A DNA stretch of 50,600 nucleotides from Verrucomicrobiota bacterium (GTDB lineage: Bacteria; Verrucomicrobiota; Verrucomicrobiia; Opitutales; Opitutaceae): assembly GCA_026398135.1 (NCBI GenBank), contig JAPLTN010000081.1, forward strand, positions 1 to 50,600. The letters are read 5' to 3'. The notes beneath the pieces were generated by a model. That model saw only the letters and a program-made list of their open reading frames with translations, had not been told where the DNA came from and did not search any database. Below are positions 1 to 50,600 of the stretch, one piece after another. The first letter of the stretch is position 1. The number at the start of each line of letters is the position of its first letter. The position numbers and the translations under genes were made by a program.

Positions 1-1
1 A

Positions 2-541
2 CAACCGGGGTTTCGGGTGGAGGCCAACGGTCTGTTTAGCGCCGTCATCTCCGCTTCGGCGAGCTACGATCCGGGCAACGTCTATGGAGCAAGCGCGCCC
101 GCGGTAAACTGGTCCAATCCCCAGTTCCTTTCCTCCGCTCCCAATACCTTCGTGGGGCCGATGACGGTGGTGGTTACCAACCCGGCGGGAACCCGGCTTT
201 CAAACGCGCCGGTGCTGCTGACGGTGGAGAGTAGCGACGGCTGGCTGGCCACCAATGCGCAAGGCGCGGGCGCAGCCAAAACCCTTTATCTCACGAGCGA
301 TGGCAATGGGAACGTATCGGTTTACCTCAAAACCCCGGGTGCCTCGGGGACTACGGTGAAGGTGCGGGTGGTGGCAGGCGGGACGAGCTGGACGCTGGAG
401 GCCTACGCCTTCACGCCCCCAGTCGTGCCGGACAACGATTTTGACGGGCTATCCAATGCGGCGGAGCTGGCGCTGGGCACCAATGGCAACGCAGCCGCCA
501 CCGTTAGTGCCGCGCCCGGCCTGGTAGTGTTTACCCCGTAG
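2..541 (+). CDS. C-terminal part of a secreted protein with an acidic, calcium-binding-type tail (5' end outside window)
   Basis: The frame is open from the window edge to a TAG at 539, so about 179 C-terminal residues are visible and the true start lies upstream. The first GTG (position 17) shows no ribosome-binding site and is probably internal. The sequence is rich in Thr, Ser, Gly, Ala and Asn and looks like extracellular beta-sandwich material. Near the end it carries DNDFDGLSNAAELALGT, a thrombospondin type 3-like D-x-D-x-D-G...E motif often seen as a C-terminal tag in secreted verrucomicrobial proteins. No catalytic domain is visible, so the function is unknown. An exported location is inferred from composition only. 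Confidence 0.6.
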   Translation, partial: QPGFRVEANGLFSAVISASASYDPGNVYGASAPAVNWSNPQFLSSAPNTFVGPMTVVVTNPAGTRLSNAPVLLTVESSDGWLATNAQGAGAAKTLYLTSDGNGNVSVYLKTPGASGTTVKVRVVAGGTSWTLEAYAFTPPVVPDNDFDGLSNAAELALGTNGNAAATVSAAPGLVVFTP

Positions 542-548
542 CGGACCA

Positions 549-1247
549 TTAGCGGCGCTCGCTCACCGTCGGCGGCTCTGGCGGGTGCATGCGCGCGTAG
601 TGCGAATAGGCACCATAACCCGCCGCTACCGCCAGGGTGAGGCCGGCCGGGTAAAAGAGCGCGTCCGTGCCGACCAGCCGGAATACCGCCGCACCCACGA
701 TCCCGCCGGCGGTGAAGCCGCCCAGCACCATCAGGTAGAGCCGGGCGCGCGGCCACTCCACCTCCATGCCGCGCAGGGCGTGTCCGATCATCGCGCCGAG
801 GTCGGTCACGATGCCGGTGACGTGGGTGGTGCGCAAAATCGCACTGCTATACGTACTGGCCATGGCGTTTTGCAGGCCGAAGGCCGCCGAGGCGAAGTAA
901 CTGCCCGCCTCGTGGTGGCGGCGCATGAGCAGGGCTGCCACGCACAGGAGCACGCCTTCGATGCCCAGCGCCATGCCGTAGCGGCGGCCCAGTTTCAGGG
1001 TTTGGCGGCGAATGATGAACCCGCTCAAAACCGCCCCGGCAAAAAACGCCCCGATCACCAGCGCCAGATGCGCGGTGTTGGCGGCGTCGAGGGATTGTAC
1101 TGCGATACCCATCTGGCTGGTGATGCCGGTGAGGTGGGTAACGCCCTGATGGCTGTAACTCAAAAAGCCGATGGCGTTGACCATGCCGGCGATGCCCGCC
1201 AGCGCCCCCCCGCCCAGCCACGCCCAGGATCCCAGTTTTTGCAGCAT
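549..1247 (-). CDS. DUF1275 (YoaK-like) integral membrane protein
   Basis: The 232-residue product has about six hydrophobic segments separated by short loops. It shows the family pattern: an N-terminal GGALAGIAGMVNAIGFLSY stretch, then HLTGITSQMG, a central GLQNAMAS motif and THVTGIVTDLG. This matches the DUF1275 family, whose molecular function is not established. The gene is convergent with the secreted-protein gene on its left (7 bp between stop codons). It starts at an ATG at 1247 and has no obvious operon partner. Length is typical for the family (about 220-240 residues). Confidence 0.85.
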   Translation of the reverse strand: MLQKLGSWAWLGGGALAGIAGMVNAIGFLSYSHQGVTHLTGITSQMGIAVQSLDAANTAHLALVIGAFFAGAVLSGFIIRRQTLKLGRRYGMALGIEGVLLCVAALLMRRHHEAGSYFASAAFGLQNAMASTYSSAILRTTHVTGIVTDLGAMIGHALRGMEVEWPRARLYLMVLGGFTAGGIVGAAVFRLVGTDALFYPAGLTLAVAAGYGAYSHYARMHPPEPPTVSERR

Positions 1248-1339
1248 AGTGGGCGCAGCCTAAACTTTTACGCCGGTCGTGGCACGCCGAGAATCTGCGC
1301 GGGGTTTGGCCAATAGCCCTCCGCTGGGCGTGATGCGTT

Positions 1340-1379
1340 GTCACAGAGAACACCGAGCGCGGACACAGAGTACACGGAG
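1340..1379. repeat. Four degenerate 9-bp units, consensus NACACRGAG
   Basis: The units are GTCACAGAG, AACACCGAG, a CGCG spacer, then GACACAGAG and TACACGGAG. On the minus strand they read as CTCYGTGTN units. The array lies in non-coding DNA between two genes and looks like a dispersed short-unit repeat family rather than a protein-coding or regulatory site. Confidence 0.6.
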
Positions 1380-1420
1380 ACGAACCAAGGTATCAGACGA
1401 TTGATTTAACGTCGGGCTGG

Positions 1421-1531
1421 GGTCCGGGGAGCGCCTGCGTCTCGCAGGCTGTTTCCGGCGTCTCGCCGGGAACTCAGATCGCAGGGCGGGACGCCCGGCT
1501 AAGCACCCGGGACGGGCGCGCTCCCCGGACC
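1421..1531. repeat. Nested palindromic element: three small hairpins inside 14-bp inverted arms
   Basis: Perfect 14-bp outer arms (GGTCCGGGGAGCGC at 1421-1434 and its complement at 1518-1531) enclose three hairpins. These are GCCTGCG-TCT-CGCAGGC (1433-1449), a 9-bp stem around TCT (1452-1472, one G-T pair), and GGGCG-GGA-CGCCC (1484-1496). The whole can fold like a cloverleaf. It resembles REP/BIME or MITE-type palindromic elements. No coding capacity is seen. Confidence 0.6.
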
Positions 1532-1594
1532 TTGTCGGGCCTTCGGAACCAGGCTAAACGTGTCTGACGTGGTCGTCGGCCGCTCCAAGCTTTG

Positions 1595-1619
1595 ACAAGC
1601 CGTGCGGGGCGCGGCTTGT
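1595..1619. promoter_or_regulatory. 8-bp inverted repeat just upstream of pdxH
   Basis: ACAAGCCG (1595-1602) and CGGCTTGT (1612-1619) form a perfect stem with a 9-nt loop, ending 7 bp before the pdxH ATG. It has no T-run for a rightward terminator. It could occlude the ribosome-binding region of pdxH, but no function is shown. Confidence 0.3.
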
Positions 1620-1626
1620 TGGCGGC

Positions 1627-2271
1627 ATGTCGTCGCTCGCCGATCTTCGCAAGGATTACAGTCTCGCCGGTCTGGTCGAAAAGGACCTGGCCAAGGATCC
1701 ATTTCGCCAGTTCGAGCAATGGTTCCAGGAGGCGGAGGGAGCGAAGTTGATCGAGCCCAACGCGATGGTGCTCTCCACCGCCGATGCGACGGGGCGGCCG
1801 ACCAGCCGCACGGTCTTGTTGAAGGCCTTCGACGGGCGCGGGTTTGTCTTTTTTTCCAACTACGAGAGCCGCAAGGGGCGCGAGCTGGCGGTGAATCCGC
1901 GGGCGACCCTGTTGTTTCCCTGGCTGGCGCTGGAGCGGCAGGTGATCGTGGAGGGCGTGGTGGCACGGGTGAGCCGGGAGGAGAGCGAGGCGTATTTCCA
2001 CTCCCGGCCCCGGGCCAGCCAGCTCGGCGCGTGGGTTTCGCAGCAGAGCAGCGTGATCAGCGGTCGCGCGGTGCTGGAGGATTCGATGAAGGCCTTGGAG
2101 CACAAGTACGCCGGGGCGGAGGTGCCCTTGCCGCCGGCCTGGGGCGGCTACCGGGTGACGCCGGAAGTGGTGGAGTTCTGGCAGGGCCGACGCAGCCGCC
2201 TGCATGACCGGCTGCGTTATCGCCGCAAGGACAAGGCGGCGGACTGGATCGTGGAACGCTTGTCGCCGTGA
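1627..2271 (+). CDS. pdxH: Pyridoxamine 5'-phosphate oxidase
   Basis: This FMN enzyme oxidises pyridoxamine- or pyridoxine-phosphate to pyridoxal 5'-phosphate in the cytoplasm. The 214-residue product has the family length and layout: an N-terminal D-PF-QF-W segment, the FMN/substrate strand RTVLLK near residue 60, FFSNYESRKG near 75, and RASQLGAWVSQQS near 135. The C-terminal signature VEFWQGRRSRLHDR (about 178-192) contributes the substrate-binding Arg and His. The stop overlaps the next start (TGATG), so it is probably translationally coupled to the SixA-like gene. All key motifs are intact. Confidence 0.95.
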   Translation: MSSLADLRKDYSLAGLVEKDLAKDPFRQFEQWFQEAEGAKLIEPNAMVLSTADATGRPTSRTVLLKAFDGRGFVFFSNYESRKGRELAVNPRATLLFPWLALERQVIVEGVVARVSREESEAYFHSRPRASQLGAWVSQQSSVISGRAVLEDSMKALEHKYAGAEVPLPPAWGGYRVTPEVVEFWQGRRSRLHDRLRYRRKDKAADWIVERLSP

Positions 2272-2828
2272 TGCGCCAGCCTGCGCCAACCCAGCCACCC
2301 GCCATGCTGCTTCATCTGGTGCGCCACGCGCACGCGGTCCCGGAGACGGAAAACGCCCGGCGTCCTCTGAGCGAGCGGGGGCGGGCCGAGGTGGCCCGGC
2401 TGGCGCGGTTTTTCGCCGGAAACGGGGCGTTTCAACCCACCCAAGTCTGGCATAGTCCGCTGTGCCGATCGCGGGAAACGGCGGAAGAGCTGGTGCGGCG
2501 GCTGGGGCTCGATGTGGCGTTGGTGGAGACGCCTGGGCTGTTGCCGGAGGATGCGGCGCAGGCCTTTGCCGAGCGCCTGCAAATCTACCCGCGCAACCGG
2601 GGCGATCTGGCGGTGGTGGGGCATGAGCCGCATCTGGGCGCGCTGGCCTCGCTGCTGGTGCGGGGCAAGGCCTCGGCGGGTCTGTTTACTTTTAAAAAAG
2701 GCGCGGTGCTGACCCTGGAAGCGAGCAACGGCACCCACAAAAAAACCGGTCTCAGTCGCTGGCGCACCCGGTGGCTGATCACGCCGGAATTACTGGCGGC
2801 GGAGCCCCGATCTCGCTCTGAGGGGTGA
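2271..2828 (+). CDS. sixA: SixA-type phosphohistidine phosphatase (histidine phosphatase superfamily)
   Basis: The core begins LLHLVRHAHA, the RHG/RHA catalytic motif in which the His is phosphorylated. It continues with PLSERGRAE, then SPLCRSRETAEEL, which carries the phosphate-binding Arg, and GHEPHLGALASLL, with the second catalytic His. This order matches SixA, which removes phosphate from histidine-containing phosphotransfer domains. I start at the ATG overlapping the pdxH stop. An in-frame ATG at 2304, immediately before LLHLVRHA, fits SixA family N-termini better and may be the real start. The biological substrate cannot be told from the sequence. Confidence 0.82.
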   Translation: MRQPAPTQPPAMLLHLVRHAHAVPETENARRPLSERGRAEVARLARFFAGNGAFQPTQVWHSPLCRSRETAEELVRRLGLDVALVETPGLLPEDAAQAFAERLQIYPRNRGDLAVVGHEPHLGALASLLVRGKASAGLFTFKKGAVLTLEASNGTHKKTGLSRWRTRWLITPELLAAEPRSRSEG

Positions 2829-2893
2829 GCAGATCAATCAAGGCTCGATCAACGTCGGGCCTGTAAATTGCCAAGTCCTGTTATCTTTTCTCC

Positions 2894-3820
2894 ATGAAAA
2901 TACTTCTCACCGGTGCATCGGGTCTGGTTGGCGCGGCGTTTGCGGCGGCGGCGCAGCGGCGGGGGCATCAGGTGGTGGGCGTGGTGGGCACTTCGGTGGC
3001 CACGATCCCGGGTCTGGCCGAGAAACGCACCCTGGACCTGACCGAGACCCATGCGGCGACGGGGCTGGCGCTGGAGTTGTTTCCCGATGCGATCGTGAAC
3101 TGTGCGGCGGTGTCGCAGCCGGCGGCGTGCGAGGCGGATCCGGCGCGCGCGCAGAGTCTGAATGTGACGCTGCCGGCGACGCTGGCGAAGCTGGCCCACC
3201 ACCTGAGTGCGAGGCTGGTGCATGTTTCCACCGAGCAGGTTTTCGCCGGCGATCGCGCGCCCTATGCGCCGGGCGATGCGCCGCAGCCGCTAAATCTCTA
3301 CGGGCGGCAAAAACTCGAAAGCGAACGGCTGGTGCACGTGGCCGCGCCGGAGTTTGCGGCCACGGTGCGTGCTCCTTTGCTTACGGGCAACAGCCTGGGC
3401 GGCGGGCGCAGCCTGCATGAGCGCCTGCTGGCGGATTGGGCGGCGGGGCGCGCGCCGCGCCTGTATCGCGACGAGATTCGCCAGCCCTGCACGGCGGGTA
3501 ATCTGGCCGAGGTGTTGCTCGAATTGTGCGAACGACCGGAGTTGAGGGGCGTGTTTCACTGGGCGGGGGCGGAGGCGTTTTCACGGGTGGACTTGGCCAA
3601 GCGCATCCGGGCCCACTTTAAACTTTCGCCGGAGGCGGCGCCGATCAAGGAGGCCAACCGGGCCGACGATCCGGGCGTGGCGGCGCGGCGCGCGGCCGAT
3701 TTGCGGATGGAGCTGAAGCCGCTGGCCGGGCGATTGAAGACCTCGCTGGAGACTTTCGACGCGCAGCTCGATCAACTGGTGCTGCCGCCGGCGGTGCGGG
3801 CCTGGTATTTCGCGAGCTGA
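2894..3820 (+). CDS. Extended SDR-family oxidoreductase, RmlD (dTDP-4-dehydrorhamnose reductase)-like
   Basis: The 308-residue protein opens with MKILLTGASGLVGAAF, a Rossmann-type TGxxGxxG nucleotide-binding loop. It continues with NCAAVSQ (residues near 60), the active-site strand HVSTEQVFAGD (Ser/Thr), and YGRQKLESE, which supplies the catalytic YxxxK. These are hallmarks of RmlD-like reductases, which reduce dTDP-4-keto sugars or act on related substrates. No other rhamnose biosynthesis genes are adjacent, so the substrate is unknown. A 65-bp gap separates it from the SixA-like gene. Confidence 0.8.
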   Translation: MKILLTGASGLVGAAFAAAAQRRGHQVVGVVGTSVATIPGLAEKRTLDLTETHAATGLALELFPDAIVNCAAVSQPAACEADPARAQSLNVTLPATLAKLAHHLSARLVHVSTEQVFAGDRAPYAPGDAPQPLNLYGRQKLESERLVHVAAPEFAATVRAPLLTGNSLGGGRSLHERLLADWAAGRAPRLYRDEIRQPCTAGNLAEVLLELCERPELRGVFHWAGAEAFSRVDLAKRIRAHFKLSPEAAPIKEANRADDPGVAARRAADLRMELKPLAGRLKTSLETFDAQLDQLVLPPAVRAWYFAS

Positions 3821-4048
3821 AACGCGGCCAAGGGCGTGTCTGGGTTTCATTCCGCCCGTCGCCAAGGTCCTGCTAGGAAGCGTGGAGCACGACTGGGCCG
3901 GCGTTGCGAGAGGGCGGCATGGCCGAGTATGGTTTCCATCTTACGAAGCATCGGCTTATATTGAAGACAGCTCCCCGCTCGCTGGCTTCGGGCGCGTAGA
4001 GGCAGGTGGGGCCAGGATAAATCAGCTTTCCCAACCGATCGGCTTAAA

Positions 4049-4408
4049 TCAGGCGGTCGCCGGCAACTTACCGGCGTTTCGTCGAATCAGTTTGGGACGA
4101 AGGCCGGGCGGGATTTTTTGAGTTGTTTGATTGAGGGCGCGGGTCTTCTGCACGTAGCGCAGGGCCGAGGGGTGTTCGTGGCGGCCTTCACAAAGACCTT
4201 CGACGCTGAGATCATAATCAAGCGCAGGCCAGTGAACGCCTCGGCCGGCCCCGTTGGTTTGCCACACCGCCCGCTCTTCAGGAGTGGCGGAAGCCAGTGA
4301 GGGATACCAGGCAAGGGGCAGACTCAGGATGCGACCGTCGTTGAGCCACACAGTGAGCAGTCCGGCCTCGGTGCTGACGTCAGTGATTTTTGCGGGTTTG
4401 GAATTCAT
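4049..4408 (-). CDS. DUF2442 domain protein, partner of the DUF4160 gene
   Basis: The 119-residue protein has the DUF2442 pattern: TVWLNDGRILSLPLAWYPSL, a short segment ERAVWQ, then HWPALDYDLSVEGLCEG. The start codon lies 29 bp inside the end of the upstream DUF4160 gene, so the two are translationally coupled. DUF4160-DUF2442 pairs recur in bacterial genomes and have a toxin-antitoxin-like organisation, but no activity is established here. The C-terminal 40 residues (after HPSALRYVQ) are basic and probably disordered. Confidence 0.8.
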   Translation of the reverse strand: MNSKPAKITDVSTEAGLLTVWLNDGRILSLPLAWYPSLASATPEERAVWQTNGAGRGVHWPALDYDLSVEGLCEGRHEHPSALRYVQKTRALNQTTQKIPPGLRPKLIRRNAGKLPATA

Positions 4409-4625
4409 GCCAGGATTTGAGAAGAAGGGCTTGGTGCTCTCGGGTAATGTTCAAGGCTGCGCGGATTTCGGTAGGCTTCAAACCTTCGCTGTAGGCAACG
4501 CCAAGATCCGTCAGCCATACCTTGATCGTCCCCGCGCCTTTATCGATGTGAACGTGCGCGGGTTCGTTACCTTCCATCGCATAAAAGTAGAACCGAAAAC
4601 CGAGTATTCTCAGGATCGTGGGCAT
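4380..4625 (-). CDS. DUF4160 domain protein
   Basis: From the ATG at 4625 the product is 81 residues and begins MPTILRILGFRFYFYAMEGN, followed by EPAHVHIDKGAGTIKVWL, the diagnostic DUF4160 core. A longer in-frame extension up to 4754 exists, but its residues do not match the family, so I use the internal ATG. The gene overlaps DUF2442 by 29 bp and precedes it in the same orientation. Molecular function is unknown. Confidence 0.82.
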   Translation of the reverse strand: MPTILRILGFRFYFYAMEGNEPAHVHIDKGAGTIKVWLTDLGVAYSEGLKPTEIRAALNITREHQALLLKSWHEFQTRKNH

Positions 4626-4772
4626 GGTGCTTACGGGCTTGGTGAAGAGGGTAGGCGGCTGAGTCTTTCGAGCAGGGTGGCTATTCTCGGTGGGTACAAG
4701 AAAGTGACAGACTAAATTTAATTTTCCCAACCACGCTTGAGCATGGATAGGCACTCATTTGGGGACGCGGTT

Positions 4773-4793
4773 AAGTAACCCAATAGGTTACTT
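4773..4793. other. Perfect 8-bp inverted repeat with 5-nt loop
   Basis: AAGTAACC (4773-4780) and GGTTACTT (4786-4793) flank CAATA. It lies between the end of the NERD gene and the start of the DUF4160 gene, both on the minus strand. It may be a weak terminator for the former or an operator for the latter; there is no T-run. Confidence 0.3.
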
Positions 4794-4860
4794 TGTAGTT
4801 TAAGCGTTTATTTGGAGAGGTTAATGGTTGGTGGTGGAGGTGCTTTGGGTGGGTGCGGGG

Positions 4861-5766
4861 TTACAGCTCCACGTCGCGGCAGCGGGCTTCGAGCTGGCGG
4901 GCGATGAGGTCCTGGGTGGTCTCGTCGAGCACGGCGGGAGTGGCGCGGCTGGCGATGGCGGAGGGGAGTTCCTTGGGGTTGAGCACGGTTACCGTCCCAC
5001 GCCCTCTGCGGATGATCATCCAGCCGGGGAAAACCAAGAGCGGCGTCACCGGAACGGTGCGGCCGAGTTGGATTTGGAGGTAGGTGGCGAGCCACTTGGA
5101 TTGGCGGAGGGCCTGGTCGAGGCCGTAGTCTTCCTCGCCCCAGGGATAAGCCAGGGCGCGGCCGTCGTAGATGATCTCGTGGGCCATGAAACCGACCCGG
5201 GCGCGGCCTTTGCGGCGGGTTTTGGTCTCGATGGCGAAGACGCCGGCCGGGCCGATCACGACGTGGTCGAGGTTGAAGGGCGGGGTGGTGGAACCGGCGG
5301 GCGGGTCGCCGGCGGGCACGTCGTGAAACACGCGGTGGCCGGTGGTTTTGAGGGGTTCGAGGTGCTCGGCGACGATGCGCTCGCCGAAGAGGCCGAGACG
5401 GGTGTTGCGGCGGCGGTCGATCACGGCGACGACGCGGCGGGCTTGGAGCACCATGAGAAGGGCGAGGGCCAGCACGCCGACGCCGACGGCAACCAGTCCC
5501 CAGATGTTTTTAAGCCAGAGAAACAGTTGCAGGCCGGCACCCAGGGCGAGGATGGGGAGGAGCAGTCCGAGCAAGGCGGAATCGAGGATCTTTTCGTCCA
5601 ATTCCCGGACTTTGCGTTGCAGGGATTCACCGGGGCCGCGGAGCAGGCGGGTGTTTTCCGGGAAGGGGGTGCGGTCCTGGCGCGAGCGGTTTCGGAGCCA
5701 GATGATCAGGCTTATAATGCCGATAAAAAGCGCCACGTAGCCAAAAACCAGCAGGTAGGGAGTCAT
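4861..5766 (-). CDS. Membrane-anchored NERD-domain (nuclease-related) protein
   Basis: The N-terminus has three hydrophobic segments (about residues 4-23, 62-83 and 88-110). The soluble part carries the NERD pattern: GLFGERIVAEHL, then FNLDHVVIGPAGVFAIETKT, which matches the D...ExK arrangement of PD-(D/E)xK nuclease folds, and later LLVFPGWMII. NERD proteins are linked to DNA or RNA processing and stress, but their activity is mostly untested. At 301 residues it consists of membrane anchor plus NERD only, with no fused helicase or kinase. It is divergent from the TPR operon. Confidence 0.82.
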   Translation of the reverse strand: MTPYLLVFGYVALFIGIISLIIWLRNRSRQDRTPFPENTRLLRGPGESLQRKVRELDEKILDSALLGLLLPILALGAGLQLFLWLKNIWGLVAVGVGVLALALLMVLQARRVVAVIDRRRNTRLGLFGERIVAEHLEPLKTTGHRVFHDVPAGDPPAGSTTPPFNLDHVVIGPAGVFAIETKTRRKGRARVGFMAHEIIYDGRALAYPWGEEDYGLDQALRQSKWLATYLQIQLGRTVPVTPLLVFPGWMIIRRGRGTVTVLNPKELPSAIASRATPAVLDETTQDLIARQLEARCRDVEL

Positions 5767-5846
5767 GTTGTCAGTGGATGGATGGTGGTGGCGGTTAGGT
5801 AAGCGGACGATGGAGAAGTCGCGGGTGAGAGCAGGGCCAGGGTTCT

Positions 5847-5865
5847 CGTCATGAAAGGCATGACG
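5847..5865. promoter_or_regulatory. Perfect 7-bp palindrome in the divergent NERD/TPR promoter region
   Basis: CGTCATG-AAAGG-CATGACG lies in the 227-bp region between two divergent start codons (5766 and 5994). Its size and place fit a regulator-binding site or a small hairpin. No consensus promoter is clear next to it. Confidence 0.3.
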
Positions 5866-5993
5866 CGGAACTTACGAAAACTTGGGAACGCGGGGAGGGG
5901 GCGGCGAGACTGGAATCGCGGTTGCCAAGGCGCGGGGGAACTCGCCAAGGTGACGGACTTTCGCCTCGGTCGGAGGCCCCTTTTAATCCCCTC

Positions 5994-8639
5994 ATGGTGT
6001 CACGTCTTCGGTTCTTCCTCGCGCTGCTGGCTTTGGCCGGGCTGGGGCGTGCGCAGACGGAGCGGGCCTTGTTCGCGCCGGTTCCGCTGGCGCCGACGCC
6101 GGTGGCGGAGGCCGGGTTGGCGGTGAGCGAGGAGTCGGCGCGGCGGGCGCTGGCGCTGGGGTTTGCGTCTTCGGCGGCGGCGCAGGCGGAGCGGTTGGTG
6201 GCGGAGTCGTCCGAGGCGAGCGCGCGGCGGGATGCGGGTGCGCTGGTGCTGGCGGCGGCGCGGCTGGAGCTGGGCGATGCGGCGGGGGCCGGGCAGGCCC
6301 TGGCGCAACACAGCGCGGAGCGTCCGATGAGTTATCGTTTGCGGGCGGGCTTGGTCGCGGCGCGGCTGGGGCAGGCGGCGGCGGCGCAGGTCGAGCTGGC
6401 GGCGTTGCGGCCCGAAGGGCTGCCGGTGGAGGAGCGGGCGTGGTTGCCTTTTTTACAGGGCATGGTGGCGGAGCTGGCGCGGGACCAGGCGCGGGCGGCA
6501 GCGGCTTACGAGCAGGCGCTGGCGGTGGCGACCTCGGACTGGCAACGGGCGCGGCTGCGTCTGGTGCGCGAGCGTTTGCGCCTGGCCCAGGGCGAGGCGA
6601 CGGAGAATCAGGCCAACGCGTTGCGCGATCAGGCGGAGCGGTATGCGGGGCGCGGGGTGGGCACGGATTACGCGATCCAGTATGCGGTGGCCTTGAGCCT
6701 GCTGGGGCGGAAAGAGCAGGGCATTTCTTATCTGCAAACCCATGTGGGTACGATCACGGCGGTGGGTGCGGCGACGGCGCGGGATGATGCGCGGCTGATG
6801 CTGGGATTGCTCGCCGGGTCGGGGACGGGCACGGGCCGGGTGGCGCTGGAGCAGTTGCTTGCGGGCGGGACCGATGCGGGCAAACAGCGCATGGCGCTGG
6901 GCTTGCTGGCCGAGGGGGCGCAGACGGCGGAGGCGCGGGAGCAGTTGCGCCGTGTGGCGGCGCGTTTGCTGGCCGCGACCCCGGCGCATGCGTTGAGCGA
7001 AGAACTTTTGCTGGTGCGGGCGGAGCTGGCGCTTGCGGACCGGGCCTACGGCGAGGCGGAGGCGGGGGCGCGGGAGTTGTTGACCCGCTTTCCGGCCTCG
7101 CCACTGCGGGCGCGGGCCTTTGCGCAACTGGCGGCGACGGCGTGGGAGCTGCGCCGGTATCGCACGGCGGCGGACTATGCCGGGCAGGCGGCGGGGGCGA
7201 CGGATGATGCGCGGGCGGCGGCGAGTTTGCGGCTGCTGGCGGCGGAGGCCTCGTATCGGGCGGCGGAGTCGTCGAAACAGCCGGAGGACTACCGGGCGGC
7301 GGGGGAAAGTTACGCGCTGGTCTCGGCCGAGCCGCCGGCGGACGTGGCGCCGGCGACGATCTTGTTTCAATGGGTGATGAGCGAGCTGGGCGCGGGTCGG
7401 GTGACCGAGGCGGCGGCCTTGATCGACGGGTTCGCGGCGGATCCGCGTTTCGATGCGACGACGCGCTGGCAGGCGGAATGGAATCTGGCGCGCGGCTTGC
7501 AGGCGGCGGGGCAGAGCGAGGCGGCGTGGGCGCGGGTGACGAAGCTGCGGGCGGAGGCCGGGGCGGATGAGCGGCCGGCCGGGCTGCGCGCGCGGCTGGC
7601 CTGGCTGGAGGCGCGGCTGGCGCAGGATGCGGGCCGCCCGGAGGATGCTTTGCGGCTGGCTCAGGGCATGCCGGCGGTGCTGGCGGGGCTGGCTCCGCGT
7701 TTGAGCGAGGCGGAGGCGAGCCTGTCGCGCGAGGTCGGCGGGCTGGGCCGGCTGGTCGAGGCGGAGGCCTTGTTCACGCTGGGCCGCAGCGACGAGGCGG
7801 TGGCGGTGCTGAAGGCCTTGCGTGCGGAGGAAACGAATACGGAGGCGGCGATGCAGTCGTATCTGGTGGAGGCGGATTACCAGGCGGCGGCGGGGCGGCT
7901 GGTGGAGGCGCAGGGCTTGCTGACCGGGTTTGCCGACCAGCACCGGGAGCACGACTACGCGCCGTATGCGATTTTCCAGGCGGCCTTGAACGCGGAGCGC
8001 CGGGGCGAGGATGCGTTTTACAAGGAGGCCTACGTGTTGCTGGAAGGCGTGGTGAAGCATCCGAAGGCGGGCGAGCTGGTGTTTGCGGCGCGGCTCAAGC
8101 AGGGCGATTTGTTGCGGCGGCTGGGGGATTTCGCCTCGGCGCAGCAGATTTACGAAGTATTGGTAAATCAATACGCGCAGCATCCCGATGTGCTGACCGC
8201 GCAGCTGGCGCTGGCGGATTGCCACCGGGCGCAGGCGAAGCAGGACGCGTCGCATTTCGAGAGCGCGATCACGATTCTGGAGCGCTTGCGGGATCTGGTG
8301 AACGCGCCGCTGGATTTGCGGGCGGAGGCAGGTTTCAAGTTGGGCGATATGCTGGCGGGGCGGGAGTCGCGCGACCCGGCGGTGCCGGCGGCGGCGGCGC
8401 TGGCGGTGTGGGGGCCTATCAAGGAAGCGTTGGTCACGGATGAGGAGGGGGCGGCGAAGCTCGGGGCGCGCGGACGTTATTGGACGGGACGGCTGTTGGT
8501 GCGCATGGCGGCGGTGCTGGAGCAGGCGGGGCGCATGGAGGAGGCGGGCGAGGTGTATCGGCTGATTCTGGCGCGGGGCTTGCCGGGGGCGACGGTGGCG
8601 GCGGCGCGGCTGGCTCCGGCGGGGGCGGGCGCGGAGTAA
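5994..8639 (+). CDS. Exported TPR-repeat protein of the ExbB/ExbD operon
   Basis: I place the start at the ATG at 5994, which gives a clean signal peptide (MVSRLRFFLALLALAGLGRA, cleavage near residue 20). The longer in-frame start at 5922 would put 24 non-signal residues in front. The 881-residue mature protein is almost entirely alpha-helical, Ala/Glu/Leu-rich, with repeating TPR-like pairs such as ARAAAAYEQALAVA and ASAQQIYEVLVNQYAQHPDV. It probably works in the periplasm as a scaffold for the TonB/Tol-type motor encoded immediately downstream (26 bp to exbB). Base composition is extremely GC-rich with runs of GCG codons. The exact role is not known. Confidence 0.82.
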   Translation: MVSRLRFFLALLALAGLGRAQTERALFAPVPLAPTPVAEAGLAVSEESARRALALGFASSAAAQAERLVAESSEASARRDAGALVLAAARLELGDAAGAGQALAQHSAERPMSYRLRAGLVAARLGQAAAAQVELAALRPEGLPVEERAWLPFLQGMVAELARDQARAAAAYEQALAVATSDWQRARLRLVRERLRLAQGEATENQANALRDQAERYAGRGVGTDYAIQYAVALSLLGRKEQGISYLQTHVGTITAVGAATARDDARLMLGLLAGSGTGTGRVALEQLLAGGTDAGKQRMALGLLAEGAQTAEAREQLRRVAARLLAATPAHALSEELLLVRAELALADRAYGEAEAGARELLTRFPASPLRARAFAQLAATAWELRRYRTAADYAGQAAGATDDARAAASLRLLAAEASYRAAESSKQPEDYRAAGESYALVSAEPPADVAPATILFQWVMSELGAGRVTEAAALIDGFAADPRFDATTRWQAEWNLARGLQAAGQSEAAWARVTKLRAEAGADERPAGLRARLAWLEARLAQDAGRPEDALRLAQGMPAVLAGLAPRLSEAEASLSREVGGLGRLVEAEALFTLGRSDEAVAVLKALRAEETNTEAAMQSYLVEADYQAAAGRLVEAQGLLTGFADQHREHDYAPYAIFQAALNAERRGEDAFYKEAYVLLEGVVKHPKAGELVFAARLKQGDLLRRLGDFASAQQIYEVLVNQYAQHPDVLTAQLALADCHRAQAKQDASHFESAITILERLRDLVNAPLDLRAEAGFKLGDMLAGRESRDPAVPAAAALAVWGPIKEALVTDEEGAAKLGARGRYWTGRLLVRMAAVLEQAGRMEEAGEVYRLILARGLPGATVAAARLAPAGAGAE

Positions 8640-8665
8640 ACGGAAATTTTAACAAGCGAAAATCC

Positions 8666-9358
8666 ATGGAAACCAGTAATCCAAGTCTGCTCGTGAGTGG
8701 CGGCCCGATCATGTGGGTGCTGCTGTTGCTCGGCGCGCTCGCGCTGGTGTTGTTCATCGAGCGCATGCTCTATCTGCATCGCGGGCAGATCCGCTCGACG
8801 GAGTTTCTGGACGGGGTGAAAAACATCCTCGCGCAGCGGCGCATGGTGGAGGCGGTGACGGTGTGCGAAGAAGCGCCGGGCCCGGTGGCGGCGGTGGTGA
8901 AGGCGGCCTTGTTGCACGCGGAGGACGACGAAGTGCGGATGCGTTATGCGGTGCAGGATGCGGCGGTGGTGGAGTTGCCGGCGCTGGAGCGGCGTCTGGG
9001 CGCGTTGGCGGCGATCGCGCACATCGCGCCGCTGGTGGGCTTGCTGGGGACGGTGCTGGGCATGGCGACGACGTTCCGGGCGTTTATGGAGGGCGGGCAG
9101 TATGCCACGGCGCAGGCGCTTTCGGCAGGGATGTGGCAGGCCTTGATCACGGCGGGTACGGCGCTGGCCCTGGCCATACCGGCGCATCTGGCGCATCATC
9201 TTTTACACGGACGGGTGCGGGCGATCGTTCGCGATGTGGAGTGGGCGGGTAACGAGATTATGCGTTACCTGTTGATTGACTATCGGGATGCGGGGAAACG
9301 GGAGAGTGCGTTGCCGTCAGGGCCGGGGTCGAAATCAACGGGAGGAGCGGTGCAATGA
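8666..9358 (+). CDS. exbB: MotA/TolQ/ExbB proton-channel family protein
   Basis: The 230-residue inner-membrane protein has an N-terminal membrane segment (about 15-33, MWVLLLLGALALVLFIERM). It continues with the ExbB core IAHIAPLVGLLGTVLGMATT (about 115-135) and ITAGTALALAIPAHLAHH (about 158-175). The channel threonines of ExbB (GLLGT and ALITAG) are retained. I use the ATG at 8666 because the upstream in-frame extension overlaps the TPR gene and is low complexity. It shares an ATGA overlap with the ExbD-like gene, so the two are co-translated. Confidence 0.9.
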   Translation: METSNPSLLVSGGPIMWVLLLLGALALVLFIERMLYLHRGQIRSTEFLDGVKNILAQRRMVEAVTVCEEAPGPVAAVVKAALLHAEDDEVRMRYAVQDAAVVELPALERRLGALAAIAHIAPLVGLLGTVLGMATTFRAFMEGGQYATAQALSAGMWQALITAGTALALAIPAHLAHHLLHGRVRAIVRDVEWAGNEIMRYLLIDYRDAGKRESALPSGPGSKSTGGAVQ

Positions 9359-9792
9359 TTACGCGCCCGCTGGATCTGGCGGCGCGGCTGCGCACGGCTC
9401 CGCGCGGGCTGGACGCGTTGTTTTACGTAAACGTGGGGGCGTTGGCGGTGTTCTTCTTGGTGTTTGGTTCGCGCTTCGTGTTGGCCCCGGGTCTGGCGGT
9501 GGATTTTGTGTTGCCCCAAGTCGGCGCGGCGGCGATCTCGGCGCGCACCACGGACTTGGTGATCGCGGTGCCGGCGAGCAATCTGGCGGTGGTGGAGGGG
9601 GCGGTGTTGGATTTTAAGTCGTTGGGGGTCTGGCTGCGGGCACATAACGGCGGGCCGGGGGCGGGGCGGCGTCTGCTGGTTCAGGCCTCGGCGTCGTTAC
9701 CAACCCGTGATTTGGCGGCACTTTATGCGCTGGCGGCGGATGCCGGACTGGCCGGGGTGTTGATCGCGACGGATCGAACCGTCGCACAATGA
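9355..9792 (+). CDS. exbD: ExbD/TolR-like protein lacking the usual membrane aspartate
   Basis: The 145-residue protein has one N-terminal membrane span (about 24-43) followed by an ExbD-like periplasmic part: LVIAVPASNLAVVEG, then LLVQASASLPTRDLAALYALA and a final AGLAGVLIATD. In canonical ExbD the span starts with an F-I-D-V motif whose Asp carries protons. Here the aligned stretch is Y-V-N-V, and the only nearby Asp (in GLDALF) sits about nine residues earlier when counted from the LP that follows the span. Family assignment rests on gene position, length and the C-terminal half. Proton-coupled function is uncertain. Confidence 0.78.
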   Translation: MITRPLDLAARLRTAPRGLDALFYVNVGALAVFFLVFGSRFVLAPGLAVDFVLPQVGAAAISARTTDLVIAVPASNLAVVEGAVLDFKSLGVWLRAHNGGPGAGRRLLVQASASLPTRDLAALYALAADAGLAGVLIATDRTVAQ

Positions 9793-9822
9793 TTCCGTGA
9801 ATCACCGTGTACTAGATAGAAT

Positions 9823-10572
9823 ATGAAATCCGTGGGTGCAAAACGCGTGGTGGGTGTTTTGGACGTTGGGGGCGTGGTCGGCGTGGTGGCGGTTCTGGCC
9901 TTAGTTGCCTCATGGGTGAGCGTACCGACGGTGACCACGGTGGGGAGTGGCGCGCAAACCCAGCCGGGGTTGATGATTATGCGGGCGGATCGTTTGCCGG
10001 TGGTGGGCGGAGTGAGGGAGCAGATCTGGCTTTTGGACCCGGGGCCGCTGTTTATGCCGGATGGGGCGAGTATCGGGCAGGGCGGGGTGAAGGGTTTGCA
10101 ATCGAGGTCTGGCGGGCAGGCGGAGAAGAGTTACCCGGCGGCCTTGAATTTCCCGGATGAGCAACCGACCGGTGGATTGCTGCGTCCGCCTACGATTCGC
10201 ACTCCGGCCGAGGCGGCGGCGAAGCTGGCCGAGCCGCGTTGGTTCGAAGGCATGTCCCGGTCACAAACGGTAGAGCTGGCGGCGGGAGGAGCGTTAAAGC
10301 GGGCGGCGCGGTTTGAGCTTTTTCAGCTGGGGCAACCGGGCGCGGTGGCGGCGTATGATTTGCAGACGGATGAAGTTTTAAGCGCGGTTTCGTGGAAGCC
10401 GCTTGAATTGAGCCTGACTATACTGGATAGCAATGTGCTCACGCGACCAGTGGTGGTCACCAGTTCGGGCAACGAGCGGGTGGATGACCGGGTCCGGGCA
10501 CTCGCGGGACGCGAACTTTTATTGAAAACAAGGTTGCGTCCAGGAATCTACCGATTGGAAGTAGGTCCCTAG
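9823..10572 (+). CDS. Membrane-anchored protein in TonB position, unknown function
   Basis: The 249-residue protein has one membrane segment near the N-terminus (about 15-32, VVGVVAVLALVASWVSV) and an otherwise extracytoplasmic chain. Two features suggest a TonB-like partner of the preceding ExbB/ExbD pair: it is the last gene of the cluster (30 bp after exbD), and it ends in LRPGIYRLEVGP, a Pro-Gly-Tyr-Arg type C-terminus. There is no Pro-Glu/Pro-Lys linker and no clear TonB C-terminal domain, so I do not name it tonB. The middle part (PAALNFPDEQPTGGLLRPPT) is Pro/Gly-rich and probably flexible. Confidence 0.65.
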   Translation: MKSVGAKRVVGVLDVGGVVGVVAVLALVASWVSVPTVTTVGSGAQTQPGLMIMRADRLPVVGGVREQIWLLDPGPLFMPDGASIGQGGVKGLQSRSGGQAEKSYPAALNFPDEQPTGGLLRPPTIRTPAEAAAKLAEPRWFEGMSRSQTVELAAGGALKRAARFELFQLGQPGAVAAYDLQTDEVLSAVSWKPLELSLTILDSNVLTRPVVVTSSGNERVDDRVRALAGRELLLKTRLRPGIYRLEVGP

Positions 10573-10613
10573 CAGTGAGTTCAGAAAAAGTGTGTGAATC
10601 TCAAAAATAGCAG

Positions 10614-10640
10614 TTGACGGAGGGTGGGGGGCATTAGACG
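10614..10640 (+). promoter_or_regulatory. Possible promoter for tRNA-Thr/tuf
   Basis: A TTGACG -35-like box (10614-10619) is followed by a G-rich spacer and CATTAGACG. The best -10 candidates (TTAGAC or TAGACG) give a short spacing of 14-15 bp. It is the only -35-like box between the upstream stop and tRNA-Thr (10678). Confidence 0.35.
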
Positions 10641-10677
10641 CTCCGCGCCCTTTTCGTTTTTTGATCCTTTCCGGTAC

Positions 10678-10753
10678 GCCCAGATAGCTCAGTTGGTAGA
10701 GCACGCCCTTGGTAAGGGCGAGGTCGCCAGTTCGAATCTGGTTCTGGGCTCCA
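10678..10753 (+). tRNA. tRNA-Thr (anticodon GGT)
   Basis: The 76-nt cloverleaf has a GCCCAGA/TCTGGGC acceptor stem, a D arm with AGCTCAGTTGGTAGAGC, and an anticodon stem CGCCC/GGGCG with loop TTGGTAA. The T arm contains GTTCGAAT. The 3' CCA is encoded. It precedes tuf by 53 bp, the classic tRNA-Thr/tuf arrangement. Confidence 0.95.
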
Positions 10754-10806
10754 GATCAAAAATCGGATTTTCCTAATCCACCCACACACAAACGTCTCCA
10801 ACTCAC

Positions 10807-11997
10807 ATGGCTAAAGGCACATTCGAGCGCAAAAAACCCCACGTTAACGTCGGCACTATCGGCCACGTTGACCACGGCAAGACCACCACCACCACCGCCA
10901 TCCTTGCTGTTCAGGCGCGCAAGGGCCTGGCTGAGGTCAAGACTTACGCGGACATCGCGAAGGGTGGCACCGTCCGTGATGCTTCCAAGATCGTCACGAT
11001 CTCGGTCGCCCACGTTGAATACGAGTCCGACAAGCGCCACTATGCGCACGTCGACTGCCCAGGACACGCTGACTTCGTGAAGAACATGATCACCGGCGCC
11101 GCCCAGATGGACGGCGCGATCCTCGTGGTCTCCGCCGCCGACGGCCCAATGCCCCAGACCCGCGAGCACATCCTGCTCGCCCGTCAGGTCGGCGTGCCCA
11201 AGATCGTGGTCTGGCTCAACAAGGTTGACCTCATCGACGACCCCGAGCTCCTCGACCTCGTCGAGATGGAAATCCGCGAGCTCCTCTCCAAGTACCAGTT
11301 CGATGGCGACAACGCCGTGATCGTTCGTGGTTCCGCCACCGCTGCGCTTGACGCCAAGCCCGAGGGCGAGGCCGCCATCCAAAAGCTCATGGAGGCCATC
11401 GACTCCGAGATTCCTGAGCCCGTTCGCGAGACCGATCAGCCTTTCCTGATGTCGGTTGAAGACGTGTTCTCCATCACCGGCCGCGGCACCGTTGCCACCG
11501 GCAAGATCGAGCGCGGCATCGTCAAGGTTACCGACACCGTCGAGATCGTCGGTCTCAAGGACACCGTGACCACCGTCGTTACCGGTATCGAAATGTTCCG
11601 CAAGCTGCTGGATTCCGGCATGGCTGGCGACAACGTCGGTATCCTCCTCCGCGGTATCGACAAGGAAGGCATCGAGCGCGGTCAGGTGCTTGCCGCTCCG
11701 AAGTCGATCAAGCCCCACAAGAAGGGTAAAGCCGAGATCTACGTCCTCACCAAGGATGAAGGTGGCCGCCACACCCCGTTCTTCAACGGCTATCGTCCCC
11801 AGTTCTACTTCCGCACGACCGACGTTACCGGTATCATCAACCTGCCCAAGGGCGTTGAGATGATCATGCCCGGTGACAACATCGCCGTCGAAGTTGACCT
11901 GATCTGCCCCATCGCCATGGAGAAGACCCAGCGCTTCGCCATCCGCGAAGGCGGTCGCACCATCGGTGCCGGCCGTATCACCGACATCATCGAGTAA
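10807..11997 (+). CDS. tuf: Elongation factor Tu
   Basis: The GTPase delivers aminoacyl-tRNA to the ribosome. The 396-residue protein shows G1 GHVDHGKT (19-26), G3 DCPGH near 82, G4 NKVD near 137 and the usual beta-barrel domains 2 and 3 (for example [13 protein letters not shown] and RTTDVTG). Codon use is strongly biased to C-ending codons, as expected for a highly expressed gene. This copy sits between tRNA-Thr and tRNA-Trp instead of after fusA. No second tuf is present after fusA in this window. Confidence 0.99.
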
Positions 11998-12027
11998 GCC
12001 TCGCTGATATCATTTAGATTCATGACC

Positions 12028-12053
12028 GCCGAGGCCCGTAACGGGGCCTCGGC
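12028..12053 (+). other. Strong GC-rich hairpin between tuf and tRNA-Trp
   Basis: GCCGAGGCCC (12028-12037) pairs perfectly with GGGCCTCGGC (12044-12053) around a 6-nt loop. No T-run follows, so it is more likely a pause or processing site, or a partial attenuator, than a full terminator. tRNA-Trp starts 25 bp downstream. Confidence 0.55.
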
Positions 12054-12078
12054 TGCGTCGTCTAAAAGCTTTTCCCAC

Positions 12079-12154
12079 AGGCGTGTAGCTCAATTGGTAG
12101 AGTAGCGGTCTCCAAAACCGTTGGTTGGGGGTTCGATTCCCTCCGCGCCTGCCA
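12079..12154 (+). tRNA. tRNA-Trp (anticodon CCA)
   Basis: The 76-nt cloverleaf has AGGCGTG/CGCGCCT acceptor strands with one G-T pair, a D arm with AGCTCAATTGGTAGAG, and an anticodon loop CTCCAAA on a GCGGT/ACCGT stem. The T arm contains GTTCGATTC, and the 3' CCA is encoded. It lies 17 bp before secE, the usual neighbour. Confidence 0.95.
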
Positions 12155-12171
12155 CTTTCTCTCTTTTTTAA

Positions 12172-12375
12172 ATGAAAAACCCGTTCCGCAGCACCCGCAT
12201 TTTCTTCGGCGAGATGGTTGACGAGCTCAAAAAAGCTTCGTGGCCCACTTGGACCGAGCTGCGCGATTCCACCATCGTGGTCATCGTCGCGTGCGTGCTC
12301 CTCGGGTTCTTCACCAGCATCGCCGACTTCTCCCTGTATCAAGTCGTCGATCTGTTCACCTCTTGGGTTCGCTAA
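12172..12375 (+). CDS. secE: Preprotein translocase subunit SecE
   Basis: The short, single-span form (67 residues) begins with an amphipathic segment ending in the family motif VDELKKASWPTWTEL. The membrane helix IVVIVACVLLGFFTSIADF follows. SecE clamps SecY in the inner membrane. It lies directly before nusG, as in most bacteria. No rpmG is present between tRNA-Trp and secE. Confidence 0.95.
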   Translation: MKNPFRSTRIFFGEMVDELKKASWPTWTELRDSTIVVIVACVLLGFFTSIADFSLYQVVDLFTSWVR

Positions 12376-12392
12376 CCCACTCCGCCGTTCCC

Positions 12393-12971
12393 ATGTCCAC
12401 CCAGACTTCCGTTCCCGTCGGCGCCCAGTGGTTCGCGCTTCACACGCTCTCCGCCCAAGAGAAGAAGGTCAAAACCTACATCGAGAAGTTCAAATCCCAA
12501 GAGGAGTTGGACGAGTTTATCTTCGAGGTTTTGTTGCCCACGGAAGTCGCTTCCGAAGTTAAAAACGGCAAAAAGACCACCAAGGTCCGCAATCTTTATC
12601 CCGGTTATGTCTTCATCCAGATGAAGATGTTCGACGAGGAGAAGCGCGTGATCAACAAGCCTTGGTACTTCGTCAAGGAAGTTTCCGGCGTGATCGGCTT
12701 CGTGGGCGGGGATCGTCCCGCCGCGCTGCGCCAGTCGGAAATCGACGACATCAAGGCGCGCGTGGAAGCCGCCGCCGGCAAGGAAGTGCCCAAGGTCACC
12801 TTCGACGTGGGCGAGGAAGTTAAGGTCACTGACGGAGCATTTGCCAACCTCACCGGTCGCATCGACGAGGTCGATCCCGCACGCGGCAAACTCAAGATTT
12901 CCGTCTCCATTTTCGGCCGGTTCACCCCGGTCGAGCTCGAATACTGGCAGGTGCAACGCGTCACCGAGTGA
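12393..12971 (+). CDS. nusG: Transcription termination/antitermination factor NusG
   Basis: The 192-residue protein has the NGN domain (WFALHTLSAQEKKVKTYIE near 12-30, then NLYPGYVFIQMKM) and a C-terminal KOW domain (FDVGEEVKVTDGAFANLTGRI near 140-160). It binds the RNA polymerase clamp and links it to Rho or ribosomal S10. I start at the ATG at 12393, 17 bp after the secE stop; upstream frame extensions run through secE in another frame and are not homologous to NusG. Confidence 0.96.
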   Translation: MSTQTSVPVGAQWFALHTLSAQEKKVKTYIEKFKSQEELDEFIFEVLLPTEVASEVKNGKKTTKVRNLYPGYVFIQMKMFDEEKRVINKPWYFVKEVSGVIGFVGGDRPAALRQSEIDDIKARVEAAAGKEVPKVTFDVGEEVKVTDGAFANLTGRIDEVDPARGKLKISVSIFGRFTPVELEYWQVQRVTE

Positions 12972-13049
12972 CGCGACGCCCTCTTTGACACCGCCGACGT
13001 TCAGCAACGAACCCACGTCAACTAAAACACCCGCCAAACACACCTTACC

Positions 13050-13475
13050 ATGGCCAAGAAAATCCAAGGCTACATTCGTCTCCAACTGCCCGCCGGCGCC
13101 GCTAATCCCGCGCCCCCCGTCGGTCCCGCCCTCGGCGCTCAAGGCGTCAACATCATGGCGTTCTGCAAGGAGTTCAACGCCAAGACCAAAGACCAAAACG
13201 GCATGATCCTGCCCGTGGTCATCACGGTTTTCTCGGACAAGTCCTTCACTTTCATCCTCAAGAGCCCTCCGGCTTCCGTCCTCCTGAAGAAGGCCGCCAA
13301 CATCGCTTCCGGTTCCGCCAAGCCCAACCAGGACAAGGTCGGCAAGGTCACCAAGAAGCAGCTCGCCGAGATCTACAACTTGAAGAAGGCCGACATGAAC
13401 GCGAACAGCGTTGAGGCCGGTATCAAGATCATCGCCGGCACCGCCCGTAACATGGGCATCGAAGTCGTCGAATAA
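13050..13475 (+). CDS. rplK: Ribosomal protein L11
   Basis: This 141-residue protein of the GTPase-associated centre begins with the typical [13 protein letters not shown]. It has the proline-rich [17 protein letters not shown] (about residues 21-38) bound by the 23S 1058 region, and ends in [20 protein letters not shown]. It is full length, 78 bp after nusG and 64 bp before rplA. Confidence 0.98.
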
Positions 13476-13539
13476 TTTCCGTCAGACCCACCAACCGCGG
13501 GAGACTCAACCGAGTCGCTTGAACCGCTAGGAGTCCCAC

Positions 13540-14235
13540 ATGCCAAAACAACCCAGCAAACGTTATCGGGCCGCCGTCAAGGCCGCCGACCTCACCAAGA
13601 GCTACTCCCTCGCCGAAGCGGTCGAGCTCTTGGGCAAGTTCCCCAAAGCCAAGTTCGACGAGACCGTCGAGCTCTCCATCCGCCTCGGTGTCGATCCGAC
13701 CCAGGGTGACCAGATGGTGCGCGGCACCACCCCGCTCCCCAATGGCTCGGGCAAGAAAGTCCGCGTGCTTGTCTTCACCGACAACGCCGAAGCCGCCCTC
13801 AAGGCCGGTGCCGACCATGCCGGTCTGCAAGACATGATGGCCAAGGTCAGCGAAGGCTGGCTCGACTTCGACGTCGCCATCGCGACCACCGAAGCCATGA
13901 AGCAGGTCCGCACCCTCGCCCGCGTCCTCGGTCCCAAGGGCTTGATGCCCAATCCGAAGTCCGGCACTGTGACCGACGACATCGTCGCCGGCATCAAGGC
14001 CGTCAAGGCCGGTCGCGTGGAGTTCAAGATGGACAAGGCTGCCAACGTCGGCGTCGGTGTCGGCAAGCGCTCCTTCACCCCCGCCCAGATCGCCGAAAAC
14101 GCCAGCGCCGTAATCGACGCGGTTGCCAAGGCCAAGCCCAACTCCTTCAAGGGTATCTACATCAAGTCGATCACCCTCTCGTCCTCCATGAGCCCCGGCG
14201 TGCAGCTGGCCTCCACTGAGTTCAACAAAGCCTAA
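13540..14235 (+). CDS. rplA: Ribosomal protein L1
   Basis: The 231-residue L1-stalk protein includes KFDETVELSIRLGVDP near 32-47, VRGTTPLPNGSGK near 58-70, and the signature RVLGPKGLMPNPKSGTV near 127-143. An AGGAG ribosome-binding site lies 7 bp upstream of the ATG. L1 autoregulates its operon in many bacteria. The upstream spacer has a small GACTC/GAGTC hairpin, but I cannot identify an L1-binding motif with confidence. Confidence 0.98.
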   Translation: MPKQPSKRYRAAVKAADLTKSYSLAEAVELLGKFPKAKFDETVELSIRLGVDPTQGDQMVRGTTPLPNGSGKKVRVLVFTDNAEAALKAGADHAGLQDMMAKVSEGWLDFDVAIATTEAMKQVRTLARVLGPKGLMPNPKSGTVTDDIVAGIKAVKAGRVEFKMDKAANVGVGVGKRSFTPAQIAENASAVIDAVAKAKPNSFKGIYIKSITLSSSMSPGVQLASTEFNKA

Positions 14236-14250
14236 CCCGGACCCATAATC

Positions 14251-14739
14251 ATGAGAGCCGAAAAGAAATATCTTATCTCCGAAGTCGAGAGTCACCTCAA
14301 GAAGTCGGACTACGTCATCCTCGCCAACTTCACCAAGGTCACCGTTTCCGACACCGCAGAGCTGCGCAAGCGCCTCGGAGTCGAGAAGGCGGAGTTCCAC
14401 GTGGTGAAGAACAGCTCGTTCCGCGTCGCGGCCAAGGCCTTTGGTCTGCCCGAAGTGGACAACGTCCTCACCGGTCCCACCGCCATTATCGTTGGCGGCA
14501 AGAACCCGGCTGGCGTTGCCAAGGTCCTGAAGAAGTTCTTCGACGAGAAGCAGAAGCTCGAAGTCAAGGTAGGCCTCTTGGAGAAGAAGGTTTTCTCCGC
14601 CAAGGAGCTCGCGATCATCGCCGATCTGCCTCCCTTCGACACCCTTCGTTCCCAGTTCCTCAGCCTCCTCACCAGCAACGCGGCCGCCTTCGTGCGCGTC
14701 CTCGATGCCAAGGTCAAAAAAGAACAACCCGCCGCCTAA
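14251..14739 (+). CDS. rplJ: Ribosomal protein L10
   Basis: The protein has 162 residues. Its globular N-terminal domain (SDYVILANFTKVTVSDTAELR, then EFHVVKNSSFRVAAKAF) binds 23S rRNA. The C-terminal helix (about 130-155, PPFDTLRSQFLSLL onward) anchors L7/L12 dimers. It follows rplA by 15 bp and precedes rplL by 125 bp, with a hairpin in that spacer. Confidence 0.97.
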   Translation: MRAEKKYLISEVESHLKKSDYVILANFTKVTVSDTAELRKRLGVEKAEFHVVKNSSFRVAAKAFGLPEVDNVLTGPTAIIVGGKNPAGVAKVLKKFFDEKQKLEVKVGLLEKKVFSAKELAIIADLPPFDTLRSQFLSLLTSNAAAFVRVLDAKVKKEQPAA

Positions 14740-14750
14740 CCCACCCTTTC

Positions 14751-14778
14751 TTCGTCCGGCGAGTTTTTGTCGGGCGAA
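14751..14778 (+). promoter_or_regulatory. Hairpin in the rplJ-rplL spacer
   Basis: TTCGTCCGGC (14751-14760) pairs with GTCGGGCGAA (14769-14778) with two G-U pairs and an 8-nt loop. It is followed by A-rich rather than T-rich sequence, so it is not an intrinsic terminator. It may help set the higher L12 stoichiometry by affecting RNA stability or processing. Confidence 0.4.
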
Positions 14779-14864
14779 AAATACCATCCAACGCGAAAGG
14801 CTAGGGGATACGTCCCTTAAACGCGCCGCATCCGCGGCCGCTAGTGATCGCAGGAGACCTACAC

Positions 14865-15242
<378 letters not shown>

Positions 15243-15283
15243 TCACTTGGGATTCATCGCGTTCTACGCATCTTTTTCTACGA

Positions 15284-15316
15284 GACAGGCCGTGCATCCG
15301 CGCGGCCTGTCTTTTG
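15284..15316 (+). terminator. Intrinsic terminator/attenuator between rplL and rpoB
   Basis: An 11-bp stem (GACAGGCCGTG, 15284-15294, with CGCGGCCTGTC, 15301-15311, one G-U pair) has a 6-nt loop and is followed by a T-rich stretch beginning TTTT. Attenuation here would lower rpoBC expression relative to the L10/L12 genes, as known in other bacteria. Confidence 0.8.
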
Positions 15317-15447
15317 CCTTTTCTTTTGCTTCGTTCTTTTTCGATTCCGCCGCGCCCTCGGGCCCGGCGTTAGTTTGATGGTTGCACCGGTAATTTTGCC
15401 GCGCGCCGCCCCCGCATTTTTTTCATCCCTCCCAACCGGAAATCTCC

Positions 15448-19344
<3,897 letters not shown>

Positions 19345-19368
19345 ATCTTAATCACCAGGGAATAATAC

Positions 19369-22300
19369 ATGAGCATCCTACCCAATGAAGTCGCCGCTGG
19401 CGCACGCGAAGAAGTTCGCTCCGCCTTTGGTCTCGACGAGAATCCCTTCGACTGCGTTTCCATCACCGTCGCTTCCCCCGAGACCATCCGTAACTGGTCC
19501 CGTGGCGAGGTGAAGAACCCGGAGACGATCAACTACCGAACCTTCAAACCCGAGCCAGGTGGTCTTTTCTGCCAAAAGATTTTCGGGCCGGTCCGTGATT
19601 ACGAGTGCGCTTGCGGTAAGTATAAGCGCATCAAGTATAAGGACGTTATCTGCGACCGTTGCGGCGTCGAAGTGACGGTTGCCCGCGTGCGCCGCGAGCG
19701 CATGGGCCACATCGAGTTGGCCGTGCCGGTTACCCATATCTGGTTCCTTAAGAGCATGCCCAGCCGCCTTGGCCTGCTCTTGGACATGACCGCCCGCTCC
19801 TTGGAGCGCGTCATTTACTACGAAAACTACATGGTGATCGACCCGGGCAAGACCCCGCTCGAACACAAACAACTCCTCACCGACACCGAGTACCGCCAGG
19901 CGCTCGACGAATACGGTGATGATTCCTTCGTCGCCAAGATGGGTGCCGAAGCCCTGCGCGAGTGCCTGAAGCTCATGGACATGGATGCTACCGTGGCCGA
20001 GCTGCAGGAGAACATGCGCGCCACCAAGTCGAAGCAGATCAAGAAGAAGCTCTCGAAGCGTCTCAAGGTCATCCAAGGCTTCATCAACTCCAAGTCCCGT
20101 CCCGAGTGGATGGTCTTGGAGGTGTTGCCGGTCATCCCGCCCGACCTCCGCCCCCTCGTTCCCCTCGAAGGCGGCCGTTTCGCCACCTCCGATCTGAACG
20201 ATCTCTATCGGCGCGTCATCAATCGCAACAATCGTTTGCGCAACTTGATGAACCTCAAGACGCCCGACGTCATCATCAACAACGAGAAGCGCATGCTTCA
20301 GGAATCGGTGGACGCCCTCTTTGACAACGGCCGCCACGGCCGCCCTGTCACCGGCGCCGGCAATCGCCCTCTAAAGTCCTTGTCCGACATGCTCAAGGGC
20401 AAACAAGGCCGTTTCCGCCAAAACTTGCTCGGCAAGCGCGTGGACTACTCCGGTCGTTCTGTGATCGTCATCGGTCCTGAGCTCAAGCTCAGCCAATGCG
20501 GCCTGCCCAAGAAGATGGCCCTCGTCCTCTTCGAACCCTTCATCATCCGCCGCCTCAAAGAGCTCGGCTTCGTGCACACCGTTCGCGGCGCGCGCAAGAT
20601 GATTGAGAAGAAGTCCCCCGAGGTTTGGGACATCCTGGAGGAAGTCACCAAGGGCCACCCGGTTCTCCTGAACCGCGCCCCTACGCTTCACCGTCTCTCG
20701 ATCCAAGCCTTCGAACCGGTGCTCATCGAGGGCGAAGCCATTCGCGTTCACCCCTTGGTGTGTACCGCTTACAACGCCGACTTCGACGGCGACCAGATGG
20801 CTGTCCACGTCCCCCTCTCCCTAGAGGCCGTGATGGAGTGCAAACTCCTCATGATGGCGACCAGCAACATCTTCTCGCCTTCCTCAGGTAAGGTCATCTT
20901 GACCCCCTCGCAGGACATCGTTCTCGGCGCTTACTACCTCACCATCGAGCCCCGCAAGAAGGCTGCACCCGACGTGCATGTTCCCCTCCTTTCCGGTCTC
21001 CACGAGGTGCTCTACGTCAAGGCGGACGGCGCACTCAAGTTCCACGATTGGATCGACGTACCCAACCCCGACTTCGGGCGCGACACCGTTTACGGCAACA
21101 AGGAAAAGCGCATCCTGCGCACCACCGTTGGCCGCGTGATCTTCAACCAAATCTGGCCCGAAGGTCTCGGTTTCGTGAATTTCCCTGTGCCCAAGGGCAA
21201 GCTCGGCGACATCATCCTCGCGACCACCAAGGTCACGACCGATGTCATCGTGGTTGAGACGCTCGATAAGCTCAAGGAGCTCGGTTTCCAGACCGCCATG
21301 CAGGCCGGTATCTCCATCGGTATCGACGACATGATCATCCCCGAGTCCAAAAAGGATATCGTGAAGGAAGCTCGCGGTCGCATCACCGAGGTCGAAGCCC
21401 AGTTCTCCAAGGGTATCATCACCGATGGCGAACGTTACAACAAGGTCATCGATATCTGGACCGGCGTAACCGACAAGATCGCCAAGGAAGTATTCGCCAA
21501 GCTCGAGACCAACGACGGCAAACCCGAGGTTAACCCGGTGTTCGTCATGATGGACTCCGGTGCGCGTGGTAACAAGCAGCAGGTCCGCCAGCTGTGCGGC
21601 GCCCGCGGTCTTATGGCCAAGCCCTCCGGCGAAATCATCGAACGCCCCATTCTCTCGTCCTTCCGCGAAGGTCTCACCGTTCTCGAATACTTCATCTCGA
21701 CCCACGGTGCCCGCAAGGGTCTCGCCGACACCGCCCTCAAGACCGCCGACGCCGGTTACCTCACCCGTAAACTGTGCGACGTCGCCATGGATGTGGTTAT
21801 CGCCGAAGAAGATTCCGGTGCGCGCGATGGCATCTGGAAGAAGGCCATCGTGGAAGGTGACGACGAAATCGTTTCCCTGCGCGACCGTATTGTCGGTCGT
21901 TTCAGCTCGGACGATGTCGTCAACCCGCTCGATCCTTCCCAGGTTTTGGTCGGCTCCGGTGAACTTATCAGCGAAGAAATCGCCACAACGATTGTGGAAG
22001 CTGGCGTGGAGCGTATCAAGATCATGTCGCCTCTCAGCTCGACCAGCCCGCTCGGCATCGACGCCAAGTGCTACGGCATCAATCCCGCCACCAACAAGGT
22101 TGCGAAAGTCGGTGACTCGGTTGGCATTATCGCCGCCCAGTCGATCGGCGAGCCCGGCACGCAGCTCACCATGCGTACGTTTCACATCGGTGGCGTCGCT
22201 TCCGGCGGTTTCAAGACTCCCGAAGTTCGCGTCCGCGTGGGCGGGAAGATCAAATACAAGGGCCTCCGCCTCGTGGAAGTCGCCGAGGGCGCGTCCATTG

Positions 22301-23502
22301 TTCTCAATAAGACTGGTTCCATCCAGATCTTGGACAACGAAGACCGCGAACTTGAGACCTACAACATCGTGGTCGGCTCCGTGTTGCCTGTAGGCGACGG
22401 CGAGCAGATCAAGAAGGGCGAAATTCTCGCCCAGTGGGATCCTTACAACGTTCCCGTGCTCTCCGAAAAGGGGGGGACGCTCGCGTTTAAGGATATGATC
22501 ACCGGCGTCACCGTTAAGCGCGAGCTCGACGAAGCCACCGGACGCATCGCCATCGTGGTTATCGAGCACAAGGAAGACCTCAATCCTCAGATCGAAATCC
22601 GCGACGGCGCCAACAAAGCCATCGCCGCCTACTCGATTCCCGTCGGTGCCCAGATCGTGGTGAACGAAGGCGACGACATCCAACCCGGTGCGCTCTTGGC
22701 CAAGACTCCCCGTCAGGCTTCCAAGACCAAGGACATCACCGGTGGTCTCCCTCGCGTGGCCGAGCTCTTCGAAGCTCGCCGTCCGAAGGATGCCGCCGAG
22801 ATGGCCCGCATCGAAGGCATCGTGTCCTTCGAGGGAACCCTGCGCGGCAAGCGGAAGCTCGTCGTCCGCAACCCCGATACCGCCCAGGAAGAGGAGCATC
22901 TCATCCCCGCCGGCAAACACATCATCGTCCAGCCGGGCGATCTCGTTACCAAAGGTCAGCATCTTACGGAAGGCTCCGCCGATCCGCATGAGATTCTGGA
23001 GATCCTAGGGCCTGCCGCGCTCTACGAGTTCCTCATCGGCCAGGTGCAGGAGGTGTACCGTCTGCAAGGTGTGACGATCAACGATAAGCATATCGAGATC
23101 ATCATCCGCCAGATGCTCCGCAAGGTTCGTATCACCGATCCAGGTGACAGCGAATACTTCTGGGGCGAGCAGGTGGACCGCACCACCTTCCTCTTCGAGA
23201 ACCGTCGCATCGAGGAGGCCGGCGGCAAGCCCGCCGAGGCCGAGCCCATCCTGCTCGGTATTACCAAGGCCTCGCTCGAGACCGAAAGCTTCATCTCGGC
23301 CGCGAGCTTCCAAGAGACGACCCGCGTCCTCACCGACGCCTCGACCTTGGGCAAGATCGACAATCTCCGCGGCTTCAAGGAGAACGTCATCATGGGCCAT
23401 CTCATCCCCGCCGGCACCGGTTTGCCCACCTACAAAAAGGTGCGCATCAGTCTTCCCTTCGGGGCCGAGGCTGAAGAGACCGTCGCGGTCGAGGCGAGCT
23501 AA
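19369..23502 (+). CDS. rpoC: RNA polymerase beta' subunit, with an altered second zinc site
   Basis: The 1377-residue catalytic subunit has an intact first zinc site (ECACGKYKR...ICDRCGVEV, about residues 82-107), the absolutely conserved NADFDGD with the Mg-binding aspartates near residue 467, and the trigger-loop region [19 protein letters not shown]. The second zinc site, normally four cysteines, is mostly lost. The positions equivalent to E. coli C814, C888 and C895 are Ser816, Ser891 and Asp898; only Cys901 remains. The fold around these positions aligns without gaps, so this is substitution and not a reading error. A strong terminator follows. Confidence 0.99.
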
Positions 23503-23523
23503 GCTCGTTCCCAACCAATCGCG

Positions 23524-23554
23524 AAAGGCCGCCCCTCAACGGGCGGCCTTTTTT
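23524..23554 (+). terminator. Intrinsic terminator after rpoC
   Basis: AAAGGCCGCCC (23524-23534) and GGGCGGCCTTT (23541-23551) form a perfect 11-bp stem with loop CTCAAC, running into six T. This ends the rplKAJL-rpoBC transcription unit. Confidence 0.92.
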
Positions 23555-23752
23555 AGCGTTCCAAAGGTCAATGACTCACTTGTAAGCTTAAGCTGAATAC
23601 GAAATTCACCTCTGAAAAGCAGCCTTTTTTAGGTGTGAGTCAAATATCGCTTGCCTTGCGTCTGCGTCCACTGATTGGATAACCAATTCATCGAAACTTC
23701 CCGCCGGCTCTCTCATCCGGCTGTAGTATCGAACCCTCAAATACCACTGCCT

Positions 23753-23782
23753 TTGGCCTCTGGCGAAAGGTGGCCGGATAAA
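23753..23782 (+). promoter_or_regulatory. Weak promoter candidate for the rpsL unit
   Basis: TTGGCC (23753-23758) and GATAAA (23777-23782) are 18 bp apart and each match four of six consensus bases. A start a few bases downstream would put the long hairpin at the very 5' end of the transcript. The match is weak. Confidence 0.25.
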
Positions 23783-23785
23783 ATT

Positions 23786-23831
23786 TGCGATTCTAGGAAA
23801 TTTCGCTTGCACCGAATTTCTCAGAATCGCA
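23786..23831 (+). promoter_or_regulatory. Long hairpin in the rpsL leader
   Basis: TGCGATTCT (23786-23794) pairs perfectly with AGAATCGCA (23823-23831). The stem extends inward by about five more pairs (AGGAA with TTTCT) past one bulged C. It ends 42 bp before the rpsL ATG, has no T-run, and is a good candidate for an mRNA autoregulatory structure of the str operon. Confidence 0.5.
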
Positions 23832-23873
23832 GGTTTGTCGTCTTTTCCCTATTTCCCAGCGTTTTTAATCGTC

Positions 23874-24257
23874 ATGCCTACCATCAATCAACTCGTGCGC
23901 AAAGGCCGTCGCCAGGTGCGCGCCAAGTCCAAGTCCCCCGCCCTGGACAACAATCCGTTCCGCCGTGGCGTCTGCGTGCAGGTCATGACCCGCACCCCCA
24001 AGAAGCCCAATTCCGCCATCCGTAAGGTCGCCAAGGTGCGCCTCACGAACGGCAATGAGGTTATCTCCTACATTCCCGATGAAGGCCATAACCTTCAAGA
24101 GCACTCAATCGTCCTCGTGCGCGGCGGCCGCGTGAAGGACTTGCCTGGTGTTCGTTACCACATCGTTCGCGGCACTTTGGACGCCACCGGCGTCGAAAAG
24201 CGTCGTCGCTCCCGCTCCAAGTACGGCGTTAAGCGCCCCAAGGCAGCCAAGAAGTAA
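23874..24257 (+). CDS. rpsL: Ribosomal protein S12
   Basis: The 127-residue decoding-centre protein begins [20 protein letters not shown]. It has [16 protein letters not shown] (the Lys at the position changed in streptomycin resistance is present) and [19 protein letters not shown], the loop carrying the methylthiolated Asp in other bacteria. I use the ATG at 23874; an upstream in-frame start adds 13 residues not found in S12. Confidence 0.98.
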
Positions 24258-24293
24258 CTCGTTCCTCACCATAGCCCTTAAGCACTTTAAAAA

Positions 24294-24767
24294 ATGTCAC
24301 GCCGTCACCGCGCCACTAAGCGTCAGGCCACCCCCGATTCCCGCTACAGCAGCGTCCTTGTTGCCCACTTGGTCAACGTGGTCATGCAGTCGGGCAAAAA
24401 GAATCTCGCTGAACGTATCGTTTACGGTGCTTTCGAGAAAGTCTCCGAGAAGCTGCAAAAGGGCGACCCCGTTGATCTCTTGATCGGTGCTTTGGAAAAC
24501 GCCCGCCCCCGCCTCGAAGTGAAGAGCCGCCGCGTCGGTGGTGCCACTTATCAGGTTCCAATCGAAATTTCCTACGAGCGCCAAGAGTCCCTCGCGCTTC
24601 GCTGGATCGTGACTGCTGCCGCCGGCCGTAAGGGTCTGCCGATGAAGGACGCCCTCGCCGCTGAAATCGTCGATGCCTATAACAACACCGGCAACGTGGT
24701 GAAGAAGAAGGAAGATACCCACAAGATGGCCCAGGCCAATCGCGCCTTTGCTCACCTTCGCTGGTAA
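24294..24767 (+). CDS. rpsG: Ribosomal protein S7
   Basis: The 157-residue primary binding protein of the 30S head has the N-terminal [11 protein letters not shown], then [19 protein letters not shown] and the beta-hairpin [14 protein letters not shown] (near 79-92). The C-terminus is [20 protein letters not shown]. It lies 36 bp after rpsL and 38 bp before fusA. Confidence 0.98.
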
Positions 24768-24805
24768 TCTCTGACCGCACCTGCTCTCCCTCGACTCCCG
24801 CGACT

Positions 24806-26992
24806 ATGTCCGACGAATCTCCAGTAATCACCATCGTTACCGATAAGGCGAAAATCTCGCCCGCCAACTCCAAGGATCGTCCGTTTCCCTTGGAATGGAC
24901 GCGTAACATCGGCATCGCCGCTCACATCGACGCCGGCAAGACGACCACCTCCGAGCGCATTCTCTTTTATTCCGGTGCCGTCCATAAGATGGGTGAAGTG
25001 CATGAAGGCACCGCCGTCACCGACTGGATGGAGCAGGAGCGCGAGCGTGGTATCACGATCACCGCTGCCGCCATTTCTTGTGCCTGGAACGCTTCCTGTG
25101 GTCCATGGAAGGGTATCAAGCAGCGCATCAACATCATCGACACTCCCGGACACGTTGACTTTACCGCCGAGGTCGAACGCTCCATGCGTGTTCTCGACGG
25201 TGCCGTTGCCGTATTCTGCGCCGTAGCCGGAGTCCAGCCCCAGTCCGAAACCGTTTGGCGCCAAGCCAATAAGTATGGCGTTCCCCGCGTTGCTTTCATC
25301 AACAAGATGGACCGCACCGGCGCTAATTTCTTCCGCGCCATCGACGAGATGCGCGAGAAGCTAAAGGCCAACGCCCACCCGCTCTTTATTCCTATCGGTA
25401 ACGAAGAGAACTTCGTTGGCGTGGTCGATCTGGTCCAAGAGATCGCCTACATGTTCGAGGATCCCCTCAACATGGATCTCGATCCCAAACAGCATCCGAT
25501 TCCCGAAAACCTGGTCGCCCAGACCAAGGAATACCGCGAGAAGCTGATCGAGGCCGTTTCCGACTTCGATGATGTCTTGGCCGAACGCTATTTGAACGGC
25601 GAAACCATCTTAGCTCCCGAGCTCATGGTGGCCGTGCGTAAAGCCACGGTTTCGATGAAGTTCACCGGTGTTATTCCCGGTTCGGCTTTCAAGAAAAAGG
25701 GCGTGCAGCGTCTCTTGGATTGCGTCGTCAACTACCTGCCTTGCCCGCTCGACCTGCCTCCCATGATGGGGCATAACAGCGATGGCGAACTCGTTGGCAT
25801 CAAGCCTGATGACAAAGCCAAGCTCGCCGGTCTCGCGTTCAAACTTTGGACCGACCCGTTCGTCGGCAAGCTCGTTTTTTTCCGCGTTTACACCGGTGCC
25901 TTGCACAAGGGCACCCCGGTTTACAATCCCCGCACTCGTCGCTCGGAGCGCGTTTCCCGTCTCGTGCTCATGCGCGCCATGGACCGCGAAGAGATCGACA
26001 TCGCTTACTCTGGCGACATCTGCGCCATGGTGGGCGTTAAGGAGGTCATCACCGGTGACACGCTCTGCCATGAGGATGCCGACATCCGCCTCGAGCCGCC
26101 TTCCTTCCCCGAGCCTGTTATCTCGATGTCCATCGAGCCAAACAGCAAGGCTGACCAAGAGAAGCTCGGTATGGCGCTGCAGCGTTTAGTTGCCGAAGAT
26201 CCTACTCTCCGCGTTAAGACGGATCAAGACACCGGCCAGACGATTCTCTCCGGCATGGGCGAGCTTCACCTCGAAATCATCGTCGATCGCATGAAGCGTG
26301 AGTTCAAGGTCGAGGCGACCTCCGGTAAGCCCCAAATCGCTTATCGCGAAACCATCACCATGTCCGCTGAGGGCGAAGGCAAATTCGTCCGTCAGTCCGG
26401 TGGTAAGGGTCAATACGGCCACGTCGTCGTCACCATCGAGCCCAACGAAAAAGGCAAGGGCATCGAAGTTATCAACGAGACGGTCGGTGGTTCCATTCCT
26501 AAGGAATTTATCAAGCCTTCCACCGATGGCATCAACGAAGCCGCCAACAACGGCGTCGTCGCCGGCTTCCCGGTCGTTGACGCGATTGTTCGCATCAAGG
26601 ACGGTTCCTTCCACGAGGTCGACTCGTCAGAAATGGCCTTCAAGATGGCGGGTATCTTCGCGTTCAAGGACGCCATGAAGAATGCCAAGCCCATCTTGCT
26701 CGAACCCATCATGGGTGTCGAAGTGACCACTCCGGAAGAGTATCAAGGCGACTTGATTGGCGACGTAAATCGTCGTCGCGGCACCATCCAAGGCATGGAA
26801 AACAAGAACGGCGCTTGTATCATCAGCGCGGCCGTTCCTCTGGAAAACCTTTTCGGCTACGTGACGGACATCCGCTCGCTCTCCAAGGGCCGCGCCTCCG
26901 CCTCGATTACGCCATCTCATTTCGAGCAGGTTCCTAACCAGCTTCTCGCTAAGATTGTGGAGACCAACGCCAAGGGTCCCGCTCGTACCTAA
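24806..26992 (+). CDS. fusA: Elongation factor G
   Basis: The translocation GTPase has 728 residues. It carries G1 [19 protein letters not shown] (about 38-56), the switch region [17 protein letters not shown]3 DTPGHVDF and G4 NKMD, and the domain IV/V motifs [19 protein letters not shown] and SPSH-type [10 protein letters not shown]. An N-terminal extension of about 20 residues precedes the usual RNIGI start. The G domain has a small insertion in [20 protein letters not shown], seen in a subset of bacterial EF-Gs. Confidence 0.98.
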
Positions 26993-27011
26993 ACCTTCGT
27001 TCTTTTCTGCC

Positions 27012-27320
27012 ATGAAAGGCCAAAAAATCCGCATTCGTCTCAAGGGCTATGACTATCGTGTCATCGATCAGTCTGCCTTGGAGATCGTTGAGACCGCGAA
27101 GCGCTCCGGCGCCCGCGTCTCTGGTCCCGTTCCGCTCCCGACTCACATCGAGAAGCTGACCGTCAACCGTTCCCCGCACGTGGACAAGAAGTCCATGGAG
27201 CAGTTCGAGAGCCGCACCCACAAGCGCCTCATCGACATCATCGAGCCCACCGCCCAGACCGTGGACGAGCTGAAGAAGCTCAACCTCCCGTCCGGCGTGG
27301 ACATCACCATCAACGTGTAA
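27012..27320 (+). CDS. rpsJ: Ribosomal protein S10
   Basis: The 102-residue protein begins [19 protein letters not shown] and contains [20 protein letters not shown] (the loop near 38-57) and [13 protein letters not shown]10 also acts as NusE in antitermination. Start codon ATG at 27012 lies 19 bp after the fusA stop, so the str and S10 operons are continuous here. Confidence 0.98.
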
Positions 27321-27378
27321 GTTACGAGTCGTCGTATACTCACCACCTAGCCTTTTCAGTCCAACAGTTTAGCGCCAT

Positions 27379-27438
27379 CCGGTGACTTTCACCGGAAACG
27401 TTAATGTAGGTCTCACGAAACGGAAACCCTCCACCTAC
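27379..27438 (+). promoter_or_regulatory. Two short hairpins in the rpsJ-rplC spacer
   Basis: CCGGTGA-CTT-TCACCGG (27379-27395) is a perfect 7-bp stem. GTAGGT (27406-27411) and ACCTAC (27433-27438) can form a second 6-bp stem, ending 9 bp before rplC. The 127-bp spacer is long for this cluster and could be a regulatory site for the genes from rplC onward. Function not known. Confidence 0.4.
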
Positions 27439-27447
27439 CGCTTAGCC

Positions 27448-28098
27448 ATGATCAAGACCCTTATAGGTAAAAAGATCGGGATGACGCAGGTCTATGACGC
27501 TCAAAACGTCCTCGTCCCCGTCACCGTAGTCGAAGCCGGACCCAATTCTGTGGTCCAGGTCAAGACCCTCGAAATCGACGGTTACAATGCCGTCCAGCTC
27601 GGCTTCTCGGCCCAAAAAGCCAAGAATGCCTCCAAGGCTGAACTCAACCACGCCAAAAAGGCCGGTCTCGAGTATGCCCCCCGTGTCCTCAGCGAGGTTC
27701 GCCTTGCCGAGACCCCTACCCAGAAGGCTGGTGACGTCGTCACCGTCGAGGCCTTTAAAGAAGGCCAGCTCGTTGATATCACTGGTATCACCAAGGGCAA
27801 AGGCTTCGCGGGTGTGGTTAAACGCTTCCGTGTCGCCGGCGGTCCCGCCACGCACGGTTCGATGTTCCATCGCCGCATCGGCTCGGTCGGCATGCGCCAG
27901 ACCCCCGGCCGCGTGTGGAAGAACCAGGCCATGCCTGGCCACATGGGCCAAGTGAAGCGCACCCTTCAGAACCTCACCGTGGTGAAGATCGTTGCCGACA
28001 AGAATCTCATCCTCGTCAAGGGAGCTATCCCTGGCGCCAACGGCGACGACGTCATCGTCCGCACCGCCATCAAGGGTCAGCCCAAGGGCGCCAAGTAA
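27448..28098 (+). CDS. rplC: Ribosomal protein L3
   Basis: The 216-residue protein begins MIKTLIGKKIGMTQVYD. The long rRNA-probing loop follows: KGKGFAGVVKRF, then GPATHGSMFHRRIGSVGM and GRVWKNQAMPGHMG (about residues 115-165), which reaches the peptidyl-transferase centre. The Gln methylated by PrmB in other bacteria (GxxxGxQ region) is not clearly present. Start ATG at 27448 matches the family; the longer frame includes the leader hairpins. Confidence 0.98.
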   Translation: MIKTLIGKKIGMTQVYDAQNVLVPVTVVEAGPNSVVQVKTLEIDGYNAVQLGFSAQKAKNASKAELNHAKKAGLEYAPRVLSEVRLAETPTQKAGDVVTVEAFKEGQLVDITGITKGKGFAGVVKRFRVAGGPATHGSMFHRRIGSVGMRQTPGRVWKNQAMPGHMGQVKRTLQNLTVVKIVADKNLILVKGAIPGANGDDVIVRTAIKGQPKGAK

Positions 28099-28113
28099 AG
28101 GAGAACGCCACCC

Positions 28114-28749
28114 ATGAAACTCAAAGTTTACAGCGCCGACGGTAAAACCTCCCGCGAGCAAGACTTCGCCGATATTCCTCAATTCGAGGGAGATCGCGGT
28201 GTCCAAGCCCTCAAGGAAGTGATCGTCGCCATCAACGCAAACGCCCGTCTCGGCACCCATTCCACGAAAACCCGTGGCGAAGTGTCCGGCGGCGGCAAAA
28301 AGCCCTGGCGCCAAAAGGGCACCGGACGCGCCCGCGCCGGCTCCATACGCTCCCCCCTGTGGGTCGGCGGTGGTGTCGTCTTCGGCCCCAAGCCCCGCGA
28401 CTACAACAAGAAGATCAACACCCAGGTTAAGTCGCTGGCCTTCTCCCGTGCTCTCTTTGATCGCGCCGTCGCCGGCGAGATCGATGTCATCGAGGCCTGG
28501 AGCGTCGCCCAGCCCAAGACCAAGTTGATCAACGAAGTCATCGGTCGCATCGCGCCTTCCGGCAAGATCTTGATCGTTGACGACACCTTCACCGTCGAGG
28601 CCGCCCAGGCCGCCCGGAATATCGCCCGCGTTTCTCTGCAAGAGGCCGCCAAGCTCAATTCCAAGGATCTCGCGCAATATAAGCGCATCATCGTCAGCAC
28701 CAAGGGTCTCGAAAAGATCATCGCCCGCGTCAATGGAGGTAAGAACTAA
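28114..28749 (+). CDS. rplD: Ribosomal protein L4
   Basis: The 211-residue protein carries the exit-tunnel loop TKTRGEVSGGGKKPWRQKGT then GRARAGSIRSPLWVGGG (about 50-87). The C-terminal alpha/beta domain in other bacteria represses the S10 operon. AAGGAG lies upstream of the start, and the stop overlaps the rplW start as TAATG. Confidence 0.98.
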   Translation: MKLKVYSADGKTSREQDFADIPQFEGDRGVQALKEVIVAINANARLGTHSTKTRGEVSGGGKKPWRQKGTGRARAGSIRSPLWVGGGVVFGPKPRDYNKKINTQVKSLAFSRALFDRAVAGEIDVIEAWSVAQPKTKLINEVIGRIAPSGKILIVDDTFTVEAAQAARNIARVSLQEAAKLNSKDLAQYKRIIVSTKGLEKIIARVNGGKN

Positions 28750-29030
28750 TGAACGCCCTCGCCGTCCTCAAACAAGTCCGTCTCACGGAGAAGGCTAGCG
28801 GCCTCTCCGCCGATCTCGGTCAATATACCTTCGAGGTAGCCACCAAGGCCACCAAGCACCAGATCGCCGCCGCCGTCGAAAAGACCTTCAAGGTCAGCGT
28901 CGTCCGCGTGAACACCCAAACCATCGCGGGCAAGCCCAAGCGCACCCGTTCCGGCCGCCCCACGACCACTTCTGTCATCAAGAAGGCCATCGTGACGCTC
29001 AAGGCCGGTGACAAGATCGAGCTCGTCTGA
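28749..29030 (+). CDS. rplW: Ribosomal protein L23
   Basis: The 93-residue exit-site protein binds trigger factor and SRP. Recognisable segments are VRLTEKASGLSADLGQYTFEV, NTQTIAGKPKRTRSGRPT and KKAIVTLKAGDKIEL. It is translationally coupled to rplD and followed by rplB after 33 bp. Confidence 0.96.
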   Translation: MNALAVLKQVRLTEKASGLSADLGQYTFEVATKATKHQIAAAVEKTFKVSVVRVNTQTIAGKPKRTRSGRPTTTSVIKKAIVTLKAGDKIELV

Positions 29031-29063
29031 GCCTGATCACCACCAACTAAGGAACCACCCAAC

Positions 29064-29930
29064 ATGGCTCTCAAATCCTTCCGTCCCCTCACTCCTTCGC
29101 TGCGCTTCACCGTGCTGAACAAGGATGAGTCCATCACCGACAAACGCCCGGAACGGTCCCTGACCTACTCCCAGCCCAAGTCTGGCGGCCGTAACAACAA
29201 CGGTCGCGTCACCAGCCGCCGTCGTGGCGGCGGTCACAAGCGCCTCCATCGCATCGTCGATTTCAAGCGCGCCCTTCTCGATGTTCCCGCCACCGTGCAG
29301 GCCATCGAGTACGATCCCAATCGTTCCGCCCGTCTGGCCCTGATCACCTATACCAATGGTGACAAGGCCTACATCATCGCCGCCAACGGCATGAAGATCG
29401 GCGACACCGTGGTGACCTCTAACAAAGCCACCACCAACGATTTCATCGTCGGTAACAACTTCCCTCTCGAGATCATTCCCCCTTCCACCAAGCTGCATTG
29501 CGTGGAGCTGATCCCTGGTCGCGGCGCTCAGTTGGGCCGCACCGCCGGCACCTCGATCGAGCTCATCGCCGTCGAAAACGGCGTGGCCCAGCTCAAGATG
29601 CCTTCCGGCGAAATCCGTTTGGTCAACCCCAAGTGCCGCGCCACCATCGGTGAAGTCGGCAATGGCGACCACATGAACAAGTCGCTCGGCAAGGCCGGTC
29701 GTAACCGCTGGCTCGGCAAGCGCCCACGTCAACGTGGTGTCACCATGAATCCCGTCGATCACCCCAACGGTGGTGGTCAGGGTAAATCCAAGGGTGGTGG
29801 CGGTCGCCAACATCTCGTGTCCCCCTGGGGCCAGCTCGCGAAGGGTTTCCCCACTCGCAAACGTTCGAAGCCCTCGAACAGCCAAATCCTCGTTCGCCAC
29901 AACGGCCGCAAGCCACGCGGCAAGAAGTAA
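29064..29930 (+). CDS. rplB: Ribosomal protein L2
   Basis: The 288-residue protein includes the N-terminal KSFRPLTPSLRF and the rRNA-binding core GRNNNGRVTSRRRGGGHKR. Its C-terminal signature GVTMNPVDHPNGGG holds the conserved His near the peptidyl-transferase centre; the residue after HP is Asn instead of the more common His. It is slightly longer than the E. coli protein (273). Confidence 0.98.
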   Translation: MALKSFRPLTPSLRFTVLNKDESITDKRPERSLTYSQPKSGGRNNNGRVTSRRRGGGHKRLHRIVDFKRALLDVPATVQAIEYDPNRSARLALITYTNGDKAYIIAANGMKIGDTVVTSNKATTNDFIVGNNFPLEIIPPSTKLHCVELIPGRGAQLGRTAGTSIELIAVENGVAQLKMPSGEIRLVNPKCRATIGEVGNGDHMNKSLGKAGRNRWLGKRPRQRGVTMNPVDHPNGGGQGKSKGGGGRQHLVSPWGQLAKGFPTRKRSKPSNSQILVRHNGRKPRGKK

Positions 29931-29948
29931 CCTTACCGCACTCCTACC

Positions 29949-30224
29949 ATGGCCCGCTCCATCAAAAAAGGCTTCTTCGTCGATTATCACCTGCTCGAGA
30001 AGATCGAGAAGTCTGTCGCGACGAAGAACAAGAAGCCCATTCAAACCTGGTCCCGTCGTTCGACCATCACTCCCGATTTTATCGGCCACACGTTTAACGT
30101 ACACAACGGCAAGGCTTTCGTTGCCGTTTATGTCACCGAAAACATGGTCGGTCACAAGCTCGGCGAGTTTTCGCCCACCCGCGTGTTCAAGGCGCACGGT
30201 GGTATGACCCGCAAGGAAATCTAA
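29949..30224 (+). CDS. rpsS: Ribosomal protein S19
   Basis: The 91-residue 30S head protein begins [19 protein letters not shown]. It carries [20 protein letters not shown] and ends in [16 protein letters not shown]. In nearly all bacteria the next gene is rplV; here an unrelated exported protein gene starts 26 bp downstream. Confidence 0.98.
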
Positions 30225-30250
30225 GTTTCTGGCGTACCTGTTCTTTGCCA

Positions 30251-30598
30251 ATGTCTTCGTCAGTATTTCGGCTTATTTCCGTCGTCTCCGTTGCGCTTCT
30301 GCTCAACGGCACGGCGATGGCCGAAATCACGGTCGAACGCTCCGTTGGCCAAGCACAGATCAGCCATATCGCTCAATTGCCTGCTACCGATCTCGTTATC
30401 CTTGATAACGGCTTTGAGGCAGGCTTACGGCAAGGTATGGTTTGTTCGGTTTTTCGCTCCGGCGAAAATTTAGGTCAGCTTTTATTGGTTGATCTTCGTG
30501 ACCGAAATGCCAGCGCTCTCATCTTGGACCTCACTCCCGGCCTCAGTCTTCAAATCGGAGACACTGTGGCCGTCAAAACTGTTTCAGCTCGAAAATAA
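30251..30598 (+). CDS. Small exported protein of unknown function inserted in the S10 operon
   Basis: From the ATG at 30251 the 115-residue product has a textbook signal peptide (MSSSVFRLISVVSVALLLNG followed by TAMA, cleavage near residue 24). The mature part is a compact beta-rich domain with DLVILDNGFEAGLRQGMVCS, FRSGENLGQLLLVDLRDRN and LSLQIGDTVAVK. This G(x)R.G...V.R....G.l.v pattern resembles the C-terminal SH3-like domain of FlgT-type proteins. No ribosomal protein family fits. Codon use is less biased than in its neighbours (more TTA, CTT and T-ending codons). It lies in line with rpsS (26 bp) and rplV (71 bp), so it is very likely co-transcribed. Confidence 0.75.
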   Translation: MSSSVFRLISVVSVALLLNGTAMAEITVERSVGQAQISHIAQLPATDLVILDNGFEAGLRQGMVCSVFRSGENLGQLLLVDLRDRNASALILDLTPGLSLQIGDTVAVKTVSARK

Positions 30599-30611
30599 AC
30601 TACACTAAAAG

Positions 30612-30645
30612 GACAGGGCAGGGGACTCGTTCCCCGGCTGCTGTC
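30612..30645 (+). promoter_or_regulatory. Bulged hairpin upstream of rplV
   Basis: GACAG (30612-30616) and CAG/GGGA pair with TCCC, CTG and CTGTC (ending 30645), with GG on each side unpaired and loop CTCGT. No T-run follows. It lies between the inserted gene and rplV and may adjust translation or mRNA processing at this junction. Confidence 0.4.
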
Positions 30646-30669
30646 GCCTCTAAAAAGGAATCTCATCCC

Positions 30670-31011
30670 ATGGAAGTCATCGCAATCACCCGCAACGCTC
30701 GCATGTCCCCTAAAAAGGTCCGCGAAGTCGTTCGCACCATCACTGGTCGCCCCGCCGTCGCGGCGTCCGAGTATCTCGCGCTCATCCCGCGTAAGTCTGC
30801 TCAGCTCATTAACAAGACGCTCAAGAGCGCCATCGCCAACGCCGAGAACAACAACAATCTCTCGTCGGACAGCCTCTTCGTTAAGACCGCCTACGTCGAT
30901 CAAGGTCCGGTCTTGAAGCGCTTCAAGGCCGCCGCGCGCGGCACCGCCGCCCCCCGCCGCAAGAAGCAGAGCCACATCACCGTCGTCCTCTCTGACGGCC
31001 AAACCAACTAA
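30670..31011 (+). CDS. rplV: Ribosomal protein L22
   Basis: The 113-residue exit-tunnel protein has [38 protein letters not shown] and the tunnel beta-hairpin region [20 protein letters not shown] (about 82-101). All segments expected of L22 are present. It lies 11 bp before rpsC. Confidence 0.97.
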
Positions 31012-31022
31012 GACTTACCACC

Positions 31023-31655
31023 ATGGGCCAAAAAACCAATCCCACCGGCTTTCGTCTCGCCGTCCGTCGCAACTGGCAGTCCCGCTGGTATGCTACCAAG
31101 AAGGACTTCGCCAAACTGCTCCTTGAGGACCAGCTGATCCGCAGCACCCTGATGGAGAAGCTCAAGGCTGCCTCCGTGCCAAAGATCTTCATCGAGCGCG
31201 CTTCTAACCGCGTTCGCGTCAAGATTTACACCGCCCGTCCCGGTATCGTCATCGGCCGCAAGGGCGCCGAAGTCGAAATCATAAAGGCCGACCTCGCCAA
31301 ACTCACCGGCAAGGAAGTGCTGCTCGACATCCAAGAGATCAAGAAGCCTGAAATCGAGGCCGGTCTCGTTGCCGAGAACGTAGCACTCCAGCTTGAGCGC
31401 CGCATCGCTTTCCGTCGTGCCATGAAAAAAGCCGTCGAAACCGCCATGAGCCTCGGCGCTGAAGGTATTCGTATCCAATGCTCGGGTCGTCTCGGCGGCT
31501 CCGACATCGCTCGCCGCGAGTGGCAGCGCAAGGGCCGCGTGCCCCTGCACACCCTCCGCGAGAACATCGACTACGGCTTCTTCGAGGCCAAGACCCTTTA
31601 CGGCAAGATCGGCGTCAAGTGCTGGATCCTGAAGAAAGAAGAGACCGCCGCCTAA
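31023..31655 (+). CDS. rpsC: Ribosomal protein S3
   Basis: The 210-residue protein begins [18 protein letters not shown]. It holds a KH domain with [15 protein letters not shown] (near 75-90) and the C-terminal signature [19 protein letters not shown]. The end [16 protein letters not shown] is typical. It forms part of the mRNA entry tunnel. Confidence 0.98.
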
Positions 31656-31709
31656 GCGACCTCTTTCACCCGTCCACCACCACCAATCTTATAAAAGGAG
31701 AAAACCATC

Positions 31710-32132
31710 ATGGCTCTCGCTCCCGCCCGCACCAAATACCGCAAGTCCCAAAAGGGATCCCTCGCTGGCAATGCCAAGCGCGGTAACACCCTCGCTTTCG
31801 GTGAATTCGGTCTTCAATCCCTCACTCGTGGCCCTATGACCGGCCGCCAGATCGAGGCCGCCCGCGTCACCATTGCCCGCCACCTCAAGCGCAAGGGCAA
31901 ACTCTGGATCCGCGTATTCCCCCACAAGCCCGTTACCAAGAAACCAGCCGAAGTTCGAATGGGTTCCGGTAAAGGCGCGGTTGAATACTACGTCGCCCAA
32001 GTCAAACCCGGCCTCATCCTTTTTGAGCTCGCCGGCATTCCCGCCACCATCGCCAAAGAGGCGTTCCGCCTCGCCGACGCCAAGCTGCCCTTCAAGTGCC
32101 GCTTCATCGTCCGCGAAGGCACCGCTGCCTAA
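31710..32132 (+). CDS. rplP: Ribosomal protein L16
   Basis: The 140-residue protein begins [18 protein letters not shown]. It carries the conserved [20 protein letters not shown] and [17 protein letters not shown] (the loop near the A site). A perfect AAAGGAG site precedes the ATG by 9 bp. Confidence 0.98.
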
Positions 32133-32153
32133 TTTAACCCGGAGAACCTTAAT

Positions 32154-32342
32154 ATGACCGCCAAAGAAATCCGCGACCTCTCCGCGGCTGAAATCACCGC
32201 CAAACTCAACGAGACCCGCGAAAAGCTCCTCTCCCTCCGCCTGCGCAAGCAGACCGGCCAGGTCGAGAAGACCCACGAGCTCCGCTCGCTCCGCAAGGAC
32301 ATCGCCCGCCTCGAAACCGTAAAGACCCAGAAGGCCGCCTAA
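32154..32342 (+). CDS. rpmC: Ribosomal protein L29
   Basis: The 62-residue two-helix protein has the family motifs [20 protein letters not shown] and [20 protein letters not shown] followed by [12 protein letters not shown] lies about 9 bp upstream of the start. It is positioned between rplP and rpsQ as usual. Confidence 0.96.
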
Positions 32343-32368
32343 AGCGCCTTACACCGAGGAAAATCAAC

Positions 32369-32686
32369 ATGTCCACTCCCGCCCGCAATAATCGCAAAAC
32401 CCTTATTGGTAACGTCACCAGCCGCTCTGGTGACAAATCCATCAAGGTGACCGTGCCCTTCAAGGTTCCGCATCCCCGCTACCAGAAGGTCATCAACCGC
32501 AAGACCGTTGTGCACGTTCACGACGAGAAGAACGAGACCCACCTTGGCGACAAGGTTGAGATCATGGAGACCCGCCCGATCAGCCGCCTCAAGCGCTGGC
32601 GCGTGATCAACGTGCTCGAGCGCGCCATCATCGCTGATGTCGCCGCCGTCTCCGAGGCCGATGTGGCCGCCGCCATCAAGGCTTAA
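32369..32686 (+). CDS. rpsQ: Ribosomal protein S17, with a C-terminal extension
   Basis: The S17 core (about residues 9-85) is clear: KTLIGNVTSRSGDKSIKVTV, HPRYQKVINRKTVVHVHDE and GDKVEIMETRPISRLKRWRV. At 105 residues it is about 20 longer than the E. coli protein. The extra part is an Ala-rich tail (ADVAAVSEADVAAAIKA). Confidence 0.96.
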   Translation: MSTPARNNRKTLIGNVTSRSGDKSIKVTVPFKVPHPRYQKVINRKTVVHVHDEKNETHLGDKVEIMETRPISRLKRWRVINVLERAIIADVAAVSEADVAAAIKA

Positions 32687-32704
32687 TTCAGGAGAACCCA
32701 GACC

Positions 32705-33070
32705 ATGATCCAACTCCGCTCCATTCTCGAAGTCGCTGACAACACCGGTGCCCGCAAGGCCGCCATGATCAGCAAAAAAGGCCAGAACACCACCACGGCC
32801 GGCGTCGGTGACATCATCACCGTCCACATCAAAGACTCCGGCACCGAAGCCACCGTTAAAAAAGGTGAAGTCGCCAAGGCCGTCGTTGTTCGCACCAAGG
32901 CTCCCGTCCGCCGCGCGGATGGTTCCTACCTGCGCTTTGATTCCAACGCCATCGTCATCATCGGTGCCGACGGCAATCCCAAGGGCACCCGCATCTTCGG
33001 CCCCGTCGCCCGCGAACTGCGCGCGAAGAACTTCATGAAGATCATCTCGCTCGCCCCGGAGGTCCTCTAA
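32705..33070 (+). CDS. rplN: Ribosomal protein L14
   Basis: The 121-residue protein begins [19 protein letters not shown]. It carries [32 protein letters not shown] and the C-terminal [26 protein letters not shown] lies 9-10 bp before the ATG. The stop is followed one base later by the rplX start. Confidence 0.98.
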
Positions 33071-33071
33071 C

Positions 33072-33344
33072 ATGCCCACTCCCTTCCATATCAAACGCAA
33101 CGACGAGGTCGTCGTCATCGCCGGTTCCCACAAGGGCAAGTCCGGCAAGGTTCTTGAGCTGCTCGCCGCCAAATCGCGCGTCCGCGTCGAAGGCGTCGGC
33201 ATGATCAAGCGCCACCTCAAGAAGTCGCAGGAGAATCCGAACGGCGCGATCGTTGAGCGCGAAGGTTCGATCCACGCTTCCAACCTCCAGCTCAAGAGCC
33301 GTTTCGATGCTTCCAAGAAGCGCGCGGCCGTTTCCAAAGCCTGA
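33072..33344 (+). CDS. rplX: Ribosomal protein L24
   Basis: The 90-residue protein contains the KOW motif NDEVVVIAGSHKGKSGKVLE (residues 9-28) and VEGVGMIKRHLKKSQENPNG, then IVEREGSIHASNLQL. It is coupled to rplN with a one-base gap. A terminator-like hairpin follows, which is unusual inside an spc operon. Confidence 0.97.
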   Translation: MPTPFHIKRNDEVVVIAGSHKGKSGKVLELLAAKSRVRVEGVGMIKRHLKKSQENPNGAIVEREGSIHASNLQLKSRFDASKKRAAVSKA

Positions 33345-33364
33345 TTTTATATTAAGTGCTTGCT

Positions 33365-33400
33365 AGGGGCGGGGTGCCTTCGCGTAACCTCGCCCCTTTT
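33365..33400 (+). terminator. Terminator or attenuator between rplX and rplE
   Basis: AGGGGCGGGG (33365-33374) pairs with CCTCGCCCCT (33388-33397), 10 bp with one G-U pair and a 13-nt loop, running into TTTT. Together with the 131-bp rplX-rplE spacer this suggests partial termination inside the spc operon. Confidence 0.7.
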
Positions 33401-33475
33401 CGTCCCTCTCTTCCTCCCTAATTCTAAAACACTCAAGGTCGTCGGTTCGGCAATCCGGCGGTAACACCATCCAAA

Positions 33476-34075
33476 ATGAGCACCAAACGCACTCCCTTCC
33501 TTAAGCAGCATTACTACGAGCAAATCGTTCCAGCCCTGGTTAAGTCCCGTGGCTACAAAAACAAGCACGAAGTACCCAAGTTGACCAAGATCAGCCTCAA
33601 CACCGGCATCGACGCCGAGGCCGACAAAAACCAAATCTCTGACATTCAGCGCGATCTCTCCGCGATTGCCGGTCAAAAAGCCGTTTTGGCCAAGTCCAAG
33701 AAGGCAATTTCCAATTTCAAACTTCGCCAGGGTCAATTCGTTGGCGCGCACGTCACCCTCCGCGGTGATGCGATGTGGGAGTTCCTCTACCGCCTCATCG
33801 CGGTTGCCTTGCCCACCATCCGCGACTTCCGCGGCGTTCACTCCAAGCTCGATGGTCAAGGCAACTATGCCCTTGGTATCAACGACTTCACCATTTTCCC
33901 CGAGATCGTGGTTGAAAACGTCAAGAAGACCATGGGCCTCGACATCAACATCGTCACTTCGGCTGAATCTGACGAAGAAGGTCGCGAGTTGCTCAAGCTC
34001 CTCGGTATGCCCTTCCGTCGCACCGAGGCCCAGCAGGCCGCCGATGCGGCCGCCAAGGCCACCGCCGCCGCCTAA
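33476..34075 (+). CDS. rplE: Ribosomal protein L5
   Basis: The 199-residue 5S rRNA-binding protein has LVKSRGYKNKHEVPKLTKIS, AVLAKSKKAISNFKLRQGQ, GAHVTLRGDAMWEFLYRLI and the C-terminal DINIVTSAESDEEGRELLKL. It ends in an Ala-rich tail beyond the usual LGMPF. A palindromic heptamer element begins 2 bp after its stop. Confidence 0.97.
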   Translation: MSTKRTPFLKQHYYEQIVPALVKSRGYKNKHEVPKLTKISLNTGIDAEADKNQISDIQRDLSAIAGQKAVLAKSKKAISNFKLRQGQFVGAHVTLRGDAMWEFLYRLIAVALPTIRDFRGVHSKLDGQGNYALGINDFTIFPEIVVENVKKTMGLDINIVTSAESDEEGRELLKLLGMPFRRTEAQQAADAAAKATAAA

Positions 34076-34077
34076 TT

Positions 34078-34179
34078 ATTTATCATCTATGATTTGTGAT
34101 TTATGATTGCTCCGGCACTCGCAAATCACGCCGAGCAAACGGCTCTCCAATCATAAATCATTAATTTTAAATCATAAAT
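34078..34179. repeat. Inverted heptamer array, copy A (rplE-rpsN spacer)
   Basis: Each arm is ATT plus four 7-bp units plus G. The left arm (34078-34109) has units TATCATC, TATGATT, TGTGATT and TATGATT. The right arm (34148-34179), read on the minus strand, has TATGATT, TAAAATT, AATGATT and TATGATT. The arms match at 26 of 32 positions and enclose 38 bp of GC-richer DNA. It fills the spacer almost completely, ending 8 bp before the rpsN start. Confidence 0.75.
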
Positions 34180-34187
34180 TTCCCGCC

Positions 34188-34493
34188 ATGCCCAAGACCT
34201 CCGCCATCAACCGCAACGAAAAACGCAAAGCGCTCGTTGCCAAGTTCGCCGCCAAACGCGCCGAGCTCAAGGCCGCTCTGATCAACCCGAACGCGACCAA
34301 CGAAGAGTTTTTCGCCGCCTCGAAAGCGTTGCAGAAGCTGCCTAAGAACTCCTCGCCCATCCGCGTGCGCAATCGTTGCAACCTTTCCGGTCGTCCTCGT
34401 GCGTTCATCCGCAAGTTCGGCGTTTCCCGTATTACTTTCCGCGAGCTTGCTCTCAACGGCAAGATTCCCGGCGTTACCAAGTCCTCTTGGTAA
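34188..34493 (+). CDS. rpsN: Ribosomal protein S14 (zinc-free long form)
   Basis: The 101-residue protein has [20 protein letters not shown] and the C-terminal [20 protein letters not shown] with [15 protein letters not shown]. It lacks the CxxC...CxxC ligands of the short form and so needs no zinc. Start ATG at 34188 is used because the upstream extension runs through the heptamer element. Confidence 0.97.
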
Positions 34494-34514
34494 ACTTTTC
34501 CGCCCACGGGGGTT

Positions 34515-34534
34515 AATCCTGCGCAAGCAGGATT
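34515..34534 (+). promoter_or_regulatory. GCAA-capped hairpin between rpsN and rpsH
   Basis: AATCCTGC (34515-34522) and GCAGGATT (34527-34534) form a perfect 8-bp stem closed by the GNRA tetraloop GCAA. It is 44 bp before rpsH and has no T-run. A stable tetraloop hairpin in front of the S8 gene is a candidate autoregulatory or processing element. Confidence 0.5.
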
Positions 34535-34578
34535 GGATATGACCCGCGCGGCTGCCTAAACCTAAACATCCAAGAAAC

Positions 34579-34971
34579 ATGACAGATCCCGTCAGCGATT
34601 TCCTCACCCGCCTGCGCAATGCTGCGCGCGCCGGTTTGGCCGAGTGTGTCTCGCCACACTCCAACCTCAAGGAGAGCCTCGCGGTTATCCTTAAGAACGA
34701 AGGCTACGTCTCCGAAGTCTCCACCGGCGCCGACAAACTCGGTCACAAAACCGTCGTCGTGAAGATGAAGTACGTGGATAACGCCCCCGCGTTTACCAAC
34801 CTTTCCCGCGTCTCGACCCCAGGTCGTCGCCTCTATGTCGGCTACTCCGACATCCCCCGCGTGCTTAACGGCCTCGGTATCGCCATCCTCTCGACATCCA
34901 AGGGTTTGAAGAAGGATCAAGACTGCCGCCGCGAAAAGCTGGGTGGCGAGTATGTTTGCAACGTTTGGTAA
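34579..34971 (+). CDS. rpsH: Ribosomal protein S8
   Basis: The 130-residue 30S assembly protein begins MTDPVSDFLTRLRNAARAGL. It contains RVSTPGRRLYVGYSDIPRVL and ends in the rRNA-binding signature GIAILSTSKGLKKDQDCRRE with GGEYVCNVW. S8 represses the spc operon in E. coli. Confidence 0.98.
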   Translation: MTDPVSDFLTRLRNAARAGLAECVSPHSNLKESLAVILKNEGYVSEVSTGADKLGHKTVVVKMKYVDNAPAFTNLSRVSTPGRRLYVGYSDIPRVLNGLGIAILSTSKGLKKDQDCRREKLGGEYVCNVW

Positions 34972-34986
34972 CCCGGAGCCACCCAC

Positions 34987-35379
34987 ATGTCACGCGTAGG
35001 CAAAATCCCCGTAATCATTCCCGCCAAGGTCAAGGTGGACATCAAAAACACCACGGTCTCGGTCGAGGGACCCAAGGGCAAGGTCTCCCGCACCTTTGCT
35101 CCGGTCGTTTCCATCACCCAGGCTGATTCCAAAGTGAGCGTCGCTCCCTTGGAAGACTCCCGCTTTTCCCGCGCCATGTTCGGCACCGCTCGTTCGGTGA
35201 TCGCCGGCATGGTCAAGGGAGCATCCGACGGCTTCGTCAAGGATCTCGAAATCCAGGGCGTCGGCTTCAAAGCCGCGCTCAAGGGCAAGCAACTCGACCT
35301 CGCGTTGGGTTACTCGCACCCCATCCTGTTCGATATTCCAGAAGGGATCAAAATCACCGTCACTCTTCCATTACACTAA
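34987..35379 (+). CDS. rplF: Ribosomal protein L6, C-terminally truncated
   Basis: The first 130 residues align well with L6: MSRVGKIPVIIPAKVKVDI, TVSVEGPKGKVSRTF, FGTARSVIAGMVKGASDGF and EIQGVGFKAALKGKQLDLAL with GYSHPILFDIPEGIKITVT. The frame then ends in LPLH and a TAA. A normal L6 has about 177 residues; the second half of domain 2, including the GQVAA..R...PEPYKGKGI signature, is missing. Only 23 bp separate the stop from rplR, so the segment is deleted, not shifted into another frame. Confidence 0.93.
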   Translation: MSRVGKIPVIIPAKVKVDIKNTTVSVEGPKGKVSRTFAPVVSITQADSKVSVAPLEDSRFSRAMFGTARSVIAGMVKGASDGFVKDLEIQGVGFKAALKGKQLDLALGYSHPILFDIPEGIKITVTLPLH

Positions 35380-35402
35380 CTTTTACCAAGGCCGCTTAAG
35401 CC

Positions 35403-35765
35403 ATGAACACTATCCGCAAAGCCGATCTCCTTCAGAAGCGCCGCTGGCGCATTCGCAAAAAGGTGTTTGGCACCTCCGCCCGCCCCCGCCTCGCCGTCAA
35501 GTTCTCCTCCAAGCATATCTATGCCCAGGCTGTGAACGACGACACCGGCACCACCCTCGTATTCCTCTCCAGCCTCGACGCCGACCTGCGCAAGCAGAAG
35601 CTCGCCGCCAATCTCGCCGGTGCCAAGGCCCTCGGCGAGTCGTTTGCCGCCAAGGCCAAGGCCGCTGGCATCGAGTCGGTCGTATTTGACCGCTCGGGCG
35701 CTCTTTATCACGGCAAGGTCAAAGCCTTTGCCGAGGCCGCTCGCGCCGGTGGTCTTACCTTCTAA
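35403..35765 (+). CDS. rplR: Ribosomal protein L18
   Basis: The 120-residue 5S rRNA-binding protein includes KRRWRIRKKVFGTSARPRLA, VKFSSKHIYAQAVND, and the C-terminal VVFDRSGALYHGKVKAFAEA and AARAGGLTF. It is complete and intact, which argues against a sequencing problem extending from the shortened rplF into it. Confidence 0.97.
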   Translation: MNTIRKADLLQKRRWRIRKKVFGTSARPRLAVKFSSKHIYAQAVNDDTGTTLVFLSSLDADLRKQKLAANLAGAKALGESFAAKAKAAGIESVVFDRSGALYHGKVKAFAEAARAGGLTF

Positions 35766-35774
35766 TCCTTACAA

Positions 35775-36332
35775 ATGAGCATTCCCACTCCTCCCGCCGG
35801 CGGCAACAATGAGGGCCGTCCTCCCCGTGGCCCCCGCGGCCCCCGTCGCGATAACCGTGACCAGCAGAAGGATGATTCCGGCCTCTTCGAAAAGGTCGTT
35901 TTCATCAACCGCTGCGCCAAGGTCGTTAAGGGCGGTCGTCGCTTCTCCTTCGCCGCCATCGCGGTCGTCGGTGATCGCGCCGGCAAGATCGGTGTCGGCT
36001 ATGGCCGCGCCAACGAAGTTCCCGACGCCATCAAGAAGTCCACCGAAGGTGCCAAGAAGCACATGTTCTCCGTCAAGCTCAAGGGTGACACCATCCCCCA
36101 TGAGGTTTTCGGAACCTTCGACGGCGGCAAAGTCCTCCTGAAGCCCGCCACCACCGGTACCGGCCTCATCGCCGGTGGCGCGGTGCGCGCCGTGCTTGAA
36201 GCCGCCGGCGTCAAGAACGTGCTTACCAAGTCCATGGGCAGCAGCAATCACATCGCGGTGGTCAACGCCACGGTAGCCGCTCTCCTTCAGCTCAAGACCG
36301 CAGAAGACTACGCCAACGCCCGCAAGGCCTGA
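35775..36332 (+). CDS. rpsE: Ribosomal protein S5
   Basis: The 185-residue protein has an Arg/Gly/Pro-rich extension of about 35 residues, then the S5 core: [40 protein letters not shown] and [21 protein letters not shown]30 (rpmD), usually next, is absent; rplO follows after 78 bp. Confidence 0.97.
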
Positions 36333-36360
36333 GCTTCTCTGCACAAATAATAATCCGAGT

Positions 36361-36386
36361 CCCGGCCGAATCTAATATCGGTCGGG
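36361..36386 (+). promoter_or_regulatory. Hairpin in the rpsE-rplO spacer
   Basis: CCCGGCCGA (36361-36369) pairs with TCGGTCGGG (36378-36386), 9 bp with one G-U pair and an 8-nt AT-rich loop. There is no T-run. It occupies the place where rpmD is found in other bacteria and precedes rplO by 24 bp. Confidence 0.4.
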
Positions 36387-36410
36387 GCGCATTCCTTAGG
36401 AAAATCAGTC

Positions 36411-36860
36411 ATGAAATTACACGAACTTAAGAACGTTAAAGGCGCGATTCATCGCAAGAAGCGCGTCGGTTGCGGCGAAGGTGGCGGCCACGGCAAGACC
36501 TCCGGTCGCGGTGGCAAGGGCCAGACCGCCCGCTCCGGCAGCTCTATCCGCCCCGGCTTCGAAGGCGGCCAGATGCCCCTTTATCGTAAGCTCCCCCATC
36601 GCGGTTTTAATAACTACAACTTCCGCGTCGAGTTTCCGGTCGTCAATGTCAGCGATCTCGCTGCTTTGGATGCCTCTATCGCCGAGATCAACGTCACCGT
36701 TTTGGTTGACGCGGGTTTGATCCGTGGTGGCTCCAAGGCCGTCAAGGTTTTGGGCAACGGCGAAATCACCCGCGCGATCAAGGTCACGGCGGCCAAGTTC
36801 TCCGAATCCGCCAAGGCCAAGATCGAGGCAGCCGGTGGCCAGGCCATCATCGCCGCCTAA
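36411..36860 (+). CDS. rplO: Ribosomal protein L15
   Basis: The 149-residue protein begins MKLHELKNVKGAIHRKKRVG. It has the Gly-rich rRNA-binding region GKTSGRGGKGQTARSGSSIR, then FEGGQMPLYRKLPHRGFNN and the C-terminal KVTAAKFSESAKAKIEAAGG. All are typical of L15. Confidence 0.97.
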   Translation: MKLHELKNVKGAIHRKKRVGCGEGGGHGKTSGRGGKGQTARSGSSIRPGFEGGQMPLYRKLPHRGFNNYNFRVEFPVVNVSDLAALDASIAEINVTVLVDAGLIRGGSKAVKVLGNGEITRAIKVTAAKFSESAKAKIEAAGGQAIIAA

Positions 36861-36914
36861 GCGCGCCGCGTCCATGTCGCGAATCGGTCACGAATCTGTG
36901 ACTTGACGCCTTCC

Positions 36915-36959
36915 ATGGGCGGGTGAGCGCCTCAAAGCGCCCCCGCCCATTTCCGTTTT
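36915..36959 (+). terminator. Terminator or attenuator between rplO and secY
   Basis: ATGGGCGGG (36915-36923) pairs with CCCGCCCAT (36942-36950), and GCGC (36927-36930) with GCGC (36937-36940), around loop CTCAAA. TTCCGTTTT follows. It would reduce secY expression relative to the ribosomal protein genes. Confidence 0.75.
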
Positions 36960-36982
36960 CCGACCACTATCCTTTTCCCACC

Positions 36983-38485
36983 GTGTTCTCCGCCTTTACC
37001 AATTCACTAAAGATTCCCGAGCTTCGCTCCCGTATCTTTTACACCCTTGCGCTTCTCTTTGTGGCCCGCGTCGGTGCGCACATCCCGCTGCCCGGTCTTG
37101 ATCCCAAGCCCTTGCAGGACTTTTTCGCCGCCAATGTGGCTGGCGCCGGCGGCGCAGTCGTCGGGTTGTACAATATGTTCACCGGCGGCGCGCTTTTGAA
37201 AGGTGCCGTCTTTGCGCTGGGTATCATGCCCTTTATTAGCGCATCCATCATTTTCCAGCTCATGAGCGCCGTGGTGCCCGCGCTGAGCCGGCTCCAGCAG
37301 GAAGGCGACGTTGGACGTCAGAAACTGACCCAATACACCCGCTACGCCACGGTCATCATCTGTTTGATTCAAGGCGCACTCCTTATTCTCACCTTGGAAA
37401 ATCCCCAGCGTTTGTTCCAAGGCTACGATGTAAACACCTACGGAGCCATCGTGATAGCGAATCATACGACTTTTTTGCTGACCTCGGTGATTTTCCTCAC
37501 CGCCGGCACGATGGTACTTATGTGGTTGGGTGAACAAATCACCGCTCGCGGCATCGGCAATGGCACGTCTCTCCTGATTACGGTCGGTATTTTGGCTGAT
37601 ATTCCCGGTGCGATGCAGACCCTCTGGACCTTGATTAATCCCGCCGTTGGCGTGAAGGGCCTCGGAGCACCTCAGTTGATCGTCATGCTCGTGCTTTTCC
37701 TAGTCGTCACCATGGGGTTGATCGCGGTCGTGCAGGGCCAGCGCAAAATCCCCGTCCAATACGCCAAGCGCGTGGTGGGTAACAAAGTCATGGGCGGCCA
37801 GAATTCCTTCCTGCCCCTCAAGGTAAATTACTCGGGCGTCATGCCGGTGATTTTCGCCAGCGCCATTCTGCTCTTTCCCCAGCAAATATTCTCCCAGATC
37901 GGCGCGGCCTTTAACATGCCTTTCCTGGTCGAATTCTCGAACAACCTGCTTCGCGGACACTGGACTTACTACGCCATCATGGCGTTCCTGATTCTCTTCT
38001 TCAGCTACTTCTGGGTCTCCGTGATGTTTAAGCCCATTCAGATTGCTGACGATTTGAAGAAGTATGGCGGCTACATTCCCGGTGTTCGTCCCGGCGAGCC
38101 CACCGCTCAGTTCTTGGATTTCGTGATGACGCGCCTCACTTTGGCCGGTGCGATTTTCCTGACTCTGATCGCCGTCATGCCCGACATTTTGTTGTATGAA
38201 CTGAATGTTCCCCAGCGTATCGCGATTTTCTTCGGCGGCACGGGCATGTTGATCACGGTTGGCGTGATTTTGGATACCATGAAACAGGTCGAAACCTTCC
38301 TTCTGCAACGTCACTACGACGGCTTCCTCAAAAAAGGACGCATCCGTGCCCGCAGCGGAAATGTCGCCACCGCGCTGAACGAAGCCGCTGACATGCAGAC
38401 GGTTGGCAAGCTCTGGCTCGTCCTCGGCACGATCTTCGCCATCGGTATCGCGGCCTGGGCGGTAAAGTATTTTCAAGCTAGCTAA
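36983..38485 (+). CDS. secY: Protein translocase subunit SecY
   Basis: The 500-residue protein has the expected ten membrane helices. Landmarks are IPELRSRIFYTLALLFVARV, HIPLPGLDP, the conserved MPFISASIIFQLMS, GEQITARGIGNGTSLLI and the cytoplasmic loops GGQNSFLPLKVNYSGVMPVI and GYIPGVRPGEPTA. I choose the GTG at 36983, since an earlier in-frame GTG (36923) lies inside the terminator stem. An inserted or longer loop after helix 1 makes the protein somewhat larger than E. coli SecY (443). Confidence 0.96.
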   Translation: MFSAFTNSLKIPELRSRIFYTLALLFVARVGAHIPLPGLDPKPLQDFFAANVAGAGGAVVGLYNMFTGGALLKGAVFALGIMPFISASIIFQLMSAVVPALSRLQQEGDVGRQKLTQYTRYATVIICLIQGALLILTLENPQRLFQGYDVNTYGAIVIANHTTFLLTSVIFLTAGTMVLMWLGEQITARGIGNGTSLLITVGILADIPGAMQTLWTLINPAVGVKGLGAPQLIVMLVLFLVVTMGLIAVVQGQRKIPVQYAKRVVGNKVMGGQNSFLPLKVNYSGVMPVIFASAILLFPQQIFSQIGAAFNMPFLVEFSNNLLRGHWTYYAIMAFLILFFSYFWVSVMFKPIQIADDLKKYGGYIPGVRPGEPTAQFLDFVMTRLTLAGAIFLTLIAVMPDILLYELNVPQRIAIFFGGTGMLITVGVILDTMKQVETFLLQRHYDGFLKKGRIRARSGNVATALNEAADMQTVGKLWLVLGTIFAIGIAAWAVKYFQAS

Positions 38486-38509
38486 AAAAGCTGCTTTACA
38501 GGCCGGTTC

Positions 38510-38986
38510 GTGTCTGATTCGTCTCCAAACCCTTTTCTCATCGCGAGTCACCGCTCCGCAAAGCTGGTGTTCCTCGATTTGAAAAATGACCTGTCCCCGG
38601 ACTGGTCAAACCACCTTCGTTCTTTGCACATTGAGCACGTCTCTCCCGGCACTCTGATAAGCCAGGAGATTTGTCGCCGCTCGCCCCTCGGCCAAACCGC
38701 CGGGCTGGCGCAGCAGCGCGGGACACCCGTCCCCGCCGAAACTATCGTCGCGCTGATGCGACGCTGGTTTATGGCGCGCAAACCCGATGCGGGATTCGCC
38801 CTTACCGGCTTCCCGGCTACGTTGCTCCAAGCCCGTATCCTCGATGAGTGGCTCGACGCCCGAGACGAAAGTCTCGATGCCGTCGTTCCTGTCTCCGGCG
38901 CTGCCGAGACTCCACTCACCGATTACTACCGCGTCCACGGTCTGTTGCATGAGGCAACGGCCGAGGCCTCCGTCTCCCGCTTATGA
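38510..38986 (+). CDS. Degenerate adenylate-kinase-like protein without P-loop
   Basis: The 158-residue protein sits in the position of adk (secY-adk-map) and can be aligned with adenylate kinase from the AMP-binding region onward. LHIEHVSPGTLISQEICRR matches the IPQISTGDMLR region, SPLGQTAGLAQQRGTPVPAE matches the ELGKQAK..GKLV segment, and FALTGFPATLLQARILDEWL matches FLLDGFPRT..QA. The Gly-rich P-loop (GxPGxGKGT) is replaced by KLVFLDLKNDL, the Arg of GFPRT is Ala, and the LID and C-terminal ATP-binding part are absent. Catalysis is therefore unlikely. Start is GTG; the stop overlaps the map start (ATGA). Confidence 0.72.
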   Translation: MSDSSPNPFLIASHRSAKLVFLDLKNDLSPDWSNHLRSLHIEHVSPGTLISQEICRRSPLGQTAGLAQQRGTPVPAETIVALMRRWFMARKPDAGFALTGFPATLLQARILDEWLDARDESLDAVVPVSGAAETPLTDYYRVHGLLHEATAEASVSRL

Positions 38987-39753
38987 TTCCGATCAAAGAT
39001 GCCACCGGCATCGCGCGGATGCGCGAGGCCTGCGCGGTTGCCGCTTACGTTCTTCACGAACTTAGAAAACACGTGAAGCCCGGCGTCACGACTTACGACT
39101 TGGACCAAGTGGCAAAGCAACTCATCGCGTCTCGCGGTGCTCGTAGCGCGTGTTTCGGATACCAAATTGGAGATCGTCGATTTCCCGCCCATACCTGCCT
39201 TTCGGTTAACGAAGAGGTGGTTCACGGCATTGGTTCCCTGAAACGCGTTCTGCGCGATGGCGACATCATCTCCCTCGACATCGTCGTCGAACACCAAGGC
39301 TACATCGGTGACAACGCCTTTACCGTCGCCGTTGGCCAGATCGACCCACGCATCCAAAAGTTGCTGACCGTATCCCAGGAAGCCCTCGTTCTTGGCATCG
39401 CCCAAGCCCGCGTCGGCAACCGTATCGGCGACATCTCGAATGCGATTCAGACCCATTGCGAAAAAAACGGCTTTGGCGTCGTTCGCGATCTGGTTGGTCA
39501 CGGTGTCGGAGTCGAGATGCACGAGGAGCCCCAAATACCGAATTTCGGTCGCAAGGGTTCCGGCGCCAAGATTCGCCCGGGTATGACACTCGCGATCGAG
39601 CCCATGGTGAACCTCGGCACCCACCGCACGAAATGCCTCTCGGATGGCTGGACCATAGTCACCACCGACAACACGCCCTCGGCGCACTTCGAACACACCG
39701 TGCTCACCCGTGAGGAAGGCCCCGAGATCCTCACTGTTCCGCCCCTCGGCTGA
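38983..39753 (+). CDS. map: Methionine aminopeptidase, type I
   Basis: The enzyme removes the initiator Met from nascent proteins. All five metal ligands are present: Asp99, Asp110, His173, Glu206 and Glu237, with the substrate-binding His81 in EEVVHGIG. At 256 residues it is a simple type Ia enzyme without an N-terminal zinc finger. It overlaps the adenylate-kinase-like gene by 4 bp. infA and rpmJ, often found next, are missing before rpsM. Confidence 0.97.
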   Translation: MIPIKDATGIARMREACAVAAYVLHELRKHVKPGVTTYDLDQVAKQLIASRGARSACFGYQIGDRRFPAHTCLSVNEEVVHGIGSLKRVLRDGDIISLDIVVEHQGYIGDNAFTVAVGQIDPRIQKLLTVSQEALVLGIAQARVGNRIGDISNAIQTHCEKNGFGVVRDLVGHGVGVEMHEEPQIPNFGRKGSGAKIRPGMTLAIEPMVNLGTHRTKCLSDGWTIVTTDNTPSAHFEHTVLTREEGPEILTVPPLG

Positions 39754-39816
39754 TTTTCAGCCCCACCACTTTCCGTCAGATTTCCACTACAACTCCCAAC
39801 CTAAACCACTACCACT

Positions 39817-40197
39817 ATGCCACGTCTCCTCGGTGTAGAGATTCCCGCGAAAAAGAAAGTCGCGTATTCCCTCCGTTATATTTACGGCATCGGACCTGTC
39901 CGTGCTGACCAAGTGATCGCCGAAGCCGGCATCCATCCCGACACGCGTGCCGAGGCTTTGACCGAGGAGCAGCTTAACAAGATCCTCCAGGTCATCACCG
40001 AGCACAAGTGGGTCGTCGAAGGCGATCTGCGTCGCGAGCTCACCGGTAACTTGAAGCGCCTCCAGGCGATCAACTGCTACCGCGGCATCCGCCACCGCAA
40101 GAGCCTGCCCGTTCGCGGCCAGCGCACCCAGACCAACGCCCGCACCCGCAAGGGCCCGCGTCGCACCGTGGGTGTCACCAAGGCTCCGGCGAAGTAA
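39817..40197 (+). CDS. rpsM: Ribosomal protein S13
   Basis: The 126-residue 30S head protein begins [20 protein letters not shown]. It carries [18 protein letters not shown], the helical [19 protein letters not shown] and the C-terminal [20 protein letters not shown] with [11 protein letters not shown]. It is complete. Confidence 0.98.
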
Positions 40198-40224
40198 TCG
40201 TAACCTTTTAACTTATCCACTATT

Positions 40225-40812
40225 ATGGCCGAAGAGTCCAAGTCCGCCGAGCCCACCAAGAAGGCTCCCAAGAAAGCCCCCGCCGCTGCCGCCGCCAAAG
40301 CCCCCAAGGCTGATGGTGCCGCCGAGGCCGCTTCCGTCGCCGCGCCTGCCGCGCCCGAGAAGCCCGTTGAGTTGATCGGTGGCGTCGCCCGCCAGCCCAC
40401 GGCTGAAGAGCTTCTCAAAGAAGAGCTCGGCACGGTTAAGATCCGCAAAGCCAAGGGATCGAAGAACGTTTCCAGCGGCATCGCCAAGATCGCCGCCACG
40501 TTCAACAACACCATCGTTTCCATCACCGACCAGAAGGGTGCCGTCATCGCCTGGTCCAGCGCCGGCAAGTGCAACTTCCGCGGTTCCCGCAAGTCCACCG
40601 CCTACGCCGCCCAGGTTGTCGCCCAGGACGCCGCCCGCAACGCCATGGCTCACGGCCTCAAGGACGTGGTCATCCACGTTTCCGGCCCCGGCCTTGGTCG
40701 CGACAGCGCCATCCGCGCTCTCCAAGCCATCGGCCTGGAAATCTCCTCCATCATCGACGTCACGCCTATCCCGCACAACGGCTGCCGTCCCAAGAAACGC
40801 CGCCGTTGCTAA
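40225..40812 (+). CDS. rpsK: Ribosomal protein S11 with a long Ala/Lys/Pro N-terminal extension
   Basis: The S11 core (about residues 75-195) is clear: [56 protein letters not shown] and [18 protein letters not shown]. It is preceded by about 68 extra residues rich in Ala, Lys, Pro and Glu, for example [19 protein letters not shown], which look disordered and histone-H1-like. A normal S11 is near 129 residues. No good internal start with a ribosome-binding site is seen, and codon bias is uniform across the extension, so it is probably translated. Confidence 0.95.
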
Positions 40813-40865
40813 GGCCACGCGCGTTCCCACTACGGATTACAACCTTTAACTAATAGGCATTCATC

Positions 40866-41477
40866 ATGGCCCGCTATACCGGCCCCACCACCCGACTCAG
40901 CCGTCGTTTCAACACCCCGCTTTTCGGCGCCACCAAGGCGTTCGAGCGTCGTCCCTATCCGCCCGGCCAACACGGCCCCAAGCTCCGTCGCAAGCTCTCC
41001 GAGTATGCGGTCGGCCTCAACGAGAAGCAGAAGCTCCGCTACATCTACGGCTTGCTGGAGCGCCAGTTCCGCAAGACCTTCGAGACCGCCAAGCGCGAGC
41101 GCGGCGTCACCGGCGAGCGTTTCTTACAGCTCCTCGAAACCCGCCTCGACAGCACGATCTATCTTCTTGGTTTCGCCAAGAGCCGCGCGGCCGCCCGCCA
41201 GCTCGTCGGCCACGGTCACATCCGCGTGAACGGCCACAAGGTGGACATCGCCTCCTACGCCGTTCAGGTCGGCGACGAGATCGAGGTCCGCAATGCCGCC
41301 GCCTCCCGTCAGCTCGTGACCAAGAACCTTGAGGAAAACCGCGCCCGCGCCGTCCCCGGCTGGCTCGCCCTCAACGCCGAGGCCTTCAAGGCCATCGTCA
41401 ACCGTCTGCCCACCCGCGAGGAAATGGTTCCCGAGGTGAATGAGCAGCTCATCGTCGAGTTTTACTCGCGCTTCTAA
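40866..41477 (+). CDS. rpsD: Ribosomal protein S4 (zinc-free form)
   Basis: The 203-residue protein has PYPPGQHGPKLRRKLSEYAV, KQKLRYIYGLLERQFRKTFE and the S4 RNA-binding domain LDSTIYLLGFAKSRAAARQL with VGHGHIRVNGHKVDI. The N-terminal cysteines of zinc-binding S4 are absent. It ends in the usual VEFYSR motif. Confidence 0.98.
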   Translation: MARYTGPTTRLSRRFNTPLFGATKAFERRPYPPGQHGPKLRRKLSEYAVGLNEKQKLRYIYGLLERQFRKTFETAKRERGVTGERFLQLLETRLDSTIYLLGFAKSRAAARQLVGHGHIRVNGHKVDIASYAVQVGDEIEVRNAAASRQLVTKNLEENRARAVPGWLALNAEAFKAIVNRLPTREEMVPEVNEQLIVEFYSRF

Positions 41478-41534
41478 GGATCGGCCCCTAGCCGTTTCCC
41501 TCCCCCCGCTTCATACGCAGTATTCAACCACGCC

Positions 41535-42536
41535 ATGCCCAAACGTCTCGGAAAGTTCGAACTGCCCAATAAACTCACTAAGGTTGAGGAGGGCGCCACG
41601 TCCACCTACGCCAAGTTCATCGCCGAGCCCTTCGAGGCCGGTTATGGCCACACCATCGGCAACTCGCTGCGTCGCGTCCTGCTCTCGTCCATCGAGGGCA
41701 GCGCGATTTCATCGATCAAGATCGACGGTGTGCAGCATGAGTTCCAGTCCATCGAGGGCGTTGTGGAAGATGTCTCCGACATCGTCCTCAACCTCAAGAA
41801 GGTCCTCCTCGTTTCCCAGAAACGCGACACCTTCACCCTCCTGATCAAGGTCAACAAGGAAGGTGCCGTCACCGCCGCCGACATCCAGGCCGACGCCAAC
41901 GTCACCATCGTCAACCCCGATCAAGTCATCTGCACCCTCGACAAGGCGCGTCCCTTCACCGCCGAAATCGAGATCAAAACCGGCCGCGGTTACTATCCCG
42001 GCGAGCAAAACAAGAAAGAGGAACAATCCATCGGCGTCATCCCGATCGACTCCCTTTTCTCGCCCGTTCGCCTGGTCAAGTATTCCGTCGAGGCCACCCG
42101 CGTCGGTCAGATCACCGATTACGACAAGCTGATCTTGGAGATCTGGACCGATGGCCGCATCGATCCGGACGCCGCCCTCAAGCAGGCCGGCTCCATCCTC
42201 AAGCATCACCTCGACGTCTTTGATCGCGTCACCGACGAGGTCTTCGAATTCGACAGCCAGCAGTCCGAGGTCAGCGAAGAGCAGAACAAGCTCCGCAAGC
42301 TTCTCAACATGTCGGTCAACGAAATCGAACTCTCGGTTCGCGCCGCCAACTGCCTCAACAACGCCAACATCACCACCGTCGGTGAGCTGGCGATGAAGAG
42401 CGAGCAGGAGATGCTGAAATATCGTAACTTCGGCAAAAAGTCGCTCAACGAGATCAAGGATAAGCTCGAGCAGCTCGGCTTGTCCCTCGGCATGAAGTTC
42501 GACGAACGCCTCCTCGAAGCCAAGAAAGAGGCCTGA
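41535..42536 (+). CDS. rpoA: RNA polymerase alpha subunit
   Basis: The 333-residue subunit has an N-terminal dimerisation and assembly domain (PFEAGYGHTIGNSLRRVLLS near 34-53, AISSIKIDGVQHEF). A linker leads to the C-terminal domain with LNMSVNEIELSVRAANCL and YRNFGKKSLNEIKDKLEQL, which contacts UP elements and activators. Its stop codon lies at the base of a hairpin (42535-42551). Confidence 0.98.
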   Translation: MPKRLGKFELPNKLTKVEEGATSTYAKFIAEPFEAGYGHTIGNSLRRVLLSSIEGSAISSIKIDGVQHEFQSIEGVVEDVSDIVLNLKKVLLVSQKRDTFTLLIKVNKEGAVTAADIQADANVTIVNPDQVICTLDKARPFTAEIEIKTGRGYYPGEQNKKEEQSIGVIPIDSLFSPVRLVKYSVEATRVGQITDYDKLILEIWTDGRIDPDAALKQAGSILKHHLDVFDRVTDEVFEFDSQQSEVSEEQNKLRKLLNMSVNEIELSVRAANCLNNANITTVGELAMKSEQEMLKYRNFGKKSLNEIKDKLEQLGLSLGMKFDERLLEAKKEA

Positions 42537-42551
42537 GCGCGCCACGCGCTC
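42535..42551 (+). other. Perfect 7-bp hairpin overlapping the rpoA stop codon
   Basis: GAGCGCG (42535-42541), loop CCA and CGCGCTC (42545-42551) form a stem that begins within the TGA stop of rpoA and directly abuts heptamer array copy B. It may stabilise the 3' end of the alpha mRNA or cause partial termination. Confidence 0.5.
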
Positions 42552-42650
42552 ATTTAGGATTTGTGATTGATGATTTATGATTGGTTCGGGCGCTTAGTGC
42601 GCCCGTTTCCGATCCTCCAAATCATCAATCATAAATCGTTAATCATAAAT
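42552..42650. repeat. Inverted heptamer array, copy B (rpoA-rplQ spacer)
   Basis: The left arm (42552-42583) is ATT, then TAGGATT, TGTGATT, GATGATT, TATGATT, then G. The right arm (42617-42650), read on the minus strand, is ATT, TATGATT, AACGATT, TATGATT, GATGATT, then TGG. The centre holds a 7-bp hairpin CGGGCGC (42587-42593)/GCGCCCG (42599-42605). Same architecture as copy A between rplE and rpsN. Confidence 0.75.
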
Positions 42651-42739
42651 TTTTGGCCTTCGCGCCGTCCGCTGCCGCTCCACGCTGCGACCGGATTGCC
42701 GATCGGGGGCCTCAACCAAAACCAGAATAGACTACAACA

Positions 42740-43192
42740 ATGCGTCACAATAAACACCACGCCTCCCTCGGCGTCACCCGCGAACATCGCGCCGCGATGC
42801 TCAGCAACATGGCCGCCTCCCTCATCGAGCACGGCAAGATCCAGACCACTTTGACCAAGGCCAAGGCCCTGCGTCCCTTCATCGAGAAGGTCATCACCAA
42901 GGCCAAAAAGGCCTCGGTCGCCACCGAAAAGAAGGATGCCCTCCATCTCCGCCGCATGGCCCTCAAGGACGTGCGCAACGAATCCGCCATCGCCCTCCTC
43001 TTCAACGAGAAGGTGAAGGAATTCGCCAACCGTCCAGGCGGCTACACCCGCATCTACAAGCTCGGCACCTTGGGCCGCAACGACGCCGCCGAAATGGCGC
43101 AGGTCGAGCTCATCAAGGCCGACGATCCTGGCTACAAGAAGGCCAAGAAGCCCGCCGCCGCCGTCAAGGCCGAGGCCGCTCCCGCCGCCTAA
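42740..43192 (+). CDS. rplQ: Ribosomal protein L17
   Basis: The 150-residue protein begins MRHNKHHASLGVTREHRAAM. It has SNMAASLIEHGKIQTTLTKA, LRPFIEKVITKAKKA and GGYTRIYKLGTLGRNDAAEM. A basic Ala/Lys tail of about 20 residues extends beyond the E. coli end. It is the last gene of the cluster and is followed by a strong terminator. Confidence 0.97.
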   Translation: MRHNKHHASLGVTREHRAAMLSNMAASLIEHGKIQTTLTKAKALRPFIEKVITKAKKASVATEKKDALHLRRMALKDVRNESAIALLFNEKVKEFANRPGGYTRIYKLGTLGRNDAAEMAQVELIKADDPGYKKAKKPAAAVKAEAAPAA

Positions 43193-43214
43193 GCACGTAG
43201 ATCATGGAATCTCG

Positions 43215-43245
43215 GCGCCGTTTCCCTCGGGGAACGGCGCTTTTT
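43215..43245 (+). terminator. Intrinsic terminator after rplQ
   Basis: GCGCCGTTTCC (43215-43225) pairs with GGGAACGGCGC (43230-43240), 11 bp with one G-U pair and loop CTCG, followed by TTTTT. It marks the end of the ribosomal supercluster. Confidence 0.92.
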
Positions 43246-43290
43246 CTTGGTCGCCGTCATTGCCTCGCGGTTCATTAATCCGCCCCCCGC

Positions 43291-43515
43291 ATGGATCTCG
43301 TTACCGCCACGGTTTTCTACTGCTTCCTCGTAGCCGGGATTTTTCTCGGTTTGTGGGTGTATTACGACCGGCGTGACCACGCGCGCTTTGAGGCGGAGCG
43401 CAGGCATGTGCCTTTTCACTGCCAACGTTGCGGACACCTGTATGCAGTGCAGGGTGACGCCGCCCAGTCGGTTTGTCCCAAATGCGGTCAGGAAAACCAA
43501 CGGCTTAAGTTCTAG
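43291..43515 (+). CDS. Small membrane protein with a zinc-ribbon tail
   Basis: The 74-residue protein has an N-terminal membrane helix (about 5-24, TATVFYCFLVAGIFLGLWVY), a charged segment (DRRDHARFEAERRH) and a C-terminal zinc ribbon FHCQRCGHLY...SVCPKCGQEN. The two CxxC knuckles are 17 residues apart. The start is ATG at 43291 and no family with known function is recognised. It lies after the rplQ terminator, so it needs its own promoter, and it is convergent with purK. Confidence 0.72.
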   Translation: MDLVTATVFYCFLVAGIFLGLWVYYDRRDHARFEAERRHVPFHCQRCGHLYAVQGDAAQSVCPKCGQENQRLKF

Positions 43516-43530
43516 AAAATCGCCCGCCGC

Positions 43531-44679
43531 TTATCCTTGGAGTTGCTCTTTTAACGCCCGCGCCAGTTCCAAGGCTTTTTCCGTGGTTTCGGCGGTCACG
43601 GTGAAGTGCCCCATTTTCCGGCCCGATCGCGGTTCCTTTTTGCCGTAAAGGTGGAGATGGGCTCGCGGGGTTTGCAGCACGGCGTCCCAGTTGGGCTGGC
43701 CGGTACAGGCGTTGCCTGTCCAGCGCCACGCATCGCCAAGGATATTAACCATCACCACGGCGGGCGCGGTCAGGCCAACGTCGCCCAAGGGCAGACCGGC
43801 CACCGCGCGCACGTGCTGTTCGAATTGCGAGGTCACGCAGCCATCCATCGTCCAGTGGCCGCTGTTGTGCGGGCGAGGGGCCATTTCGTTGACCAAGAGT
43901 TCGCCGCGATCAGTCAGAAAAAGCTCCACCGCGAGCAAGCCGGTCAGGCCCAACCGGTCGGCCATGGCTTCGGCCAGCGCGCGGGCTTGGGTCTGAATCT
44001 CTGGCGCGACGCGAGCCGGCAAAATCGAGAAATCCAGGATGTGTTTGGTGTGGATGTTTTCCGCCACCGGAAAACTGCGCGTTTCACCCGCGGTGGAACG
44101 CGCGACGATCACCGAGAGTTCGCACTTAAAATCGACCCATTGCTCCACCACCGCGCGCTGGCCCTTAAACGCGGCCACGGCCTTGGCCAACGAAGCTTCG
44201 TCGGTGACTTTTTGCTGGCCCTTGCCGTCGTAGCCGAAGTCGGCGGTTTTGACTACGCAGGGCAGTCCGATGCCACGGATGGCGGCGGCGAGATCGCCGC
44301 CGACTTCGCACTCGGCGAAGCGCACGTGGGGAAAGCCGTTTTTGCGCAGCCAGGTTTTTTCCCGCAGGCGATTTTGGGCGACTTCGAGGATTTGCCACTT
44401 GGGGTGGAAAACCGCCGCGTTTTCCAAGCGCCAGAGCGGGTCGGTGGGGATGTTTTCGAATTCGTAGGTGACGACATCGCACCCGCGCACAAACGCCTCC
44501 AGCTCGGCTAAATCGGTGTAGGGCGCGTGAACCGCGTGGGCGCTCACTTCGGCGGCGGGAGAATCCGTCGCCGGTTCGTAGATATGCACGCGGTAGCCGA
44601 GGCGCTCCGCTGCGTGGGCAAACATGCGGCCGAGTTGACCGCCACCAAGGACGCCGAGGGTTTTTCCGGGAGGAAGCAT
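43531..44679 (-). CDS. purK: N5-carboxyaminoimidazole ribonucleotide synthase
   Basis: This ATP-grasp enzyme makes N5-CAIR from AIR, ATP and bicarbonate in purine synthesis. The 382-residue protein shows the N-terminal TLGVLGGGQLGRMFAHAAER and YEFENIP. The ATP-grasp segment is GLPCVVKTADFGYDGKGQQ (about 146-165), followed by ELSVIVARS and NEMAPRPHNSGHWT (about 275-290). It follows purE by 9 bp in the same operon. Confidence 0.96.
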   Translation of the reverse strand: MLPPGKTLGVLGGGQLGRMFAHAAERLGYRVHIYEPATDSPAAEVSAHAVHAPYTDLAELEAFVRGCDVVTYEFENIPTDPLWRLENAAVFHPKWQILEVAQNRLREKTWLRKNGFPHVRFAECEVGGDLAAAIRGIGLPCVVKTADFGYDGKGQQKVTDEASLAKAVAAFKGQRAVVEQWVDFKCELSVIVARSTAGETRSFPVAENIHTKHILDFSILPARVAPEIQTQARALAEAMADRLGLTGLLAVELFLTDRGELLVNEMAPRPHNSGHWTMDGCVTSQFEQHVRAVAGLPLGDVGLTAPAVVMVNILGDAWRWTGNACTGQPNWDAVLQTPRAHLHLYGKKEPRSGRKMGHFTVTAETTEKALELARALKEQLQG

Positions 44680-44688
44680 GTTCAGGGC

Positions 44689-45174
44689 TTAGGGAAGCTT
44701 GGCGGCGAGCACGGTGGCGGTCTGGTTTTCACGAAACGCGGCGAGCGCGGCGCGAATCGTTGAGTCGGTGCCGGCCAGGATGGCGGCGGCGAAAAGAGCG
44801 GCGTTGATCGCGCCCGCTTTGCCGATGGCGAAAGTGGCCACGGGCACGCCGCCGGGCATTTGGACGATGGAGAGCAGGCTGTCCTGGCCCTTCAGGCTGT
44901 GCGATTCCACCGGCACGCCGAGCACGGGCAGGGCGGTAAAGGCGGCGGTCATGCCGGGCAGGTGGGCCGCCCCGCCGGCTCCGGCGATGATGCAGCGCAG
45001 TCCGCGCGACTCGGCGGTCTTGGCGTAGTCGGCCATTTTGTCCGGCGTTCGGTGGGCGCTCACGACGTCTTTCTCGTAGGGCACGCCCAGCTTTTCCAGC
45101 GTGGCGGCGGCGTGCTGCATGGTTTCCCAATCGGAGGTGCTGCCCATGATGAGGCCAACGAGCGGTTTGGTCAT
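44689..45174 (-). CDS. purE: N5-carboxyaminoimidazole ribonucleotide mutase
   Basis: The enzyme converts N5-CAIR to CAIR. The 161-residue class I protein has [20 protein letters not shown], the active-site [11 protein letters not shown] (catalytic His), [19 protein letters not shown] and [20 protein letters not shown]. It is the first gene of a two-gene purE-purK operon, divergent from the lipoprotein gene. Confidence 0.97.
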
Positions 45175-45238
45175 AAACGCGCAGAATGGGCGGAGAGCAG
45201 GGTCGGCAAAAAGCTTAAAAATGAATCCGTGGCGACGT

Positions 45239-45270
45239 TTGACGTGTCCGTGCCACTTCGGGCATACATT
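45239..45270 (+). promoter_or_regulatory. Possible promoter for the lipoprotein gene
   Basis: TTGACG (45239-45244) matches five of six -35 bases. -10 candidates CATACA or TACATT follow at 18-20 bp spacing, and a start site would fall about 20 bp before the ATG at 45291. Confidence 0.3.
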
Positions 45271-45290
45271 GCGGTCCGTTGTATAACCCT

Positions 45291-45707
45291 ATGTATACCG
45301 TATTTTCCTCTCGTTCCGCGCTCTTGGTCGTCGCTCTGCTTGGTTTAGCGGGCTGTTCCACTGTGAATCTCGACCCCAAGGGGCAAACACAGGCGACTTT
45401 CGTGGCCGGCGAGTTTCGGGCTCTGGTTAACGCGACGGCGCCGGTGGCCGCCAAGGCGACAACCGAGGCGTTTCGCCAGCTCGGTTTATTCCCGATCAAG
45501 AACGATCTTCGCACCTTCGAGGCCGAGCTCGCGGCCCGCACGCCCAAGGACGAAAAGGTTCGGATCACGATCAAGGAAATCAACAGCCGCCAGACCGAGG
45601 TCGCGATCCGGGTCGATGTGATTGGCAACCGGAATTTCTCGCGCCAGCTCTTCGATCAGATCGACAAAAACCTCGGCGGTGGCGGACGCGCCACCAGCGG
45701 TTTTTGA
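45291..45707 (+). CDS. DUF3568-like small lipoprotein
   Basis: From the ATG at 45291 the 138-residue protein has a lipoprotein signal with lipobox LAGC (Cys22). The mature part contains TTEAFRQLGLFPIKND, VRITIKEINSRQTEVAIRVD and FSRQLFDQIDKNLGGG, which matches the DUF3568 family of small bacterial lipoproteins. An in-frame TTG at 45279 could extend it by four residues. Envelope location is inferred from the lipobox; function unknown. Confidence 0.75.
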   Translation: MYTVFSSRSALLVVALLGLAGCSTVNLDPKGQTQATFVAGEFRALVNATAPVAAKATTEAFRQLGLFPIKNDLRTFEAELAARTPKDEKVRITIKEINSRQTEVAIRVDVIGNRNFSRQLFDQIDKNLGGGGRATSGF

Positions 45708-45831
45708 GCCTCTCGGTTGATGGCCGGGCGTAATGCCTCTTGAGTTTGCCACTTCTATTTCGCCAAGGGACTCCGATTCCCAAGATCCATGGTTGAACTT
45801 TTTACGGGCTTTCCACTGATAACCACAATTA

Positions 45832-47424
45832 ATGGCGGCATATCTAGATAAGCACCTGCCGGTATTGGCGCAGTTCGCGCCCAGCGCGGACCTGTCCCAC
45901 TATTGGCTATGGGCGGCGGAACTTTTGGTCGGTGCGGCGCTGGGTTTTGTCGCAGTCTGGCTGGCAACGCAATCGATCCGTCGTGCAGTGCGGGAGCAGG
46001 CCGCCGAGTTGATCGAAGTCGCCCGGCGTCAGGCGCAGGTGGCGGCGGAAGAGGAACGGCAACGCTCGGATAAACAGATTCAGGAGCGCCGCAGTGAGGT
46101 GAATCGCGAACTGGATCGCCGCGAGATCGAGATGGACCTGCGTTTGCGCGAGATTCGCTCACATGAGGAGTCGATCGCGCTTTTGGATCATCAACTCGAG
46201 CAGCGCGGTGAACGCCTGGCGCGAGAGGAATCGGCGGTTCGCCAGGCTCGCGACGCCATTCGCGCGCTCTCGAAATCGCTGCGTAAACGCCTTGAGGGTG
46301 TTTCGCAGATGGACGCCGAGGAAATCAAACGCGCCCTGCGCGAGGAGGTGCAGTTCGAGTGTCAGGACGAGTTGCGCGCCCTGCGCCGCCAAATTTTGGA
46401 ACGCTCGGAGCAAGATCTTCAGTCCGAGGCCAAACGTATTTTGGTCACGACGATGCAGCGCATGTCGTCCCGGCCCAATAACGACATCACCGCGACGATC
46501 GTCACCTTGCCGAACGAGGAAATGAAAGGCCGCATCATCGGTCGCGAGGGGCGCAACATCAAGGCGTTCGAGGCCTCGACCGGCGTCACCCTGCTCATTG
46601 ATGAGTCGCCGCAGATGGTGTTGATCTCGTCCTTCGATCCGGTGCGCCGCGAAGTCGCCCGCGCCGCGCTGGATGTCTTGGTTAAAGACGGACGCATCCA
46701 TCCGGCGAGCATTGAGGAGGCGGTTAAAAACGCCTCCGCCGAGCTGGACATCAACCTGCAACGCGACGGTGAGGATGCCGTGCGCCGCCTCGGCATCAAC
46801 GGTCTGCGGCCCGAGATCATCGCGTTGTTGGGTAAGCTGAAATTCCGCTTTTCCTACTCGCAAAACGTGCTCGATCACTCGGTCGAGGTCGGCTTCCTGT
46901 GCTCACTCATGGCGAGCGAGCTGGGACTGGATCCCAACGTCGCCAAACGCGCCGGTTTGCTGCACGACATCGGCAAGGCCGTCGAGGGCGACTACGAAGG
47001 CAGCCACGCCACCATCGGCGCGGATTTTGTTAAGCGCCACGGCGAGACCGCGATCGTGGTCAACGCGGTGGCCGCCCACCACGAGGAGGTGAAACCCGAG
47101 ACGGTTTACGCCGGGCTGGTCATCCTCGCCGATACGATCTCCGCAGTGCGCCCAGGTGCGCGGGCCGAGTCGATGCACACCTACATTCAACGCCTGGAGC
47201 GCCTGGAGAAGCTCGCACTCTCCATCGATGGGGTGCAGCACGCTTTTGCCATTCAGGCCGGTCGCGAGGTGCGCGTGATCGTGAATCCCCAGAAAGTGGA
47301 CGACGAGCAGTCGCGCGAGATCAGCCGCGTGCTGCGCCAGCGGATCGAGGAGGAGCTGCAATACCCCTCCACCATCAAGGTCACGGTCATTCGCGAAACG
47401 CGTTATACCGATACGGCGGTGTAG
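45832..47424 (+). CDS. rny: Ribonuclease Y
   Basis: This membrane-anchored endoribonuclease initiates mRNA decay. The 530-residue protein has a membrane segment (about 28-45), a long charged coiled coil (about 50-190) and a KH domain with RIIGREGRNIKAFEASTGV (near 234-252). The HD domain follows with LLHDIGKA (His-Asp near 377) and NAVAAHHEEV. It ends with the typical PSTIKVTVIRETR. About 25 residues precede the membrane helix, more than usual. Confidence 0.96.
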   Translation: MAAYLDKHLPVLAQFAPSADLSHYWLWAAELLVGAALGFVAVWLATQSIRRAVREQAAELIEVARRQAQVAAEEERQRSDKQIQERRSEVNRELDRREIEMDLRLREIRSHEESIALLDHQLEQRGERLAREESAVRQARDAIRALSKSLRKRLEGVSQMDAEEIKRALREEVQFECQDELRALRRQILERSEQDLQSEAKRILVTTMQRMSSRPNNDITATIVTLPNEEMKGRIIGREGRNIKAFEASTGVTLLIDESPQMVLISSFDPVRREVARAALDVLVKDGRIHPASIEEAVKNASAELDINLQRDGEDAVRRLGINGLRPEIIALLGKLKFRFSYSQNVLDHSVEVGFLCSLMASELGLDPNVAKRAGLLHDIGKAVEGDYEGSHATIGADFVKRHGETAIVVNAVAAHHEEVKPETVYAGLVILADTISAVRPGARAESMHTYIQRLERLEKLALSIDGVQHAFAIQAGREVRVIVNPQKVDDEQSREISRVLRQRIEEELQYPSTIKVTVIRETRYTDTAV

Positions 47425-47528
47425 CTCTTGTTGGCTATCCCTTGCCCGGCCCGCCCGCCGGACTTTTCTCGGCTTCGTGATCGAGTCGGCTTGCCCGGTG
47501 CCGCTCGGCGGCTTTGCTCCCCCGCACC

Positions 47529-47912
47529 ATGGCCGACCTGAAACTGCTCGAAACCTTTCCCAATCCCGCCCCGCAACGCGATTATGTGATCGCGCACACC
47601 CATCACGAGTTCACCTCGCTCTGCCCGATGACCGGGCATCCCGATTTCGCCAACATCCTCATCCGTTACGTGCCCGACAAAACCTGCGTCGAGCTGAAGT
47701 CGCTCAAGATCTACTTTCACGCCTTCCGCAACGAGGGCATTTTCTTCGAGGCCGTGACCAATAAAATTTGCGACGACCTCGGCGCCGCCTTGAAGCCGCG
47801 CAGCCTCGAAGTGGTGGCCGACTGGAAGGCCCGCGGCGGGTTCACTTCCGTCGTCACCGCCAAGTGGGAGAAGCCCGCCGCCCCCGTAAAAGCGAAGTCG
47901 CGCAAGGCCTGA
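47529..47912 (+). CDS. queF: NADPH-dependent 7-cyano-7-deazaguanine reductase
   Basis: QueF reduces preQ0 to preQ1 in queuosine synthesis. The 127-residue unimodular protein has the catalytic Cys32 and Asp39 in FTSLCPMTGHPDF, the QueF motif ELKSLKIYFHAFRNEGIF with the NADPH-binding ExKSxK, and the substrate Glu in EGIFFE. I start at the ATG at 47529, where the family N-terminus begins. No other queuosine genes are in the window. Confidence 0.95.
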   Translation: MADLKLLETFPNPAPQRDYVIAHTHHEFTSLCPMTGHPDFANILIRYVPDKTCVELKSLKIYFHAFRNEGIFFEAVTNKICDDLGAALKPRSLEVVADWKARGGFTSVVTAKWEKPAAPVKAKSRKA

Positions 47913-47927
47913 TTCGTTCCCCATTCC

Positions 47928-50372
47928 ATGTCTGATTTACCCCTGTCGGTTTCCTCCGCCACGTCCTCCGAAACCGCGCCCGCCGCGCCTAAAATCCAGC
48001 TCAACGCCGAACACGTCCTGCGCATCACGCAGGAACTGCCCGGCGTAAAAGTAGCCCAGGTCGCCGCCACCGCCCAGCTGCTCAAGGACGGTGCCACCGT
48101 GCCCTTTATCGCCCGCTACCGCAAGGAGGTGACCGGCGAGCTCGACGAGGTGCAGATCACGACCATCCGCGACCGGCTGGAGCAACTCGCCGCGCTCGAC
48201 GACCGCCGCGCCTCCATCCTCGGTTCGCTCAAAGAACGCGGCCTGCTCACCGACGCGCTCGCCGGCCAGATCGCCGCCGCCGATACGATGACCCGCCTGG
48301 AGGACATCTACCTGCCCTTCCGTCCGAAAAAACGCACCCGCGCCACCATCGCCAAAGAAAAGGGCCTGGAACCGCTCGCCGAACTTATCTGGGCCCAAGA
48401 AACCGCCACTACGCCCGAGCTGCTCGCCGCTACTGCGACCGCGCTCGTCGGCCACGAATATCAGCCCGACGACGGCAAATCCCCGCCCACTCCGCGCCAG
48501 AAAATCGCCTCCGCCGAAGAAGCGCTCTCCGGCGCGCGCGACATTCTCGCCGAGCGCATCTCCGACGATGCCGCCGCGCGCGAAAAACTGCGTCTGCTCT
48601 ATCGCAGCTCCGGCATCGTTTCCTCGAAAGTTCTCCACGGCAAAGACACCGCCCCCGAAGCGGCCAAGTTCAAGGACTACTTCGACTGGACCGAGCCCCT
48701 CGCCAAGTGCCCCAGCCACCGCCTGCTCGCGATGCGCCGCGCCGAGAAAGAGCTCTTCGTCATGATGCGGATCACGCTCCCCGACGACACCCTCGCGCTC
48801 GCCGAGCTGGAGCGTCTCGTTATCCGGCCCAGCGCTTCACCTGCTTCCAGCCCTTCAGCCCTTCAGCCTTTTAGTCCTTCTCATCAACTGCGCCTCGCCA
48901 TCGCCGACGCCTTCAAGCGTCTGCTCGCCCCCGCGATGGAGACCGAGATGCGTCTCGAGTCCAAAAAAGCCGCCGACCTCTCCGCGATCAAGGTATTCGC
49001 CGACAACATCCGCGAACTCCTGCTCGCCTCCCCGCTCGGTCGCAAAGCCGTCATGGCCATCGACCCCGGCTTCCGCACCGGTTGCAAAACCGTCCTCCTC
49101 GACCGTCAGGGCAAGCTCCTCCACAACGACGTCATCTACCCCGAGATGCGCGCCGCCGAGGCCAAGGACAAGGTGCTCGCCTTCGCCGCCCGCTTTAACG
49201 TCGAGGCCATCGCCATCGGCAACGGCACAGCTGGCCGCGAGACCGAGGCTTTCGTGCGCGCCTGCGGCCTGCCCGCCTCCATTCCCATCGTGATGGTCAA
49301 CGAGTCCGGCGCGTCCATCTACTCCGCCTCCGAGGTCGCCCGCGAAGAGTTCCCCGATCACGACCTCACCGTCCGCGGAGCCGTCTCCATCGGCCGCCGC
49401 CTCATGGACCCGCTGGCCGAGCTGGTGAAACTCGACCCTAAGTCCATCGGCGTCGGCCAATACCAGCACGACGTGGATCAAAACGGCCTCAAACGCTCGC
49501 TCGACGACACCGTCATGAGCTGCGTGAACGGCGTCGGCGTGGAACTCAACACCGCGTCCAAGCAGCTCCTCGCCTACGTCTCCGGCCTCAACGCGACGAC
49601 CGCCGCCGCCATCGTGGCCCGCCGCAACGAAAAAGGCCCCTTCGTCTCCCGCGCCGAACTCCTTGAGGTCCCGCGCCTCGGCCCCAAAGCCTTCGAGCAA
49701 GCCGCCGGGTTCTTGCGTATCCACGACGCCGCCCATCCCCTCGACGCCTCCGCCGTCCACCCCGAGCGCTACGCCCTGGTGGAGAAAATGGCCGCCGACC
49801 TCGGCTGCACCGTGGCCGACCTGCTCGCCAACTCCAAAGCTCGCGCCAAGATCGACCTCGCCCGCTACGTTACCGACACCGTGGGTCTGCCCACGCTCAA
49901 GGATATCCTCGCTGAGCTCGCCAAACCCGGCCGCGATCCCCGCGCCCAGTTCGAAGCCTTCGCCTTCGACGCGTCAGTGAACAAGCCCGAGGACCTGCGC
50001 CCCGGCATGAAGCTCCCCGGCATCGTGACCAACGTCACCGCCTTCGGAGCCTTTGTGGACGTGGGCGTGCACCAGGACGGCCTTGTTCACGTGAGCCAGC
50101 TCTCGGACAATTTCGTTAAAGACCCCGCCGAGGTGGTGAAACCCGGACAAAAGGTTCACGTCACCGTCACCGAAATCGACCTCCCGCGCAACCGCATCGC
50201 CCTCTCGATGAAGGCCAACCCTCACATCGGCGCCAAAACTCCCGCCTTGGGCGGGGGTCGGGGTCCGGCAGGAGCGGGTAATTTCCGCTCCGCCGCCGCC
50301 CCCGCCAAACCCGCCGCTCCGACCAACCTCGGCGGCGACTGGTTCAGCGCCGCCCTCAATAAGAAACGTTGA
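47928..50372 (+). CDS. tex: Tex-family RNA-binding transcription accessory protein
   Basis: The 814-residue protein has the Tex order. The N-terminal helical region includes PFIARYRKEVTGELDEVQI and LPFRPKKRTRATIAKEKGLE. A YqgF/RNase H-like domain starts at AVMAIDPGFRTGCKTVLLD (near 373). Helix-hairpin-helix motifs lie near 540-600, and a C-terminal S1 domain starts at PGIVTNVTAFGAFVDVGVHQ (about 694-760). A stretch of about 20 residues near 301-320 (PSASPASSPSALQPFSPSH) is encoded by a tandem octamer and interrupts the usual sequence between two domains. It lies 15 bp after queF. Confidence 0.95.
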   Translation: MSDLPLSVSSATSSETAPAAPKIQLNAEHVLRITQELPGVKVAQVAATAQLLKDGATVPFIARYRKEVTGELDEVQITTIRDRLEQLAALDDRRASILGSLKERGLLTDALAGQIAAADTMTRLEDIYLPFRPKKRTRATIAKEKGLEPLAELIWAQETATTPELLAATATALVGHEYQPDDGKSPPTPRQKIASAEEALSGARDILAERISDDAAAREKLRLLYRSSGIVSSKVLHGKDTAPEAAKFKDYFDWTEPLAKCPSHRLLAMRRAEKELFVMMRITLPDDTLALAELERLVIRPSASPASSPSALQPFSPSHQLRLAIADAFKRLLAPAMETEMRLESKKAADLSAIKVFADNIRELLLASPLGRKAVMAIDPGFRTGCKTVLLDRQGKLLHNDVIYPEMRAAEAKDKVLAFAARFNVEAIAIGNGTAGRETEAFVRACGLPASIPIVMVNESGASIYSASEVAREEFPDHDLTVRGAVSIGRRLMDPLAELVKLDPKSIGVGQYQHDVDQNGLKRSLDDTVMSCVNGVGVELNTASKQLLAYVSGLNATTAAAIVARRNEKGPFVSRAELLEVPRLGPKAFEQAAGFLRIHDAAHPLDASAVHPERYALVEKMAADLGCTVADLLANSKARAKIDLARYVTDTVGLPTLKDILAELAKPGRDPRAQFEAFAFDASVNKPEDLRPGMKLPGIVTNVTAFGAFVDVGVHQDGLVHVSQLSDNFVKDPAEVVKPGQKVHVTVTEIDLPRNRIALSMKANPHIGAKTPALGGGRGPAGAGNFRSAAAPAKPAAPTNLGGDWFSAALNKKR
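48843..48882 (+). repeat. Tandem 8-bp repeat inside tex
   Basis: Five units GCTTCCAG, CCCTTCAG, CCCTTCAG, CCTTTTAG and TCCTTCTC lie in frame within tex and code for a Ser/Pro-rich linker. Forty bases are not a multiple of three, so the array must have been accepted together with flanking changes that keep the frame. Confidence 0.6.
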
Positions 50373-50476
50373 GCACGAGTGACGCCTACCAAAGCACTTC
50401 CACTCCGACCGAGCGCTTGAAAGACGGTATGGCCGCATTCACCGTTATCTTGAACAGGACTGATACCATTTCGCAT
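50373..50476. other. Short spacer after tex
   Basis: No gene, terminator or clear promoter is seen between the tex stop and the stop of the partial minus-strand frame. Confidence 0.5.
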
Positions 50477-50600
50477 TCAAACGTATAATAACCCCTGCCG
50501 AATCCATGAAAAGCAGGTGAGGATGCCGAGGCGCGGCAGGTCGGCGGAGAGCAGTTCCAGTTCGGTTTTTAAACCAACTTCGACGGCGTCAAGGGTGGCG
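50477..50600 (-). CDS. 3' end of a possible minus-strand gene, perhaps MotA/TolQ/ExbB-like
   Basis: The minus strand is open from the window edge to a TGA at 50477-50479 (about 40 residues). The piece TLDAVEVGLKTELELLSADL followed by PRLGILTC resembles the segment just before the second membrane helix of ExbB proteins, but the following residues (FSWIRQGLLYV) do not continue into that helix. It may be a truncated or frameshifted copy, or an unrelated gene end. Confidence 0.3.
   Translation of the reverse strand, partial: ATLDAVEVGLKTELELLSADLPRLGILTCFSWIRQGLLYV

Follow-up and report, generated by a model that had tools for sequence, protein, structure and literature searches.

The window analysed here, 50,600 nt of a contig from an Opitutaceae genome (order Opitutales, class Verrucomicrobiia, phylum Verrucomicrobiota), contains a third gene, here called gene X, between rpsS and rplV (Table 1). 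Few gene pairs in bacteria are as stable as rpsS-rplV, whose two members normally touch. The translation genes of the window were named by position. Gene X was an intact ORF of 115 codons with an ATG start, separated from rpsS by 26 bp and from rplV by 71 bp. The first-pass annotation had marked this 348-bp ORF with exact coordinates; its span stopped short of a 63-nt RNA element lying 3' of X. A scan of 29900-31100 for sigma-70-like promoters found none, which says little because shuffled sequences gave just 0.4 on average. A terminator scan of 29900-31100 returned 3 sites against 1.6 expected, and the X-rplV spacer held none.

Table 1. Features of the rpsS-X-rplV region, in window positions.
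Feature	Position	Strand	Basis
rpsS (uS19), upstream neighbour	29949..30224	+	named from sequence and position
gene X, predicted exported single-barrel protein, 115 aa, S10-operon resident	30251..30598	+	ORF, homologues, model, codon use, dN/dS
predicted signal peptide of X, about residues 1-24, A-M-A before E25	30251..30322	+	sequence heuristic
predicted FlgT-C/MreC-like beta barrel of X, about residues 31-110	30341..30580	+	AlphaFold2 model and fold searches
candidate Opitutaceae rplV leader RNA element (model R1)	30607..30669	+	alignment, covariation, RNA-model searches
R1 stem P1	30612-30619 pairing 30637-30645, one bulged base	+	RNA model R1
R1 hairpin 2	30647-30649 pairing 30656-30658	+	RNA model R1
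likely rplV Shine-Dalgarno AGGA, 3' strand of hairpin 2	30656..30659	+	sequence
rplV (uL22), downstream neighbour	30670..31011	+	named from sequence and position; rplV profile match

Thirty-eight genomes, including that of the window, yielded 17 strong matches to X (E<=5.3e-10). All 17 were intact ORFs between rpsS and rplV, which marks X as no mere chance ORF, and the TAA inside one homologue (L014) was the ORF's own stop. Within the genus of the window, 12 of 15 genomes had a strong match and the remaining three had weak matches only. Altogether, 126 rpsS-rplV junctions were read in the order: 60 contained X (11 families) and 66 did not. The 76 distinct Opitutaceae junctions comprised 28 with X and 48 without. 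One carrier of X with a complete genome is Verrucomicrobia bacterium IMCC26134 (CP011265). Junctions from outside Opitutaceae were one to a few per genus, drawn from the best-scoring rplV matches among the 249 genomes of the order that had one, and the second copy of one genome (L032) was excluded from the counts; the samples were not random, and the shares are not frequency estimates. Twenty Opitutaceae genomes had no profile match at E<=1e-6, and 13 of these had a junction that was read as lacking X; three others (G173, G199 and G265) had only weak, paralogue-like matches near 1e-7.

The X-rplV spacer measured 65-130 nt in Opitutaceae and 3-28 nt in the 32 X-bearing junctions of the other families of the order, where such short distances suggest that both genes lie on one transcript. 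Where X was missing, the Opitutaceae gap was 13-37 nt in 20 of the 48 junctions and 53-218 nt in the other 28; outside the family, 11 of 18 gaps were 3-21 nt and two were negative (-336 and -10). A Shine-Dalgarno-like triplet preceded X in 10 of 60 junctions and rplV in 29 of 60, as raw counts without a chance control. Paralogues located elsewhere in the genome were seen at three Opitutaceae loci (L020, L029 and L030); these proteins of ~250-280 aa consisted of an N-terminal anchor, a coiled coil and the same barrel. A match in the window's own genome (G000:C28:10816-10911, E 0.19) is perhaps another.

Searching with a profile built from the order's 60 short forms brought up longer proteins elsewhere in the class, and all 23 inspected class loci outside the order had the gene in the same rpsS-rplV slot. 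In total, this long form occupied 51 of 93 class junctions (24 families). These junctions were made up of the 23 profile-hit loci (23/23 with the gene) and 70 loci found through rplV (28/70 with the gene), the latter deliberately enriched for genomes without a profile hit. Gaps in the junctions without the long form were 1-43 nt in 39 of 42 cases, and 148, 313 and 552 nt in the others; the 552-nt gap (L200) held an unrelated 127-aa ORF. Short and long forms matched each other over the barrel in a profile-profile comparison (probability 99.1, E 4.7e-19, 86 columns). Each of the 59 short forms other than that of the window hit the long-form profile (E 7.5e-10 at worst), and each of the 51 long forms hit the short-form profile (1.2e-6 at worst). 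Lengths in the order and class ranged from 105 to 293 aa. Three loci titled as Akkermansia muciniphila MAGs (L263, L264 and L279) had rplV 79-94% identical to that of the window, and these organism labels look wrong.

In other classes of the phylum, 18 of 20 inspected profile hits immediately preceded rplV, and in 14 of these 18 rpsS was detected further upstream; the other two were paralogues elsewhere. Eighty genomes, hand-picked and including known profile hits, were also entered through rplV. The gene was present in 76 of them and 70 of the junctions were read; X was the gene immediately before rplV in 27 of these (profile E<=1.2e-4). In 26 of these 27 cases no rpsS was found within the 1.5-2.4 kb examined upstream, where other genes were present. 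In seven loci (L412, L416, L417, L420, L427, L435 and L442) the S10 gene run was broken before X, and X headed the rplV run. The genes upstream of X differed, with names assigned by eye: tatA/tatC-like in L427 and topA-like in L412 and L442. Two loci of another class (L357 and L360, family f84) carried tandem pairs of related coiled-coil barrel proteins, and no ribosomal genes were detected around them.

A tree built from four ribosomal proteins covered 237 loci, 129 with X and 108 without. Parsimony on this tree required a minimum of 18 changes of X state, and a loss-only model required 30 separate X-minus clades, the largest with 27, 13 and 10 members; the root state was biased to presence because 18 non-class tree rows had been picked as hits. 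So many losses mean that operon and cell alike can do without X. Across nine hand-picked pairs, dN/dS was 0.16-0.37 for X and 0-0.064 for rpsS and rplV. X is thus under purifying selection, yet it is far freer to change than its two neighbours. A recent insertion had been suggested for X, and a pseudogene pattern in close relatives had been named as a sign of passive insertion; both are rejected by the same-slot homologues in Opitutales, elsewhere in Verrucomicrobiia and in part of Verrucomicrobiota, and by dN/dS. Synteny in Opitutaceae and in the wider Verrucomicrobiota, which the first-pass annotation had proposed to examine, showed X in this slot in many of the junctions read and its absence from many others. 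The best reading of these data is that X has resided in the S10 operon from an early stage of Verrucomicrobiota evolution onwards and has been lost many times.

CT421.2, described in PMC3444138 as a PVC signature protein of about 53 to >80 aa found in all sequenced PVC species, resembles X in being restricted to a lineage, here one of related phyla, and in having no assigned function. Identity of X with CT421.2 was rejected on size (105-293 aa for X) and on distribution, X often being absent.

The N-terminus of X contained a hydrophobic run (12-residue Kyte-Doolittle mean 2.4) with a basic residue before it and A-M-A after it, and this heuristic supports the earlier call of a signal-peptide protein. 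A hydrophobic N-terminal segment was present at a cut-off of 1.6 in 59/60 short forms, 43/51 long forms and 1/22 control translation proteins; at a cut-off of 1.2 the counts were 59/60, 45/51 and 5/22. A crude lipobox pattern occurred in 3/60 short and 3/51 long forms, some perhaps by chance. Codon use was, as had been noted, less biased than that of the surrounding genes. Codon adaptation to the translation genes of the window was 0.34 for X, below all 22 translation genes tested (0.55-0.76, leave-one-out), and GC3 was 0.50 for X compared with 0.75 for those genes.

An AlphaFold2 model of X had block-mean pLDDT values of 91-98 across residues 31-110. The two top PDB rows for this model were 8z5n (LPHT ring; Z 11.4, 76 residues, 17% identity), whose matched chain we take to be FlgT, and 3w1e (FlgT; Z 10.9), both with rmsd of 1.9-2.0 (2.0 for 8z5n). 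The earlier guess of a FlgT C-terminal type of domain is therefore supported at the level of fold. The N-terminal barrels of F1/V1-ATPase scored nearly level with FlgT (Z about 10), and Foldseek, which returned nothing at E<=0.001 with the X model (best E 1.2e-3), also placed MreC high. The predicted barrel is thus a generic fold, common to other barrel families. In a model of the long form, the same single barrel came after helices that we interpret as a coiled coil.

Sequence comparisons placed X in none of these families. The window protein had no Pfam match at E<=10, and so matched neither FlgT_C (PF16538) nor MreC (PF04085). FlgT_C matched 1/60 short forms (E 0.037) and 17/51 long forms at E<=0.1 (best 6.2e-5), below the Pfam cut-off; the bit score, given for the first long-form member only, was 14.3 against a cut-off of 27. 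MreC matched one of the 60 short forms at E 0.13, again short of the Pfam cut-off, and gave weak matches in 2/51 long forms with Pfam (best 0.0023) and 7/51 with NCBIfam (best 7.7e-6). A PDB sequence search with the short-form profile returned just two chance-level matches (E 0.82 and 0.91). As the window protein matched no family and the other members gave weak matches at best, X is described as at most a FlgT-C/MreC-like barrel and is filed in neither family. FlgT is an exported protein, and its C-terminal domain has the barrel fold predicted for X; X lacks the remainder of FlgT, and its locus is not flagellar. The order of anchor, coiled coil and barrel in MreC recurs in the long form of X. 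MreC has two barrels, whereas the models of both the short and the long form have one. X as a substitute MreC was rejected, a separate MreC being present in 68 of 71 Opitutaceae genomes, with and without X.

The X-rplV spacers of Opitutaceae contained a conserved RNA element just 5' of rplV. Among the 76 distinct junctions of the family, the element was present in all 28 with X and in 23 of the 48 without X. A regular expression found it in 68 of 80 named loci (46/48 with an X hit and 22/32 without), and in the two X-bearing loci that were missed (L291 and L304) a variant was visible by eye. The two-hairpin structure was paired in 94.8% of cells over 90 distinct sequences, in an alignment (A3) that omits L014, L094 and L318 for their long inserts and in which 12 of 90 rows, misaligned at hairpin 2, count as unpaired. 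Covariation was 0.356 compared with 0.186 for shuffles, with 0 of 500 reaching the observed value, and did not exceed 0.126 when the structure was slid; related sequences may exceed shuffles even without a structure. Column pairs 8/51, 13/45 and 57/90 changed on both sides in 34, 25 and 33 sequences, respectively. One of five measures, further pair types, did not stand out (16 against 15.2 expected; 191/500 shuffles). Folding energy alone gave weak support, with z of -0.84 to -3.74 over ten sequences and -1.35 for the window, where 19 of 200 shuffles were as stable.

An RNA-model search of the 71 Opitutaceae genomes gave matches in 45 at E<=0.05, 41 of them strong (E<=2.1e-8) and with a single strong copy in each genome; the search was not exhaustive, as it missed two genomes (G318 and G010) in which the element was visible. 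All 40 strong matches with a known rplV position lay 10-25 nt before the rplV profile match, and the 41st genome had no rplV match. Across 273 order genomes, the strongest match outside Opitutaceae was G231:C120:2794-2866 (family f16, E 9.7e-7) and the next had E 7.5e-5. A dispersed repeat was rejected on the single match in the window's own genome. Rfam gave nothing at the gathering threshold over 22000-40000 and two sub-threshold matches over 30225-30720 (E 0.23 and 1), taken as chance.

The element has the hallmark of a ribosomal-protein leader, a covarying structure 5' of a ribosomal-protein gene. Since it is kept in many genomes without X, it is read as a control of rplV; most likely it regulates rplV translation and is separate from the function of X. 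It is a candidate in its own right for a new class of ribosomal-protein leader. The L4-controlled S10 leader, an autogenous ribosomal-protein leader according to PMC10578931, likewise places conserved RNA structure immediately ahead of a gene for a ribosomal protein. The Opitutaceae element differs from it in lying mid-operon, before rplV, and in having no Rfam match. Literature judged mainly by titles and abstract openings held no recognised description of gene X or of an rplV leader.

For X itself we favour, at a probability of about one half, an exported and dispensable adaptor that is made from the S10 transcript, so that its supply is tied to ribosome synthesis. The protein would be translated from that transcript and exported by Sec to the periplasm. 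In the proposed scheme the long form runs from a signal or anchor segment through a coiled coil to a single FlgT-C/MreC-like barrel, and the Opitutales form, including X of the window, would have been cut down to signal peptide and barrel. The barrel would probably act as a small periplasmic structural adaptor, by analogy with MreC and FlgT. If X is carried on the S10 transcript, its supply should rise and fall with growth rate and ribosome synthesis; its yield may be held low by its weaker codon usage and perhaps also by less efficient initiation. A protein that is useful but dispensable would be kept under purifying selection yet frequently lost. A precedent for a non-ribosomal gene within a ribosomal operon is secY in the spc operon. 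Like secY, X is a membrane- or export-related gene that would be transcribed with ribosomal genes; unlike SecY, the X protein is itself predicted to be secreted, is poorly conserved and is dispensable.

The strongest rival is that X is a passive passenger with an ordinary envelope function, its place in the operon being a frozen accident without regulatory meaning. Frequent clean loss and poor codon adaptation fit such a passenger, and we regard it as possible though on the doubtful side. Set against it, a gene that is so readily lost still holds its slot throughout the class and further. Relocation was not seen: 13 of the Opitutaceae genomes without a profile match had a junction without X, and three others gave only the weak, paralogue-like matches. 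Outside the class, X stayed at rplV in the 26 cases where rpsS was not found upstream, though this adjacency may reflect one ancestral event, a single split. Such persistence in the operon, like the purifying selection on X, agrees with a functional reason for the location.

Alternatively, translation or secretion of X could act in cis on rplV...secY, as SecM does on secA, and X would then be an export-sensing leader. Four points speak for this possibility, to which we give only a slim chance: the N-terminus is of export type, X immediately precedes rplV in the junctions that contain it, the gene run also includes a secY-like ORF (36923-38485; name assigned from sequence and position), and the Opitutaceae RNA structure includes the rplV Shine-Dalgarno. 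A search for a SecM-like arrest tail showed none, the C-terminal tail being no more conserved than the domain (2.1-2.3 bits in the last 10 columns compared with 2.3-2.4 in the barrel). The 3-28-nt spacers of the other families are too short for such a structure, and the Opitutaceae element is kept in junctions without X. A related proposal makes X a dedicated envelope factor that would let the state of the envelope, or the capacity for export, influence secY and the distal ribosomal genes in cis; in Opitutaceae the RNA element, which includes the rplV start region, would have taken over this role. This is likewise a long shot. That X is instead a cytoplasmic, ribosome-associated protein is suggested by its operon neighbours only and is hardly credible given the hydrophobic export-type N-termini of nearly all members, to which the few crude lipobox patterns, some perhaps chance, may be added.

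On the adaptor reading, an exported protein encoded in the main ribosome operon over much of the phylum would be an unusual case tying the envelope to ribosome production. The patchy loss of X offers natural comparisons. Two genomes of family f40 (L238 and L242; 0.9 Mb, one contig) were without X and a 2.5-Mb relative (L226) keeps it, a possible loss with genome reduction.
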